From contig NC_087383.1 of assembly GCF_963675165.1 (NCBI RefSeq), positions 3,626,979 through 3,690,978 on the forward strand: a stretch of DNA of 64,000 nucleotides, given 5' to 3'. The notes below the pieces were generated by a model. The model was given only the letters and a program-made list of their open reading frames with translations. It did not search any database and was not told the origin of the DNA. A program made the position numbers and the translations under genes. Shown in pieces: positions 1 through 64,000 of this stretch (positions within the stretch are counted from its first letter, which is position 1; each line of letters opens with the position of its first letter). Source of the DNA: Halichondria panicea. Lineage: Eukaryota > Porifera > Demospongiae > Suberitida > Halichondriidae.

Positions 1-1161
1 GAAAAATGTGCACTAAAAGTCGATCAGGAGAAGTATTAAAAAAATTCTTTGGGTGCTCATGCATGAAAAATTCGTTAGATAATGAGCTGCTCTCTGCACA
101 ACTTGCCATAACGTTTGTGAACCAGAAACTGCTCACTAGCAGCCGTGACATGTTGTACCATGTATAATACTGAGTGTATGTTGTGACAAGGCAAGAGATG
201 TTGGAAATGCGCGCGCTATATTCTAGCTTGCCCGTTGCTATGTATATCACTATGTAGCCGGCCCTCAGGTATCATGCACTGTCACCCATACAAGCCTTGT
301 GATTAGTATAACATAGATAGTAGTGTTACAGTGCAGATGCACAACTCATTTCATCACCTCACGATAGCTGCATGCAAACCTGGAAGGTGTCTTTAAGTTA
401 GTTACCCGCCAGCCCTTTTCGACTTATTTGGCCTTGGTAGATTATCGGCTAGCATTTTGAGCACAATAGGCAATTCTTTGGTTGAGAAATAATTATCCTG
501 GCATATAATTATAGGGAAACTTTATGGGCCTTTAGAAACACGTACAGGTCAGTATTAATACAGAGTCAATATTATAAAGGCATTACAGGTATTTTGGTGG
601 ATAATTTAATATCGCAATCCTTGCTAGAATATCTTACAAGACATCGACAATACTTCTGTAACTATAATGCTCGTGTTACAGTACCAGTTTTGAGTTGAGC
701 CTCTTCAGTGTAAATCCGGCTCTTTCTAGAGTATAATTATTGGACAAACCAATAGCAGGGGCATCAGTTCTTCCAACGGCGGGCATACTCTCAAGAGACC
801 TGCAGAAGTGAAAAGCAGTGGAACACATGCATACAAATGTCTATAACGGCTTTGGATTTAATAGTACATTTGTGGCCACCACACCCACATACTCTGGATT
901 TATGAGTTCTTGCCTTTTGATCTCTGAAATCAAAGGAAATGCAGTGCCAACATATGGCATATTGCATGCACTGGGGAAAAGTGACCTTTTGAGACCTGAC
1001 GCCATGCATACGGACACTTGGCCAAAACGCATAATTTTATACTTGCATAATAATTATTTCTCTAGCACTACGTACGGTATTACAATTTTTCAGTTCCATC
1101 TAAACTGACCGTAACAAGTACCATGCATACGTCTGACAAGATGTCTATATATGACAGGTTT
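1..1161. other. Non-coding stretch, no supported gene
   Basis: AT-rich sequence with no reading frame that I can support on either strand. Short frames around 790-1110 exist on both strands but show no family similarity and no consistent splice context. No RNA gene was recognised. Confidence 0.4.
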
Positions 1162-1337
1162 TCAATTGTATATACTTTTGTTCAAACGAGCTTCCAGTAT
1201 AGAGGGTTGCCTATTATTATATTTTGCAATGGCTTTCTTAACTGCTTCTCCATACCTATAATACCACAATTTGAAAACAGAATCCAGCTCAAGAGGAAGT
1301 AATCCCATATAATGTTGAATTTCATATTGAGTTCTAG
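1162..1337 (-). CDS. Possible terminal exon of an unidentified gene
   Basis: On the minus strand a frame of about 58 codons follows a plausible acceptor (pyrimidine-poor but ending CTAG) and ends at a TGA at 1162-1164. Its composition is protein-like: it reads FKLWYYRYGEAVKKAIAKYN in the middle and has a basic, helical look. I do not recognise the family and found no convincing upstream exon between 1.34 and 3.7 kb. It could be the 3' end of a gene, a decayed exon or chance. Confidence 0.25.
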
Positions 1338-2010
1338 GAATAGTTTATACCAGCCCTAAAATTCTATTTTGTAGGTTTTGCTATGGTGGTATTGCAATAA
1401 TGCATGGTCTATAATTAAGTTATGCATTTCATGTCGGTGGTCCAGTGGACTCGGTCCAGTGGTCCGATCACAGCAGTGGACCCGGTCCGGTGGCCCAGTG
1501 GACTTGGTCCGGTGGTCGTGTTCAATTTATTTTGTGAATATGCTATCGGTGATAAGCATTTTAAGGATATATAATTGGGTACAGAGTTTAGCACTTAGCA
1601 GACACAATGACTATACCGTATGTATAGCGTTAGAACGTGCGCAATAATTATTAGCAGCTTTCGTGTCACGTATATTAACTTTGTATTGCCATAGTAAAGG
1701 GGGATGGGATTGCATGGAAACGCATCACGTGCACCAATGTTTTCAACAGAGACTGGACGGTAACAATCCTACTTATGATTTTCATTGTTAGTCAAAAGGT
1801 CATTTGAGCTATATTTTTGGACTTCAAGTCATTTTTTTAGCGTTCAAGCCAATCAAGTGAGCTGTTTGGGTACATAAAACATAAGCTTTCCAATGGTAGT
1901 GGTACCATAGAGTTTGGATGGTGTATTGTACCCCAAACAGTGTTTTTCAACCTTGAAAGTTAGAGTGAGTTGTTTGCAGAAGCTCTATTGCTCAATAAAA
2001 GGTATTATGG

Positions 2011-2401
2011 ATTGGTTCAAGAGTAGATAAGAGTAAGAGTGTTGAACTGCTGTAGTAATCGTGGAACCGCATTTGCCTTGACATGCGTCATCATGCATTG
2101 TCGTCACTATTCAATTAATGAGTGCTGTTAAGTAAACTGTGGTCTGTGGTTTGTAGCACTGAACTGTGCGGTTTCTGGGAAGTGTTACTAACATACCGTA
2201 TTTACTTGATTAAACGCATGGTAAAAGCTGTCTTTGTCAATAAACGCCCCTCTTAAATAATCGCCCATGTATGGGGCGTGGCACTGTGGGTGTAAATACG
2301 GTACCAATTAGTGCTGATTACTATCAAGTGATGACGCAGGAGCAGGCAATTGCTGTTACTAGCAGTCCAACACTCTTACTCTTATCTACTCTTGATTGGT
2401 T
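2011..2401. repeat. MITE-like element with 45-bp inverted ends
   Basis: The left end (2011-2058) and the reverse complement of the right end (2357-2401) both read AAGAGTAGATAAGAGTAAGA followed by a near-identical continuation. The 300-bp core contains a second, smaller inverted-repeat element at 2194-2303 with TACCGTATTTAC-like ends. It looks like a non-autonomous DNA element with another nested in it. Confidence 0.6.
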
Positions 2402-3170
2402 ACATGAGAGAATCTTGTTCTTACATAATAGAGCTATAGTATGATATGTAGCATAAGCCTCATATTGCATGGATTAGTGAGTTACACTCTGGTTTAAAAA
2501 AATGTTTGTACTATAGTGACAATTTTGTGGAAGCTATTTCTCAAATAGACTTTTGTAAATTAGCTGTATTGTTTTATGTAGTATACTCATGCTAAAATGT
2601 GGTATGCAAATGATTTTGGAGTGATCAGGGCATCCAATTGTGATTTACAACAACTTTTTTATCATGTTTTTTATGATTAGCTAATTAAATGTCTCTTAGG
2701 ATGTGAAGCAAAAAGCTCGTAAGAAAAGGTGCAAGTCCTCCTCAACCAGATCCCACTCTCTCTCAATAAAACAAAAGCATCTAGGAAGACATGAATTCAA
2801 CAATGTCATCCATAAGACACGTAGTAACCTTAAGTATACATGTACGTACGTTTATTTTTACTTGTGTGTATACACTGTTGTTTCTGTTTTTAATTCTCTC
2901 TGCAACCACTTTAAACATTATATATACATGACATTCCTTATAGAGCACAATTATTTTCCGTTTAGTCAAGAACCTGTACAGCCCCATTGAAATTATAATA
3001 AGTCGCATTTATGTTTTTGGATAATTAATACTTTTTCATGATAAAGAATCCAGGAAACAGAGAAATACTGTATATATATACCTCACAGCACCGTAATTCT
3101 AAGATCCCGCTATAGACTTCTTACTTGACTATAAGTATAGTGATTACATAGACAGTGAAACTGCTGCTTC

Positions 3171-3474
3171 ATTCTATCTTCTCCTATTACCGTTTCCTCT
3201 GAACTGCATGCACTTAGTCTACTACATAATGAGTGCATGCATGCATGCAATGGACGTATAGTCTAATTATAGCTGCATTTAGTCTAATTCCTCCGTGATT
3301 CTGTTTCCTCCTCAAAATGAATTCTATCTTCTCCTATTACCGTTTCCTCTGAACTGCATGCACTTATAGTCTACTACATAATGAGTGCATGCATGCATGC
3401 AATGGACGTATAGTCTAATTATAGCTGCATTTAGTCTAATTTCTTCCGTGATTCTGTTTCCTCCTTCAAAATGA
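3171..3474. repeat. Two-copy 150-bp tandem duplication
   Basis: The block starting ATTCTATCTTCTCCTATTAC at 3171 repeats at 3321 with only a few single-base and indel differences. Each copy contains a GCATGCATGCATGC run. No coding content. Confidence 0.75.
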
Positions 3475-3697
3475 ATGTATGGGTACATTTAGGATTCAAT
3501 CAGGAAATAAGGCAGCTATTATAAAAAGCAAAAGCAATTAACTTAAAGTTTGAATGCTGTTATAGCGTGAGCCACGAGTAAGATATATATAAGGTATATA
3601 TAATTATTATATGTATTGTAAGAAAACAGCATAGATTTTACACCATAGCAGATTCTGAACTAATAATTCTCTGCCGCAGGCTGTAGCTATACATACA

Positions 3698-6587
3698 ATG
3701 GCCAATGAAATTGAAGTGAACATTGAGCTGCCCAGTCCCACTACGGAGGATGAACCTAATATTACTTCAGTTACTGTCAAGAGGAGGGAGACGCTAACTG
3801 GCAATAGGCTCACTATTGATTCAATCTATCTCCAGCAATTCAAGGTTTTGGACCCGGCACATAAGGAAGCATTCAAGAGAAGCATTGAGACCTACTCTGC
3901 AAACCTATTAAATGATCCCCAACTTGGGCTTGTCTTTTACAAAGCTCACGTCTTCAGCAACAGCAATGTGAAAGTCACCGACTCTATTCTTGCTGGAGAT
4001 GAGGATCCAAGTCTGCAATACATTTTGCACTTTCATGTGTTCGATGTTGAGTTCCTCACTGAAGACAAAGTGAAACAAATTGAAGAGCGCCACCTTCCTA
4101 ATTTGCTCAGCAGCAACGGACAGCTTATTGCCAAGCTGATTGAAACAAAAGTCATGATTCATGAGGATACAGATCTTCGCAAGCCAAACTACGTAGCGTA
4201 AGTTATACGACAATTATCTCTATAATAATATTATTATACAGTCTTATCATTTGTATATATACCTGCACAGTCAAGAAGCCACGGATTCCAAATACCCACA
4301 CCAAGAAGAGGGACAAGAATCAGGCACCTGTTGGAGCAGGGTATAATGCAAACTTAAGCCATTAACTATACTTTATTAAGACTATTACAGTTTATCAATT
4401 TCTGGCTCATCCTCCCAAGAGTACAGTGGGATTTCTTCAATTTACTCTACCAAATGTACACCTTCGACATTACACATCAAGGATTCATGTAAGCATGCAG
4501 CTAAAGTGTGTAATCTAAAATAGAAGCCAGTGCTAAGTAGTGGAGGGTTTCTATCTACTAACACTTTTCTCCTTACCTGTATATCCAGCCCCAAGATTGT
4601 TCATTTTTTCACCATCCCGACCAACATTGTCTTGTTTTTCATGCTGTTTGCCCAATTCAACCTGCCTGGTGAAAGTACCACTATTGTACGTCGAGGCCCC
4701 TTCTTCTTCCCAACCAACTGGACATACCTCCCCCTAGCTATTTTGATAGTGGTCTACATTCTCATGGGTATCCTCCGAAAATGTGTGGCGTGGGGGATTA
4801 TCACAGCCATCGTTATTACCCTGTTATGGGGAGTGGTGAGTTAAATTGATCTGCATGCATATATACATGTAGTATTTTATGCCTTGGGGTATAGCCATGC
4901 ACATGCAGGTCTGTGTCTGCATGTGTGTGTATTCCAGCTGTATATACGGTTGCAATGCGACTACAACTAAGCGCTTCTATATAATAGGCATCTATATTCA
5001 CAAAATAGAGTATTAATTATTCTCGAGTTTTACTTCCATTGATGATTGTTCATGCAGTCTCTTTAGAATCGTGCATGTGTAGCAAAATCTGTTTATACAA
5101 AGTTTCTATTTGAGCCTTGCACTATAAAGCGCTAGCTATATTTGATACCTATATACAAGAGTGAGAAAAGAGCTGTATATATACACTCCTTTAATGTCAT
5201 GCATGCATGCATGCGTACTCAACCTCACGTATGAGATTTCCATTTTTTTTCACATGCAGAGCCTCCAAATATACAGTTTTTTATACGGATTTTTCTATTC
5301 TAGTTACGATTATATGGAATTAACTGCAAAAATACGGATATACATGTAAATCTATTAATTAGAGGACTAGATGTGACCTTTTGTCAGCTTACAGAATAAG
5401 TTAACTGGCCTTAGCGTCTAGTAGCATCCCTACAGCTGTAGTAACTCTATGCCCTATATGCTGGTGGTGAGTCTGATACTGAAACACATCAGCTACAAAT
5501 TTATCTTGTAAAGCTAAGTCTCGTCTCACTTGCCACGCCCCTTAATTGAAGGGGCAGGGCAAGCGAGACTATACTAAACAGCATTTCCTCTCATTTCCAT
5601 GTTTTCGTCACATCATTACTGATAATCATGAGCTTATTAATACTGAAAAAAAATTTTCTACTGAGAGGCTCTGCTTTCATGAGAATCGAGGCATTTGCTG
5701 AGCACCGTGGTGCTGAATACTTCTTACACTAAAGTATTATTGTTCGTATTCCACATGCAGGGAAATCTTTTCCACGAGGTAGTGAAGCTCGAGCCACCCA
5801 ATGCCAACACAACTGGAGTATACAATCCAATTCCTTTTGTCAATGCTGTGTATCTGCCTTACAACCCAATTATATGGAGCTATATCATCTCTTTTATCCA
5901 GGCTGGCTCACACTTTTTTGTTCCTCAATTGCCCCCGTACATTACTGGAGTCTACCATTGGGAGTCTATCAGCCAGTTCTTGTGCGGCAAGAGCCATTTC
6001 ATCTTTAAAGTATTGGCTGTTGTTTGTTTTCCAGTGCTCTCTGTTTCTGTGGCTTACTTTTCGTGGCCTCACCTCATTGGAACAGAAGTGTTCTACATCA
6101 TGGCAGGTATAGGTTACGAGCATAGCTACTTCAAGAAGTACAAGTTAGTTGTTGAGAAAGCTGAATTGAGTGGAAATCCTCGTGTTGCTCAGTTCCCTAT
6201 GTCTGCTGACACATTGATGCAGGTATAAACCTTATAACGCATCTATATAATTATGACGATATGTGACACTTTCACACTGTACATATGAACATCAACATAA
6301 TTATAGCCATTATTATGTATAGCCTCAAAATCCCTATTCTACGCACTTGGGAAACCATGGTGTTGTTGAGAATAAGGACAAAGGAAACAAGAAGCAAATA
6401 GTGAAGGATGTTGCTTCATGTCATATCTACCAAGCCTATTTCCATGGTCGCCATATGGCTAAGTCAGGACAACACAGAGATGGTCATCTTTATCATTACA
6501 AGTGAGTGATTCTTAATGAAATCAGTGATGAATTATTTCCAATATACATGCAGGGCTCTGAATGATCACTACTATACCCTGAAGTGA
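3698..6587 (+). CDS. Multi-span membrane protein, possibly Mpo1/DUF962-like (7 exons)
   Basis: Exons: 3698-4197, 4271-4340, 4391-4488, 4589-4835, 5761-6222, 6323-6501, 6554-6587. All junctions are GT-AG and in phase, giving 529 aa. The first 190 residues look soluble and cytosolic. Residues about 191-430 carry several hydrophobic spans, and the tail is short and rich in His and Lys. The pairing of KIVHFFTIPTNIVLFF (about 225-240) with FIQAGSHFFVPQL (about 350-362) resembles the two conserved His-containing helices of the Mpo1/YGL010w (DUF962) family, ER enzymes that oxidise 2-hydroxy fatty acids. That match is from memory of the family and is tentative; the long N-terminal region is not part of it. 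The start is the first ATG after an acceptor-like site in the 5' UTR. Gene structure is well supported; the function is not. Confidence 0.7.
5518..5569. repeat. Short GC-rich hairpin in intron 4
   Basis: The segment GTCTCG...TTGCC..GCCCCTT pairs with AAGGGGC..GGCAA..CGAGAC around an AATTG loop, with a five-base bulge. Probably a tiny foldback element. Confidence 0.55.
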
Positions 6588-7413
6588 TTAATGCGTTGAA
6601 TGAAAAATTGAAACACAAGTATAGTAGATAGAATTGTAGGTAGATAGATACTTATAGATCGAATTGTGTTTTTGAACCCCCATTTTTTACAACTATATAC
6701 AAATATGACTGTTAAACTAAAATAAATTTCATACACAAAACAAATTGGAGAACATGCAATCTTAATTATAGGAATTTAAAATGAATGTCTAAAATCTGAC
6801 GGCCACAGAATTGTGATTTAAAAACAGACGTATTATGTACATGCATGCATGTATAGATAATAATACATGTATACGTACTAACCGTGAAGAGCTGATTCAA
6901 TCCGTACACGAGTTACTGATAAGGTATTAGAAGCTCAGAACCTACAACACAGAAAGTATTGTTCATACATGTGCAGTTCAGATAGACTTCTTTACTACAT
7001 CAATCAAATCTGATAGTAGACATGCTAAAAACAAAAATACATGGCCAAAAAACAAGTACCTTCATTACACACCTGTACACCATTGCAATTCAAGGCCAGG
7101 ATCACTGTTCTTTCTGCATTTCTTGGTATTCAGAGAAATTTGGTAAGGAGTGTCACAGCAAAGGCTAAAAATCGTATTTATAAATTATATATCATAGGGT
7201 AATCATCTTTACCTGCCCAAAATGAGAAATAAGCATTTCACAGCAGCATGACCGTATATTTATATAGAAAGTGCCTGTAATGCAATGCCACCACTGTGTA
7301 GTTTGCATGCAGGATGTAGTGGTCAAACTGGTCATACATATAGATGTAATACAGGGGGAATAACTTATATAGTTTCAGTTGTCTATGTGAAACTAGGCCA
7401 TCATCTGACCGGC
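6588..7413. other. Intergenic region
   Basis: AT-rich, with no supported exon or RNA. An open frame enters from 7285 in phase with the TIR gene, but its first 43 codons look non-coding. Confidence 0.4.
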
Positions 7414-8226
7414 ATGGATCTTTCTACATATAAGCCACAGTTAGTGACTTCACAAAGAAGTGAATACAACCTTGTGATTCGTGAAAATCAAGGCCTAAGT
7501 CAACGAACCGGCTTCTGGTGGCTTATATTCACTTTTGATTATGAATTAGAAAAGGGAATTGAAGTTCGCTTGACAAATTTCAAACAAGATTCTACTTCAG
7601 GTGATTGGACACTTGAAATCACGAAGTGCCATTATTTGGGTATTACTTCCGAAAGAAACATGGCCTCTTTCGATATGGTGAATGAGTTTGTTAATTCCGC
7701 AGAGCTTTCACACTTGAATAGATGTGCGATCAGTGATGAGAAATTAGTCGACTACCTTGAGAAAAACATGGTGCCTATTGTAGCCAAAAAGATCAAGTAC
7801 AAGAAATTCAAGCCCAAATTCCAATTCTTTTTGAGTCATAAAACGAAAGAGAAGCCTCTTATGTGTACTTTTGCGAATGGGCTTCAATTTTTAGGATATG
7901 ACACTTGGCTTGATGTTAGCAGTATGCCTATGGGTGCCGGGCTTGTTGGTGCGTTAAAATCAGCTATTGAAAAATGTGACTGCTTGATTGCCTGGCTGAC
8001 AGTAGACTACCTAAAGAGTGAGTATTGCATAGCTGAGCTTGTCTATGCCAAGAAGTGTGGCAAAATCATTATTCCGTTTGGAACTTTTAGTGAGATCAAG
8101 GAGTATCTTAATGGTGATATGGAATTTCTACAGCATCAAGTGGTTTTCGACCCCAAAATGTCATTCTTTGAAGTACTAAGACGTATTGATGAAACACTCT
8201 TTAACTTTGAACGCTTGCCATTGTAG
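7414..8226 (+). CDS. TIR-domain protein
   Basis: Single-exon frame of 270 aa from the chosen ATG; the frame stays open upstream to 7285, where another ATG would add 43 residues. The C-terminal half is a TIR domain: FFLSHKTKEK (beta-A and box 1), YDTWLD (beta-B), a CDCLIAWLT strand, then SEYCIAELVYAKKCGKIIIP. In that last motif the Glu of AEL aligns with the catalytic Glu of NAD-cleaving TIRs such as SARM1. The N-terminal 130 residues have no recognisable domain. No transmembrane segment, LRR, death domain or NACHT is visible, so this is a cytosolic stand-alone TIR. It may be an adaptor or an NADase in innate immunity or cell death. The TIR call is strong; start and activity are open. Confidence 0.85.
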   Translation: MDLSTYKPQLVTSQRSEYNLVIRENQGLSQRTGFWWLIFTFDYELEKGIEVRLTNFKQDSTSGDWTLEITKCHYLGITSERNMASFDMVNEFVNSAELSHLNRCAISDEKLVDYLEKNMVPIVAKKIKYKKFKPKFQFFLSHKTKEKPLMCTFANGLQFLGYDTWLDVSSMPMGAGLVGALKSAIEKCDCLIAWLTVDYLKSEYCIAELVYAKKCGKIIIPFGTFSEIKEYLNGDMEFLQHQVVFDPKMSFFEVLRRIDETLFNFERLPL

Positions 8227-8438
8227 ATCTAGCTAACTGAAAAGCAAACTTATTGAGCTAAGCTAAACGTTAATATTTGTATGATCACACATTGTATAAT
8301 TTTACTGTTATTTTTGTTTCAAGTAATATTTTGTATTGATTATTGTTCTTTGCTCGTTTCTAATTTATGTATAGCCCACTGTCTCCATACAGCTGCTACG
8401 TATATAATGTTTTGTCAGGCTGTCAGGCAGTACGTTCT

Positions 8439-8624
8439 TACCGTATAGCTTCGAGGCACTAGAAGATCGACCTCGAACTTCGAAAATTTATTGCCTCAAA
8501 AATTGGTTTACTTCCGGTTGAAAGACCCCTCTACTGTAGGATGTGGTCATTTGAACCTCTATTCTCGAAAGTAAAATCTGCGAATTGTTTCATTAGTGCC
8601 TCGAAAATAACCCGCTATATGGTA
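8439..8624. repeat. MITE-like element, TACCGTATAGC ends
   Basis: The left end TACCGTATAGC plus CGAGGCA is mirrored at the right by TGCCTCGAAAATAACCCGC and TATATGGTA. A similar end recurs near 12533-12551 in racemase intron 1. Confidence 0.55.
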
Positions 8625-8769
8625 ATTATGTTGAACTCCAGCTCGATCAGCATGCATGCAACATTCTTTAAAAGTATAATGGTTAAACCTATACATATTT
8701 TTATACACAGTAACGAAATTTTGTGGTAATGACGCTCCTTAGCTTACTGCATGATAGTTGCATTTATGG

Positions 8770-8970
8770 CGGTGTATTGAACTAATCAAGATTTCCTACT
8801 TAAGAACCCCTCCCCCCCCTACCATGCACTCAGGGTTGGAATGTGGTGTATTGATAGATTTCCCACTTATGTACCACCCCCCCTCCACCACTCAGGGTTG
8901 GAATGTGGTGTATTGAACTAATCAAGATTTCCCACTTACCACCCCCCCCATACCACTCAAGGTTGGAATG
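8770..8970. repeat. Three-copy tandem repeat of 60-80 bp
   Basis: Each copy contains CAGGGTTGGAATG (CAAGG in the last), GTGGTGTATTGA, and a poly-C run of 7-9 bases. The third copy is truncated. Confidence 0.7.
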
Positions 8971-9110
8971 TCCCCTCATTGTGATCTGTTGTCATGCCTA
9001 ATAATTTTTTGCTGCTTGCAAATTATTACGCACAATCATGCATCACAACACTAGCATCAGATTTAGTACTTGTGATTCAGCAGAACAATAACAATATTAA
9101 CATTACAATT

Positions 9111-11916
9111 CTAGCTCCAATTGTCTCCATCAGAAATGAGGTAAGAGTGTTTCAATTTGCTAAAGTCCAATTCAGTGTCCAGGGCTTGACTGATTTCCCT
9201 TGTGAGCAGGTCGTGAAGGGCCTCCCCATCATGTGAGTACCGCCACCTTCCCTCAATTACATCGTATCGTTTGGGACCACTGTAGGGGAAAAGTAACGGT
9301 TAAATTGTAGCAGTGATGAGGTACAGTTACAAGCTCTTCAGCTAATTTTGATTGTAAATCTCCAGCAAAACTGCTTGACTGTAAAGTAACAAGCTGATTA
9401 AGCTACAAGCATACCAGCTGAACCACATGTCACTGTACATGTAGTTGTCCATCATGATGCGTTATCCCGAGACAGAAACGCAAAAAATTACACTAAAAAT
9501 CTAGTTTGGGGCAGCAGAACTGGCCGGTATATATGGCTGCATAGTAACCCTTGCAACTTGCCTGGTGGGAGAGGAGAGCCATATTTGCTTGTTAGGGGAC
9601 TGCTTATTAATGACATACGAACCAAGGTCTAGGAGGGTGAATGAGAACATAATGAAGGAACACAACATCTCAGTGTATTGCATGACTAACATACAGTGGT
9701 TTTCCATACCTTTGCAGGCTATACTCCAAGAGCACTGCAACCACAATGTACTGATTACCTGTCTGTGTTATTTTAGTCCACCCACACATCACAAAAATCA
9801 ATGATGGGTAAAATACTGGCTATTGCAGACTTTTCACACAACTCAAGGGGTTACTACTCTACTTTCACAGCACTCCTTCTATAATTATAATGCTTGAGGT
9901 CAACAAGCTGCTTTCGGAAATATCCAATTTTGAGCCTAGTAAATATAGGCCCTCCGCTCCCTATAGCTATGCATACAAGTTTTAGCTCGTATCATTTAGC
10001 CACAATGAACCAAGCAACAAGTTAGCTGAGCTACCATCAGAGCTACCATCACTTCAGTCAGACAAAATATGAGACACCTGGAACATTTAGCGGCTATTAT
10101 AATTATTTGGCGAGTGAGCTATTAGAATTTGGTGATTTTTAATTTGACTCTTAGGCTACTACAGCAATTAGGTCCACTAATTTGGCAGTTTTGAAATTGC
10201 CAAATTAAAACCAGTTACAGTTTGCATTTTGCAGGCCATAGCAAGTAATTTTGTTGGCTTGTTACTAACAATCATAACAGAAGCCAACCAAAATACTATA
10301 TTTACTACATTGTGGTTGCAGTGCTCTTGCAGTATAGCCTGCAAAGGTAAGGAAAACCACTGTACACACTGTGTATATCGTACATTGGGTATAGGTACGT
10401 GACATACACACTGTACATATCATACATTGGGTATAGGTTACTGGTAACATACACACTGTACATATCGTACATTGGTAGGTGACTCACTTCCTAACTTGAC
10501 ATTCAGGACACCACTCTGTAAACAAAAATACATAAATATTGTTATCACCATTACATTCTATTATGCCTCAGGTGCGCATGCACAGCGAGGTATACGGTAG
10601 CATGTGTATGTAGACTGCTACAGCTGCTCAATGATAAACGAAGTGCAAGCAAGAGTTTCTATAGGATTCTAGTCAAGTTTTTGGAATTTGTGGATTTGAA
10701 AAATTTTGCTTCGTTCTTGAGTTATAGCTAGGTTTGCTTACTTGGAATGCCATTGTAGCCTTTCAGAACATTAACTTGTCCATGGAGTGTTGCTACTTTA
10801 CTTAGTAGTTAGCTCTGCACTAGAACGCTAGCTATTGGTAGCTGCAATAGTGAGAAAAGAGCTGCAAATCTACACTACCGGTAGCTGTTTCTTGCAGCCA
10901 TTAATTTATGGACTTTGAATCTTTCAGCAACGATCATGGTCAATCATTCCCCACTTCTTTCATCAATGTAAATTTAATAGCTAGATCAGAGTAGCTTCAT
11001 CTTGTGTAGTTTTGGTGCCTCCACTGAGGCCGCGGTGCTTTCATTACATTTGTACACTGTGCATATAGTACCTACTACAATTGCTAGTTCCCTTACGGCT
11101 AGTGTGCAGTCGTAGTCCTCCGGACAGAGGCCACTGTCTCCCAACTCATCAAAGAACTCGGCCAACTCCTCCAAAGTCTCGTCAGCCACACGGTGGTACG
11201 AGAGGTCATCAAGTATCCTAGGGTGAGTGAATGGGGTGTGTGGTGATACAATCAGACCACTCACTTCATCTTAATTGGTACTTTCTTTTCTACCATAAAG
11301 GGTTTAGTCCTCTGAACTTACTAGCAAAAGGACGAGACAACGACTAAATCATGGCTAGATCTACTGCATCCACAGTGGAAATTGAAGGCAACTGATTAAG
11401 CAATTGTAAATTATTGTTTCCATGGTTATTTAAGGAAACGAACGCAGAAAGAGCTTCTTTGACATGCAATCAGACATTGATGATTGATTAATGTTCAGAG
11501 AAAAACAGTAATTTTTTCCAGGGGGATCAACTGAACTTCAACGTCAACACCCTTTAAATTGGCTGTGAGATCCTCCACATTGGGAGATTCTCTATAATTA
11601 TGAATACAAAAAGTTTTGTCACCTAATCTTTTCGTGGAGATCACTAAGTACACCAGACGAATGGTACCAAGTTACCTGCATAGTGACGGTAAGAAAAGTG
11701 TAACTAACGTCTATAGAGCCTGCATTAACTTACTTCACCTAATCTCTGTAGGCCATGTGGTAATGTTCGATGCTTCTCTCGATAGTGAGTGATTGCCAAG
11801 GGGCATCCAAAGACAGTGGACAAATTATTTCCAGGCACTTGAGATGATGTGCACTTGCAGAGGTGGACCCCATACCACAATACTCTTCTTCTCAGCTGAA
11901 GTGTACAGTTGGCCAT
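9111..11916 (-). CDS. FXN: Frataxin, mitochondrial iron-sulfur assembly factor (6 exons)
   Basis: Transcript-order exons: 11734-11916, 11623-11675, 11097-11217, 10488-10515, 9562-9628, 9111-9279; 206 aa, close to the human 210. The first two exons encode a basic Arg-rich leader suited to mitochondrial import. The frataxin fold then follows: the acidic helix [15 protein letters not shown] with EDYDCTL, strand SGVLNVKLG, the family signature [18 protein letters not shown], then [15 protein letters not shown] and a C-terminal helix. Frataxin binds the NFS1-ISCU complex and speeds Fe-S cluster synthesis. The intron between exons 5 and 6 has a GC donor (CCAG|GCAAGT). The gene is divergent from the racemase gene, with ATGs 145-226 bp apart. 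Identification is secure; the first-exon start is the only ATG seen in that frame. Confidence 0.93.
9689..10373. repeat. Inverted-repeat pair in frataxin intron 4
   Basis: About 60 bp at 9689-9752 (containing CTTTGCAGGCTATACT and GAGCACTGCAACCACAATGTA as separate parts) recurs in reverse complement at 10309-10373. The arms are about 560 bp apart and enclose exon 5's upstream intron. Possibly the two ends of an old DNA element. Confidence 0.6.
10362..10482. repeat. Three-copy tandem repeat of about 45 bp
   Basis: Copies of the ACACACTGTACATATCGTAC / ATTGGGTATAGGT type lie back to back inside frataxin intron 4, just next to exon 4. Confidence 0.65.
10559..11050 (+). repeat. 500-bp interspersed repeat, copy 1
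   Basis: Starts ATTATGCCTCAGGTGCGCAT and ends GCGGTGCTTTCATTA. Diverged copies lie at 13404-13913 (+) and about 61190-61632 (-). They share the order GCTGCTCAA, TTCGTTCTTGAGTTAT, GTGTTGCTACT, TAGCTCTGCACTA, AGCTGCA. The ends are inverted relative to each other (ATTATGCCT / AGG..CATTAT). Located in frataxin intron 3. Non-coding. Confidence 0.7.
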
Positions 11917-12060
11917 TGAATCATAGAATTCAGACTTGACTCTGATTTGATGAGTTTTAATCTAATTAATGCCCAGTGCTTTACTCCTTTAGTGTCTCTT
12001 CACTATTAGTTGAATGATCTTTACCGATAAACTTGCATTTCAAGCTCTGATTTCAAGCTG
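11917..12060. promoter_or_regulatory. Shared divergent promoter, frataxin / serine racemase
   Basis: Only 144 bp separate the upstream-most start codons of two oppositely oriented genes, so both promoters must lie here or overlap the first exons. No TATA box was recognised. Confidence 0.5.
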
Positions 12061-15000
12061 ATGCAAAACATCTCAAGCTCACTGAGGAAGATCTTAGCAT
12101 TGCACCGTTTTTCTGCAGCTCTAGCCCGGACACACTCCACCATGGATAACTCTCCGCTGGCCGTTAGTCTGCAGGATGTACAGGAGGCGAGGGAGAGGAT
12201 ACGAGAGAGGGTCCACTGTACCCCAGTACTGGAATGTACTTATCTCAACTCACTCTCCGGCAGGCAACTCTTCTTCAAGTGTGAGCAGTTTCAGAAGACT
12301 GGCTCCTTCAAGGTATCACTACAGCAGAGCATACAACATAGGAAGCTCAATTTTATATGGGCTTTAGTCTATCTATGGTAATTAATTTTTTCGTGCGGGG
12401 TAAAACTCGAACACGGTGATTTTCGTAAGTAAAAAATTTCGTTTGACTTCATTGCCTGCGTTCCGGTAAACCACGCCTATGTTTTCGTGGGGGAATATTT
12501 TGTGGAGGTCAGCACTCAGCTTGCCCATGAAAATTACCCGCTATACGGTACGCGCAATAATTATATTATGCATGCTCAATAAATTGCCTATTTGTCCCAG
12601 ATAATATGTGCAATTTTAATGCATGCATTTTCCCTGTACTGTCAGATCCGAGGTGCCACCAATGCTGTTATGAAACTGGTAAAGGAGGCTGAAGACTCTG
12701 GCAAAGAGAAGCCAGTGGTGGTCACACACAGCAGTGGCAATCATGCTCAAGCACTGGCCCTTGCGGCAAAGCTCTGTGGTATCCAGGCTCAGATCGTGAT
12801 GCCTCAAACCAGCCCCACGATCAAGGTGCGGGCAGTCGAGGGATATGAGGGTGTGGTCACTCTCTGTGTACCCTCTGAGCAGGTGAGAGTGGTGTGTGCA
12901 TTGGACAAGTTTAGTCTATTTGTTGTGTGGTAACAGATCATCATAAATGTTTGGGTGCCATTGAAATAATTTACATAGAGTTGGTATGTCAATTATTGGC
13001 ATAGCTCTTATAAAAATGCACGATCAGACCTTACTGTGATGTAATAATTATGTTTTTGCCGCTGTTTTAGGGGAGGCGAGATGCTGCTGCTGCAGTGATG
13101 AAGTCCGTAGGACCTCGGGCAGTGCTGATTCCCTCCAGCAACGATCCTGACATTATGGCTGGACAAGGTACCATTGCGCTGGAATTGTTTGAGCAGGTGA
13201 GCCACGTTTCACATGCTAAATCTCTTACCACTATAAGTTTTTCCTCTCCTTTTGTCCAGTAAGTAGAGAGCCTTCGCTATAACTAGGTATACGCACACGC
13301 ATGATTAGCCTCGCGCAGAGTTGTATTAATAAGTACAATTTTAGGAGAAAGAAGGAGAGTAGACTTGACCTGCATGCTGTAGAGAGTATGATTTGGATAT
13401 AATTATGCCTTAGTGCGCATGCGTAAATTTGTGTGCGTGTGTGTGTGTGCATATCGCATGTGTGTGATTGTCTCTCTGTACTGTGTAGACTGCTATACAG
13501 CTGCTCAAGGATCAATGAAGTGTAAGTAGTTTTTCATTCTTGGATTTGCAAAATAATGCTTTGTTCTCGAGTTATGCCTAGTTAAAACTTGTCCACCGAG
13601 TGTTGCTACTCTACTTAGTAGGTAGCTCTGCACTATAACGCTATAGCTATTGGTATAGGTGTGAGAAGAGAGCTGCAAGGTTCTGCTGATGCTCTAATGC
13701 AGCCATCAATTTTAGACTTGGACTTTTGGCATCGATCGTTTTAACAACAATCATGGTTGATCATAACCCATTCTTTGAGTTCCTGTGATTAATTCTGGAT
13801 TCTTCATGCAGCAAAATTGATTCATCATTGTATAATGTCAGCTTTATGCTCTTTATGTTATGTAGAATATACCTCCACCGAGGCATCAGCACCCACGGTG
13901 CTTTCATTATGAAATAGCAATTAATACACATACATTCTTGGCTAGAATCAGTCTCTCAAGAACTCTGATTCCAAGAGTAGAGTATATATAGTGTCATTGT
14001 TGGCTTTGTTCATGTGAGACTCTTACATGTATATATAGCTAGCTACAGCCGGCCAGCCTAAGGCTAGCTCTAGCTCTTCCAGCTAGCTAGCTACGTAGCT
14101 TTTCTTCTCCGCATAATTATGCCAATAGTAGATCAGTTTAGAGGTAATAAAGATTAACCGAATGTAGCCACACCCAATTCCGCATTCCTGAAGTGTGACA
14201 TTCTTGAGCGTGACATACATACATACATACATACATACATACATACATACATACATACATACATACATACATACATACTTCTGAGATTCGATGCAGTATT
14301 AGTTGCCTCGCGCTAAGGCGCTCGGCAATTATCTCTTTGACATTACTGTGAAAAAAGAACTCTTATAATTAGTTATTTGATTGTCCCTTCCCGCGCAGGT
14401 CCCTCACCTTGATGCCATTGTGGCATCTGTCAGTGCAGGAGGGTTTGTGGCTGGGATTGCCGTAGGTGCTAAGGTATACACAATGTGTTATTTATTTGAA
14501 CCAAAACTAATTTTTTCAAGTGCCAATATCCTCCCTCTTTATACTCTTATTTGTATAATCAATTGATGTGTGTTGTGTTACTCATTTTCAGTGTTAGAGT
14601 ACGTTAAATATAACATCGATTGCAATGTGCGTTTAGTTGATTACTCATTCTGCATTAAATGGTGCCTATAGAACAAAGATGTGTTCTCGAGCTCATTTTT
14701 TTTCGTATTATCCACCATGCAGGGTCTGAATCCCAACATTAAGATATTTGTGGCTGAGCCGGAGCTGGCTGATGACTGTGCCAAGTCTATTGAAGCGGGA
14801 AAAATCATTCCAAACCCAACCTTTCCTAACACTGTCGCTGATGCCCTCAAGTAACTACTCTTTCTGCATGTAGAGTACATTGTACGTGTAGATAACTTTA
14901 GTTTCTAGACATCCGTGGAATTGGTTTTAACTAATAGTTCATTATTCTAAAGAAATCTCCCTGGCTACAGCCGCAAAAACTATAATATTATGCTGTATGT

Positions 15001-15514
15001 AATATATAAAATTATGTGAATATGCTGCAGAATGAGTGTGTGTGAGCTGACCTTCCCAATCCTCCAAAAACATGCTAGTGCAGTCATCACCGTCTCTGAG
15101 GAGGAGATTATCTCGGCCATGAGACTGGTGGGTTATTTATAATACTGATAATTATAGTCTACATGACTGCATGTTTTGCTACTTGTATAGTGCTGAAAAC
15201 ATGACTAGCTTCCGTTATTGTCACCGACAATGTATGTTCGCTCTATATCCAGTACACAGTACACGTTGTACAAAACATTATGTTATAGAATTCCTATTGC
15301 TTAGAGTTAGGTGACTTCTTGCTACTGTATAGCTATATACATGCAGGTTTGGGAGCGTATGAAGGTGGTGATTGAGCCAGCTGCAGCCTGTTCAGTGGCA
15401 GCTGTTCTCAGCGACAAGTTCAAAGCGAAGGCTGGGCCTGACGTCAAGCGAGTTGGTGTAGTCTTGTGTGGCGGAAACCTAGACTTGGACAATATACCTT
15501 GGATTAAAAACTGA
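12061..15514 (+). CDS. SRR: Serine racemase / serine-threonine dehydratase (PLP fold II, 7 exons)
   Basis: Exons: 12061-12312, 12646-12882, 13071-13196, 14399-14473, 14723-14850, 15031-15127, 15347-15514. They give 360 aa, or 333 aa from the second ATG at 12142, which matches human SRR length and puts the PLP lysine at K57 (human K56). Motifs: FQKTGSFK/IRGA (Schiff-base Lys), THSSGNHAQA (the re-face Ser loop), AEPELADDC (Glu and Asp of the divalent-metal site), VWERMKVVIEPAAA, and LCGGNLDLD. The enzyme interconverts L- and D-serine and also eliminates water to pyruvate. Two sites differ from the vertebrate enzyme: the phosphate-binding glycine loop reads VSAGGF, and the residue that meets the PLP ring nitrogen is Cys, as in serine dehydratases. 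Dehydratase-dominant activity is therefore possible. The upstream ATG would add 27 basic, Ser-rich residues that could be a mitochondrial leader. Confidence 0.93.
13404..13913 (+). repeat. 500-bp interspersed repeat, copy 2
   Basis: Diverged relative of the copy at 10559-11050, in racemase intron 3. It has gained a GT run near 13434 and ends CACGGTGCTTTCATTAT. Confidence 0.7.
14211..14278. repeat. ATAC tetranucleotide microsatellite
   Basis: About 16 uninterrupted CATA/ATAC units in racemase intron 3. Confidence 0.95.
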
Positions 15515-16226
15515 ACTGATTGCGTTTTTTGTTGATAGTATTTTTGTAGCTATTTATACAGCACAGAGTTAATTGTGTGCCCTCAAGTCCAAAAGGTCAC
15601 TAGAATCCCTGAGATCACATGGACGCACATAAAGGGAAGGGGAGCATCTAACTCCCTAGCCCCATGGTTACTCAGAATAGCCTAAGTATATGTTCAGGGA
15701 ATGGGAACAGCAATATAAAGTGAGAATCTAACTTGAATGGACGACTGTTCAATTTTATCCGAACCAGTTTTATTAACGTACGTATTCAATTCTAGCCACT
15801 ACACGTGGAATGCCAGCTTAGAAGCATTCTATATATGTTACATGAATAAAAATCTGACAGAAGACTTTACCGTAAAATCTCGATTTAAGGCGACCCTCTA
15901 AATAATTGAACATTTCGCCCATACTTTTTTTTGTGTACATTGAAACTTTACTTTTGCAAAACATAATTATAAAAGTGTCGCTTTAAATCAAGTTTTTACG
16001 GTATCTTCAAGAATCATTTGAAAGTTTTAGGGGGGCTTTGCATGAATGTCTTGCAGTAAGTGGTTATAATACAAGAAAGATTGTTTCCCGTGTGTTGCAC
16101 AACCGTAACGCAAATCAACATCACAAGCTTTTTGTATCATGCTATCAAATTCAGTGTAAAATGTGTCAAGTGACGCTACTTCTATTTCCAATCCTTTTCC
16201 TCTTAAATCTATGCCCAACCAAGTGC
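15515..16226. other. Intergenic region downstream of SRR
   Basis: Racemase 3' flank; a MITE-like element sits at 15868-16003. The early part (TTTTGTTGATAGTA, then CCAAAAGGTCAC) has diverged counterparts at about 37487 and 39030. Confidence 0.5.
15868..16003. repeat. MITE-like element, TACCGTAAAA ends
   Basis: The left end TACCGTAAAATCTCGATTTA with GGCGAC is mirrored by GTCGCTTTAAATC..TTTTTACGGTA at the right. 136 bp, non-coding. Its ends resemble those of the element at 58654-58777. Confidence 0.65.
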
Positions 16227-16616
16227 ATGGTCAAGTCGGTTATTAAACACCCATGGCACTTGCTGTCACACTCTCAATTACTTGCCCAGAATGCTGCATC
16301 ACTGCTTAGTAGAAGAAGTAATGTCACATTACTGTTTGTTGAGGGTGTACATCTTTTAACCGAATCGAAATTTGAAACTGAGAGTGTAACATTGTCTGCA
16401 TTAACTGAGTTCATCAATGCTACTCTAATGGTATTGCAATCCTCACATTCCTAGTGATAATCTGTGTACAAGGGTAAGACACTTTGTTGCAAAACTTGTG
16501 TACGTAGAGAGTATGAAAACATTAACGGTGTGAATGACTCGTGTATCCCTCCCACTCATTCTGTGGTTTCATTGTACGCCCCAGACTACTGCTGAGAACC
16601 ATTGCTGGAGAGTGAC
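16227..16616 (+). pseudogene. Decayed copy of the beta-helix/multi-span gene with a 3-kb internal deletion
   Basis: The 5' part (about 16257-16431) matches 41556-41730 of the intact gene (AQNAASLL..SNVTLLFVEGVHLLTE). At 16432 it jumps straight to sequence matching 44760 onward (GCAATCCTCACATTCC versus GCATTCCTCACATTTC) and runs to the C-terminal coding end. About 3.0 kb is missing. A further 11-12 bp deletion and base changes disrupt the tail, and the signal peptide is not recognisable. It is non-functional as a full protein. Confidence 0.85.
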
Positions 16617-16739
16617 ACTCACTAATTTTAAGCAGATTTTGTATAGACCCTATATACTAGAATTATAGAGCTAAAATGCTTAATTATGTGGTTTTGTTGT
16701 ATAAAATAATTATTTGTGAACATCATGAATTGAGATTCA

Positions 16740-17130
16740 TTCAAAGGTCCTCTATACATGCATGGAGGCTTGCTGAATGTTTGTCTTTCTCTTCCTAGGT
16801 CATCTGAGCCACTAGTGAGTCTGTCACCTGATCCAGAGGGACAGTATTTTTATTACATGTCTACCTATATCTGCAATAATAGATTGGGTGGCGAAAATAT
16901 AATTATACTACGTATATATAATTACCTCCGGATAGTATAGGAAGTCGATCTTGGTATCATTTTGAAGCTTAGAGAACGCTTTATCCGATTCAACAATAAA
17001 ACGGTATACCCGCGTTAAGGGCCCTTATAACATGGACTCTTGCTAATCTGCTTCACCTCGATATAATTATTATAACGTCTGTTTCGTTTGTCACGGATGG
17101 CTAGCTAAATCAATACTGTATAAACTCGCC
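16740..17130 (-). pseudogene. Decayed copy of the last GTF2E1 exon and its intron
   Basis: 16744-16845 matches 45187-45302, the terminal TFIIE-alpha exon: stop codon context TCAAAGGTCCTC, then GCATGGAGGCTTGCTGA and GAGCCACTAGTGAGTCTGTC. The similarity fades through the following intron to about 17.1 kb. No other TFIIE exons follow, so it is a dead fragment left by a duplication. Confidence 0.75.
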
Positions 17131-17767
17131 TTAAAATACCGCCCAGCTATACCTCACTGTTTCATGCTATGTTCTTTCGATTGCAAATTGAGTATAAATC
17201 GCAAAGAGTGAGCTTGCGCATGCAATTTCCCATGCAATTTGCGAAACTCAATCAAGCTTGTACAATATATCTTTCACATTCGATACCCTCCCATTCGAAC
17301 CCGATATATGGTATGTTACTAGTTTAGCGCGCATGCATCGAGCATAATTATGAAAACAAAAACCTATACCGTTATTGTATATGAAATCACAATATTAGGC
17401 TCTGGAACATGGAGAATCATGCTGGTAGCTGAGAATAGTAGGCATGTATATATGCATGCAGGTTTTGGAAATACAGGTCAGTCGAGTCAGTAGTATATAA
17501 ATATCTAGGCCTTTACTGAATGTATGGGAGTGTACTGGGCATATACAAATTGGTGGATAAATTATCTACTTAGCATGGCATCATTCATGATTCTATATAT
17601 ATAGGCTATCAATATTATAGTGTTTGATATAATTATATATAGATAGTCATGTGCATGGCCATTAAAGTTTGATGATATAATTACTTGTGCGACAACATAG
17701 GATGTGGTCTATATGTTGTGCTTTGGAGGAATAATGTGGGAATTTTGAATAAAGGCTGTAAGAATAG
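17131..17767. other. Left flank of the transposon composite
   Basis: AT-rich, no gene seen. It ends in GTAAGAATAG directly before the left direct repeat; the ATAG at 17764-17767 is repeated on the far side at 37201-37204. Confidence 0.5.
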
Positions 17768-18708
17768 CCCTTTCCTTGCCATTCGTGAAATCTGGAACAG
17801 GAGCGTCTTTAGGTCGATCAATTAGTGTGGATCCGGCCTCACCACGCCTCCAAGTCATTCTATTAGTCTAGATCCGGCTAGCAATTCTAGCTGGGACTCC
17901 CAGTTCTAGCTCCTTTTGTTTAGCGTGTCAGAGACTGGGAGAAGATGATTGGCACTCCCTGGCTCCTTTGGATGTACAGCTGTCCAGATCCCTAGAACAT
18001 ACCCTCCATTCTGACGAGTTATCAGTGCATAGGGTGCTTACTAGATTCTTGCCAGCCAGTACAGTTCAAGCTACACACAGCACCGCTCAACTATTCTCTA
18101 CCCCATTATCTAGCTAAATCTGGTCCAACTAGACAGCAGACACAGCTAGTTAATTCAGTAAAGCCAGGGGTAGCCCTACTTCTACCGTTGTTCAGTACCC
18201 ACGGTAACAATTCCTCTGGGCTGGGCTAACTAGTTGAGCCACGCCTCCCAATTCTCAAGGCTAGGTACATGTCTCTGTCTAGCTGCTTCTTCAGCTTCTT
18301 GCTCAGTTTTGTGGCTTAGAGAAAGGCCAGCTACTCAGGGGGAAGAGTCCAGATGAAAGTCTGGCAGCCAGGTGACGTCCAAACGGTCAGTTATTCTTTC
18401 CACCAACTTTTTAATCTAGTCTAGTCCTGCTTGCACTGCTACTACTACTGCTGCCTACTGCTGCTACTCTTCCTAGCTAGTCAAAGGTTTCTTTTTTTTT
18501 TTTTTTTTTTTTTATAACTACATATGCACAAAGAGACATCAAAGCTTACATCAAAGGACACAGATTTTTAGCCTACTTGACTGATAAGGCGGTTACCTAG
18601 ACTACAGTTTGTTTGTCAGGGAGGAGCTCACATACAACTTCATCTAATTCATCATAACGATTCCTTACCCATTGTTGTAATTTCTACAACAGATTGCCAA
18701 GGAAAGAG
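17768..18708 (+). mobile_element. 941-bp terminal direct repeat R1
   Basis: Begins CCCTTTCCTTGCCA and ends in TGCCAAGGAAAGAG, whose reverse complement CTCTTTCCTTGGCA matches the start at 12 of 14 positions, so R has short terminal inverted repeats. A second copy (R2, 36260-37200) has the same length and the same 22-T run, and I noticed no difference by eye. No reading frame of note. It includes a CTG/CTA-rich tract near 18437 and a palindromic TGTTGTA..TACAACA pair near its right end. R1 is preceded by ATAG and followed by ATAA. It may be a terminal region of the piggyBac element or a separate short element that captured it. Confidence 0.85.
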
Positions 18709-18874
18709 ATAATTACAACAGAATTTACAACAGAGTGGGTTAGGGCCTCTCATATACAACTGAATTCTTTATCACAATTTTATTAATCATTGAAATAATA
18801 CCCCTTTCCTCCCCTCTCCAAGGCCAATTTAGACCAGGAGAGTACCATCTAACAAAAATCAGTCACACAGCACA

Positions 18875-21800
18875 TTAGCTAGCACATGTGTGTCCGATAA
18901 CAGAGTGTCCTTTGCATATTCTTATGCGACAGTGGGGACATGCCATTGCAGTGTGTTGCTGCTCTCTGCTAGGGATCTTCTCCCGAACACACACTTGACA
19001 GCGCCCACGAGACACTCCGACACTATTTGCACTCACACGTGCGCCCTGTGATGGGGGGAAAACGATATTTAGACTGGCCAGACCTGAGGCACTGCTACGA
19101 GTACGTGGCACACCCAATAGACTATGAATTAGTTCCAATCGAAACCCTTTCAAAGGCATGGCCTTTGAACCCACCCTGACACAGTTGTGCCTGTATAGAA
19201 TGTATGCATTATTCACACTAACGTCAAGGAATTGAAAGAAAATCCTGAACCAATACCGCCGACACTTTCTATCGTACCCATAGGTTTTCCTCATACGCCC
19301 TGTATTGTCAACTCCTCCCATGTACATGTTATATGCAGGGAGACAGGGGGGGACACTCTGAGAGCGTAGGGTACCGTCTTTGTGCATTCGCATTACAGTG
19401 TGGGGCATATGGTCAGGGAACACATTTGTTGCAAAGGACACAACTCTACGGTCGTTAAACATAGAGTAAGAAATATCACCAACAGTCATGGACGTATAGT
19501 CACCTTTGTCGAGTACCACATCCTTAAGACTTGCTGGGAAACCAGCAGCATTCTTCAAAATTGTGCCGACAGTAAACACATTTTGCTTAGCCAACTCTTC
19601 TATCAATGGACCGGACGTGTAAAAGTTGTCCATGTACACAACATGCTGATGACCATAAAAAGGAGTGAGTAAACGATGGACTACATTTTTCACAAGCCCT
19701 TTCACAGCTATCTTTTTCCCAGAGGAATCGGTGAGCTTACCACTGTATACATCAAACACACAGAGATACCCACAGCATGAACATGAGCAGCACCATACCT
19801 TGAACCCCAGTTTAACAGGCTTCTTGGGCATATGAATTTTCCCGCTTTTACGACCCTTGTACTTTATCATCATCTCATCAACGGAAAGCTCCTGACTGGG
19901 ATTATACCTCATGAAGTAGTTGGCTTTAAGAGTCTCTAAAACAGTTTTTAGCTTGCTAGTTACCTTACGTGCATCAGTGATGGACGTATTGTCCTCACAG
20001 TGCAGATACCGCCATAAACTTTGGAACCTTTTGAGCGACATTACATTGCTCACACATTGTACACCTAAAAGGGGATCCTTGGACCAGTAGTCCGTAATTT
20101 CAGGGAGCCTATGAATGCCCATCTCTAGTACAATCCCCAAAAACACCCACAATTCGGCACTGTTTGTAGCTGACCAACCCTTAGCACCACACTGCCTAGC
20201 GTACAGGTTGGTCTGTTCGGCTATGTACTCACACAAACTATCGGGCCAAAGTAACTTAACAAAATCTAGGCATGGAGTTACAGACGGATCAAGTTGATCG
20301 ACAGGACCGACCACACCGCCAAAGACGGGGTATCTTCCTGTGGACTTAGCTTTTTGGAGTCCATTGTCCCTCGCCAGCTTCCTCCGTTTGGGAGTCGGAG
20401 CCATGCCATCGACCATTTCGTCATCATCCTCCACTGCAGCATCTGCACGGAAACAAAGCATGAATATCATTAGAGTACCACAAGAGTGCTCGCCAGTGCA
20501 GGTGGGGGACAGGCTATGAATGTCATTATGTGGGCGTACCACACGCTAGTGGTGCTATGAATATCATTAACTACTGGGGGGGGGGTTAGGGCGCATAGGT
20601 ACAGTACAGCAGAGGAAAAGGCTCGTCCACATCAAAGGCTCGTGGGAGGAGCCCAACAAACCACAACAACCATGAATGTCATTAGTGGGCGTACCACACG
20701 CTAGTGGTGCTATGAATATCATTAACAACTGGGGGGGGGGTTAGGGCGCATAGGTACAGTACAGCAGAGGAAAAGGCTCGTCCCCATCAAAGGCTCGTGG
20801 GAGGATCCCAACAAACCACAACAACCATGAATGTCATTACGTGGGCGTACCACACGCTAGTGGTGCTATGAATATCATTAACTACTGGGGGGGGGGGTTA
20901 GGGCGCATAGGTACAGTACAGCAGAGGAAAAGGCTCGTGGGAGGAGCCCAACAAACCACAACAACCATGAATGTCATTACGTGGGCGTACCACACGCTAG
21001 TGGTGCTATGAATATCATTAACTACTGGGGGGGGGGGTTAGGGCACATAGGTACAGTACAGCAGAGGAAAAGGCTCGTCCCCATCAAAGGCTCGTGGGAG
21101 GATCCCAACAAACCACAACAACCATGAATGTCATTACGTGGGCGTACCACACGCTAGTGGTGCTATGAATATCATTAACTACTGGGGGGGGGGGGGTTAG
21201 GGCGCATAGGTACAGTACAGCAGAGGAAAAGGCTCGTCCACATCAAAGGCTCGTGGGAGGAGCCCAACAAACCACAACAACCATGAATGTCATTACGTGG
21301 GCGTACCACACGCTAGTGGTGCTATGAATATCATTAACAACTGGGGGGTGGGGTTAGGGCACATAGGTACAGTACAGCAGAGGAAAAGGCTCGTCCCCAT
21401 CAAAGGCTCGTGGGAGGAGCCCAACAAACCACAACAACCATGAATGTCATTATGTGGGCGTACCACACGATAGTGGTGCTATGAATATCATTAACTACTG
21501 GGGGGGGGGGGTTAGGGCACATAGGTACAGTACAGCAGAGGAAAAGGCTCGTCCACATCAAAGGCTCGTGGGAGGAGCCCAACAAACCACAACAACCATG
21601 AATGTCATTACGTGGGCGTACCGCACGCTAGTGGTGCTATGAATATCATTAACTACTGGGGGGGGGTTAGGGCACATAGGTACAGTACAGCAGAGGAAAA
21701 GGCTCGTCCCCATCAAAGGCTCGTGGGAGGAGCCCAACAAACCACAACAACCATGAATGTCATTACGTGGGCGTACCACACGCTAGTGGTGCTATGAATA

Positions 21801-23073
21801 TCATTAACTACTGGGGGGGGGGGGGGTTAGGGCACATAGGTACAGTACAGCAGAGGAAAAGGCTCGTCCCCATCAAAGGCTCGTGGGAGGAGCCCAACAA
21901 ACCACAACAACCATGAATGTCATTACGTGGGCGTACCACATGCTAGTGGTGCTATGAATATCATTAACTACTGGGGGGGGGGGTTAGGGCACATAGGTAC
22001 AGTACAGCAGAGGAAAAGGCTCGTCCCCATCAAAGGCTCGTGGGAGGAGCCCAACAAACCACAACAACCATGAATGTCATTACGTGGGTGTACCACACGC
22101 TAGTGGTGCTATGAATATCATTAACTACTGGGGGGGGGGGGTTAGGGCACATAGGTACAGTACAGCAGAGGAAAAGGCTCGTGGGAGGAGCCCAACAAAC
22201 CACAACAACCATGAATGTCATTACGTGGGCGTACCGCACGAGTGTGGTGCTATGAATATAATTAACTACTGGGGGGGGGGGTTAGGGCACACAGGTACAG
22301 TACAGCAGAGGAAAAGGCTCGTGGAAAAGGCTCGTCCACATCAAAGGCTCGTGGGAGGAGCCCAACAAACCACAACAACCATGAATGTCATTACGTGGGC
22401 GTACCACACGCTAGTGGTGCTATGAATATCATTAACTACTGGGGGGGGGGGGGGGGTTAGGGCACATAGGTACAGTACAGCAGAGGAAAAGGCTCGTCCA
22501 CATCAAAGGCTCGTGGGAGGAGCCCAACAAACCACAACAACCATGAATGTCATTATGTGGGCGTACCGCACGCTAGTGGTGCTATGAATATAATTAACTA
22601 CTGGGGGGGGTTAGGGCACATAGGTACAGTACAGCAGAGGAAAAGGCTCGTCCACATCAAAGGCTCGTGGGAGGAGCCCAACAAACCACAACAACCATGA
22701 ATATCAATACGTGGGCGTACCACACGCTAGTGGTGCTATGAATATCATTAACAACTGGGGGTTAGGGTACAGTACAGTACTGCAGTCAAGGCGACGCCAA
22801 AAAGAGGCTCACACAATGTAGGAGGAGCCACAAAAGGCATGCACATGACGCCTCCGCCAAAAAGAGGCCACATATCGTTAGGGCATCACAATGCTGCCTC
22901 CCCAACCACTATTTAATGGTGCAATGACACAAACCTGAATCACTCTCCAGATCTGTCTCAAAATCGTCATCACTGGGCTCGTCATGGTCATAACAGACTT
23001 CCTGGTCCTCCTCAAGCTCTCTGACAGTGTGCTCAAGCTCGCTGACAGTGTCAAGGAGTCCAATCAGCTCCAT
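18875..23073 (-). CDS. piggyBac transposase, copy 1 (2 exons)
   Basis: Exon 1 is 22935-23073 (ATG, 46 codons plus one base) and exon 2 is 18875-20442, joined across a 2.5-kb intron with GTTTGT donor and TTTCCGTGCAG acceptor; 568 aa. Exon 1 supplies the acidic N-terminus typical of the family (ELEEDQEV, EPSDDDFETDLESDS). Catalytic Asp triad: D235 in SVDEMMIKYKGR, D318 in VYMDNFYTSGPL, D425 in GGVDNTGRMRKTYG; spacing 83 and 107 compares with 78 and 101 in the moth enzyme. A C-terminal Cys/His zinc domain (CQVC...ACPHC...CKGH) follows. The enzyme cuts and pastes DNA without leaving a scar, normally at TTAA. The frame upstream of exon 2 is open but is intron. All expected residues are present, so it may be active. 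Confidence 0.92.
20517..22767. repeat. G-rich minisatellite in transposase intron, unit 1 (15 copies)
   Basis: Period about 157 bp, with about 140-bp variants lacking a TCCCCATCAAAGGCTCG-type segment. Each copy has GAATGTCATTA, a small hairpin ACCACACGCTAGTGGT, GAATATCATTAAC, a G run of 5-16 followed by TTAGGG, GTACAGTACAGCAGAGG, and CAACAAACCACAACAACC. The G run lies on the template strand of the transposase gene. Run length is the most variable position. Confidence 0.92.
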
Positions 23074-23261
23074 TTGGATTCAAAAGTTTTGAAAAATAAT
23101 TACAACAGAATTTACAACAGAGTGGGTTAGGGCCTCTCATATACAACTGAATTCTTTATCACAATTTTATTAATCATTGAAATAATACCCCTTTCCTCCC
23201 CTCTCCAAGGCCAATTTAGACCAGGAGAGTACCATCTAACAAAAATCAGTCACACAGCACA

Positions 23262-26200
23262 TTAGCTAGCACATGTGTGTCCGATAACAGAGTGTCCTTT
23301 GCATATTCTTATGCGACAGTGGGGACATGCCATTGCAGTGTGTTGCTGCTCTCTGCTAGGGATCTTCTCCCGAACACACACTTGACAGCGCCCACGAGAC
23401 ACTCCGACACTATTTGCACTCACACGTGCGCCCTGTGATGGGGGGAAAACGATATTTAGACTGGCCAGACCTGAGGCACTGCTACGAGTACGTGGCACAC
23501 CCAATAGACTATGAATTAGTTCCAATCGAAACCCTTTCAAAGGCATGGCCTTTGAACCCACCCTGACACAGTTGTGCCTGTATAGAATGTATGCATTATT
23601 CACACTAACGTCAAGGAATTGAAAGAAAATCCTGAACCAATACCGCCGACACTTTCTATCGTACCCATAGGTTTTCCTCATACGCCCTGTATTGTCAACT
23701 CCTCCCATGTACATGTTATATGCAGGGAGACAGGGGGGGACACTCTGAGAGCGTAGGGTACCGTCTTTGTGCATTCGCATTACAGTGTGGGGCATATGGT
23801 CAGGGAACACATTTGTTGCAAAGGACACAACTCTACGGTCGTTAAACATAGAGTAAGAAATATCACCAACAGTCATGGACGTATAGTCACCTTTGTCGAG
23901 TACCACATCCTTAAGACTTGCTGGGAAACCAGCAGCATTCTTCAAAATTGTGCCGACAGTAAACACATTTTGCTTAGCCAACTCTTCTATCAATGGACCG
24001 GACGTGTAAAAGTTGTCCATGTACACAACATGCTGATGACCATAAAAAGGAGTGAGTAAACGATGGACTACATTTTTCACAAGCCCTTTCACAGCTATCT
24101 TTTTCCCAGAGGAATCGGTGAGCTTACCACTGTATACATCAAACACACAGAGATACCCACAGCATGAACATGAGCAGCACCATACCTTGAACCCCAGTTT
24201 AACAGGCTTCTTGGGCATATGAATTTTCCCGCTTTTACGACCCTTGTACTTTATCATCATCTCATCAACGGAAAGCTCCTGACTGGGATTATACCTCATG
24301 AAGTAGTTGGCTTTAAGAGTCTCTAAAACAGTTTTTAGCTTGCTAGTTACCTTACGTGCATCAGTGATGGACGTATTGTCCTCACAGTGCAGATACCGCC
24401 ATAAACTTTGGAACCTTTTGAGCGACATTACATTGCTCACACATTGTACACCTAAAAGGGGATCCTTGGACCAGTAGTCCGTAATTTCAGGGAGCCTATG
24501 AATGCCCATCTCTAGTACAATCCCCAAAAACACCCACAATTCGGCACTGTTTGTAGCTGACCAACCCTTAGCACCACACTGCCTAGCGTACAGGTTGGTC
24601 TGTTCGGCTATGTACTCACACAAACTATCGGGCCAAAGTAACTTAACAAAATCTAGGCATGGAGTTACAGACGGATCAAGTTGATCGACAGGACCGACCA
24701 CACCGCCAAAGACGGGGTATCTTCCTGTGGACTTAGCTTTTTGGAGTCCATTGTCCCTCGCCAGCTTCCTCCGTTTGGGAGTCGGAGCCATGCCATCGAC
24801 CATTTCGTCATCATCCTCCACTGCAGCATCTGCACGGAAACAAAGCATGAATATCATTAGAGTACCACAAGAGTGCTCGCCAGTGCAGGTGGGGGACAGG
24901 CTATGAATGTCATTATGTGGGCGTACCACACGCTAGTGGTGCTATGAATATCATTAACTACTGGGGGGGGGGGGTTAGGGCGCATAGGTACAGTACAGCA
25001 GAGGAAAAGGCTCGTCCACATCAAAGGCTCGTGGGAGGAGCCCAACAAACCACAACAACCATGAATGTCATTAGTGGGCGTACCACACGCTAGTGGTGCT
25101 ATGAATATCATTAACAACTGGGGGGGGGGTTAGGGCGCATAGGTACAGTACAGCAGAGGAAAAGGCTCGTCCCCATCAAAGGCTCGTGGGAGGATCCCAA
25201 CAAACCACAACAACCATGAATGTCATTACGTGGGCGTACCACACGCTAGTGGTGCTATGAATATCATTAACTACTGGGGGGGGGGGGTTAGGGCGCATAG
25301 GTACAGTACAGCAGAGGAAAAGGCTCGTGGGAGGAGCCCAACAAACCACAACAACCATGAATGTCATTACGTGGGCGTACCACACGCTAGTGGTGCTATG
25401 AATATCATTAACTACTGGGGGGGGGGGGTTAGGGCACATAGGTACAGTACAGCAGAGGAAAAGGCTCGTCCCCATCAAAGGCTCGTGGGAGGATCCCAAC
25501 AAACCACAACAACCATGAATGTCATTACGTGGGCGTACCACACGCTAGTGGTGCTATGAATATCATTAACTACTGGGGGGGGGGGGGTTAGGGCGCATAG
25601 GTACAGTACAGCAGAGGAAAAGGCTCGTCCACATCAAAGGCTCGTGGGAGGAGCCCAACAAACCACAACAACCATGAATGTCATTACGTGGGCGTACCAC
25701 ACGCTAGTGGTGCTATGAATATCATTAACAACTGGGGGGTGGGGTTAGGGCACATAGGTACAGTACAGCAGAGGAAAAGGCTCGTCCCCATCAAAGGCTC
25801 GTGGGAGGAGCCCAACAAACCACAACAACCATGAATGTCATTATGTGGGCGTACCACACGATAGTGGTGCTATGAATATCATTAACTACTGGGGGGGGGG
25901 GGGTTAGGGCACATAGGTACAGTACAGCAGAGGAAAAGGCTCGTCCACATCAAAGGCTCGTGGGAGGAGCCCAACAAACCACAACAACCATGAATGTCAT
26001 TACGTGGGCGTACCGCACGCTAGTGGTGCTATGAATATCATTAACTACTGGGGGGGGGTTAGGGCACATAGGTACAGTACAGCAGAGGAAAAGGCTCGTC
26101 CCCATCAAAGGCTCGTGGGAGGAGCCCAACAAACCACAACAACCATGAATGTCATTACGTGGGCGTACCACACGCTAGTGGTGCTATGAATATCATTAAC

Positions 26201-27461
26201 TACTGGGGGGGGGGGGGTTAGGGCACATAGGTACAGTACAGCAGAGGAAAAGGCTCGTCCCCATCAAAGGCTCGTGGGAGGAGCCCAACAAACCACAACA
26301 ACCATGAATGTCATTACGTGGGCGTACCACATGCTAGTGGTGCTATGAATATCATTAACTACTGGGGGGGGGGGTTAGGGCACATAGGTACAGTACAGCA
26401 GAGGAAAAGGCTCGTCCCCATCAAAGGCTCGTGGGAGGAGCCCAACAAACCACAACAACCATGAATGTCATTACGTGGGTGTACCACACGCTAGTGGTGC
26501 TATGAATATCATTAACTACTGGGGGGGGGGGGTTAGGGCACATAGGTACAGTACAGCAGAGGAAAAGGCTCGTGGGAGGAGCCCAACAAACCACAACAAC
26601 CATGAATGTCATTACGTGGGCGTACCGCACGAGTGTGGTGCTATGAATATAATTAACTACTGGGGGGGGGGTTAGGGCACACAGGTACAGTACAGCAGAG
26701 GAAAAGGCTCGTGGAAAAGGCTCGTCCACATCAAAGGCTCGTGGGAGGAGCCCAACAAACCACAACAACCATGAATGTCATTACGTGGGCGTACCGCACG
26801 CTAGTGGTGCTATGAATATCATTAACTACTGGGGGGGGGGGGGGTTAGGGCACATAGGTACAGTACAGCAGAGGAAAAGGCTCGTCCACATCAAAGGCTC
26901 GTGGGAGGAGCCCAACAAACCACAACAACCATGAATGTCATTATGTGGGCGTACCGCACGCTAGTGGTGCTATGAATATAATTAACTACTGGGGGGGGTT
27001 AGGGCACATAGGTACAGTACAGCAGAGGAAAAGGCTCGTCCACATCAAAGGCTCGTGGGAGGAGCCCAACAAACCACAACAACCATGAATATCAATACGT
27101 GGGCGTACCACACGCTAGTGGTGCTATGAATATCATTAACAACTGGGGGTTAGGGTACAGTACAGTACTGCAGTCAAGGCGACGCCAAAAAGAGGCTCAC
27201 ACAATGTAGGAGGAGCCACAAAAGGCATGCACATGACGCCTCCGCCAAAAAGAGGCCACATATCGTTAGGGCATCACAATGCTGCCTCCCCAACCACTAT
27301 TTAATGGTGCAATGACACAAACCTGAATCACTCTCCAGATCTGTCTCAAAATCGTCATCACTGGGCTCGTCATGGTCATAACAGACTTCCTGGTCCTCCT
27401 CAAGCTCTCTGACAGTGTGCTCAAGCTCGCTGACAGTGTCAAGGAGTCCAATCAGCTCCAT
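23262..27461 (-). CDS. piggyBac transposase, copy 2 (2 exons)
   Basis: Exon 1 27323-27461, exon 2 23262-24829. The predicted exon 2 protein is identical to copy 1, with the same Asp triad and zinc domain and the same splice sites. Its promoter region would be the 3' end of unit 3. Intact. Confidence 0.9.
24904..27154. repeat. G-rich minisatellite in transposase intron, unit 2 (15 copies)
   Basis: Same 15-copy order of full and short variants as in unit 1, so the array was copied with the whole unit rather than expanding separately. Confidence 0.9.
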
Positions 27462-27649
27462 TTGGATTCAAAAGTTTTGAAAAATAATTACAACAGAATT
27501 TACAACAGAGTGGGTTAGGGCCTCTCATATACAACTGAATTCTTTATCACAATTTTATTAATCATTGAAATAATACCCCTTTCCTCCCCTCTCCAAGGCC
27601 AATTTAGACCAGGAGAGTACCATCTAACAAAAATCAGTCACACAGCACA

Positions 27650-30600
27650 TTAGCTAGCACATGTGTGTCCGATAACAGAGTGTCCTTTGCATATTCTTAT
27701 GCGACAGTGGGGACATGCCATTGCAGTGTGTTGCTGCTCTCTGCTAGGGATCTTCTCCCGAACACACACTTGACAGCGCCCACGAGACACTCCGACACTA
27801 TTTGCACTCACACGTGCGCCCTGTGATGGGGGGAAAACGATATTTAGACTGGCCAGACCTGAGGCACTGCTACGAGTACGTGGCACACCCAATAGACTAT
27901 GAATTAGTTCCAATCGAAACCCTTTCAAAGGCATGGCCTTTGAACCCACCCTGACACAGTTGTGCCTGTATAGAATGTATGCATTATTCACACTAACGTC
28001 AAGGAATTGAAAGAAAATCCTGAACCAATACCGCCGACACTTTCTATCGTACCCATAGGTTTTCCTCATACGCCCTGTATTGTCAACTCCTCCCATGTAC
28101 ATGTTATATGCAGGGAGACAGGGGGGGACACTCTGAGAGCGTAGGGTACCGTCTTTGTGCATTCGCATTACAGTGTGGGGCATATGGTCAGGGAACACAT
28201 TTGTTGCAAAGGACACAACTCTACGGTCGTTAAACATAGAGTAAGAAATATCACCAACAGTCATGGACGTATAGTCACCTTTGTCGAGTACCACATCCTT
28301 AAGACTTGCTGGGAAACCAGCAGCATTCTTCAAAATTGTGCCGACAGTAAACACATTTTGCTTAGCCAACTCTTCTATCAATGGACCGGACGTGTAAAAG
28401 TTGTCCATGTACACAACATGCTGATGACCATAAAAAGGAGTGAGTAAACGATGGACTACATTTTTCACAAGCCCTTTCACAGCTATCTTTTTCCCAGAGG
28501 AATCGGTGAGCTTACCACTGTATACATCAAACACACAGAGATACCCACAGCATGAACATGAGCAGCACCATACCTTGAACCCCAGTTTAACAGGCTTCTT
28601 GGGCATATGAATTTTCCCGCTTTTACGACCCTTGTACTTTATCATCATCTCATCAACGGAAAGCTCCTGACTGGGATTATACCTCATGAAGTAGTTGGCT
28701 TTAAGAGTCTCTAAAACAGTTTTTAGCTTGCTAGTTACCTTACGTGCATCAGTGATGGACGTATTGTCCTCACAGTGCAGATACCGCCATAAACTTTGGA
28801 ACCTTTTGAGCGACATTACATTGCTCACACATTGTACACCTAAAAGGGGATCCTTGGACCAGTAGTCCGTAATTTCAGGGAGCCTATGAATGCCCATCTC
28901 TAGTACAATCCCCAAAAACACCCACAATTCGGCACTGTTTGTAGCTGACCAACCCTTAGCACCACACTGCCTAGCGTACAGGTTGGTCTGTTCGGCTATG
29001 TACTCACACAAACTATCGGGCCAAAGTAACTTAACAAAATCTAGGCATGGAGTTACAGACGGATCAAGTTGATCGACAGGACCGACCACACCGCCAAAGA
29101 CGGGGTATCTTCCTGTGGACTTAGCTTTTTGGAGTCCATTGTCCCTCGCCAGCTTCCTCCGTTTGGGAGTCGGAGCCATGCCATCGACCATTTCGTCATC
29201 ATCCTCCACTGCAGCATCTGCACGGAAACAAAGCATGAATATCATTAGAGTACCACAAGAGTGCTCGCCAGTGCAGGTGGGGGACAGGCTATGAATGTCA
29301 TTATGTGGGCGTACCACACGCTAGTGGTGCTATGAATATCATTAACTACTGGGGGGGGGGGGTTAGGGCGCATAGGTACAGTACAGCAGAGGAAAAGGCT
29401 CGTCCACATCAAAGGCTCGTGGGAGGAGCCCAACAAACCACAACAACCATGAATGTCATTAGTGGGCGTACCACACGCTAGTGGTGCTATGAATATCATT
29501 AACAACTGGGGGGGGGGTTAGGGCGCATAGGTACAGTACAGCAGAGGAAAAGGCTCGTCCCCATCAAAGGCTCGTGGGAGGATCCCAACAAACCACAACA
29601 ACCATGAATGTCATTACGTGGGCGTACCACACGCTAGTGGTGCTATGAATATCATTAACTACTGGGGGGGGGGGGTTAGGGCGCATAGGTACAGTACAGC
29701 AGAGGAAAAGGCTCGTGGGAGGAGCCCAACAAACCACAACAACCATGAATGTCATTACGTGGGCGTACCACACGCTAGTGGTGCTATGAATATCATTAAC
29801 TACTGGGGGGGGGGGGTTAGGGCACATAGGTACAGTACAGCAGAGGAAAAGGCTCGTCCCCATCAAAGGCTCGTGGGAGGATCCCAACAAACCACAACAA
29901 CCATGAATGTCATTACGTGGGCGTACCACACGCTAGTGGTGCTATGAATATCATTAACTACTGGGGGGGGGGGGGTTAGGGCGCATAGGTACAGTACAGC
30001 AGAGGAAAAGGCTCGTCCACATCAAAGGCTCGTGGGAGGAGCCCAACAAACCACAACAACCATGAATGTCATTACGTGGGCGTACCACACGCTAGTGGTG
30101 CTATGAATATCATTAACAACTGGGGGGTGGGGTTAGGGCACATAGGTACAGTACAGCAGAGGAAAAGGCTCGTCCCCATCAAAGGCTCGTGGGAGGAGCC
30201 CAACAAACCACAACAACCATGAATGTCATTATGTGGGCGTACCACACGATAGTGGTGCTATGAATATCATTAACTACTGGGGGGGGGGGGTTAGGGCACA
30301 TAGGTACAGTACAGCAGAGGAAAAGGCTCGTCCACATCAAAGGCTCGTGGGAGGAGCCCAACAAACCACAACAACCATGAATGTCATTACGTGGGCGTAC
30401 CGCACGCTAGTGGTGCTATGAATATCATTAACTACTGGGGGGGGGTTAGGGCACATAGGTACAGTACAGCAGAGGAAAAGGCTCGTCCCCATCAAAGGCT
30501 CGTGGGAGGAGCCCAACAAACCACAACAACCATGAATGTCATTACGTGGGCGTACCACACGCTAGTGGTGCTATGAATATCATTAACTACTGGGGGGGGG

Positions 30601-31848
30601 GGGGGTTAGGGCACATAGGTACAGTACAGCAGAGGAAAAGGCTCGTCCCCATCAAAGGCTCGTGGGAGGAGCCCAACAAACCACAACAACCATGAATGTC
30701 ATTACGTGGGCGTACCACATGCTAGTGGTGCTATGAATATCATTAACTACTGGGGGGGGGGGTTAGGGCACATAGGTACAGTACAGCAGAGGAAAAGGCT
30801 CGTCCCCATCAAAGGCTCGTGGGAGGAGCCCAACAAACCACAACAACCATGAATGTCATTACGTGGGTGTACCACACGCTAGTGGTGCTATGAATATCAT
30901 TAACTACTGGGGGGGGGGGTTAGGGCACATAGGTACAGTACAGCAGAGGAAAAGGCTCGTGGGAGGAGCCCAACAAACCACAACAACCATGAATGTCATT
31001 ACGTGGGCGTACCGCACGAGTGTGGTGCTATGAATATAATTAACTACTGGGGGGGGGGTTAGGGCACACAGGTACAGTACAGCAGAGGAAAAGGCTCGTG
31101 GAAAAGGCTCGTCCACATCAAAGGCTCGTGGGAGGAGCCCAACAAACCACAACAACCATGAATGTCATTACGTGGGCGTACCGCACGCTAGTGGTGCTAT
31201 GAATATCATTAACTACTGGGGGGGGGGGGGGTTAGGGCACATAGGTACAGTACAGCAGAGGAAAAGGCTCGTCCACATCAAAGGCTCGTGGGAGGAGCCC
31301 AACAAACCACAACAACCATGAATGTCATTATGTGGGCGTACCGCACGCTAGTGGTGCTATGAATATAATTAACTACTGGGGGGGGTTAGGGCACATAGGT
31401 ACAGTACAGCAGAGGAAAAGGCTCGTCCACATCAAAGGCTCGTGGGAGGAGCCCAACAAACCACAACAACCATGAATATCAATACGTGGGCGTACCACAC
31501 GCTAGTGGTGCTATGAATATCATTAACAACTGGGGGTTAGGGTACAGTACAGTACTGCAGTCAAGGCGACGCCAAAAAGAGGCTCACACAATGTAGGAGG
31601 AGCCACAAAAGGCATGCACATGACGCCTCCGCCAAAAAGAGGCCACATATCGTTAGGGCATCACAATGCTGCCTCCCCAACCACTATTTAATGGTGCAAT
31701 GACACAAACCTGAATCACTCTCCAGATCTGTCTCAAAATCGTCATCACTGGGCTCGTCATGGTCATAACAGACTTCCTGGTCCTCCTCAAGCTCTCTGAC
31801 AGTGTGCTCAAGCTCGCTGACAGTGTCAAGGAGTCCAATCAGCTCCAT
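27650..31848 (-). CDS. piggyBac transposase, copy 3 (2 exons)
   Basis: Exon 1 31710-31848, exon 2 27650-29217. Protein identical to the other copies in exon 2; catalytic Asp residues and zinc ligands intact. Its 5' flank is the 3' end of unit 4. Confidence 0.9.
29292..31541. repeat. G-rich minisatellite in transposase intron, unit 3
   Basis: Collinear with the arrays of the other units; G runs are mostly one or two bases different in length. Confidence 0.9.
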
Positions 31849-32036
31849 TTGGATTCAAAAGTTTTGAAAAATAATTACAACAGAATTTACAACAGAGTGG
31901 GTTAGGGCCTCTCATATACAACTGAATTCTTTATCACAATTTTATTAATCATTGAAATAATACCCCTTTCCTCCCCTCTCCAAGGCCAATTTAGACCAGG
32001 AGAGTACCATCTAACAAAAATCAGTCACACAGCACA

Positions 32037-35000
32037 TTAGCTAGCACATGTGTGTCCGATAACAGAGTGTCCTTTGCATATTCTTATGCGACAGTGGGGA
32101 CATGCCATTGCAGTGTGTTGCTGCTCTCTGCTAGGGATCTTCTCCCGAACACACACTTGACAGCGCCCACGAGACACTCCGACACTATTTGCACTCACAC
32201 GTGCGCCCTGTGATGGGGGGAAAACGATATTTAGACTGGCCAGACCTGAGGCACTGCTACGAGTACGTGGCACACCCAATAGACTATGAATTAGTTCCAA
32301 TCGAAACCCTTTCAAAGGCATGGCCTTTGAACCCACCCTGACACAGTTGTGCCTGTATAGAATGTATGCATTATTCACACTAACGTCAAGGAATTGAAAG
32401 AAAATCCTGAACCAATACCGCCGACACTTTCTATCGTACCCATAGGTTTTCCTCATACGCCCTGTATTGTCAACTCCTCCCATGTACATGTTATATGCAG
32501 GGAGACAGGGGGGGACACTCTGAGAGCGTAGGGTACCGTCTTTGTGCATTCGCATTACAGTGTGGGGCATATGGTCAGGGAACACATTTGTTGCAAAGGA
32601 CACAACTCTACGGTCGTTAAACATAGAGTAAGAAATATCACCAACAGTCATGGACGTATAGTCACCTTTGTCGAGTACCACATCCTTAAGACTTGCTGGG
32701 AAACCAGCAGCATTCTTCAAAATTGTGCCGACAGTAAACACATTTTGCTTAGCCAACTCTTCTATCAATGGACCGGACGTGTAAAAGTTGTCCATGTACA
32801 CAACATGCTGATGACCATAAAAAGGAGTGAGTAAACGATGGACTACATTTTTCACAAGCCCTTTCACAGCTATCTTTTTCCCAGAGGAATCGGTGAGCTT
32901 ACCACTGTATACATCAAACACACAGAGATACCCACAGCATGAACATGAGCAGCACCATACCTTGAACCCCAGTTTAACAGGCTTCTTGGGCATATGAATT
33001 TTCCCGCTTTTACGACCCTTGTACTTTATCATCATCTCATCAACGGAAAGCTCCTGACTGGGATTATACCTCATGAAGTAGTTGGCTTTAAGAGTCTCTA
33101 AAACAGTTTTTAGCTTGCTAGTTACCTTACGTGCATCAGTGATGGACGTATTGTCCTCACAGTGCAGATACCGCCATAAACTTTGGAACCTTTTGAGCGA
33201 CATTACATTGCTCACACATTGTACACCTAAAAGGGGATCCTTGGACCAGTAGTCCGTAATTTCAGGGAGCCTATGAATGCCCATCTCTAGTACAATCCCC
33301 AAAAACACCCACAATTCGGCACTGTTTGTAGCTGACCAACCCTTAGCACCACACTGCCTAGCGTACAGGTTGGTCTGTTCGGCTATGTACTCACACAAAC
33401 TATCGGGCCAAAGTAACTTAACAAAATCTAGGCATGGAGTTACAGACGGATCAAGTTGATCGACAGGACCGACCACACCGCCAAAGACGGGGTATCTTCC
33501 TGTGGACTTAGCTTTTTGGAGTCCATTGTCCCTCGCCAGCTTCCTCCGTTTGGGAGTCGGAGCCATGCCATCGACCATTTCGTCATCATCCTCCACTGCA
33601 GCATCTGCACGGAAACAAAGCATGAATATCATTAGAGTACCACAAGAGTGCTCGCCAGTGCAGGTGGGGGACAGGCTATGAATGTCATTATGTGGGCGTA
33701 CCACACGCTAGTGGTGCTATGAATATCATTAACTACTGGGGGGGGGGGGTTAGGGCGCATAGGTACAGTACAGCAGAGGAAAAGGCTCGTCCACATCAAA
33801 GGCTCGTGGGAGGAGCCCAACAAACCACAACAACCATGAATGTCATTAGTGGGCGTACCACACGCTAGTGGTGCTATGAATATCATTAACAACTGGGGGG
33901 GGGGTTAGGGCGCATAGGTACAGTACAGCAGAGGAAAAGGCTCGTCCCCATCAAAGGCTCGTGGGAGGATCCCAACAAACCACAACAACCATGAATGTCA
34001 TTACGTGGGCGTACCACACGCTAGTGGTGCTATGAATATCATTAACTACTGGGGGGGGGGGGTTAGGGCGCATAGGTACAGTACAGCAGAGGAAAAGGCT
34101 CGTGGGAGGAGCCCAACAAACCACAACAACCATGAATGTCATTACGTGGGCGTACCACACGCTAGTGGTGCTATGAATATCATTAACTACTGGGGGGGGG
34201 GGTTAGGGCACATAGGTACAGTACAGCAGAGGAAAAGGCTCGTCCCCATCAAAGGCTCGTGGGAGGATCCCAACAAACCACAACAACCATGAATGTCATT
34301 ACGTGGGCGTACCACACGCTAGTGGTGCTATGAATATCATTAACTACTGGGGGGGGGGGGTTAGGGCGCATAGGTACAGTACAGCAGAGGAAAAGGCTCG
34401 TCCACATCAAAGGCTCGTGGGAGGAGCCCAACAAACCACAACAACCATGAATGTCATTACGTGGGCGTACCACACGCTAGTGGTGCTATGAATATCATTA
34501 ACAACTGGGGGGTGGGGTTAGGGCACATAGGTACAGTACAGCAGAGGAAAAGGCTCGTCCCCATCAAAGGCTCGTGGGAGGAGCCCAACAAACCACAACA
34601 ACCATGAATGTCATTATGTGGGCGTACCACACGATAGTGGTGCTATGAATATCATTAACTACTGGGGGGGGGGGGTTAGGGCACATAGGTACAGTACAGC
34701 AGAGGAAAAGGCTCGTCCACATCAAAGGCTCGTGGGAGGAGCCCAACAAACCACAACAACCATGAATGTCATTACGTGGGCGTACCGCACGCTAGTGGTG
34801 CTATGAATATCATTAACTACTGGGGGGGGGTTAGGGCACATAGGTACAGTACAGCAGAGGAAAAGGCTCGTCCCCATCAAAGGCTCGTGGGAGGAGCCCA
34901 ACAAACCACAACAACCATGAATGTCATTACGTGGGCGTACCACACGCTAGTGGTGCTATGAATATCATTAACTACTGGGGGGGGGGGGGGTTAGGGCACA

Positions 35001-36233
35001 TAGGTACAGTACAGCAGAGGAAAAGGCTCGTCCCCATCAAAGGCTCGTGGGAGGAGCCCAACAAACCACAACAACCATGAATGTCATTACGTGGGCGTAC
35101 CACATGCTAGTGGTGCTATGAATATCATTAACTACTGGGGGGGGGGGGTTAGGGCACATAGGTACAGTACAGCAGAGGAAAAGGCTCGTCCCCATCAAAG
35201 GCTCGTGGGAGGAGCCCAACAAACCACAACAACCATGAATGTCATTACGTGGGTGTACCACACGCTAGTGGTGCTATGAATATCATTAACTACTGGGGGG
35301 GGGGTTAGGGCACATAGGTACAGTACAGCAGAGGAAAAGGCTCGTGGGAGGAGCCCAACAAACCACAACAACCATGAATGTCATTACGTGGGCGTACCGC
35401 ACGAGTGTGGTGCTATGAATATAATTAACTACTGGGGGGGGGGTTAGGGCACACAGGTACAGTACAGCAGAGGAAAAGGCTCGTGGAAAAGGCTCGTCCA
35501 CATCAAAGGCTCGTGGGAGGAGCCCAACAAACCACAACAACCATGAATGTCATTACGTGGGCGTACCGCACGCTAGTGGTGCTATGAATATCATTAACTA
35601 CTGGGGGGGGGGGGGGTTAGGGCACATAGGTACAGTACAGCAGAGGAAAAGGCTCGTCCACATCAAAGGCTCGTGGGAGGAGCCCAACAAACCACAACAA
35701 CCATGAATGTCATTATGTGGGCGTACCGCACGCTAGTGGTGCTATGAATATAATTAACTACTGGGGGGGGTTAGGGCACATAGGTACAGTACAGCAGAGG
35801 AAAAGGCTCGTCCACATCAAAGGCTCGTGGGAGGAGCCCAACAAACCACAACAACCATGAATATCAATACGTGGGCGTACCACACGCTAGTGGTGCTATG
35901 AATATCATTAACAACTGGGGGTTAGGGTACAGTACAGTACTGCAGTCAAGGCGACGCCAAAAAGAGGCTCACACAATGTAGGAGGAGCCACAAAAGGCAT
36001 GCACATGACGCCTCCGCCAAAAAGAGGCCACATATCGTTAGGGCATCACAATGCTGCCTCCCCAACCACTATTTAATGGTGCAATGACACAAACCTGAAT
36101 CACTCTCCAGATCTGTCTCAAAATCGTCATCACTGGGCTCGTCATGGTCATAACAGACTTCCTGGTCCTCCTCAAGCTCTCTGACAGTGTGCTCAAGCTC
36201 GCTGACAGTGTCAAGGAGTCCAATCAGCTCCAT
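32037..36233 (-). CDS. piggyBac transposase, copy 4 (2 exons)
   Basis: Exon 1 36095-36233, exon 2 32037-33604. Same protein as copies 1-3. The start codon is only 27 bp from R2, so R2 read on the minus strand would be its 5' UTR and promoter. If R carries the native promoter, this copy is the best candidate source of transposase. Confidence 0.9.
33679..35927. repeat. G-rich minisatellite in transposase intron, unit 4
   Basis: Collinear with the other arrays. Confidence 0.9.
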
Positions 36234-36259
36234 TTGGATTCAAAAGTTTTGAAAAATAA

Positions 36260-37200
36260 CCCTTTCCTTGCCATTCGTGAAATCTGGAACAGGAGCGTCT
36301 TTAGGTCGATCAATTAGTGTGGATCCGGCCTCACCACGCCTCCAAGTCATTCTATTAGTCTAGATCCGGCTAGCAATTCTAGCTGGGACTCCCAGTTCTA
36401 GCTCCTTTTGTTTAGCGTGTCAGAGACTGGGAGAAGATGATTGGCACTCCCTGGCTCCTTTGGATGTACAGCTGTCCAGATCCCTAGAACATACCCTCCA
36501 TTCTGACGAGTTATCAGTGCATAGGGTGCTTACTAGATTCTTGCCAGCCAGTACAGTTCAAGCTACACACAGCACCGCTCAACTATTCTCTACCCCATTA
36601 TCTAGCTAAATCTGGTCCAACTAGACAGCAGACACAGCTAGTTAATTCAGTAAAGCCAGGGGTAGCCCTACTTCTACCGTTGTTCAGTACCCACGGTAAC
36701 AATTCCTCTGGGCTGGGCTAACTAGTTGAGCCACGCCTCCCAATTCTCAAGGCTAGGTACATGTCTCTGTCTAGCTGCTTCTTCAGCTTCTTGCTCAGTT
36801 TTGTGGCTTAGAGAAAGGCCAGCTACTCAGGGGGAAGAGTCCAGATGAAAGTCTGGCAGCCAGGTGACGTCCAAACGGTCAGTTATTCTTTCCACCAACT
36901 TTTTAATCTAGTCTAGTCCTGCTTGCACTGCTACTACTACTGCTGCCTACTGCTGCTACTCTTCCTAGCTAGTCAAAGGTTTCTTTTTTTTTTTTTTTTT
37001 TTTTTATAACTACATATGCACAAAGAGACATCAAAGCTTACATCAAAGGACACAGATTTTTAGCCTACTTGACTGATAAGGCGGTTACCTAGACTACAGT
37101 TTGTTTGTCAGGGAGGAGCTCACATACAACTTCATCTAATTCATCATAACGATTCCTTACCCATTGTTGTAATTTCTACAACAGATTGCCAAGGAAAGAG
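36260..37200 (+). mobile_element. 941-bp terminal direct repeat R2
   Basis: Same orientation and length as R1. Preceded by ATAA (36256-36259) and followed by ATAG (37201-37204). Same inverted-repeat ends as R1. Confidence 0.85.
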
Positions 37201-37307
37201 ATAGACAATATCTCTCAAGCACGCCTTATATCTATAGTATATACATTCATGTTGTATATATATACAGTGTGTGTATTAGCTATATGTACCCTTTCAAATG
37301 TTGGTGC

Positions 37308-37460
37308 ATGCAGGGAATGAAGATAAACTGATCTACGTATACCCTGGCTGAAGTCTGTTCCAGCGTTTCTCAGCAAGAAGTTCAAAGCGAAGGTCCGACG
37401 TCAAAAGAGTGGGTGCATGCATGTGTGTGGTGCAAACTTATAATTATACTTGGACAATAG
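37308..37460 (+). pseudogene. Decayed copy of the last serine racemase exon
   Basis: Matches 15341-15497 of SRR: an acceptor-like ATGCAG, then TCAGCAAGAAGTTCAAAGCG versus TCAGCGACAAGTTCAAAGCG, GACGTCAAAAGAGTGGGTG, and ACTTGGACAATA. Deletions break the frame. No other racemase exon is seen nearby. Confidence 0.85.
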
Positions 37461-37483
37461 AAGATATCTATATAGATCAGTCT

Positions 37484-40345
37484 ATGTTTGTTGATGGTAG
37501 ATTAATTATTAATTGTGTTTAACAATTAGATCTAGGACTATAGATCTTCACAAACTATACAAGCTCATGCATATGAAGGAGCCTGGAGGAGGTTTCTAAA
37601 GCTCTATAAGATAAAATGTACTATAAAATTAATATACTTTATCCAAGAACAATAAGTACATTAATGTATAATAAAAATCCACCTCTTTAGTAAAGAGGTG
37701 GACTTTACAATGTCTAAATGTTCTGTCCTGGAAAAATTGGTCCAGGCTGGTTTTAATTGCCGAAATTGACTACCAAAAATGGTCTGCATGCCATTAGCAA
37801 GCAGTAAGCAATGCCCTGAGCGTCCTTGTGTAACTTTTTGTACAAGTCAACTGTCTGTTTATCTAGATAAGCATGCATCAGCTACTAGCTATAGATCTAG
37901 TGCAGTTACTTCCACTGGATACTTGCTTTCAGCAGGTTGTCTTTCATTTATGGTAGCTACATACGGACTACATTTGGTGACCGATTTTGGCGTGACAGTC
38001 TCACTAGGTCAAAATTAATATTTTAGTTATAAATTACTAAACGTAATTATCATGTAAAATTGAATAGATCTATATAATAGTAGAGCTGTTCTGCATCCTT
38101 ACTTTGTTCTTTGTGCATGCATGGGTATATACACTGTAACAAATATACAGTGTAGGCATGCATGCATATGTAATCTGTCATCTGTCTCAATCACTGACAC
38201 AAGAACTGCACCGGATATGAGAACATTACTTTTAACTATACATAGAATCTTGTTATCCATATCCCCTTGCTTAGCACGTTAACTACAACGTATCCAGAAC
38301 CATATAATAACTACATGATATGCCAGTTTTTCCTGATTCCAAAAATCCATGTGTTTATAGGTTTTGTATATATCTATATATAGCTGAGAAAAAGCATAAG
38401 GCCAAGCTGCATGTTTCACGAACTTTCACAATTTATGGACCAGGCAGGCCGGTAAAAAGGAATCCCGTAAGAGACCTGTGGTGCCTCTTGTAGAAATTGT
38501 TGGGCTTCCCAAAACCACAAGGATAAGTTGTGGCAACAAAATTAATACAGCAAGGAGTGGGTGCATGGTTTTGGGTTTTTGGGGGAGTTTAACAAAAAGA
38601 AACTCGCATGCATCCGTGAAGCATGCAGTAGCTTGTAACCAGATATACGTACGTATACGAGTATATATCTGCAAACAGGAGAAAGAAAAAGTGTTGTTCT
38701 ACATGTGTAGCTCTTAGAGATATCTATTGATGTTGCACACATGATCACGTGTCCATACTAGGTCTAGAGACTTATTAATAGCAGAATATCAACTCACATG
38801 CATGTATAGAATACCCTGACATTGTTCTCTCTAGTCAGGTGCACATAATTATAAACGAATTAGCATTGTAGATAGACTATAGCTAGAGTAGGCTGATTTT
38901 CTCCATTGTAACGCTCTATGCATGCAGGTAGCTTTTTGTTGGTGGTAGATTAATTATTAGATCTAATAATTGTGTTTAGATCTAGGACTAAATCTCTCTC
39001 TATATATACAATGTATTATGAATGTAATTGTTCAAAAGGTCACCTATTTAAACTAAAGTGAACAGCAAGCTCATGTGAAGGAGCCTGCAGGAGGTTTCTA
39101 AAAGCTCTAAAGATAAAAGGTACTATAAATATCTACTAGTACATTAATGTATAATAAAAATCCACCTCTTTACAATGTCTAAATATTCTGTCCTCGAAAA
39201 ATTTGGTCCAGGCTGGTTTTGATTGCCGAAATTAATCTGTCTGTATGCCATTAGCAAGCCAGTGAGCAATGCCCTGAGTGTCCATGTGTAACTTCTTGTA
39301 CACGTCAACTGTCAATTTATAAAGTTGAACTAGATAATTATATAGTGCATGCATCAGCTACTAGCTATAGATCTAGTGCAGTTACATCCACTGGATACTT
39401 GTCTTCAGCAGGTTGTCTTTCATTTATGGTGCATGCGGACTATACATTTGGTGACCGATTTTGGTGTGACAGTCTGATTGATCATTCTATAGGTCAAAAT
39501 TAATATTTTAGTTATTCACTAAACGTAATTATCATGTAAAGTTGACTAGATCTATTAATAGTAGAGCTATTATGCATCCTTACTTTGTTCTTTGTGCATG
39601 CATGTGTATAATAATATGAATAGCATGTATATACACTGTAACAAATATACAGTGTAGGCATGCATGTGTCATCTGTCTCGATCACTGACACAAATGCACC
39701 GGATATATATAAGAACATTGCTTTTAACTATACATAGATTCTTGTTAACCGTATCCCCTTCCTTAGCACGTTAACTACAACGTATATCCAGAACCATATA
39801 GTAATACATGATACGCCAGTTTTTCCTGACTCCAAAAATCCATGTGCTCAGACTTTCACAATTTATGGACCAGGCAGGCCGGTACAAATGAATCCAATTA
39901 AAAAGTAAGAGACCTGTGGTGCCTCTTGTAGAAATTGTTGGCTTCCCCAAACCACAAGGATAAGTGTGGCAACAAAATTAATACAGCAAGGAGTGCATGG
40001 GTATAGTTTTGGGGGGAGTTTCACAAAAAGAAACTCGCTTGCATCCGTGAAGCATGCAGTAGCTTGTAACCAGATACACGTACGTATACGAGTATCTGCC
40101 AACAGAAAAAGTGTTAATTGTTCTACACGTGTAGCTCTTATATTATAGAGATGTTGCACACATGATCACGTGTCCATACTAGATCTAGAGACTTATAACA
40201 TCCATTCAGAATATCAACTCACATGCATGTATAGAATCCCCTGACATTGTTCTCTCTAGTCAGGTGCACATAATTATAAACGAATTAGCATTGTAGATAG
40301 ACTATAGCTAGAGTATGCTGAATTTCTCCATTGTAACGCTATATA
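37484..40345 (+). repeat. Two diverged tandem copies of a 1.4-kb non-coding block
   Basis: Copy 1 (about 37484-38930) and copy 2 (about 38931-40345) are collinear: GGTAGATTAATTATTA, AAGGAGCCTG.AGGAGGTTTC, TCCACCTCTTTA, CAGCAGGTTGTCTTTCATTT, GACCAGGCAGGCCGGTA, CTATAGCTAGAGTA. Both start with sequence resembling the racemase 3' flank. Copy 1 keeps a perfect 23-bp hairpin (CCACCTCTTTAGTAAAGAGG plus TGG, about 37680-37702) that is truncated in copy 2. No coding content. Confidence 0.75.
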
Positions 40346-41429
40346 TATACATGTATCTAGGTAGAATAATGGGCAGCGCACGCACTTTCAAGTATACATA
40401 GTAAAATTGTACAGTAAACTAGTCTATTAACTCGCCGGTGTTACTATCTCAATGAGGTCGACTGAGTTCCGTGAATCTATGCATGGCTTATCTTTTCTTT
40501 CATTGGTTGAGAATACCTCTCACTAAAGCCAAGCAAGAGGATCGAGGCCCTCATCTACCCCTGCGATAGTCAGGAAATCTAGAAATCTAGCTATCTAGCT
40601 CCTAGATGCCACAGATGATATACGTAGCAGAAAAAAATACATGTTTTGTGGATGAGAGACTGCTCTTGCTGGATCGAGGTCATCTCCACCAATGCAAGAA
40701 ATGAAGGGCACTAAAACTCAGTCTATACCCCACAACAGTAACGCGAAACAAATTTCTGTAAAGCCTACACTGTACAATTTTACTGGCGTAGATCTATTAT
40801 ATAGCCCTATTTACACGCCGTTGAAGCAGCTGGAGTCGAGGCTATATCAGTGTAAACGGGCCTTATTCGACTCGGAATTCTAATCAGGATTAGCCAACCC
40901 ACTTCTGGGTTCAGATTGCTGTGAGTAAACACAAAAGATTAATTCTGAGGTGGTGTACATTTTTGTGTAGGGTAGCTTCACCAATGCTAGCGCAAAGTAG
41001 TCGTTTTACTATGCCCACTACTGACCCGGATTGAACCAGGATCAGTAGGTGTCGTGTAAACGGAGCTTATTTATAGGATTACTCAAATTCTGGCAGTGCA
41101 TGCATGCATGTGCACTATATGCTATGGACACCAGGCCCTACGGTATTTTTTGACATAGGATTTCGATCTGGAAACTTAAACAATGAGGCTAGCATGTCGG
41201 TGATGAAGCTTTCCTCTTTTTAGCTGCAATTGCCATTTTTTGTGACCATTTTCTGAGGTACAAAGCTAGTGGGGGAGGAAGATTACATTTGTATCTTGTT
41301 CATTAAAACTGAACATACTAATATAAAGTCATGACGTACCCTCCAAATCTGAAACTTAGAGGCATGTGTATGCACTATTTATACGCATGCCCATAAATGC
41401 TAATTTTGACTTTCCATATTCTAAACAGA
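40346..41429. other. Intergenic region upstream of the beta-helix gene
   Basis: No gene seen. A possible small element with TTTACACGCCG / CGTGTAAACGG inverted ends spans about 40809-41063. Confidence 0.4.
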
Positions 41430-44400
41430 ATGCTTCGAGTGTCCGTGTTAGTGGTGGTGGTGTTGGGTTGTCTCCTGACCTCCTCAGTATGCAGGGCTCA
41501 GGTGTTCTATGTCAAACCTTCACAGCCTCCAAACACCACCTGTCCTGGTGAGCTGTGTCACACTCTCAATTACTATGCCCAGAATGCTGCATCACTGCTT
41601 AGTGGGAAAAGTAATGTCACATTACTGTTTGTTGAGGGTGTCCATCTTTTAACCGAACCGACTTTTGAGGTTTTTGAAACTGATAGTGTAACATTGTCTG
41701 CATTAACTGAGTTCATTAATGTTACTGTTATGTTATCTACTGGAAGCGATATGAATTTCACTCTTGTGGACGATTTACATTTGAGTAATTTAGTTGTTGT
41801 GGCTGATATATTATGTCCGGGCAACAACATTCCAGGCAACAGCATTAACACTACACTTGTCAGAAGGGTTTATCACTCTAACGTAACTGTCTTCTGCTGT
41901 GACTTCCATCTTCAAATGATCCATGAATTTCAATTGTACCATTCCACTTATTACTATGCTGGAATTAACATGTATAATTTTGACGAGATAGATAATGTGA
42001 TCCTAATGTTATCTGAATGTTATTTATATTCTGGATCCAACATCAACATATCCCTAAGTAGCTCCTTCAATGGATCTATTACAAACTCATCTGGTTTTAT
42101 CATCTCCGTGCATGTTATTAATCGCGACCAAGGCTTCTTTTCTCTAACAATCAGAGACTGTGTGAACCGTTTTGAAGATGTTGGTGAGGTTAGCGTTATT
42201 GTTTCTGAAGCGCCCCTCATGTTGTTCGAGGTCATTTTAGAAAACAATCATTTTGATACTGAACACTTTTACTTTTCGGCACTCAATAATGCAGATTTTG
42301 AAGGATTTCTTTGTGTGAAAAATTGCTCGTTCCATTTTTCTGATATTTCTTCCCAATCCTTTTTTTCAAATATTTCAATGGACCTGAGCAGTTTTAATGA
42401 TACTAGTTCTGTTTATTTTCGCTCTGCAAAGGAATGTACTGTTAGGAATGTTAGCTTTAACAACAGCAACTTTAATGTTGTAGGTCCTTCCACAGTTCTC
42501 ATAGACAATTGTCGGTTTGAAAATTCAGTAGATGTATATGATTCACCGTTCGTCATGTCTGAAGTGCGTTTACTCATAGTCAATGAAACAGTGTTCAAAA
42601 ATAACCAAGGTTACAACGGAGGGGCTCTATATTTGTTCAATAGTAGACTATATCTAACTCATAATTCAGTATTAGTTTTCGATAATAACTCAGCAATTGA
42701 TAAAGGTGGTGCTGTTTATGTGGAAAGTCCAATGGATGAAAGATTATCGCTTTACGGAGATTCTCCAATATCATTTAATTGTACTTTCAGTTTAAAGTAC
42801 AATGTATCTGATGGAAGCAAGCCAGATAACTCGATCGTTTTCAAAGATAACAGTGCCGCCAACGGGGGCAGTAATATTTATGGAACTTCCTTAAAATCCG
42901 ATTGTTTAGTTTCTCCTGATGGAAGAAATCATAGCTATGAGGTTCAAGCTGATATTTTTGAATTTGACCATGATTTAAAAATAAATAAATTGATATCGTC
43001 AGTGTCCTCTGATCCGAAGCGGGTTTGCTTGTGTGATGATAACAGGATTCCAATGTGTGGTAATTTGTCTCAGTATAACAATGTTGCTCCTGGAGAAACG
43101 ATCACTGTGAATTTAGCACTGGTTGGTGGTGATTTTGGTGTTACTGTTGGATCAGTTTATGCAACACTATTGCAATATTATTGTGTACGGCAATATGATT
43201 GTGTATGGCTTAATAATATAACCACAAAGACGATTTCAAGTGCGGAGTGCTTCCATGAGGAGTATGTAATACACTCTGACAATGATAATAGTTCTATGTT
43301 CCTTTTTCTCTCATCTGATCGTATTAATAATAATTTTAATTATGATATCATGTCTAGGGGGTGGTACAATGATTCCATAAGGAGGTATGAAGAAAACAAG
43401 GAAATTGATTACTATTTGGCCACCGCAAGTATAATATTACATATTACTCTTCAGAAGTGTCCTAAAGGGCTTATCCTCAACAAAAAAAAAGCTTCATGTC
43501 AATGTATCCAGACACTTACGGACGTTGGCGTAACAAAATGTGTAATTTTGGATGGAGAGGTGTGGATAACCCGCAGTGGTGCTATCTGGGTGAGCAACTC
43601 AGAAGTTATAGACAATGAGACGGGCGTTGTGGCATACAAGTATTGCCCATTTGATTACTGTACAGCAAAAGAGTTTGCTGTTCAATTACGCAATCCCAAC
43701 TCTCAGTGTGCTTTTAGTCACAGTGGTGTTCTGTGTGGAGGTTGTTCCCCAAATCTCAGCTTAGCATTGGGTAGTCCTCGGTGTCTGCCTTGCTCTGATG
43801 ATGGACATGTGGCTTTTTTTATTCCCTTTGCAATTGCTGGTTTGTTGTTAGTGCTCTTCATTAAGTTGTTAGATCTGACGATAACCAAAGGAGCTGTCAA
43901 TGGACTGCTTTTGTATGCTAACATTCTGTGGACTAATCAAAGCATTTTCTTTCCTCATGCAATTCGCTCGTCATCTTCTGTATTTCGTTTTTTTGTCACG
44001 TTTGTGGCATGGCTCAATTTGGATCTTGGAATTGAAACCTGTTTCATTCAGGGCCTGGATATGTATTGGAAAACTTGGTTGCAATTTTTGTTCCCTCTTT
44101 ATATTTGGAGTATTGCCGGGCTCATCATCTTAGCTTGCCGCTATTCTGACAAAGCTACTAAACTGTTCGGTAACAATTCAGTTCATGTTTTAGCTACATT
44201 GGTCCTACTCTCGTACTCGAAGCTTCTCCGTACAATTATTACATCATTGGGGTTTGCTATTCTTGACTTATATCCTAGTGGGACGAGAGTTGTGTGGCTA
44301 GCAGATGGTAATGTTCCATATTTTGGTGTACGTCACTCATTCCTTCTCATAGCGGCAATACTTGCTCTGATAATATTCGTATTGCCTTATACAGTAACAA

Positions 44401-44987
44401 TACTGCTAGTGCCTTGGCTAAGGAAATGTGGTAACATCTCATGGGTTAACAAACTAAAGCCATTCTTTGATGCTCATTATGGCCCCCTCAAAGACAACCA
44501 CCAGTACTGGATTGGATTGACACTGCTTGTACGTGTAATACTGGCCATTACCAATGTTACAATTCAAGCCATTGGTCCCACTGTCAATCTTTTTGTAACT
44601 ATAACTTTGTCTTCACTATTGCTCTATGTGGTTGGTTTTTCACATAAAAAGCGGTATCTCTCAATCCTCGAGGCCTCTTTTGTTGCCAATGTGATTATTG
44701 TTGGGGGAGGATTTTTGTACTTAAGTAACCAAAATGCTTTTGCTGGTGTTTCTGTTGGTATTGCATTCCTCACATTTCTACTAATAATCTGTGCACAAGG
44801 GTACACTCAATTGAAGACACTTTGTCGTTGCAAAACTGTACATAGAGAGTATGAAAACATTAACGGTGTGAATGACTCTAAAACAGAGAGTGTCCCTCCC
44901 ACTCATTCCGTGGTTTCATTGTACGATAATACGACCCAAGACTACTACCCACTGAGAGAATCATTGCTGGAGAGTGACGCTCACTGA
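41430..44987 (+). CDS. Secreted beta-helix ectodomain fused to a multi-span membrane domain
   Basis: Intronless 1185 aa from the chosen ATG; an ATG 11 codons upstream would spoil the signal peptide. Residues 1-23 are a clear signal peptide (MLRVSVLVVVVLGCLLTSS). Residues about 24-640 are Asn/Ser-rich with repeated short strands and many N-glycosylation sites (NN-S, V-F-N-N patterns), as in right-handed beta-helix (pectin-lyase-like) proteins. A Cys-rich stretch (about 660-785) precedes some nine to ten hydrophobic spans between about 791 and 1125, starting VAFFIPFAIAGLLLVLF. A 60-residue cytosolic tail holds Y1141-E-N-I, a Grb2-SH2-type site, plus a DYYPL motif. This architecture suggests a surface receptor or transporter; I cannot name the family. 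A decayed paralogue lies at 16227-16616. An intronless gene among intron-rich neighbours is unusual. Confidence 0.85.
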   Translation: MLRVSVLVVVVLGCLLTSSVCRAQVFYVKPSQPPNTTCPGELCHTLNYYAQNAASLLSGKSNVTLLFVEGVHLLTEPTFEVFETDSVTLSALTEFINVTVMLSTGSDMNFTLVDDLHLSNLVVVADILCPGNNIPGNSINTTLVRRVYHSNVTVFCCDFHLQMIHEFQLYHSTYYYAGINMYNFDEIDNVILMLSECYLYSGSNINISLSSSFNGSITNSSGFIISVHVINRDQGFFSLTIRDCVNRFEDVGEVSVIVSEAPLMLFEVILENNHFDTEHFYFSALNNADFEGFLCVKNCSFHFSDISSQSFFSNISMDLSSFNDTSSVYFRSAKECTVRNVSFNNSNFNVVGPSTVLIDNCRFENSVDVYDSPFVMSEVRLLIVNETVFKNNQGYNGGALYLFNSRLYLTHNSVLVFDNNSAIDKGGAVYVESPMDERLSLYGDSPISFNCTFSLKYNVSDGSKPDNSIVFKDNSAANGGSNIYGTSLKSDCLVSPDGRNHSYEVQADIFEFDHDLKINKLISSVSSDPKRVCLCDDNRIPMCGNLSQYNNVAPGETITVNLALVGGDFGVTVGSVYATLLQYYCVRQYDCVWLNNITTKTISSAECFHEEYVIHSDNDNSSMFLFLSSDRINNNFNYDIMSRGWYNDSIRRYEENKEIDYYLATASIILHITLQKCPKGLILNKKKASCQCIQTLTDVGVTKCVILDGEVWITRSGAIWVSNSEVIDNETGVVAYKYCPFDYCTAKEFAVQLRNPNSQCAFSHSGVLCGGCSPNLSLALGSPRCLPCSDDGHVAFFIPFAIAGLLLVLFIKLLDLTITKGAVNGLLLYANILWTNQSIFFPHAIRSSSSVFRFFVTFVAWLNLDLGIETCFIQGLDMYWKTWLQFLFPLYIWSIAGLIILACRYSDKATKLFGNNSVHVLATLVLLSYSKLLRTIITSLGFAILDLYPSGTRVVWLADGNVPYFGVRHSFLLIAAILALIIFVLPYTVTILLVPWLRKCGNISWVNKLKPFFDAHYGPLKDNHQYWIGLTLLVRVILAITNVTIQAIGPTVNLFVTITLSSLLLYVVGFSHKKRYLSILEASFVANVIIVGGGFLYLSNQNAFAGVSVGIAFLTFLLIICAQGYTQLKTLCRCKTVHREYENINGVNDSKTESVPPTHSVVSLYDNTTQDYYPLRESLLESDAH

Positions 44988-45188
44988 AAAATGGCAAGAA
45001 AGTGACCATTTTTTTCGAAGAGTGTTAACAACTATTTGATGATAATTATAGATAAAGAATATAATTATGCAAAACAAGACAATCTTTTCTTTTTCCTAAG
45101 AGTGTTGATATAATTATGACTTTTTGGCAGTGGTCTTTTGTCATGAATAATTATTCTCTGTAAATTTAGTGAATAACTAATTAAATAG

Positions 45189-48100
45189 TCAAAGGTCCTC
45201 TACATGCATGGAGGCTTGCTGATAGACATGTTTGTATTGTTCTTTCTCTTCCTCTGTCATCTGAGCCACTAATGAGTCTGTCACCTGATCCAGAGGGACA
45301 GTACGATCACCAACCTGCAATAACACAAAGGTGTAAATGAGAAATATATATATTGGGTGGCAAAATGTTTTACAGTAGTACTGTGTATAGTGTAATGTGT
45401 AACGATACAAAGTACAAACTTAAAAACGAGCATATACAGTAGACTTTCGCTAATCCGACTCTGTGATTTTTTTACATGGTCATCTCGATATATAACGGCC
45501 GTTTTGTTTAGCACGGATTGCTAGCTCGATGATATACCGTAGTTAACCGATGATTAATGATGTACAATTTTCACTGATAAATAGCTAGCTGCACAAAACA
45601 AGACTTAAAACTGAATAGTACTATAACTATACAACTCTATCTTAGAACAGACATCAAGCGTTCAAGATGAGACTGTTTCCTCTGAACACCAGAACACATG
45701 GTCTATTTCCAGCTCAGATCTTTTTCTCTCTTGTGCGAGAGTGTCTTCTGTGATCCGTAACTATACAGAAGATGGAGCGGTGTCGTTTTCACAGAAATTA
45801 CCAGCATAACTTTCTTGGATGGGCGCTTGCATGGTTCAGTAGCCACATCATCAAATATCCGCCCACCCCTTGTTTAGCCTAAATATACAAAAATGTAGCT
45901 ATCAAAATATGTGGGCGGTTTGACGGTTACTACAGTACTAGTATACATGTACAAAACTCGCCCTAAATATGGTTACCTCAGTGATAATAATGTACTATAT
46001 AATTATTTCGTATACCGTATTACTAGATTGTTTTGCAAGTGCATGTTAGTTAACAAAAATCAATCGCGAGAACGTGATACCACATCACAGATCCTTGCCA
46101 GAACGCATTAATTATCCATGAGACAGAACCACTCAAGAGTGATTGGATTAATGAGAATCCACTGTAATACGTACCAGCTTGAGCAATGTATTTTTTACCT
46201 TGACTATAAACTGCTCCTCTTCTTCGTCACTAGACTCCACGTCCTCCATTTCCTCATCGCTCTCACTCCCGCTGTACTCTGGCTTCTCGTCAGCCCGCCC
46301 CTTGCTCTCGTCACTCCGCACCTCATGAGTCAGCAGGTCTGCCAGGATCTGGTCATCTATATACAATGAATTTGTACATAGTCTGTTATTGGTAATCGTG
46401 TACACTCAAGCAACCTATGTGCTAGGCGTACAAGCAGTCAACAACTATACATGACTGTAGTTAGAACAACGGCTTTAATTCAGTCAAAGTAGAACTCAAT
46501 GCATCGCTGTACTAAATTTTAAGAGTACTACAGGTAGCATGTTTCCATTGTAGCTAGCTATCATACGTATACATAATTATACAGTACGTACCTATTAATG
46601 CACCCATGCACATAGAAGTGTTACAGATGTGTACCTTTCTTGTCTCTTTGAGTGATAGTTGATGTTGAAGCAATGTCTTCAGTAGGCACTAAACTGGGCT
46701 CATCTTGTACAGTGCTTCTAGACATCCACTCTGGTACGGACTTGGTGGGAGTCTGTAAGAAAGGTTAACAATAGGTCTAGTACTGGTATTAGGTGTACGG
46801 TATGGGAGATACAGAAAACGATTTAACAATGAGTTAGAGGTTAGAGTGTACACATGAAATGATAAGAAATTTTCACATGTGCATGTAGCACACATTATTG
46901 AAGTCCTGTGTGTACCTTTGTTGACGAAGTGTCACCATCTCCCATGTGTATGCTAATGTCAGCATTTTCTCCATAGATGTTCACACTACACAAGACAGAA
47001 TTGTACGTAAATTATCTAACCGGCTTCGTTCACACGTTATTGCAGTCAGGTATATAATTAATTATCAATTGTAGGTGCAATATAGGTACGTAGAGGACGT
47101 CCCACATGCGTGCCTCAATTTAGCAGTTAGCCTCTGCCATAACGTTGAGTGTGGGTGGATAATTGGACCTCCTCTGATAGATACATATACACACGGTCTT
47201 AGTCACTCACATGGGTCGATTCCTAGACCAGTTATCTGTGTCCTTACCAGCAGCTCCAGATGGCCTGGAATAACCTCCAGCCTAAAACAATCAACAAGTT
47301 ATGCACATAGAGCAGACTACCGAATTTTGTCAGACGTCAATATTCGTCAGCTAAAAGTGCGTATAATGCACAAACAAAACGAGATTGATTCTAACTAACT
47401 GCACACACCAATAGGTGGCTATGGGACTACTAACCAGCGAATATTTGGATGGGTCAAGTCGCTTCCAGTCGGAGGTGTGATCACTAGAACCGATTTTCGG
47501 AGAGTGTAATCTATTTCCGTTTTTGCCAGAACTACACAGCTAGAGTTAACTGACACATACTGGGCTCAATCTAGATAGAGTACAGTACATGGTGGAGCAA
47601 TTGCAGAGTCAGTAAAAAACCAGCTTTGCAAGGTTTACTGACTCTGCAATTGCTCCACCATGTACTGTACTCTATCTAGATTGAGCCCGGTATGTGTCAG
47701 TTAACTCTAGCTGTGTAGTTCTGGCAAAAACGGAAATAGATTACACTCGCCGAAAATCGATTATTGGACAGTTTCTTCTAGTGATCACAGCTCCGACTGG
47801 AAGCGACTTGACCCATCTAAATGTTCGCTGGTTAGTATAGTCCCATAGCCACCTATTGGTGTGTGCAATTACTAATAGTTAGAATCAATCTTGTTTTGTT
47901 CGTGCATTATACGCACTTTTAGCTGAGACGTACGTCTGATGAAATTCGATGGTCTACTCTACATATATTTCTACCTCCAGCAATCCGCTAGGTAGATAGG
48001 ACTCAGGAATCATTATGGATGCAAATAATCAAACTGACTATAGACATGTACATACCTGTTTAATGGAGCTAGGTTCTGGCTCTAGAACATCTGGGGCCAA

Positions 48101-50418
48101 GTTGACTTTCTCAACAAATTTGAGCAGCTCGGTGATGGGTCGGATCTGATCATTCAACCTGTATGTTTGTGGGGGGGGGGGCAACACAGTCACTATAGTG
48201 TCTAGCGTGACGATAAAATCCAACCAAAGGTAAAACTGTAAAGACATTATATAATTATGCATGTATGCATACGAATCATATGTAAAAAACGATAGCTATA
48301 AATAGCCGTAAATGACAATTCATTGGTTATGATAAAGGTATTAATAATAAGTTGAAATGCACGTACATTGAAATGAGTGTCCTGGAGTCGACCTTGTCTC
48401 CAACACTGACGTTCTCCTCCTCAAGTACTCCAGAACAATAGCTGCAACTGTGAGGTGAGGTGTGAGGGAGAGTGATCTAAAAACACACAACACGTCTCTC
48501 TTCGGGCTACTGAAGCTTGAACATTGAGCACTCTATGCATGTATAACACAGATGTCATATACAGTCATGCATGTAACTTACAACTGTAGCTATAGGCCCT
48601 AAAAATTGAGCTACATGTATAATACTGAAACACAAAGAGTCTGCATGCCATTTACATGGGGAGGGGGAGAATAGCTGTGTGCAAGGGAATGTAAATAGTC
48701 TAGAGAAAATTAATAATACCACTTTCTATAATTATGTCTACAATAATTATACTCTGTACTCGTGTCATAAAACAATGTCATAATGTTTCAGTCCTGCTCA
48801 CCAGAGAGAGCCGTTAGCCGGGTTGAAGAGTCTGTCCACGTCCAGGTCTGTGTATGTGGAGCCACAGGTAGGGCACTTGTACGACGTCTGGTTGTGTACC
48901 TACAGGTCACCAGGTTACATACAATGTGTACTAGAGTGAGCCCCCTAAACCTAAATCACCAATCACAGTTCTGTTTAGAATCATTACACAATTAATGTAG
49001 CTCAAGTAACACCCAAGAAGTGTAGCCAGTGCATATAGCTACATGTATTATGAAGGAAAGTCTTTCAACTAAGGAAAGAACTACATATTGTAGTTAGCAC
49101 TGACAGTGCAACCACTTTGGGACCTGAGTGCATACTTATTGAATTTTCCTGAGGGGTGGCCATTAAGAGTGGATCTACTATAAATGATGCACACCTGAGC
49201 TATTGCAGGAGACTCACTCTTCTCTCCTCAGCTTCAATGTTCCTGTGTATCTTGTCCAGCTTGTATTTGACGACGTTGACAAAGTGTTTGTAATTGATGT
49301 AATAATAGCGCACCAGACCACCACTGTCTCCCTCCATACGCTGCTGGCTGCAACGCAATGCTACAGTCAACATTCACGTAGCTAGTTAAGGACTCTAGTA
49401 TTATCTTCATGAACCTCTTATTGAGGAGATGATGTATACTACATCCAGGAAAATAACTATAACATAGTACCTTTTGATGATTTTGTCTTTCTGTAAGAAA
49501 GTGAGAGCTTGCCTCAACTGCATGCAAAAACACCGATTATCACACCATTTACACGTAGGTATTAACTTTCATTTGTGAGTGTTACCCCACCTCTTACACA
49601 CCAGTCTCTGACTTCCCTGCATCCTCAGCAACTCCACCAAATCACCTTCTGCAACACTAGGGTGCATGGGTGGAGTGAAGTATGGTACGATTTGTAGAGC
49701 AGTTTCTCAGTATTATTATCAATTCATTGGGCCCGATCAGGAAAGAAATCAACGTTCTTCTATAGTAAATCATGCACTAATTTTAAATTACGGTACCAGT
49801 AAGAATTTCCACTTAGGGCTACAATTCCGCTCCAGGATAATAAAACGTACTTTTTAATGTGGCAAGCAGAAAGGAGTTTTAGGCTTTGGGAAAGGAATAC
49901 GGTGCGCACGATAGCATGCCGGAAAATGTTGGGCCATGCTATTGATTGCTTACATTATAATGTAACAATGTATAAAATGCTTGGGGGGAGGGGACCTGAG
50001 CATTTTAGGAGGGTAGCTCCCGCCTAGTAGATGAAACCCTGACAAAACTATTCACGTACCAAGGGTAGGTAGCAAGGATGTCGAGACATACAATTTGCAT
50101 CGGCTGGTAGAAACTTCTCGCAATGACTCGAACCAACCTTTTGAGCTCCTGTGGAACTGATATATAAAAATGTTTAGCCATAGATAATACGTATGGTTAA
50201 TAAACTTTGATGTGCATCGTATCGATCGATTTGCGAGCGTTGAGCAGCATGACATGCATATAATTATGTAGGAACAGATCTAGCCTCCTTCACAAGGCCT
50301 CAGAAGAGCGGCCTTGGATCGAGGCTAGAACAGATCTAGAACCAGTACATATTTATATATATATTGAGAGGGACTGTGGGGCTTACTAACTTGTTCTAGT
50401 TTGCTGAGGAAGATCCAT
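45189..50418 (-). CDS. GTF2E1: General transcription factor IIE subunit 1 (TFIIE-alpha, 13 exons)
   Basis: Transcript-order exons: 50391-50418, 50060-50156, 49591-49656, 49471-49512, 49218-49347, 48802-48899, 48367-48447, 48056-48158, 47211-47281, 46916-46985, 46635-46752, 46199-46356, 45189-45314; all phases fit, 395 aa. The N-terminal winged-helix region (PQELKRLVRVIARSFYQP.. to INYKHFVNVVKYKLDKI) is followed by a zinc ribbon (YKCPTCGSTYTDLD ... LCCSYCSG), then RLNDQ-like MLNDQIRPITELLKFVEKVN and EPEPSSI. The acidic segment SGSESDEEMEDVESSDEEEE precedes the conserved C-terminus VGDRTVPLDQVT..LVAQMTEEEKEQY. TFIIE recruits and regulates TFIIH at RNA polymerase II promoters. Intron 8 holds a large inverted repeat. 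Several acceptors were chosen by phase among close alternatives. Confidence 0.93.
47309..47962. repeat. Large inverted repeat (arms of about 310-330 bp) in GTF2E1 intron 8
   Basis: Left arm 47309-47616 and right arm 47634-47962 are near-perfect reverse complements around a 17-base spacer (CAGAGTCAGTAAA ... TTTACTGACTCTG). The arms differ by scattered substitutions and a few indels toward the outer ends. No protein is encoded. It is a foldback element or recent inverted duplication. Confidence 0.9.
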
Positions 50419-50818
50419 AATGTTCTCTTTGGTGATGAAACTCTCTTCTTTTTAGTGGGCGCTACAGTAAAAAGCTAGATTAGCTACCCCCACATAATAC
50501 CTCTGTCCGAAACGACCATTGCCAGACTATCATCTATAGCTGTGGTGTGGTCCTGGGGAAACTAGCTGGTTTTGAACTAATTATAGACTCGACTCGAGCT
50601 CATTCCATGGCCCAACTTCCTCATCTATTGTAACACTAGACAAGTCTGACCGGGAACGAAGCTAATTCAAACTTGGCAGACATATACATACTTTGAATTT
50701 ATAATAGTGGAAATATTTTTAACATTAAAAAGAGGTATATTATTATGTTAGTATGCAGCAACATGGCTGAAACACAAGTTACACAACTGAACATGGGTAA
50801 AGATGATTGTTATTGTTT
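50419..50818. promoter_or_regulatory. PCGF3 3' end to GTF2E1 promoter
   Basis: Four hundred bases between same-strand genes must hold the PCGF3 polyadenylation region and the GTF2E1 promoter. No distinct motif was identified. Confidence 0.3.
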
Positions 50819-53414
50819 TTAACCAAGGGACTTTTTCAATCGATAGGAAAGAACGAGTGGAGGATCCTGCAGTGGGTGGAAAAAGAGTGGAGACTAAAAT
50901 AGGGATTCAGAGTAGCACTATTGTACAGTTATTCTATGGTGTGTTATGCCTGAATACGTTTTGGACTATTATTATAGCTATATGGACATTGCTATACAGT
51001 TTTTACCTTTTTCAGCCAGTGTGAAATCCAGATGAATTTTAGAGTGTTGTCTTTATGCAGAGTTTGTCCATTGCACACGAGGTCCAACTGCATAGGGTCG
51101 TACATGTACTTCATACAATTATACGATGTGATGAGAACTGTTGCAACAAGCACTAGTCGCTAAGAGTACCGTTTCCAACTTCGCTATCATAATAAATATA
51201 AATATTGTATGCAGTACAGTATAGGCCTCGGGGCATGCAGAGAGCACTAGCCATAAATATTGAGGACAGAAACGTTGTACTATTATAGAAACTGGATGAT
51301 ACTACTGTAATTACAATAGAAATGCAGTAGCATAATTTATAGTGAAGACACAAGTGGATATGCACCAACAGAAGGACGTACATGCATGTATCACTACATT
51401 CCAGTGTACAACAAAAGTGAACTCACATCGTACAGCGCTGGCACACAAAGCTTCTGTAACAGGAACCTCTTTAAATGGTAGACAGTCACCCGAGAAGAAC
51501 ACCTCATGAACTTCCGAGACAAATCCTGCATCGACACACAGAAAGTGCACTATGAAAGAGACACGCCGTGTGCAGTATTTAATTCCTAAACAAGGTATCT
51601 GAAAACTACCAGAGCACAAGAGAAAACTCATAGTTATTCTGTAACTTTACCTGGAGCATATCTTTGTCAGTCACAGAACTGCAGGGAATACAAATCATAC
51701 TCTTTTACTGTGTAGCGATTACCAGAAAATTATACAGTGCTGGTTGCATACTAATCGATAGTGCAAATTATACTACTGTAACAGAGGAAGCTCTATTATC
51801 CCGATTCTAGATTATCTGGCAAGACAAACGTTTCTACAGCCAGGCCAAAGTTCAACCAGTAATCAACAGACATGTCCATTAAATGCGCATGCGCAATTAA
51901 AATATGTTACCATGGAGATAGGCGTGTTGAATACAGAACTAGGCGTGGTTTATCCTCGCTTGTTAGAGGTGGCTTATAATATACTTACAATGTATCCAGT
52001 CTAGCTGACACTGAAACAAAGTGGGTCTGGGTAATCAAGGTTCTACTGTAAGCGTATATACATGTAGCAGTAATGAAACTACCTGTCTGGCTCAAACTTG
52101 AGGGAGATGAGATCATCGTCTCTACTGAAGTGAGTGTGAGAAAACTCTGTGGCACTGTCGAGGGGGTCTATCGGTGGGGGGCGAGCACCTGCACACAGAT
52201 CATACAATAGCATATAACTGTTATTAAGTAAACAGCTACGTTGATTAGTAATATTCTAGTTTCATGACAATTCTAATCAAGAGGACCATTAGCCGTACTA
52301 TCATAATGGAAGGAAGCTCTCCACTCATTAGGATAAAAGCACACGGCTTACTTGGATCAGACTCTCCCCTCTCAAGATAAAACTCTTCTCTCCTTTTCTG
52401 CTCACCTGCACAAACAAACCATTGTGATTTTGAGCTGATTGTTAACTCCCCCCCCCCCCCCCCCTTCAGACTTAGTGAGAAAGGAGACAGAGTGACTGAA
52501 CAAAGTTAGCAGTAGATCAACAAACTTACTCTTGTATAATCCTGGAACCAACTTGTAGACTATGTCTTGCATGGTACGGTCAGGTCTGCATGTCGAGAAT
52601 GTGTGATTGAGAATGGTAGATACCGTATAAGAAATCTTATCTCTCTTAGCTATGCTACACGTCTGATCTCCATACTACGCACATACTGGGCCACACCCAC
52701 ACACACTCTCGTCCCCACTCACCTGATGTTAAGCAGTGGCTGTGTCTCGTGTACTACCACGTTACAGGTGGGACAATCATTGTTACTCTGAAGGTGCTTC
52801 ACTATACATGACTTGCAGACTGCAAACAAAATTCAAGAAAAACACATAGATAATTAAAGTTACTGTGTACATTTACAGTACAAATGCGTACAACAAGCAC
52901 CTACGTGTACATGTAAGATACAGGCAATTCTTACAAAATTACATTGTTTTTGAGTTACAATTAATGCTGTGCATGAATTTTTATTATTGTGTGTCTCACA
53001 GGTGTGCAGGCACTCCGTGATGGTGGTGGCTTCAATGAGGTAGCCGGCACACAGGCTACAAGTGATGTGCTCATTAATGCCTCTCATACGCACGGTGTTC
53101 TGAACGGGAGAAAGAGGAAGTAACACCACTGATTTATCCGACGTACATGTGATTTAGTACATAGACAATTTAGTATGTAGACAGGTCTGTACGCAGCTTG
53201 GATGGCCAGGCAGATATATAACTTAAAGAGCCTACGTACGTATACGGTACATGTAGTGCAATCAGAATCATGGTGCATGCTACTATACTATAGCTGTGTG
53301 TACATTATGTATAATAATGATTGCTCTACAGTGAACATAGTTAGATCTATATGAATATAGTTGAACATAGTAATATCTATATGAGTCCTGGTAGCTATAG
53401 AGCTTTACCTGCAT
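50819..53414 (-). CDS. PCGF3: Polycomb group RING finger protein, PCGF3-like (10 exons)
   Basis: Transcript-order exons: 53409-53414, 53000-53099, 52723-52819, 52530-52585, 52352-52405, 52083-52188, 51651-51678, 51427-51525, 51007-51087, 50819-50866; 224 aa versus human 242. The N-terminal RING reads [32 protein letters not shown], then DCPTC. The PCGF3/5-specific link [17 protein letters not shown] follows. The C-terminal RAWUL ubiquitin-like domain runs [19 protein letters not shown] ... [20 protein letters not shown] ... [13 protein letters not shown] proteins pair with RING1 in PRC1 complexes that mono-ubiquitinate histone H2A. The link sequence is closest to PCGF3. The ATG lies in a six-base coding micro-exon (ATGCAG then GTAAAG), chosen because a strong acceptor precedes [14 protein letters not shown]; that start is probable, not certain. 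Confidence 0.9.
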
Positions 53415-53754
53415 GACTTTCAATACTTATAGTACACTGATCGAAGTCGTTAGTATGTCACTTCACTTCGCTAGTATCAATCTATACTTTACTGATGTAT
53501 ATACGTCCTATAGAAGTCTATGAATGTACTTAGTATTTCAGTAAGACAGCATCTCCAATCTCTTTCTTCAGTTTTGCATGCAGCAAGTTATGATGGGCAT
53601 CTTCAAGAATGGTATGCAATCAACTAACTCCACCCACCACAAACCTTTGTTGCCCACACCACATGCAGGTATGGCTAATCAATGGTTTACAAGTTTACAA
53701 GCACAAATTGAAAAGTAAATAAAAAATGGACAATTAATTTTGGTGACTAAGATC

Positions 53755-56234
53755 TCATAAAGTCCATGGCCCCTCGATTGATAACTGCTCCAACTCATTC
53801 ACAGGCACAGGAAGCAGGGATTGCATAAACTCTGCAGAACACAGGGATACTTATTAAAACTATGTATTTGGTATGTGCAAACATTACCACGACACCACTA
53901 TTGACAATTTTGTGTAATGTACGTGTAAACAAATTATTGACGGCTAGAATAGTACACAAACTACGTAAACACATCTTTCACAACGCTAATTGACAGTGTT
54001 GAGTTACCTCTGACTGGTCTTAGTGTGGACGTGTCCAGCGGCACCACGGGCTTCAGGAGGTCCTTGAGAACACCAAATTTCTTCTTACTCTGCAGACAGT
54101 GTATGTATAAGTAAGAACAGTGAGAGCATCACGCACGCAGACATGAATACAGACACGTTACATATGAATATTCCATGGGGCATCGCTATTACAGTACACA
54201 CTACATGCAGCAAAAAACGCATGCATGTACACAATGTACAGCCATATGTCTTACCCTGAGAAAGGACATGCTGAGCAGTTTAGTGGGAGAGGGGCGGCAT
54301 GAGGGATTAGGGTGCACACAATGATCTACCACCTGCACAAGGAAATATATATACAGCAGTTTATTGCACAAAAAATGTCACAGTAAGTTTGTACATAGTA
54401 TTATACTTGAGTGCGAGTATTGAATGCTGCTTATAATTGTACAGTTGGTGAAAGATGACTTACTTTAGTGAAAGTATTAGAGAATCTTTTGGCAAGGAAG
54501 CCCTCGTCTCTCCTCATAAGCACTGGGGGGTGACCACGTAACTTTAACATCATTATCTGGAGGAGAATACACACAGGATGTATATATGCTCAAGTAAGCG
54601 ATTCACAGGCCTCAACCGTCACTCAGTATAATGAAAGTAGGCACTAACGTTGCAGTACACTGTAGCTATAGAAAGTTTACAAACACATGTAAGGCAGAAA
54701 ATCAAGCCAATACGTTCACCATAATGTACATGTAAGTACAATACACACACACCACACCTCAGTGACGGGTAGCCCAGCGAAGGGGGCCTCTCCAGTGCTC
54801 AGCTCCAAAGCAGCAATGCCTACACTGTATGTATCCGACTTGAATGAGTAGCCAGATAGGTCTTGTGCCAGCACCTCTGGAGCTAGCCAGCAGATGTTGT
54901 CCACCGTGTGAGGGAAATGACCGTGAAGGGACTGAGGGGATACATTGCATGTGTACACAGTACAGTGTAATACAGTGCTTTCAAACAGAATTCTCTACTT
55001 ATAAGTATATCACATTGTCACACTTTGTCAAGGTAACAAGTATGTAATATGGTCTTTTCTGTTGTTGTTTTTATTACACAGTCACGCAGCCTTAAGGCAG
55101 AATTTGGTAAAGGGTTGTCGTGATATACAACACATGTAGCATGTGAATCCTTGTGTTGTATACAATACATATACAAGAAACTCGCTATCGGGGCTGTGCC
55201 CTCGGGCTTGTGCTTGTATGTACACCAACCTTATCTTACACTCAAAAACTAAGCTGAGCTCATACAATGCACAAATCTATATGAGTGGAGTACACGTATC
55301 AGCACAATTCTTACAATAGCAATCACATAATCATAGAGCCCCAAAACTAGTCTTACATGTAATTAAATGACAAACCCTACACTGTACCTTCATTCTAGAT
55401 CCGTCCTTCATCATGGAGACGACACTCCGCAGCCCGGACAGTTTCACCTGGCCGTTCTCGTGGATCAGGAAGTGCTTTGCCCTCACACTCCTAATTGAAA
55501 AGCAGTGACCGAATATTAGAATTCACCAGTGGGACTTACCGGTGTACAAAGCCAAGACTGTGGAGGTACTGCAGTCCCAGCGCCACATCCTTGAGTATCA
55601 CTGCCACCACTGACTCTTGGAACCCGTTCTTGAAGGGCTCAGCAGAGTGCATGATGTCAGCACATGAGCCTGGAACAAATAGACATATATTAACTATGGC
55701 ATGTTACAGTAGAGTATTTTACTTGGTTGACCTAAAGATAAATCTACAGTAGGGTACACTAGTATCCTTTTTACTGTAATGGTCACCACTGAAGAAAGGA
55801 TGCCTGCAATATATGAGACCCGGCAATAACAAAGGCCACCTCAACCAAAACAAAGTGTCCAATACAAGTATACATGTACAAGGTTCCACTCTTCACATGC
55901 AACAACTTATGTTGAAGTACATGGCATACAGTTCTAGTCACTCTGTACCTGGCATATATGCATCACTACTGAGTATTCACACAGTGCTCACCGTAATGCA
56001 TGAGTGGTTGCACTGCCCAGAGGTGAGCGTCCACCACGAAGCTGATCAGGTAGCAGGCAATGTTCTGATGGTGGAGGAGTTGGGATATCTTGATCTCATG
56101 TTGGACCTCCCCTAGTTGCTGGAAGGACAGGGGCTCCAGATCTATGTGTCTTACCACTACAAAGTTTCGACTGGGTTTGTGCTGGGATATCAGGATGGAC
56201 GCAGTGCCTGCACAACCAACTCCTGCACGTGTTG

Positions 56235-56288
<54 letters not shown>

Positions 56289-56913
56289 AGGTGGTAAATA
56301 TGTGAGATTAGGGGGTGGGTGAGAGTCTGGTAACAGTACAGGGTGCTTCTTACATATACATTTTGCAACAACTTTATGTACCAGGACAAAATCAATACAT
56401 GTAACTTACCTATTGACTGATAGACCTCATAGTCACCGTAGTGTGGAGTCAGCAGTGACCCCAGCAAACCCAGAGACTTGCGTCTGACTGGATCAGCCTG
56501 CAGGTAGAAATGAGGAAAGAGATTATGCTTAAAGAGTCAATTATGTACATTGGCAAGCAGGGGGAACACATGCCTACTATATTTGCTAAACCACTCTCAA
56601 CCTCATCAGTCATATACACTTCACTGTTGCACACTATTTTCGAATCACACTACCTTGTTTACACGTATACAACTGTCTAACAACACACTTACATCTGTTT
56701 CACTCGAACTCATACTTGGGCAAGGGTCAGAGTGGGAGTACAAGAAGGAAGAGAGGTCTCTGGCTCCAGGGCCAGGGGAACTGGGGGTTGTGGGTACAGT
56801 CTCACTTGGAGCTACTCGTGCTCTGCCATGTAAACAGGGTAGCTAGTAGAAAACACAGAAATCACATCGAGTATAGTATAGTAATAACACTATGACAACA
56901 AACGGCTTACCAT
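53755..56913 (-). CDS. STRADA: STE20-related adaptor pseudokinase, STRAD-like (11 exons)
   Basis: Transcript-order exons: 56911-56913, 56693-56842, 56410-56497, 55992-56222, 55540-55669, 55388-55490, 54758-54931, 54464-54556, 54255-54332, 54008-54089, 53755-53831; 402 aa. A pseudokinase domain starts at YEVYQSIG. The usual VAIK Lys is Arg (VVVRHIDLE), HRD is HRSVRAKH and DFG is SGLRS, all as in vertebrate STRAD, so phosphotransfer is not expected. The APE region WLAPEVL, then SGYSFKSDTYSVGIAALELS, is strongly conserved. STRAD binds and activates LKB1 with MO25. In vertebrates the C-terminus WEF docks MO25; here the protein ends GPWTL. The symbol is family-level: STRADA versus STRADB cannot be decided. 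The start exon contributes only the ATG, which is plausible from splice sites but unproven. Confidence 0.88.
56235..56286. repeat. GT dinucleotide microsatellite
   Basis: About 25 GT units in STRAD intron 3, immediately next to the exon 4 acceptor. Confidence 0.95.
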
Positions 56914-57173
56914 TCCAATTTTATATAGTGGACTGTACTGTGTTTAGCCTTTTTTCTATTTAGAGAGCAACAGAATAAACGGAGGTCAAGTTGGGCGGGG
57001 CATAGTAGTAGGCCACGCCCAACAAACTTTGCAGTAAAGAGGAGGGGCTCTCATTACTGCTAGCAGTGCTTTGTTAAATCATAGATTGATACTCTTCAAT
57101 CTATGGTTAAATAAAAATAATTGAAATTGCACAACACACACAAACACACACATATGCACACACACTCATTGTC

Positions 57174-60100
57174 CTATTCTTCTGCTACACAAGCTTCATA
57201 GTGAGAGCTGATAGCATTCGTCACTGAGCAAAGAATGTGCTTTTTACAGGAGCTGTCGCAGTTCTTGTCAGCGGGGTAAGTCTTTGCATGAATGTTAAGA
57301 TTGTACTTACTCAGAAGAGATGGTTCTGTCTCAAATCTAAAGGGGAGAAAAAACAGCATAAAATACAAGAAGAAAACAATCCGAATACACTTGGTGGTTT
57401 ATACAACACAACGAAAATTGTCTGCTATACCGTACAGTTGTAAATTAGTCACTGCTATTTTGCTATGCACACACTGAAATTATATATAGTACCTGGAAAC
57501 TAATGACGCCCATTGTACAGGGGAGAGGTCCTTGAGTCCATACTCGTCTTTTGTTGTATAGGACAGCTCAAACTTGGGCTTACTATTGGGGTCTTTGGAA
57601 TACAACTCTGAAAAGAGAAGTGACTGTGATTTTTATTCATATACGGTATATCAGGGCCTTAAGGGTGTAAAGCAGATCATACATGCCATGCAACGAAAAT
57701 TGCGCAAAAGAGTGTCCGGGATAATTAGAAGTGTCCGATAGATTAGAAGATATACAGTACCCAACTTTTCCCCAATAATAAAATTATATACCGGTACACA
57801 GTTAGCTATTCAGTCGCACACTGCTCTATTAAACTTAGCTAGCTCGCATGCAGCTGCTTGATTATTCCGGACACTTTGCATGCTCTATAAAAATCTGTTC
57901 CCCAGACAATTTTCATTTTTTGCTGTCCGAACATATACAGTATATAACTCACCATTGGCGTGTGTGACATTCAGGTGGTACTGTTCATAGCCCAGTAGCG
58001 TCTTTGTGTTAGTGTCCATGGTGAATATTCTGAACGAGGGGTTGATATGTCCGTAGGTGGTCACAGAGGGGGCAATCAGAACAGCACCATATACACCATC
58101 GGCATCTTGAACCTATACACGTGAAGAATGTATGGAAGATGGCTAACACATAACATTATATAGCACTTAGTCAAAATTGTTCAACTGCATCCAGCAACTA
58201 GTTTTCATTCGCAATTCTACAAATATATAAGGGCGTACAAAGGAGAAGCTACAAAGGAGAAGCTTCACCATTATACGTCTTTGGTTAATTGAACTTCACA
58301 CGTTTCCTTACCAGTTCAAATTGGTCGGTGTGGGTATGACCAAATAGGTGTCCAACAACAGTGTCACTGAATTGCTTGGCGATGCTGAGATAGAACTCTC
58401 CATACTCAGCGTGACTGGAAGGGTCCCCAGGTGGTATGTGAGCTATCAAAAGTACCTGCATGTGTGCATGTAATTCATTAGTTGAGCTGCCGCAAGACCC
58501 TCTAAATATGTGACACCCTCGAGCTTAAGTAATTTTCTGCCCTCTAAAAGCTGTGTTTTTTACTGTCATGTCCTAAATGGAGGTAGCCTCGATTCTAGCC
58601 CACTGGAAAATACATGTTTTTAAGCAGCTATAAATCGAGGCAAGTAGACTGAGTAGCCGGGACCCTCTAAATAAGCGACACCAGGTCTTCAACATAATTG
58701 CTCAACCTCTAAAAGAAGCGACTTCTGGCTTTGTAATTATAAAAAAAAGTGTCGCCTAATTAGAGGGTCCTACGGTAGGTAATTTGTTTACTGTATCACT
58801 ATACCTACACATTTTTGACGATCATAATTATTTTTTGATTTTCGAGGCAAATACTGTTTGAGCTTTAGGTAAATCTGCAAAACCCCCAAAAATAATACGC
58901 CTCGTTAATTTGACACTAATTATGGTATTTATGCATGGTTATAATTATATAGCAAGTAGTCAGTTACCTTGTCTCCTTGTTTTTCTGCTAGCGAAAGTTG
59001 TTTTTTAATCCAAATCAGCTGGTTCTTGTAGTGGTCATTCTCGGCATTCAAAAATGAGTAAAAGTTGGGAGTGTAGCTGCATAGTAGTAAGTATCAGTCA
59101 TTCACTGTATTATTAACTAGCTCCAGTGCACTATCATGAATATACCCATAGTCAGAGTTAAAGGAAATCAGTCTGAGATTGTCCATGATCCTGATATTGT
59201 AGTAGCCACCTTCTACTATCGTGTCTAAAGCGTCTTGTGGAAAATCAGCCCACTTTTGCCATTTGTACGCAAGATCTCGATTTAGAGCCTGCAAGTCAAA
59301 TTGCATGGGCAACTGCATGAGCAATAACAAAAAACTACATACAGTTGAAACATTATTATATATAGGCATGTCTACAGAATAAATATACGACTGGTCAACC
59401 TGAAACTCGAGCATTGTTCCGAGATACTCACTCTCCGGCCACGATTCTATAAATAACAATGTAAATTAGGTCATCATGCAGTATCATGCACAGTCATGCG
59501 TTCATGCACCACATACCATGATTTCCGATTGCTGGGTAGATTGTCATTGACGGAAGTTTCTCCGCCAGGTAGTCAACAACAAACTGTGTGGCATCAAGTT
59601 GGGTGGTCCATGTCTCATTCCACACATCGTGAGGTGCATTATCCCCTGCACGTAAAAATGTACCGTATTACTGAGCGAAAAACAATTGCCAATCAGCCAT
59701 GTTAGCTAAAAAAAGTTAACAGTTTGTGATTAACTTTTTTGTGAGCAGGAAAAAATTAATAGTGATGTCATACAAGTATTTTACAATATATTTTTGCGAA
59801 GCCAATAAACTTTGCGAGAGTTTAAATGGTATACTGCACGGCGTGTCTAGCTCTAACCTGTATATATAACGAAGTCTGGCTGTGGGTCTAGCTTTTGAAG
59901 TGTTTCAGCAAGAAGGTCCAAAGTCGGCATGGGAAGATCACATTTGAATTCCCCGTAGTGACCGGCTTTGCCCTGTACATTTGTATACAGAGGAAAAACT
60001 TCAAGAATCAAAAGAGCATGCAGAAATAAACAGTACACACCGTTCCATTGTACCAGTGTCGGCAGCAGAGGTAGAGTCCACAATCATAAGGTGACCCCTA

Positions 60101-62250
60101 TATATTGAGCAAAACAATTCACAGTAACATGAATAAAGATAGAGGATCGCTTTATTACCTCGCCATACTGCTGATCCAAATGGAGGTCAGCTAGTTGCAA
60201 AAATCTAAGGACACCATTCTCTCCTGAGATTTTCTTTTTCATTTGTGCTGTTCTGTTGGTATTTATCATTTGTGGTACCTGAACTGGTTTGCTTTTCAGC
60301 TGATCGAGATCAAAAGTATATTGTTTTCGCTGTGAAGCATCGTAATCATGAGCTTTTGAGACATTAATCGTCCGTTTTAGCTCATTGAAAACATCTCTTA
60401 TGTGTGGTTTTAAATGTACCAGCGATTCATCGATGCTTGCTTCTGTAAATTTTTTGCAATATTTGAACTCTTGGCAGATGATGCGAGGGTCAATCAGGAT
60501 GTTGGACATAACATAAAGAACCTGGAAGTGAAATAATTCCTGGTTATTGGAAATTACGAATGAAGTCAACTAAAATGTATAAACATTTCAAGCAATGTAT
60601 AATAGTGAAAGTTCAACCGATTGACTGATTACACTCTGTAGAGTAGTTTCTTGCAGGAGAATTTAATACTTGAACAACTAGTGTTCAAGCTGGCGCTGTG
60701 CTAATGCCTCTCGCCATGATTTGCTTTCGCTCAAAAGTATAGAAGAGAAAGTATAGAAGAGGAAAAAGTGTATAAAATAATCTGTCTAAAACTGACTTGC
60801 AATTGTATAATTATGGTATCATTGTTGTGTTTTGTGGCTGCTTATACCAGGACCTCAAGGATCTAGGAAGCAACAAAGAAGAAGATTTTGTTTTCAATTA
60901 ATTATAAGCGGAAGTGCATAATTATTTCATAAAGTTAGCTTATCTATATAAAGTCACTGAGAAGAAAAGACTTATTACATGCATTGTTGTATTATGTGGC
61001 TTTAATACCAGGACCTCAAGAAAGAAGAAAATTGGATCTGTAGTTCATGCAGTGTATAATTATAATATTTAAGAAGAAAAGACTTGTGTACATGCATATT
61101 GTTATCTATAGTAGTGTTTTGTGGCTTACCAGGCCCTCAAGAAAAATATGATTCTGCCAGGAGGATCTGGATCTGGGGAATGAGCGCGCATGCGCATTAC
61201 ATCCATAGGAATAATTAAAGGGTGTGTCCAAAGAGATCAATTTCACAAATGGCTACTGCTAGCTAGCTGTTTTAACAGGTATTTTCTGAGTCTTGTAGCT
61301 AACAAAAAGCTAGCGCTTTAGTGCAAGGCTAACTCATATGTTGAATAGAAAGTTTGTGCGGACAGATGATGCTATGAAAGATTCTGAAGAGACTGCAACA
61401 GCCAATGTGAGTCAAACTAGCCATAACTCGAGAAAGAAGCTTTAGTTTGCTAATCCACGAATCAAAATCCAAGAGAACGTGGCTAGAAGCCTATAGAAGC
61501 TGTTAGTTTTCGTCGCATTGCAACCGTTGAGCAGTTACAGCTGGAACAGACACACAGACACACACACACACACACACACACACAGTCAGCTTTACCGTAT
61601 CCCTCGTGCGGCTACGCCTCGAGGCATAATGAAAGCACAATAATAATGACTGATTAATGTGCAATATTCGATCAAAGATTTGATTACAATGAGGTGCTAG
61701 CCAGAGAGACAATGGAGCACTCACTACTGGTCCATATGAGTAGATGAATCCTGGACAAGTGTACTCCCCTCCACGGGGGATAACCTCTACACAGATGCCG
61801 TGGATGATGGGGTAGATTGTGTCTAAGGTGAGGTTCGACTCTACTGCTTGTTGGAATAGTTCAGCTGCATCCTGCGTAAAGATTTATAGTATGTGTGAAG
61901 ATACGGCTATAGAATCTATAGCAATGCAGCTGCTTTCTTGAGTTAAGTATAGACGTAATCATAATATTATAGCTATACTATTAATGATAGTCTACTATTA
62001 AACTTTACTAGATGCTCAATCAGTTCACTGAATGTAACAGTAACCGAACAGTTCAGTATTGTTAGCACATCTACAGACAAAACGAGTAGCTAGATATCGA
62101 ATCGCTTACCAAACAAAGTGCACAGAGACCATCATCTTGAATTGCGCTTATGTTATCAGCATGTTCCTCACCAAACACAGGCAAGGCTGAACTGAAAGGG
62201 AGAAAGGATCCAAAAAGAACCAAAAGAACTGTCACCGGTCCATACTGCAT
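57174..62250 (-). CDS. SMPD1: Acid sphingomyelinase (13 exons)
   Basis: Transcript-order exons: 62110-62250, 61725-61871, 60159-60521, 60041-60097, 59858-59972, 59517-59645, 59400-59446, 59146-59288, 58968-59076, 58312-58455, 57953-58112, 57493-57607, 57174-57336; 610 aa, all in phase. A signal peptide (MQYGPVTVLLVLFGSFLPF) is followed by a saposin-B domain with the expected Cys pattern (LCALCL ... GICVEVIPRGGEYTC ... ICQEFKYC) and a calcineurin-like phosphoesterase domain. Metal ligands: D208 and H210 (ADLHLD), D276 (TGDN), N316 (GNHE), H423 (AHIPPG), H457 and H459 (GHTHTDQF), nearly the human numbering. A Cys-rich tail (CDSSCKKHILCS) matches the family. The lysosomal or secreted enzyme hydrolyses sphingomyelin to ceramide. 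The saposin domain separates it from SMPDL3. Divergent from the dehydrogenase gene. Confidence 0.93.
58654..58777. repeat. MITE-like element in SMPD1 intron 9
   Basis: Left end GGGACCCTCTAAATAAGCGA, right end TCGCCTAATTAGAGGGTCC followed by TACGGTA. The 124-bp element resembles the one at 15868-16003. Confidence 0.6.
61190..61632 (-). repeat. 500-bp interspersed repeat, copy 3 (inverted)
   Basis: Reverse-complement, more diverged relative of the copies at 10559 and 13404, in SMPD1 intron 2. It begins (minus strand) GCTTTCATTATGCCTCGAGG and includes a GT/CA run (61549-61583), the CTCGAGTTATGGCTAG core and AGCGCTAGCT. Confidence 0.55.
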
Positions 62251-62476
62251 GCTAACGTCACTGACTCAGCACTCAGCTAGCTCTGCATGGAGTACAAGTA
62301 GTATGTGAAAGGAATTCACTGACACTTGAATATTATTATTGGGTACCAGTGACCAGGGGAAATCCCTAGGGCGACACACCCACTTGACCTTCTGAAGCCA
62401 AAAACTAACTTCTCACAGTGCTAGTGCAGTAGACAGAGTCTCTTGTCTGGCGTTCCAGTCTCATCCAGCAAGTATA
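62251..62476. promoter_or_regulatory. Shared divergent promoter, SMPD1 / dehydrogenase
   Basis: Start codons of two divergent genes are 226 bp apart. No TATA box is evident; the promoters must overlap or be bidirectional. Confidence 0.5.
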
Positions 62477-64000
62477 ATGAGCAGTACAGGTGCAGGTGTA
62501 CCAGCCACAATGAAGGCTCTGGTAAAGTCAGAGGAGGGGGTGTCTTATGAGTACAAAGAGGTGCCTGTACCTGCTCCAGTTGGGGATGAGCTGCTAGTGA
62601 AGGTGAGGAAGGTTGCCCTCTGTGGATCGGATATCAGCCTCTATCAGTGGAACACTGGTGAGGAGAGTTTGAGGTGTTTTGCAGGTATAGCTAGATTGAT
62701 CGTTCACTTTATAGGCGGTTTTTCTAGTTTTTGCTCATAGAGCTAGAGCTAGAGCCAGCTATGTTCGTTCATTTTGCTCTAGTTGTATCCCTACACGGCA
62801 AATGTAATTTATGCATCTAAAGTCATGCAGTTTGCTTATTATCATGTAGTTGCTCAAACAATTGCTAACGTTCCCTTCACTCCTGGTCATGAAATGGTGG
62901 GAGAGGTGAGTCGTATCTACAGGCCTTGTTCAATTTGCAACTTACTGTACGTTGTCAACTATACATTGCAGCTGTTGCTTGCAGCAGATTTCTTTTTATT
63001 GGCTTGCGTCATTAATTATTTTGTTGTTAGTCACCTGCATCCGATGAAATAGGGTGTTTCCCCTTGTATTTACCAAGCCGCTCAACTTGTATGATGCTTG
63101 TAGCATATAGGCTTGTAAATAAATTACAGAAACAATAGCTGAACTACATGTGTAATAAATATTACACTAATAATTGTACGATTCATTGAACCTCTCATCA
63201 ATTCATACAGATAGTGTGTATGGGTCCAGAGGTTCCTCCTGAGTACAGTATCGGCAGGCGCGTGTGTGTGGAGAACCACTTCTACTGTGGCCACTGCTAC
63301 CAGTGCACTCATGGTAGGCTGTTATTTGACGTCACTCTTTCATCTAGTTTTCTCTGAGCATATGATAATGGGCAATGGCGTTCATGTCTGCTGATAGCAG
63401 TATCTTCTTTTCCCTGCAGATCAAAGGCACATTTGCCAAAACATGGACCAGTTTGGGCATGGAAAAGGAACAATCTATGGAGGATGCTCTGAGTACACAA
63501 TCATCCCAGCCAAGTATGCCTACTTGCTGACCACAGACTTGACCGACTCACAAGCTGCCTTGTTGGAACGTAAGCTGCATGTCTGCATCAGTATCTACAA
63601 TGAATTTAGTGTTAGTGCATGGGGATATAGTAATTAATAGCTACCTTGCTGATTATATAAATAGACTATACGTATAGTTGCATGGGATTTGAAAATGTTC
63701 TATTCAGCATGTGGTGTGGCTCATCAAGCACTGGAATCCATTGACCCTAAAGGAGATGATATTCTTATTCAAGGTACGTTCTTGAATGAACCATAATTAT
63801 TATGTTACAAATCACTGAATTTCCCCCTTTCTCCCTCTCTCTCTCAGGGTGTGGACCGGTTGGTCTGTTAGCTGTTGGTCTGGCAAAAGCTATGGGAGCT
63901 ACTAAAATGTAAGCTGTGTTTTAAGCAAGGGACCGCCACATAAGATCGTGTAGTGTCTATATAATTATTACGTTTTCCTTGCAGTCTTGCAGCAGATATT
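62477..64000 (+). CDS. Zinc-type medium-chain dehydrogenase, threonine/sorbitol dehydrogenase-like (5' part)
   Basis: Exons seen: 62477-62658, about 62853-62908, 63212-63314, 63420-63570, 63709-63773, 63848-63910, and the start of another at 63985 that runs off the window. The N-terminal GroES-like domain shows VRKVALCGSDISLYQW (catalytic zinc Cys), PFTPGHEMVGE (zinc His and Glu) and a structural zinc-type CGHCYQC. The nucleotide-binding domain begins with IQGCGPVGLLAVGLAKAMGA, the glycine motif of the NAD(P)-binding fold. CGSDI.LY.W resembles bacterial L-threonine 3-dehydrogenase more than sorbitol dehydrogenase, but the substrate cannot be fixed from this half. Partial only because the window ends. 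Confidence 0.85.

What the first reader, a model, noticed from the sequence alone, without database searches (positions are those of the whole stretch)
17768..37200. A piggyBac array bounded by 941-bp LTR-like direct repeats that themselves have inverted ends
Cut-and-paste elements are normally bounded by short inverted repeats. Here four tandem transposase units are enclosed by two same-orientation 941-bp repeats. Each repeat starts CCCTTTCCTTGCCA and ends in a near inverse of it, and the whole 19.4 kb is flanked by ATAG on both sides. This looks like a composite transposon in the bacterial sense (two end modules carrying cargo), or a piggyBac lineage that acquired long direct termini. I know of no described piggyBac with this layout.
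Basis: partly seen in the sequence, partly recalled or inferred. Interest (0 to 1): 0.85.

Follow-up and report, generated by a model that had tools for sequence, protein, structure and literature searches.

The report
Composite piggyBac with long direct repeats
Four near-identical jumping-gene units sit in a row between two identical 941-letter end pieces, a bacterial-style "two ends plus cargo" layout described for one other animal transposon lineage but not seen for the piggyBac family in the papers searched.

Summary
Two identical 941-bp direct repeats (R) enclose four near-identical 4.39-kb units. Each unit carries an apparently intact two-exon piggyBac-superfamily transposase on the minus strand. 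R has 14-bp imperfect inverted ends (12 of 14), and ATAG flanks the whole 19.4 kb. Added here: every unit boundary is a single ATAA, and each unit-unit joint is what remains if an ATAA-flanked R is removed with one ATAA kept. The units have no inverted ends, so R is the likeliest mobile end module.

The layout is not unprecedented. KolobokP (PMC9587614) has long terminal direct repeats with their own inverted ends and repeat-(internal)n-repeat multimers, including one with n=4 and a single TATA at the joints. Here the transposase is piggyBac, not Kolobok, and no second nuclease was found. My reading: a KolobokP-like composite in another superfamily, inserted at ATAG, its tandem units left by R excision from an (R-unit)n array. 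Against it: ATAA and ATAG are not canonical TTAA, and only one locus is known. No genome was held and scans for relatives found none, so mobility, copy number and species are untested; misassembly of the array is not excluded.

The parts
17764..17767 (.). Left outer 4-bp flank ATAG (putative target-site duplication)
   Evidence: matches 37201-37204
17768..18708 (+). R1, 941-bp end module (long terminal direct repeat) with its own 14-bp imperfect inverted ends
   Evidence: 941/941 identical to R2; ends 12 of 14 inverted
18709..18712 (.). ATAA at the R1-unit 1 joint
18713..23095 (-). Unit 1: piggyBac transposase gene, exon 1 23073-22935, 2492-bp intron, exon 2 20442-18875 (568 aa), AATAAA from 18784
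20516..22761 (.). ~157-bp minisatellite in the intron of unit 1 (15 copies counted by a conserved 15-mer)
23096..23099 (.). ATAA at the unit 1-unit 2 joint (single copy, scar-like)
23100..27483 (-). Unit 2, same gene
27484..27487 (.). ATAA at the unit 2-unit 3 joint
27488..31870 (-). Unit 3, same gene
31871..31874 (.). ATAA at the unit 3-unit 4 joint
31875..36255 (-). Unit 4, same gene; the only unit whose start codon has R directly upstream
36256..36259 (.). ATAA at the unit 4-R2 joint
36260..37200 (+). R2, 941-bp end module, identical to R1
37201..37204 (.). Right outer 4-bp flank ATAG

Best explanation
This is a composite DNA transposon of LTDR-(INT)4-LTDR form. R is an end module with its own inverted ends; the unit is a transposase gene of the piggyBac superfamily with no ends of its own. 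Shown: structure, joints, open reading frames. Inferred: the transposase acts on the outer ends of R1 and R2 and inserted the whole at ATAG. An earlier (R-unit)n array, made by unequal exchange or by circles between Rs, lost its inner Rs by piggyBac-type excision. Each loss left one ATAA and so fused units head to tail. R probably also supplies the promoter, because the start codon lies 22 bp from the nearest ATAA and only unit 4 has R upstream.
For: R1 = R2 over 941/941 and R ends inverted 12/14, while unit ends are not. Outer ATAG on both sides; ATAA at the R1-unit joint, at 3 of 3 unit-unit joints and at the unit-R2 joint. The R1-unit and unit-R2 joints overlap by exactly those 4 bases, as a cut at the R edges with a 4-nt stagger would give; piggyBac excision leaves 4-nt overhangs that allow seamless repair (PMC7351741, passages). 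Transposase: Pfam DDE_Tnp_1_7 E 7.7e-69; piggyBat 3e-34 and T. ni piggyBac 1.3e-25; 3 of 3 catalytic Asp kept (alignment; numbering counted by me against PMC7351741). TACAACAGA occurs 10 times in the window, all inside the composite (about 1 expected on both strands). These are copies of 3 independent places, one near the right end of R and two at the left end of the unit, and that end similarity is reached by 3 of 500 shuffles over 40 bp and 15 of 500 over 60 bp. KolobokP has the same multimers, one family with a single TATA at the joint (PMC9587614).
Against: Only one locus is known; no second copy, solo R or R-unit-R was found. The scans were of viral and prokaryote collections with exact words, so they could hardly have found one. 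ATAA and ATAG are not TTAA. PMC7351741 (passage) says the first T of the target cannot be replaced in T. ni piggyBac without losing a needed hydrogen bond, and here that base is A. That this transposase cuts R is not shown; the link is the layout and a 9-bp motif. The three other comparisons of R ends with unit ends showed no similarity (207, 405 and 474 of 500 shuffles as good). No internal R survives here, so (R-unit)n is inferred. The right end of R reads CTCT, not CCYT. Promoter activity of R is untested, and R2 has an ATG upstream of the transposase start in another frame.
Confidence: 0.64

Rival explanations
1. R is an ordinary large MITE (like mPok of Daphnia, ~750 bp) that inserted beside a piggyBac gene array by chance on both sides; the thing does not move as a unit.
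For: [quoted passage not shown] R looks like a MITE.
Against: Two independent insertions at ATAA would leave ATAA on the outer sides; both outer flanks are ATAG. R1 and R2 have the same orientation and are identical. The unit has no inverted ends, so it is no element by itself.
Confidence: 0.12
2. A solo R at ATAG captured an extrachromosomal circle of R and units by homologous recombination; the array grew by circle integration or unequal exchange, not by transposition of the composite.
For: Gives the same sequence: outer ATAG, identical Rs, tandem units. PMC9587614 proposes this as one route for KolobokP multimers.
Against: Does not by itself explain single ATAA joints at the exact edge of R; still needs R excision or joining of 4-nt ends.
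Confidence: 0.25
3. The unit-unit joints arose by microhomology (ATAA) repair or replication slippage without transposase.
For: The joint is a 4-bp microhomology; the array is very young (one substitution among four units).
Against: Breakpoints would have to fall at the precise edges of both R1 and R2 by chance (inference).
Confidence: 0.12
4. The four-unit array is an assembly error: real DNA may hold one unit, another number, or internal Rs.
For: Units are identical apart from G-run lengths and one substitution, and G runs are places where reads err (general knowledge); no reads are available.
Against: Joints are clean and the same in 3 of 3; R, outer ATAG and the ATAA edges at R do not depend on the number of units; KolobokP shows the same multimers in other assemblies.
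Confidence: 0.15

Closest known systems
KolobokP (Kojima and Bao 2022, PMC9587614; read: abstract, passages, Results parts 1-2 of 3, Discussion part 1 of 2)
   Same: Internal region with the transposase between long terminal direct repeats that have their own short inverted ends; short outer target duplications; LTDR-(INT)n-LTDR multimers, n=4 in one KolobokP-1_MeMe insertion; in that family the internal region starts and ends with the same 4 bases (TATA) and only one copy stands at the joint.
   Different: Transposase is piggyBac, not Kolobok; ends start CC and CT, not RR; no His-Me finger nuclease found; R is 941 bp, not ~450 or ~660; KolobokP duplications are 3-4 or 4-5 bp by family without strong target preference. 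Solo Rs could not be looked for in a genome.
piggyBac superfamily, e.g. T. ni piggyBac and piggyBat (PMC7351741: passages and two sections)
   Same: Transposase by sequence; catalytic DDD; Cys/His-rich C-terminus (by eye); CCC start at the left end; 4-bp flank; excision-like joints without footprint.
   Different: Flanks ATAG and ATAA instead of TTAA; long direct terminal repeats; transposase gene outside the end modules; tandem genes. R275 and Y283 of T. ni piggyBac (contacts at the 4-nt hairpin/target; Y283 stacks on the last A) are K and H here, R and Y in piggyBat (alignments, counted by me; two reference proteins only).
Pokey and mPok of Daphnia (PMC3849761, passages)
   Different: Ordinary inverted-repeat termini; no long direct terminal repeats and no multimers of the transposase gene alone in the passages I saw.
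Teratorn (PMC10175614, passages)
   Same: Composite element in which piggyBac ends carry other DNA.
   Different: About 180-kb fusion with a herpesvirus genome; short inverted repeats at its termini.
Bacterial composite transposons and IS26 pseudo-composites
   Same: Two end modules, each with inverted ends, around cargo (recalled, and as described in PMC9587614).
   Different: There the end module codes for the transposase; here the cargo does, and the frames that overlap R are at most 81 aa.

Membership tests
piggyBac superfamily | DDE_Tnp_1_7 transposase related to piggyBac | tested here: met
piggyBac superfamily | Catalytic D268, D346, D447 (T. ni numbering) | tested here: met
   3 of 3 aligned to Asp; numbering counted by me
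piggyBac superfamily | Termini beginning CCYT | tested here: inconclusive
   left CCCT, right (reverse complement) CTCT; rule from a PMC10175614 passage
piggyBac superfamily | TTAA target duplication | tested here: not met
   ATAG outside, ATAA inside. The middle TA is kept, as in the 11.87% of Pokey insertions that are not at TTAA (Table 2). Hence I file the transposase as piggyBac, not the whole element as a canonical piggyBac transposon.
KolobokP | Internal region between long terminal direct repeats with own inverted ends | tested here: met
KolobokP | INT-INT joints that keep one of the two terminal tetramers | tested here: met
   3 of 3 joints; compare
KolobokP | Kolobok DDD/E transposase, ends 5'-RR | tested here: not met
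   piggyBac transposase; ends CC and CT
[quoted passage not shown]
   The 7 other frames of 110 aa or more between the Rs all lie in the minisatellite; 4 of the 7 were scanned against Pfam, one weak match below its cut-off (FGF-BP1, 14.1 bits, cut-off 25), none a nuclease. A spliced or shorter gene would be missed.
KolobokP | Solo direct repeats and monomers elsewhere in the genome | not testable with these tools
   no genome held
LTR retrotransposon | reverse transcriptase/integrase between the repeats | tested here: not met
   the only frames of 110 aa or more outside the minisatellite are the transposase; it matches only the piggyBac family in Pfam

The most novel reading that the evidence does not exclude
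A separate piggyBac lineage independently evolved the KolobokP layout: mobile ends and transposase gene are split into two modules. It uses a relaxed ATAR target linked to changes at the target-contacting residues (Y283 to H, R275 to K). Its own seamless excision of the ends turns the composite into tandem arrays of transposase genes, most of them without the R promoter.
Probability: 0.4. Interest if true: 0.76.

Novelty: new variant of a known kind. Interest (0 to 1): 0.62.

Why it matters
If it holds, the composite layout with long direct ends is not a peculiarity of Kolobok and its accompanying nuclease, since a second transposase superfamily with a 4-bp flank shows it, apparently without such a nuclease. 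That would shift the explanation of the multimers from nuclease-induced crossover to transposase excision plus ordinary recombination, and piggyBac, which has solved structures and cell assays, makes it testable. A natural piggyBac relative with ATAA/ATAG flanks would also bear on what sets the TTAA specificity.

Tried and rejected
No host genome is held, so copies, solo R and the empty site could not be sought. The transposase found nothing in viral contigs, no confirmed relative in bacterial/archaeal genome contigs (14 stretches matched a pattern, 0 confirmed) and nothing in phage records. The scans start from six exact peptides, and none of these collections holds animal genomes. R-end patterns gave 0 hits in viral contigs and 0 in genome contigs. 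Rfam and tRNA scans of the window were empty.

Empty site from paralogous flanks: the joined flanks score above shuffles against 14900-15480 (133 against a maximum of 83 in 60 shuffles), but the signal comes from a duplicate that begins about 150 bp to the right of R2. The parts next to the site were tested alone: 60 reached by 28 of 300 shuffles, 39 by 27 of 300, 37 by 19 of 300. I rejected this as evidence. Two other stretches scored below the best shuffle (78 against 95, 61 against 89).

The MAFFT alignment of the units shows a large block of difference in unit 4. That was misalignment inside the minisatellite; run-length comparison shows one substitution and 10 G-run differences only.

An extra CCCTTTCC in each unit (18802 in unit 1) was considered as a relic terminus and dropped: about two such 8-mers are expected by chance in the window (my estimate). 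No structure prediction was run, since four identical copies give no alignment depth.

Literature: 10 searches were made, judged from listings except for the papers named. One search listed 20 of 2,058 papers. After I looked at passages of four listed papers that use the words terminal direct repeats (PMC9942856, PMC5182062, PMC3212892, PMC11441545): in the passages shown these are short repeats at Crypton ends or at ciliate eliminated sequences and insertions, not long ends of a piggyBac element. Other papers were not opened, except the KolobokP and Teratorn papers.
Full report
WHAT IS THERE. The window looks eukaryotic: genes with introns, probably an animal, perhaps a sponge (my guess from gene content; not tested). 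No genome is held for it. Between 17768 and 37200 lie R1 (941 bp), four units and R2 (941 bp). R1 and R2 are identical over 941 of 941 bases and in the same orientation; blastn at E 1e-3 finds no third copy in the window. Reading along the + strand: ATAG, R1, ATAA, unit 1, ATAA, unit 2, ATAA, unit 3, ATAA, unit 4, ATAA, R2, ATAG. Unit lengths counted with the leading ATAA are 4387, 4388, 4387 and 4385. After run lengths are set aside, units 2-4 are identical and unit 1 has one substitution; 10 G runs vary in length.

R. The ends of R are an imperfect inverted repeat, CCCTTTCCTTGCCA against CTCTTTCCTTGGCA (12 of 14; the similarity of the 40-bp ends is reached by 2 of 500 shuffles). No reading frame (stop to stop) that overlaps R exceeds 81 aa. 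A 9-mer, TACAACAGA, occurs 10 times in the window, all on the + strand and all in the composite: once near the right end of each R and twice at the left end of each unit. As R and the units are copies, these are 3 independent places. About one occurrence on both strands is expected from a first-order model. The right end of R and the left end of the unit are alike at a level reached by 3 of 500 shuffles over 40 bp and 15 of 500 over 60 bp; the three other end pairs compared are not alike (207, 405 and 474 of 500). I take the motif as a possible transposase- or regulation-related site; this is inference.

THE UNIT. It has no inverted ends (401 of 500 shuffles as good). On the minus strand it carries exon 1 (139 nt, acidic), a GT-AG intron of 2490-2493 bp and exon 2, giving 568 aa, the same in 4 of 4 units. 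The splice is my reading of the frames, not supported by RNA. The protein matches Pfam DDE_Tnp_1_7 (7.7e-69 for exon 2; 9.4e-69 spliced), piggyBat (3e-34) and T. ni piggyBac (1.3e-25). The catalytic D268, D346 and D447 all align with Asp. R275 is K, Y283 is H and K290 is K here, whereas piggyBat has R, Y and K (residues counted by me in the alignments; two reference proteins only). In PMC7351741 these residues contact the hairpin end, and Y283 stacks on the last base of TTAA (sections read). The intron is filled with a ~157-bp minisatellite, 15 copies by a conserved 15-mer in each unit. The start codon lies 22 bp from the nearest ATAA. For unit 4 the upstream DNA is R2; for unit 1 it is the 3' end of the next unit (shown), and the unit-unit joints are the same for units 2 and 3. 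If R carries the promoter, only unit 4 would be transcribed normally. That is a prediction.

READING OF THE JOINTS. The joint R1-unit ends in ATAA plus the unit's left end; the joint unit-R2 is the unit's right end plus ATAA. Each unit-unit joint is the unit's right end, one ATAA and the unit's left end, in 3 of 3 cases. So the joint equals what is left if R, flanked by ATAA on both sides, is cut out with one ATAA kept. piggyBac transposase makes 4-nt overhangs at the donor and the site can be sealed without a footprint; excision does not need TTAA at the flanks (PMC7351741, passages). The same paper says that integration in cells is overwhelmingly at TTAA and that the first T cannot be replaced, which speaks against a standard piggyBac integration at ATAG. 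Outer flanks agree (ATAG, chance about 0.005) and differ from the inner ATAA. Two independent R insertions at ATAA would not leave that pattern; insertion of the composite as a unit, or growth of a composite inside one R already inserted at ATAG, would.

COMPARISON. KolobokP (PMC9587614) has the same anatomy in another superfamily: LTDR-INT-LTDR, solo LTDRs, (LTDR-INT)n-LTDR, and LTDR-(INT)n-LTDR. For KolobokP-1_MeMe the internal region starts and ends with TATA, only one TATA stands at INT-INT joints, and one of four such insertions is LTDR-(INT)4-LTDR. The authors explain INT-INT by excision of an LTDR or a monomer. They report that with excision 1-5 flanking bases can be lost on one side, and they propose crossover induced by the element's own His-Me nuclease, unequal crossover, or circles as the source of multimers. 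The present locus has a piggyBac transposase and, as far as frames of 110 aa or more go, no second gene outside the minisatellite (4 of the 7 minisatellite frames scanned, none above a cut-off). It therefore works like KolobokP in layout but is not a KolobokP. The transposase belongs to the piggyBac superfamily; the element departs from canonical piggyBac in its flanks (ATAG/ATAA, not TTAA). Pokey of Daphnia, a piggyBac element, has 5.09% of insertions at ATAA and 5.93% at TTAT, with the middle TA kept (PMC3849761, passages), so ATAA is not foreign to the superfamily. ATAG is not in that table.

LITERATURE LIMITS. Searches of open PMC papers for piggyBac with composite structure, long or terminal direct repeats, LTDR, multimers, and for KolobokP by name brought up KolobokP and Teratorn as composite elements. 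In the listings, and in the passages opened, I saw no piggyBac with long terminal direct repeats. One search found the word KolobokP in 1 paper only. Repbase reports and subscription papers were not searched.

WHAT IS NOT SHOWN. That R or the composite moves; that this transposase acts on R; that R is a promoter; how many units the living genome has; what species it is. One locus cannot tell a lineage from an accident. The rival with most weight is recombination between a solo R and a circle. An assembly error in the number of units would not change the R edges or the ATAG flanks.

Noticed in passing
20516-22761 and the same place in units 2-4: The transposase intron holds a ~157-bp minisatellite with G runs followed by TTAGGG; the G runs and one substitution are the only places where the units differ.
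   Followed up: partly
16264-16846 and 41556-45303: A shortened, diverged paralogue of the 1196-aa gene (41397-44987) and its 3' side lies just left of the composite (76-87% identity in three pieces).
   Followed up: partly
37487-38664 and 38935-40095: Tandem duplication of about 1.2 kb to the right of R2 (73-92% identity in four pieces); no sign that it reaches the insertion site.
   Followed up: partly
61271-61580; 4909-5176; 10651-10864; 13531-13583: A dispersed repeat with four diverged pieces at three other places in the window, 67-85% identity; not identified.
   Followed up: no
7252-8226: Frame with a TIR domain (Pfam TIR_2, 1.2e-12) in its C-terminal half.
   Followed up: no
R2-unit 4, minus strand upstream of 36233: An ATG in R2 opens a short frame out of phase that overlaps the transposase start (read by eye); it might lower translation if it is in the transcript.
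   Followed up: no
18802 in unit 1 and the same place in units 2-4: CCCTTTCC, the first 8 bases of R, recurs near the 3' end of each unit; probably chance, possibly a relic end.
   Followed up: no
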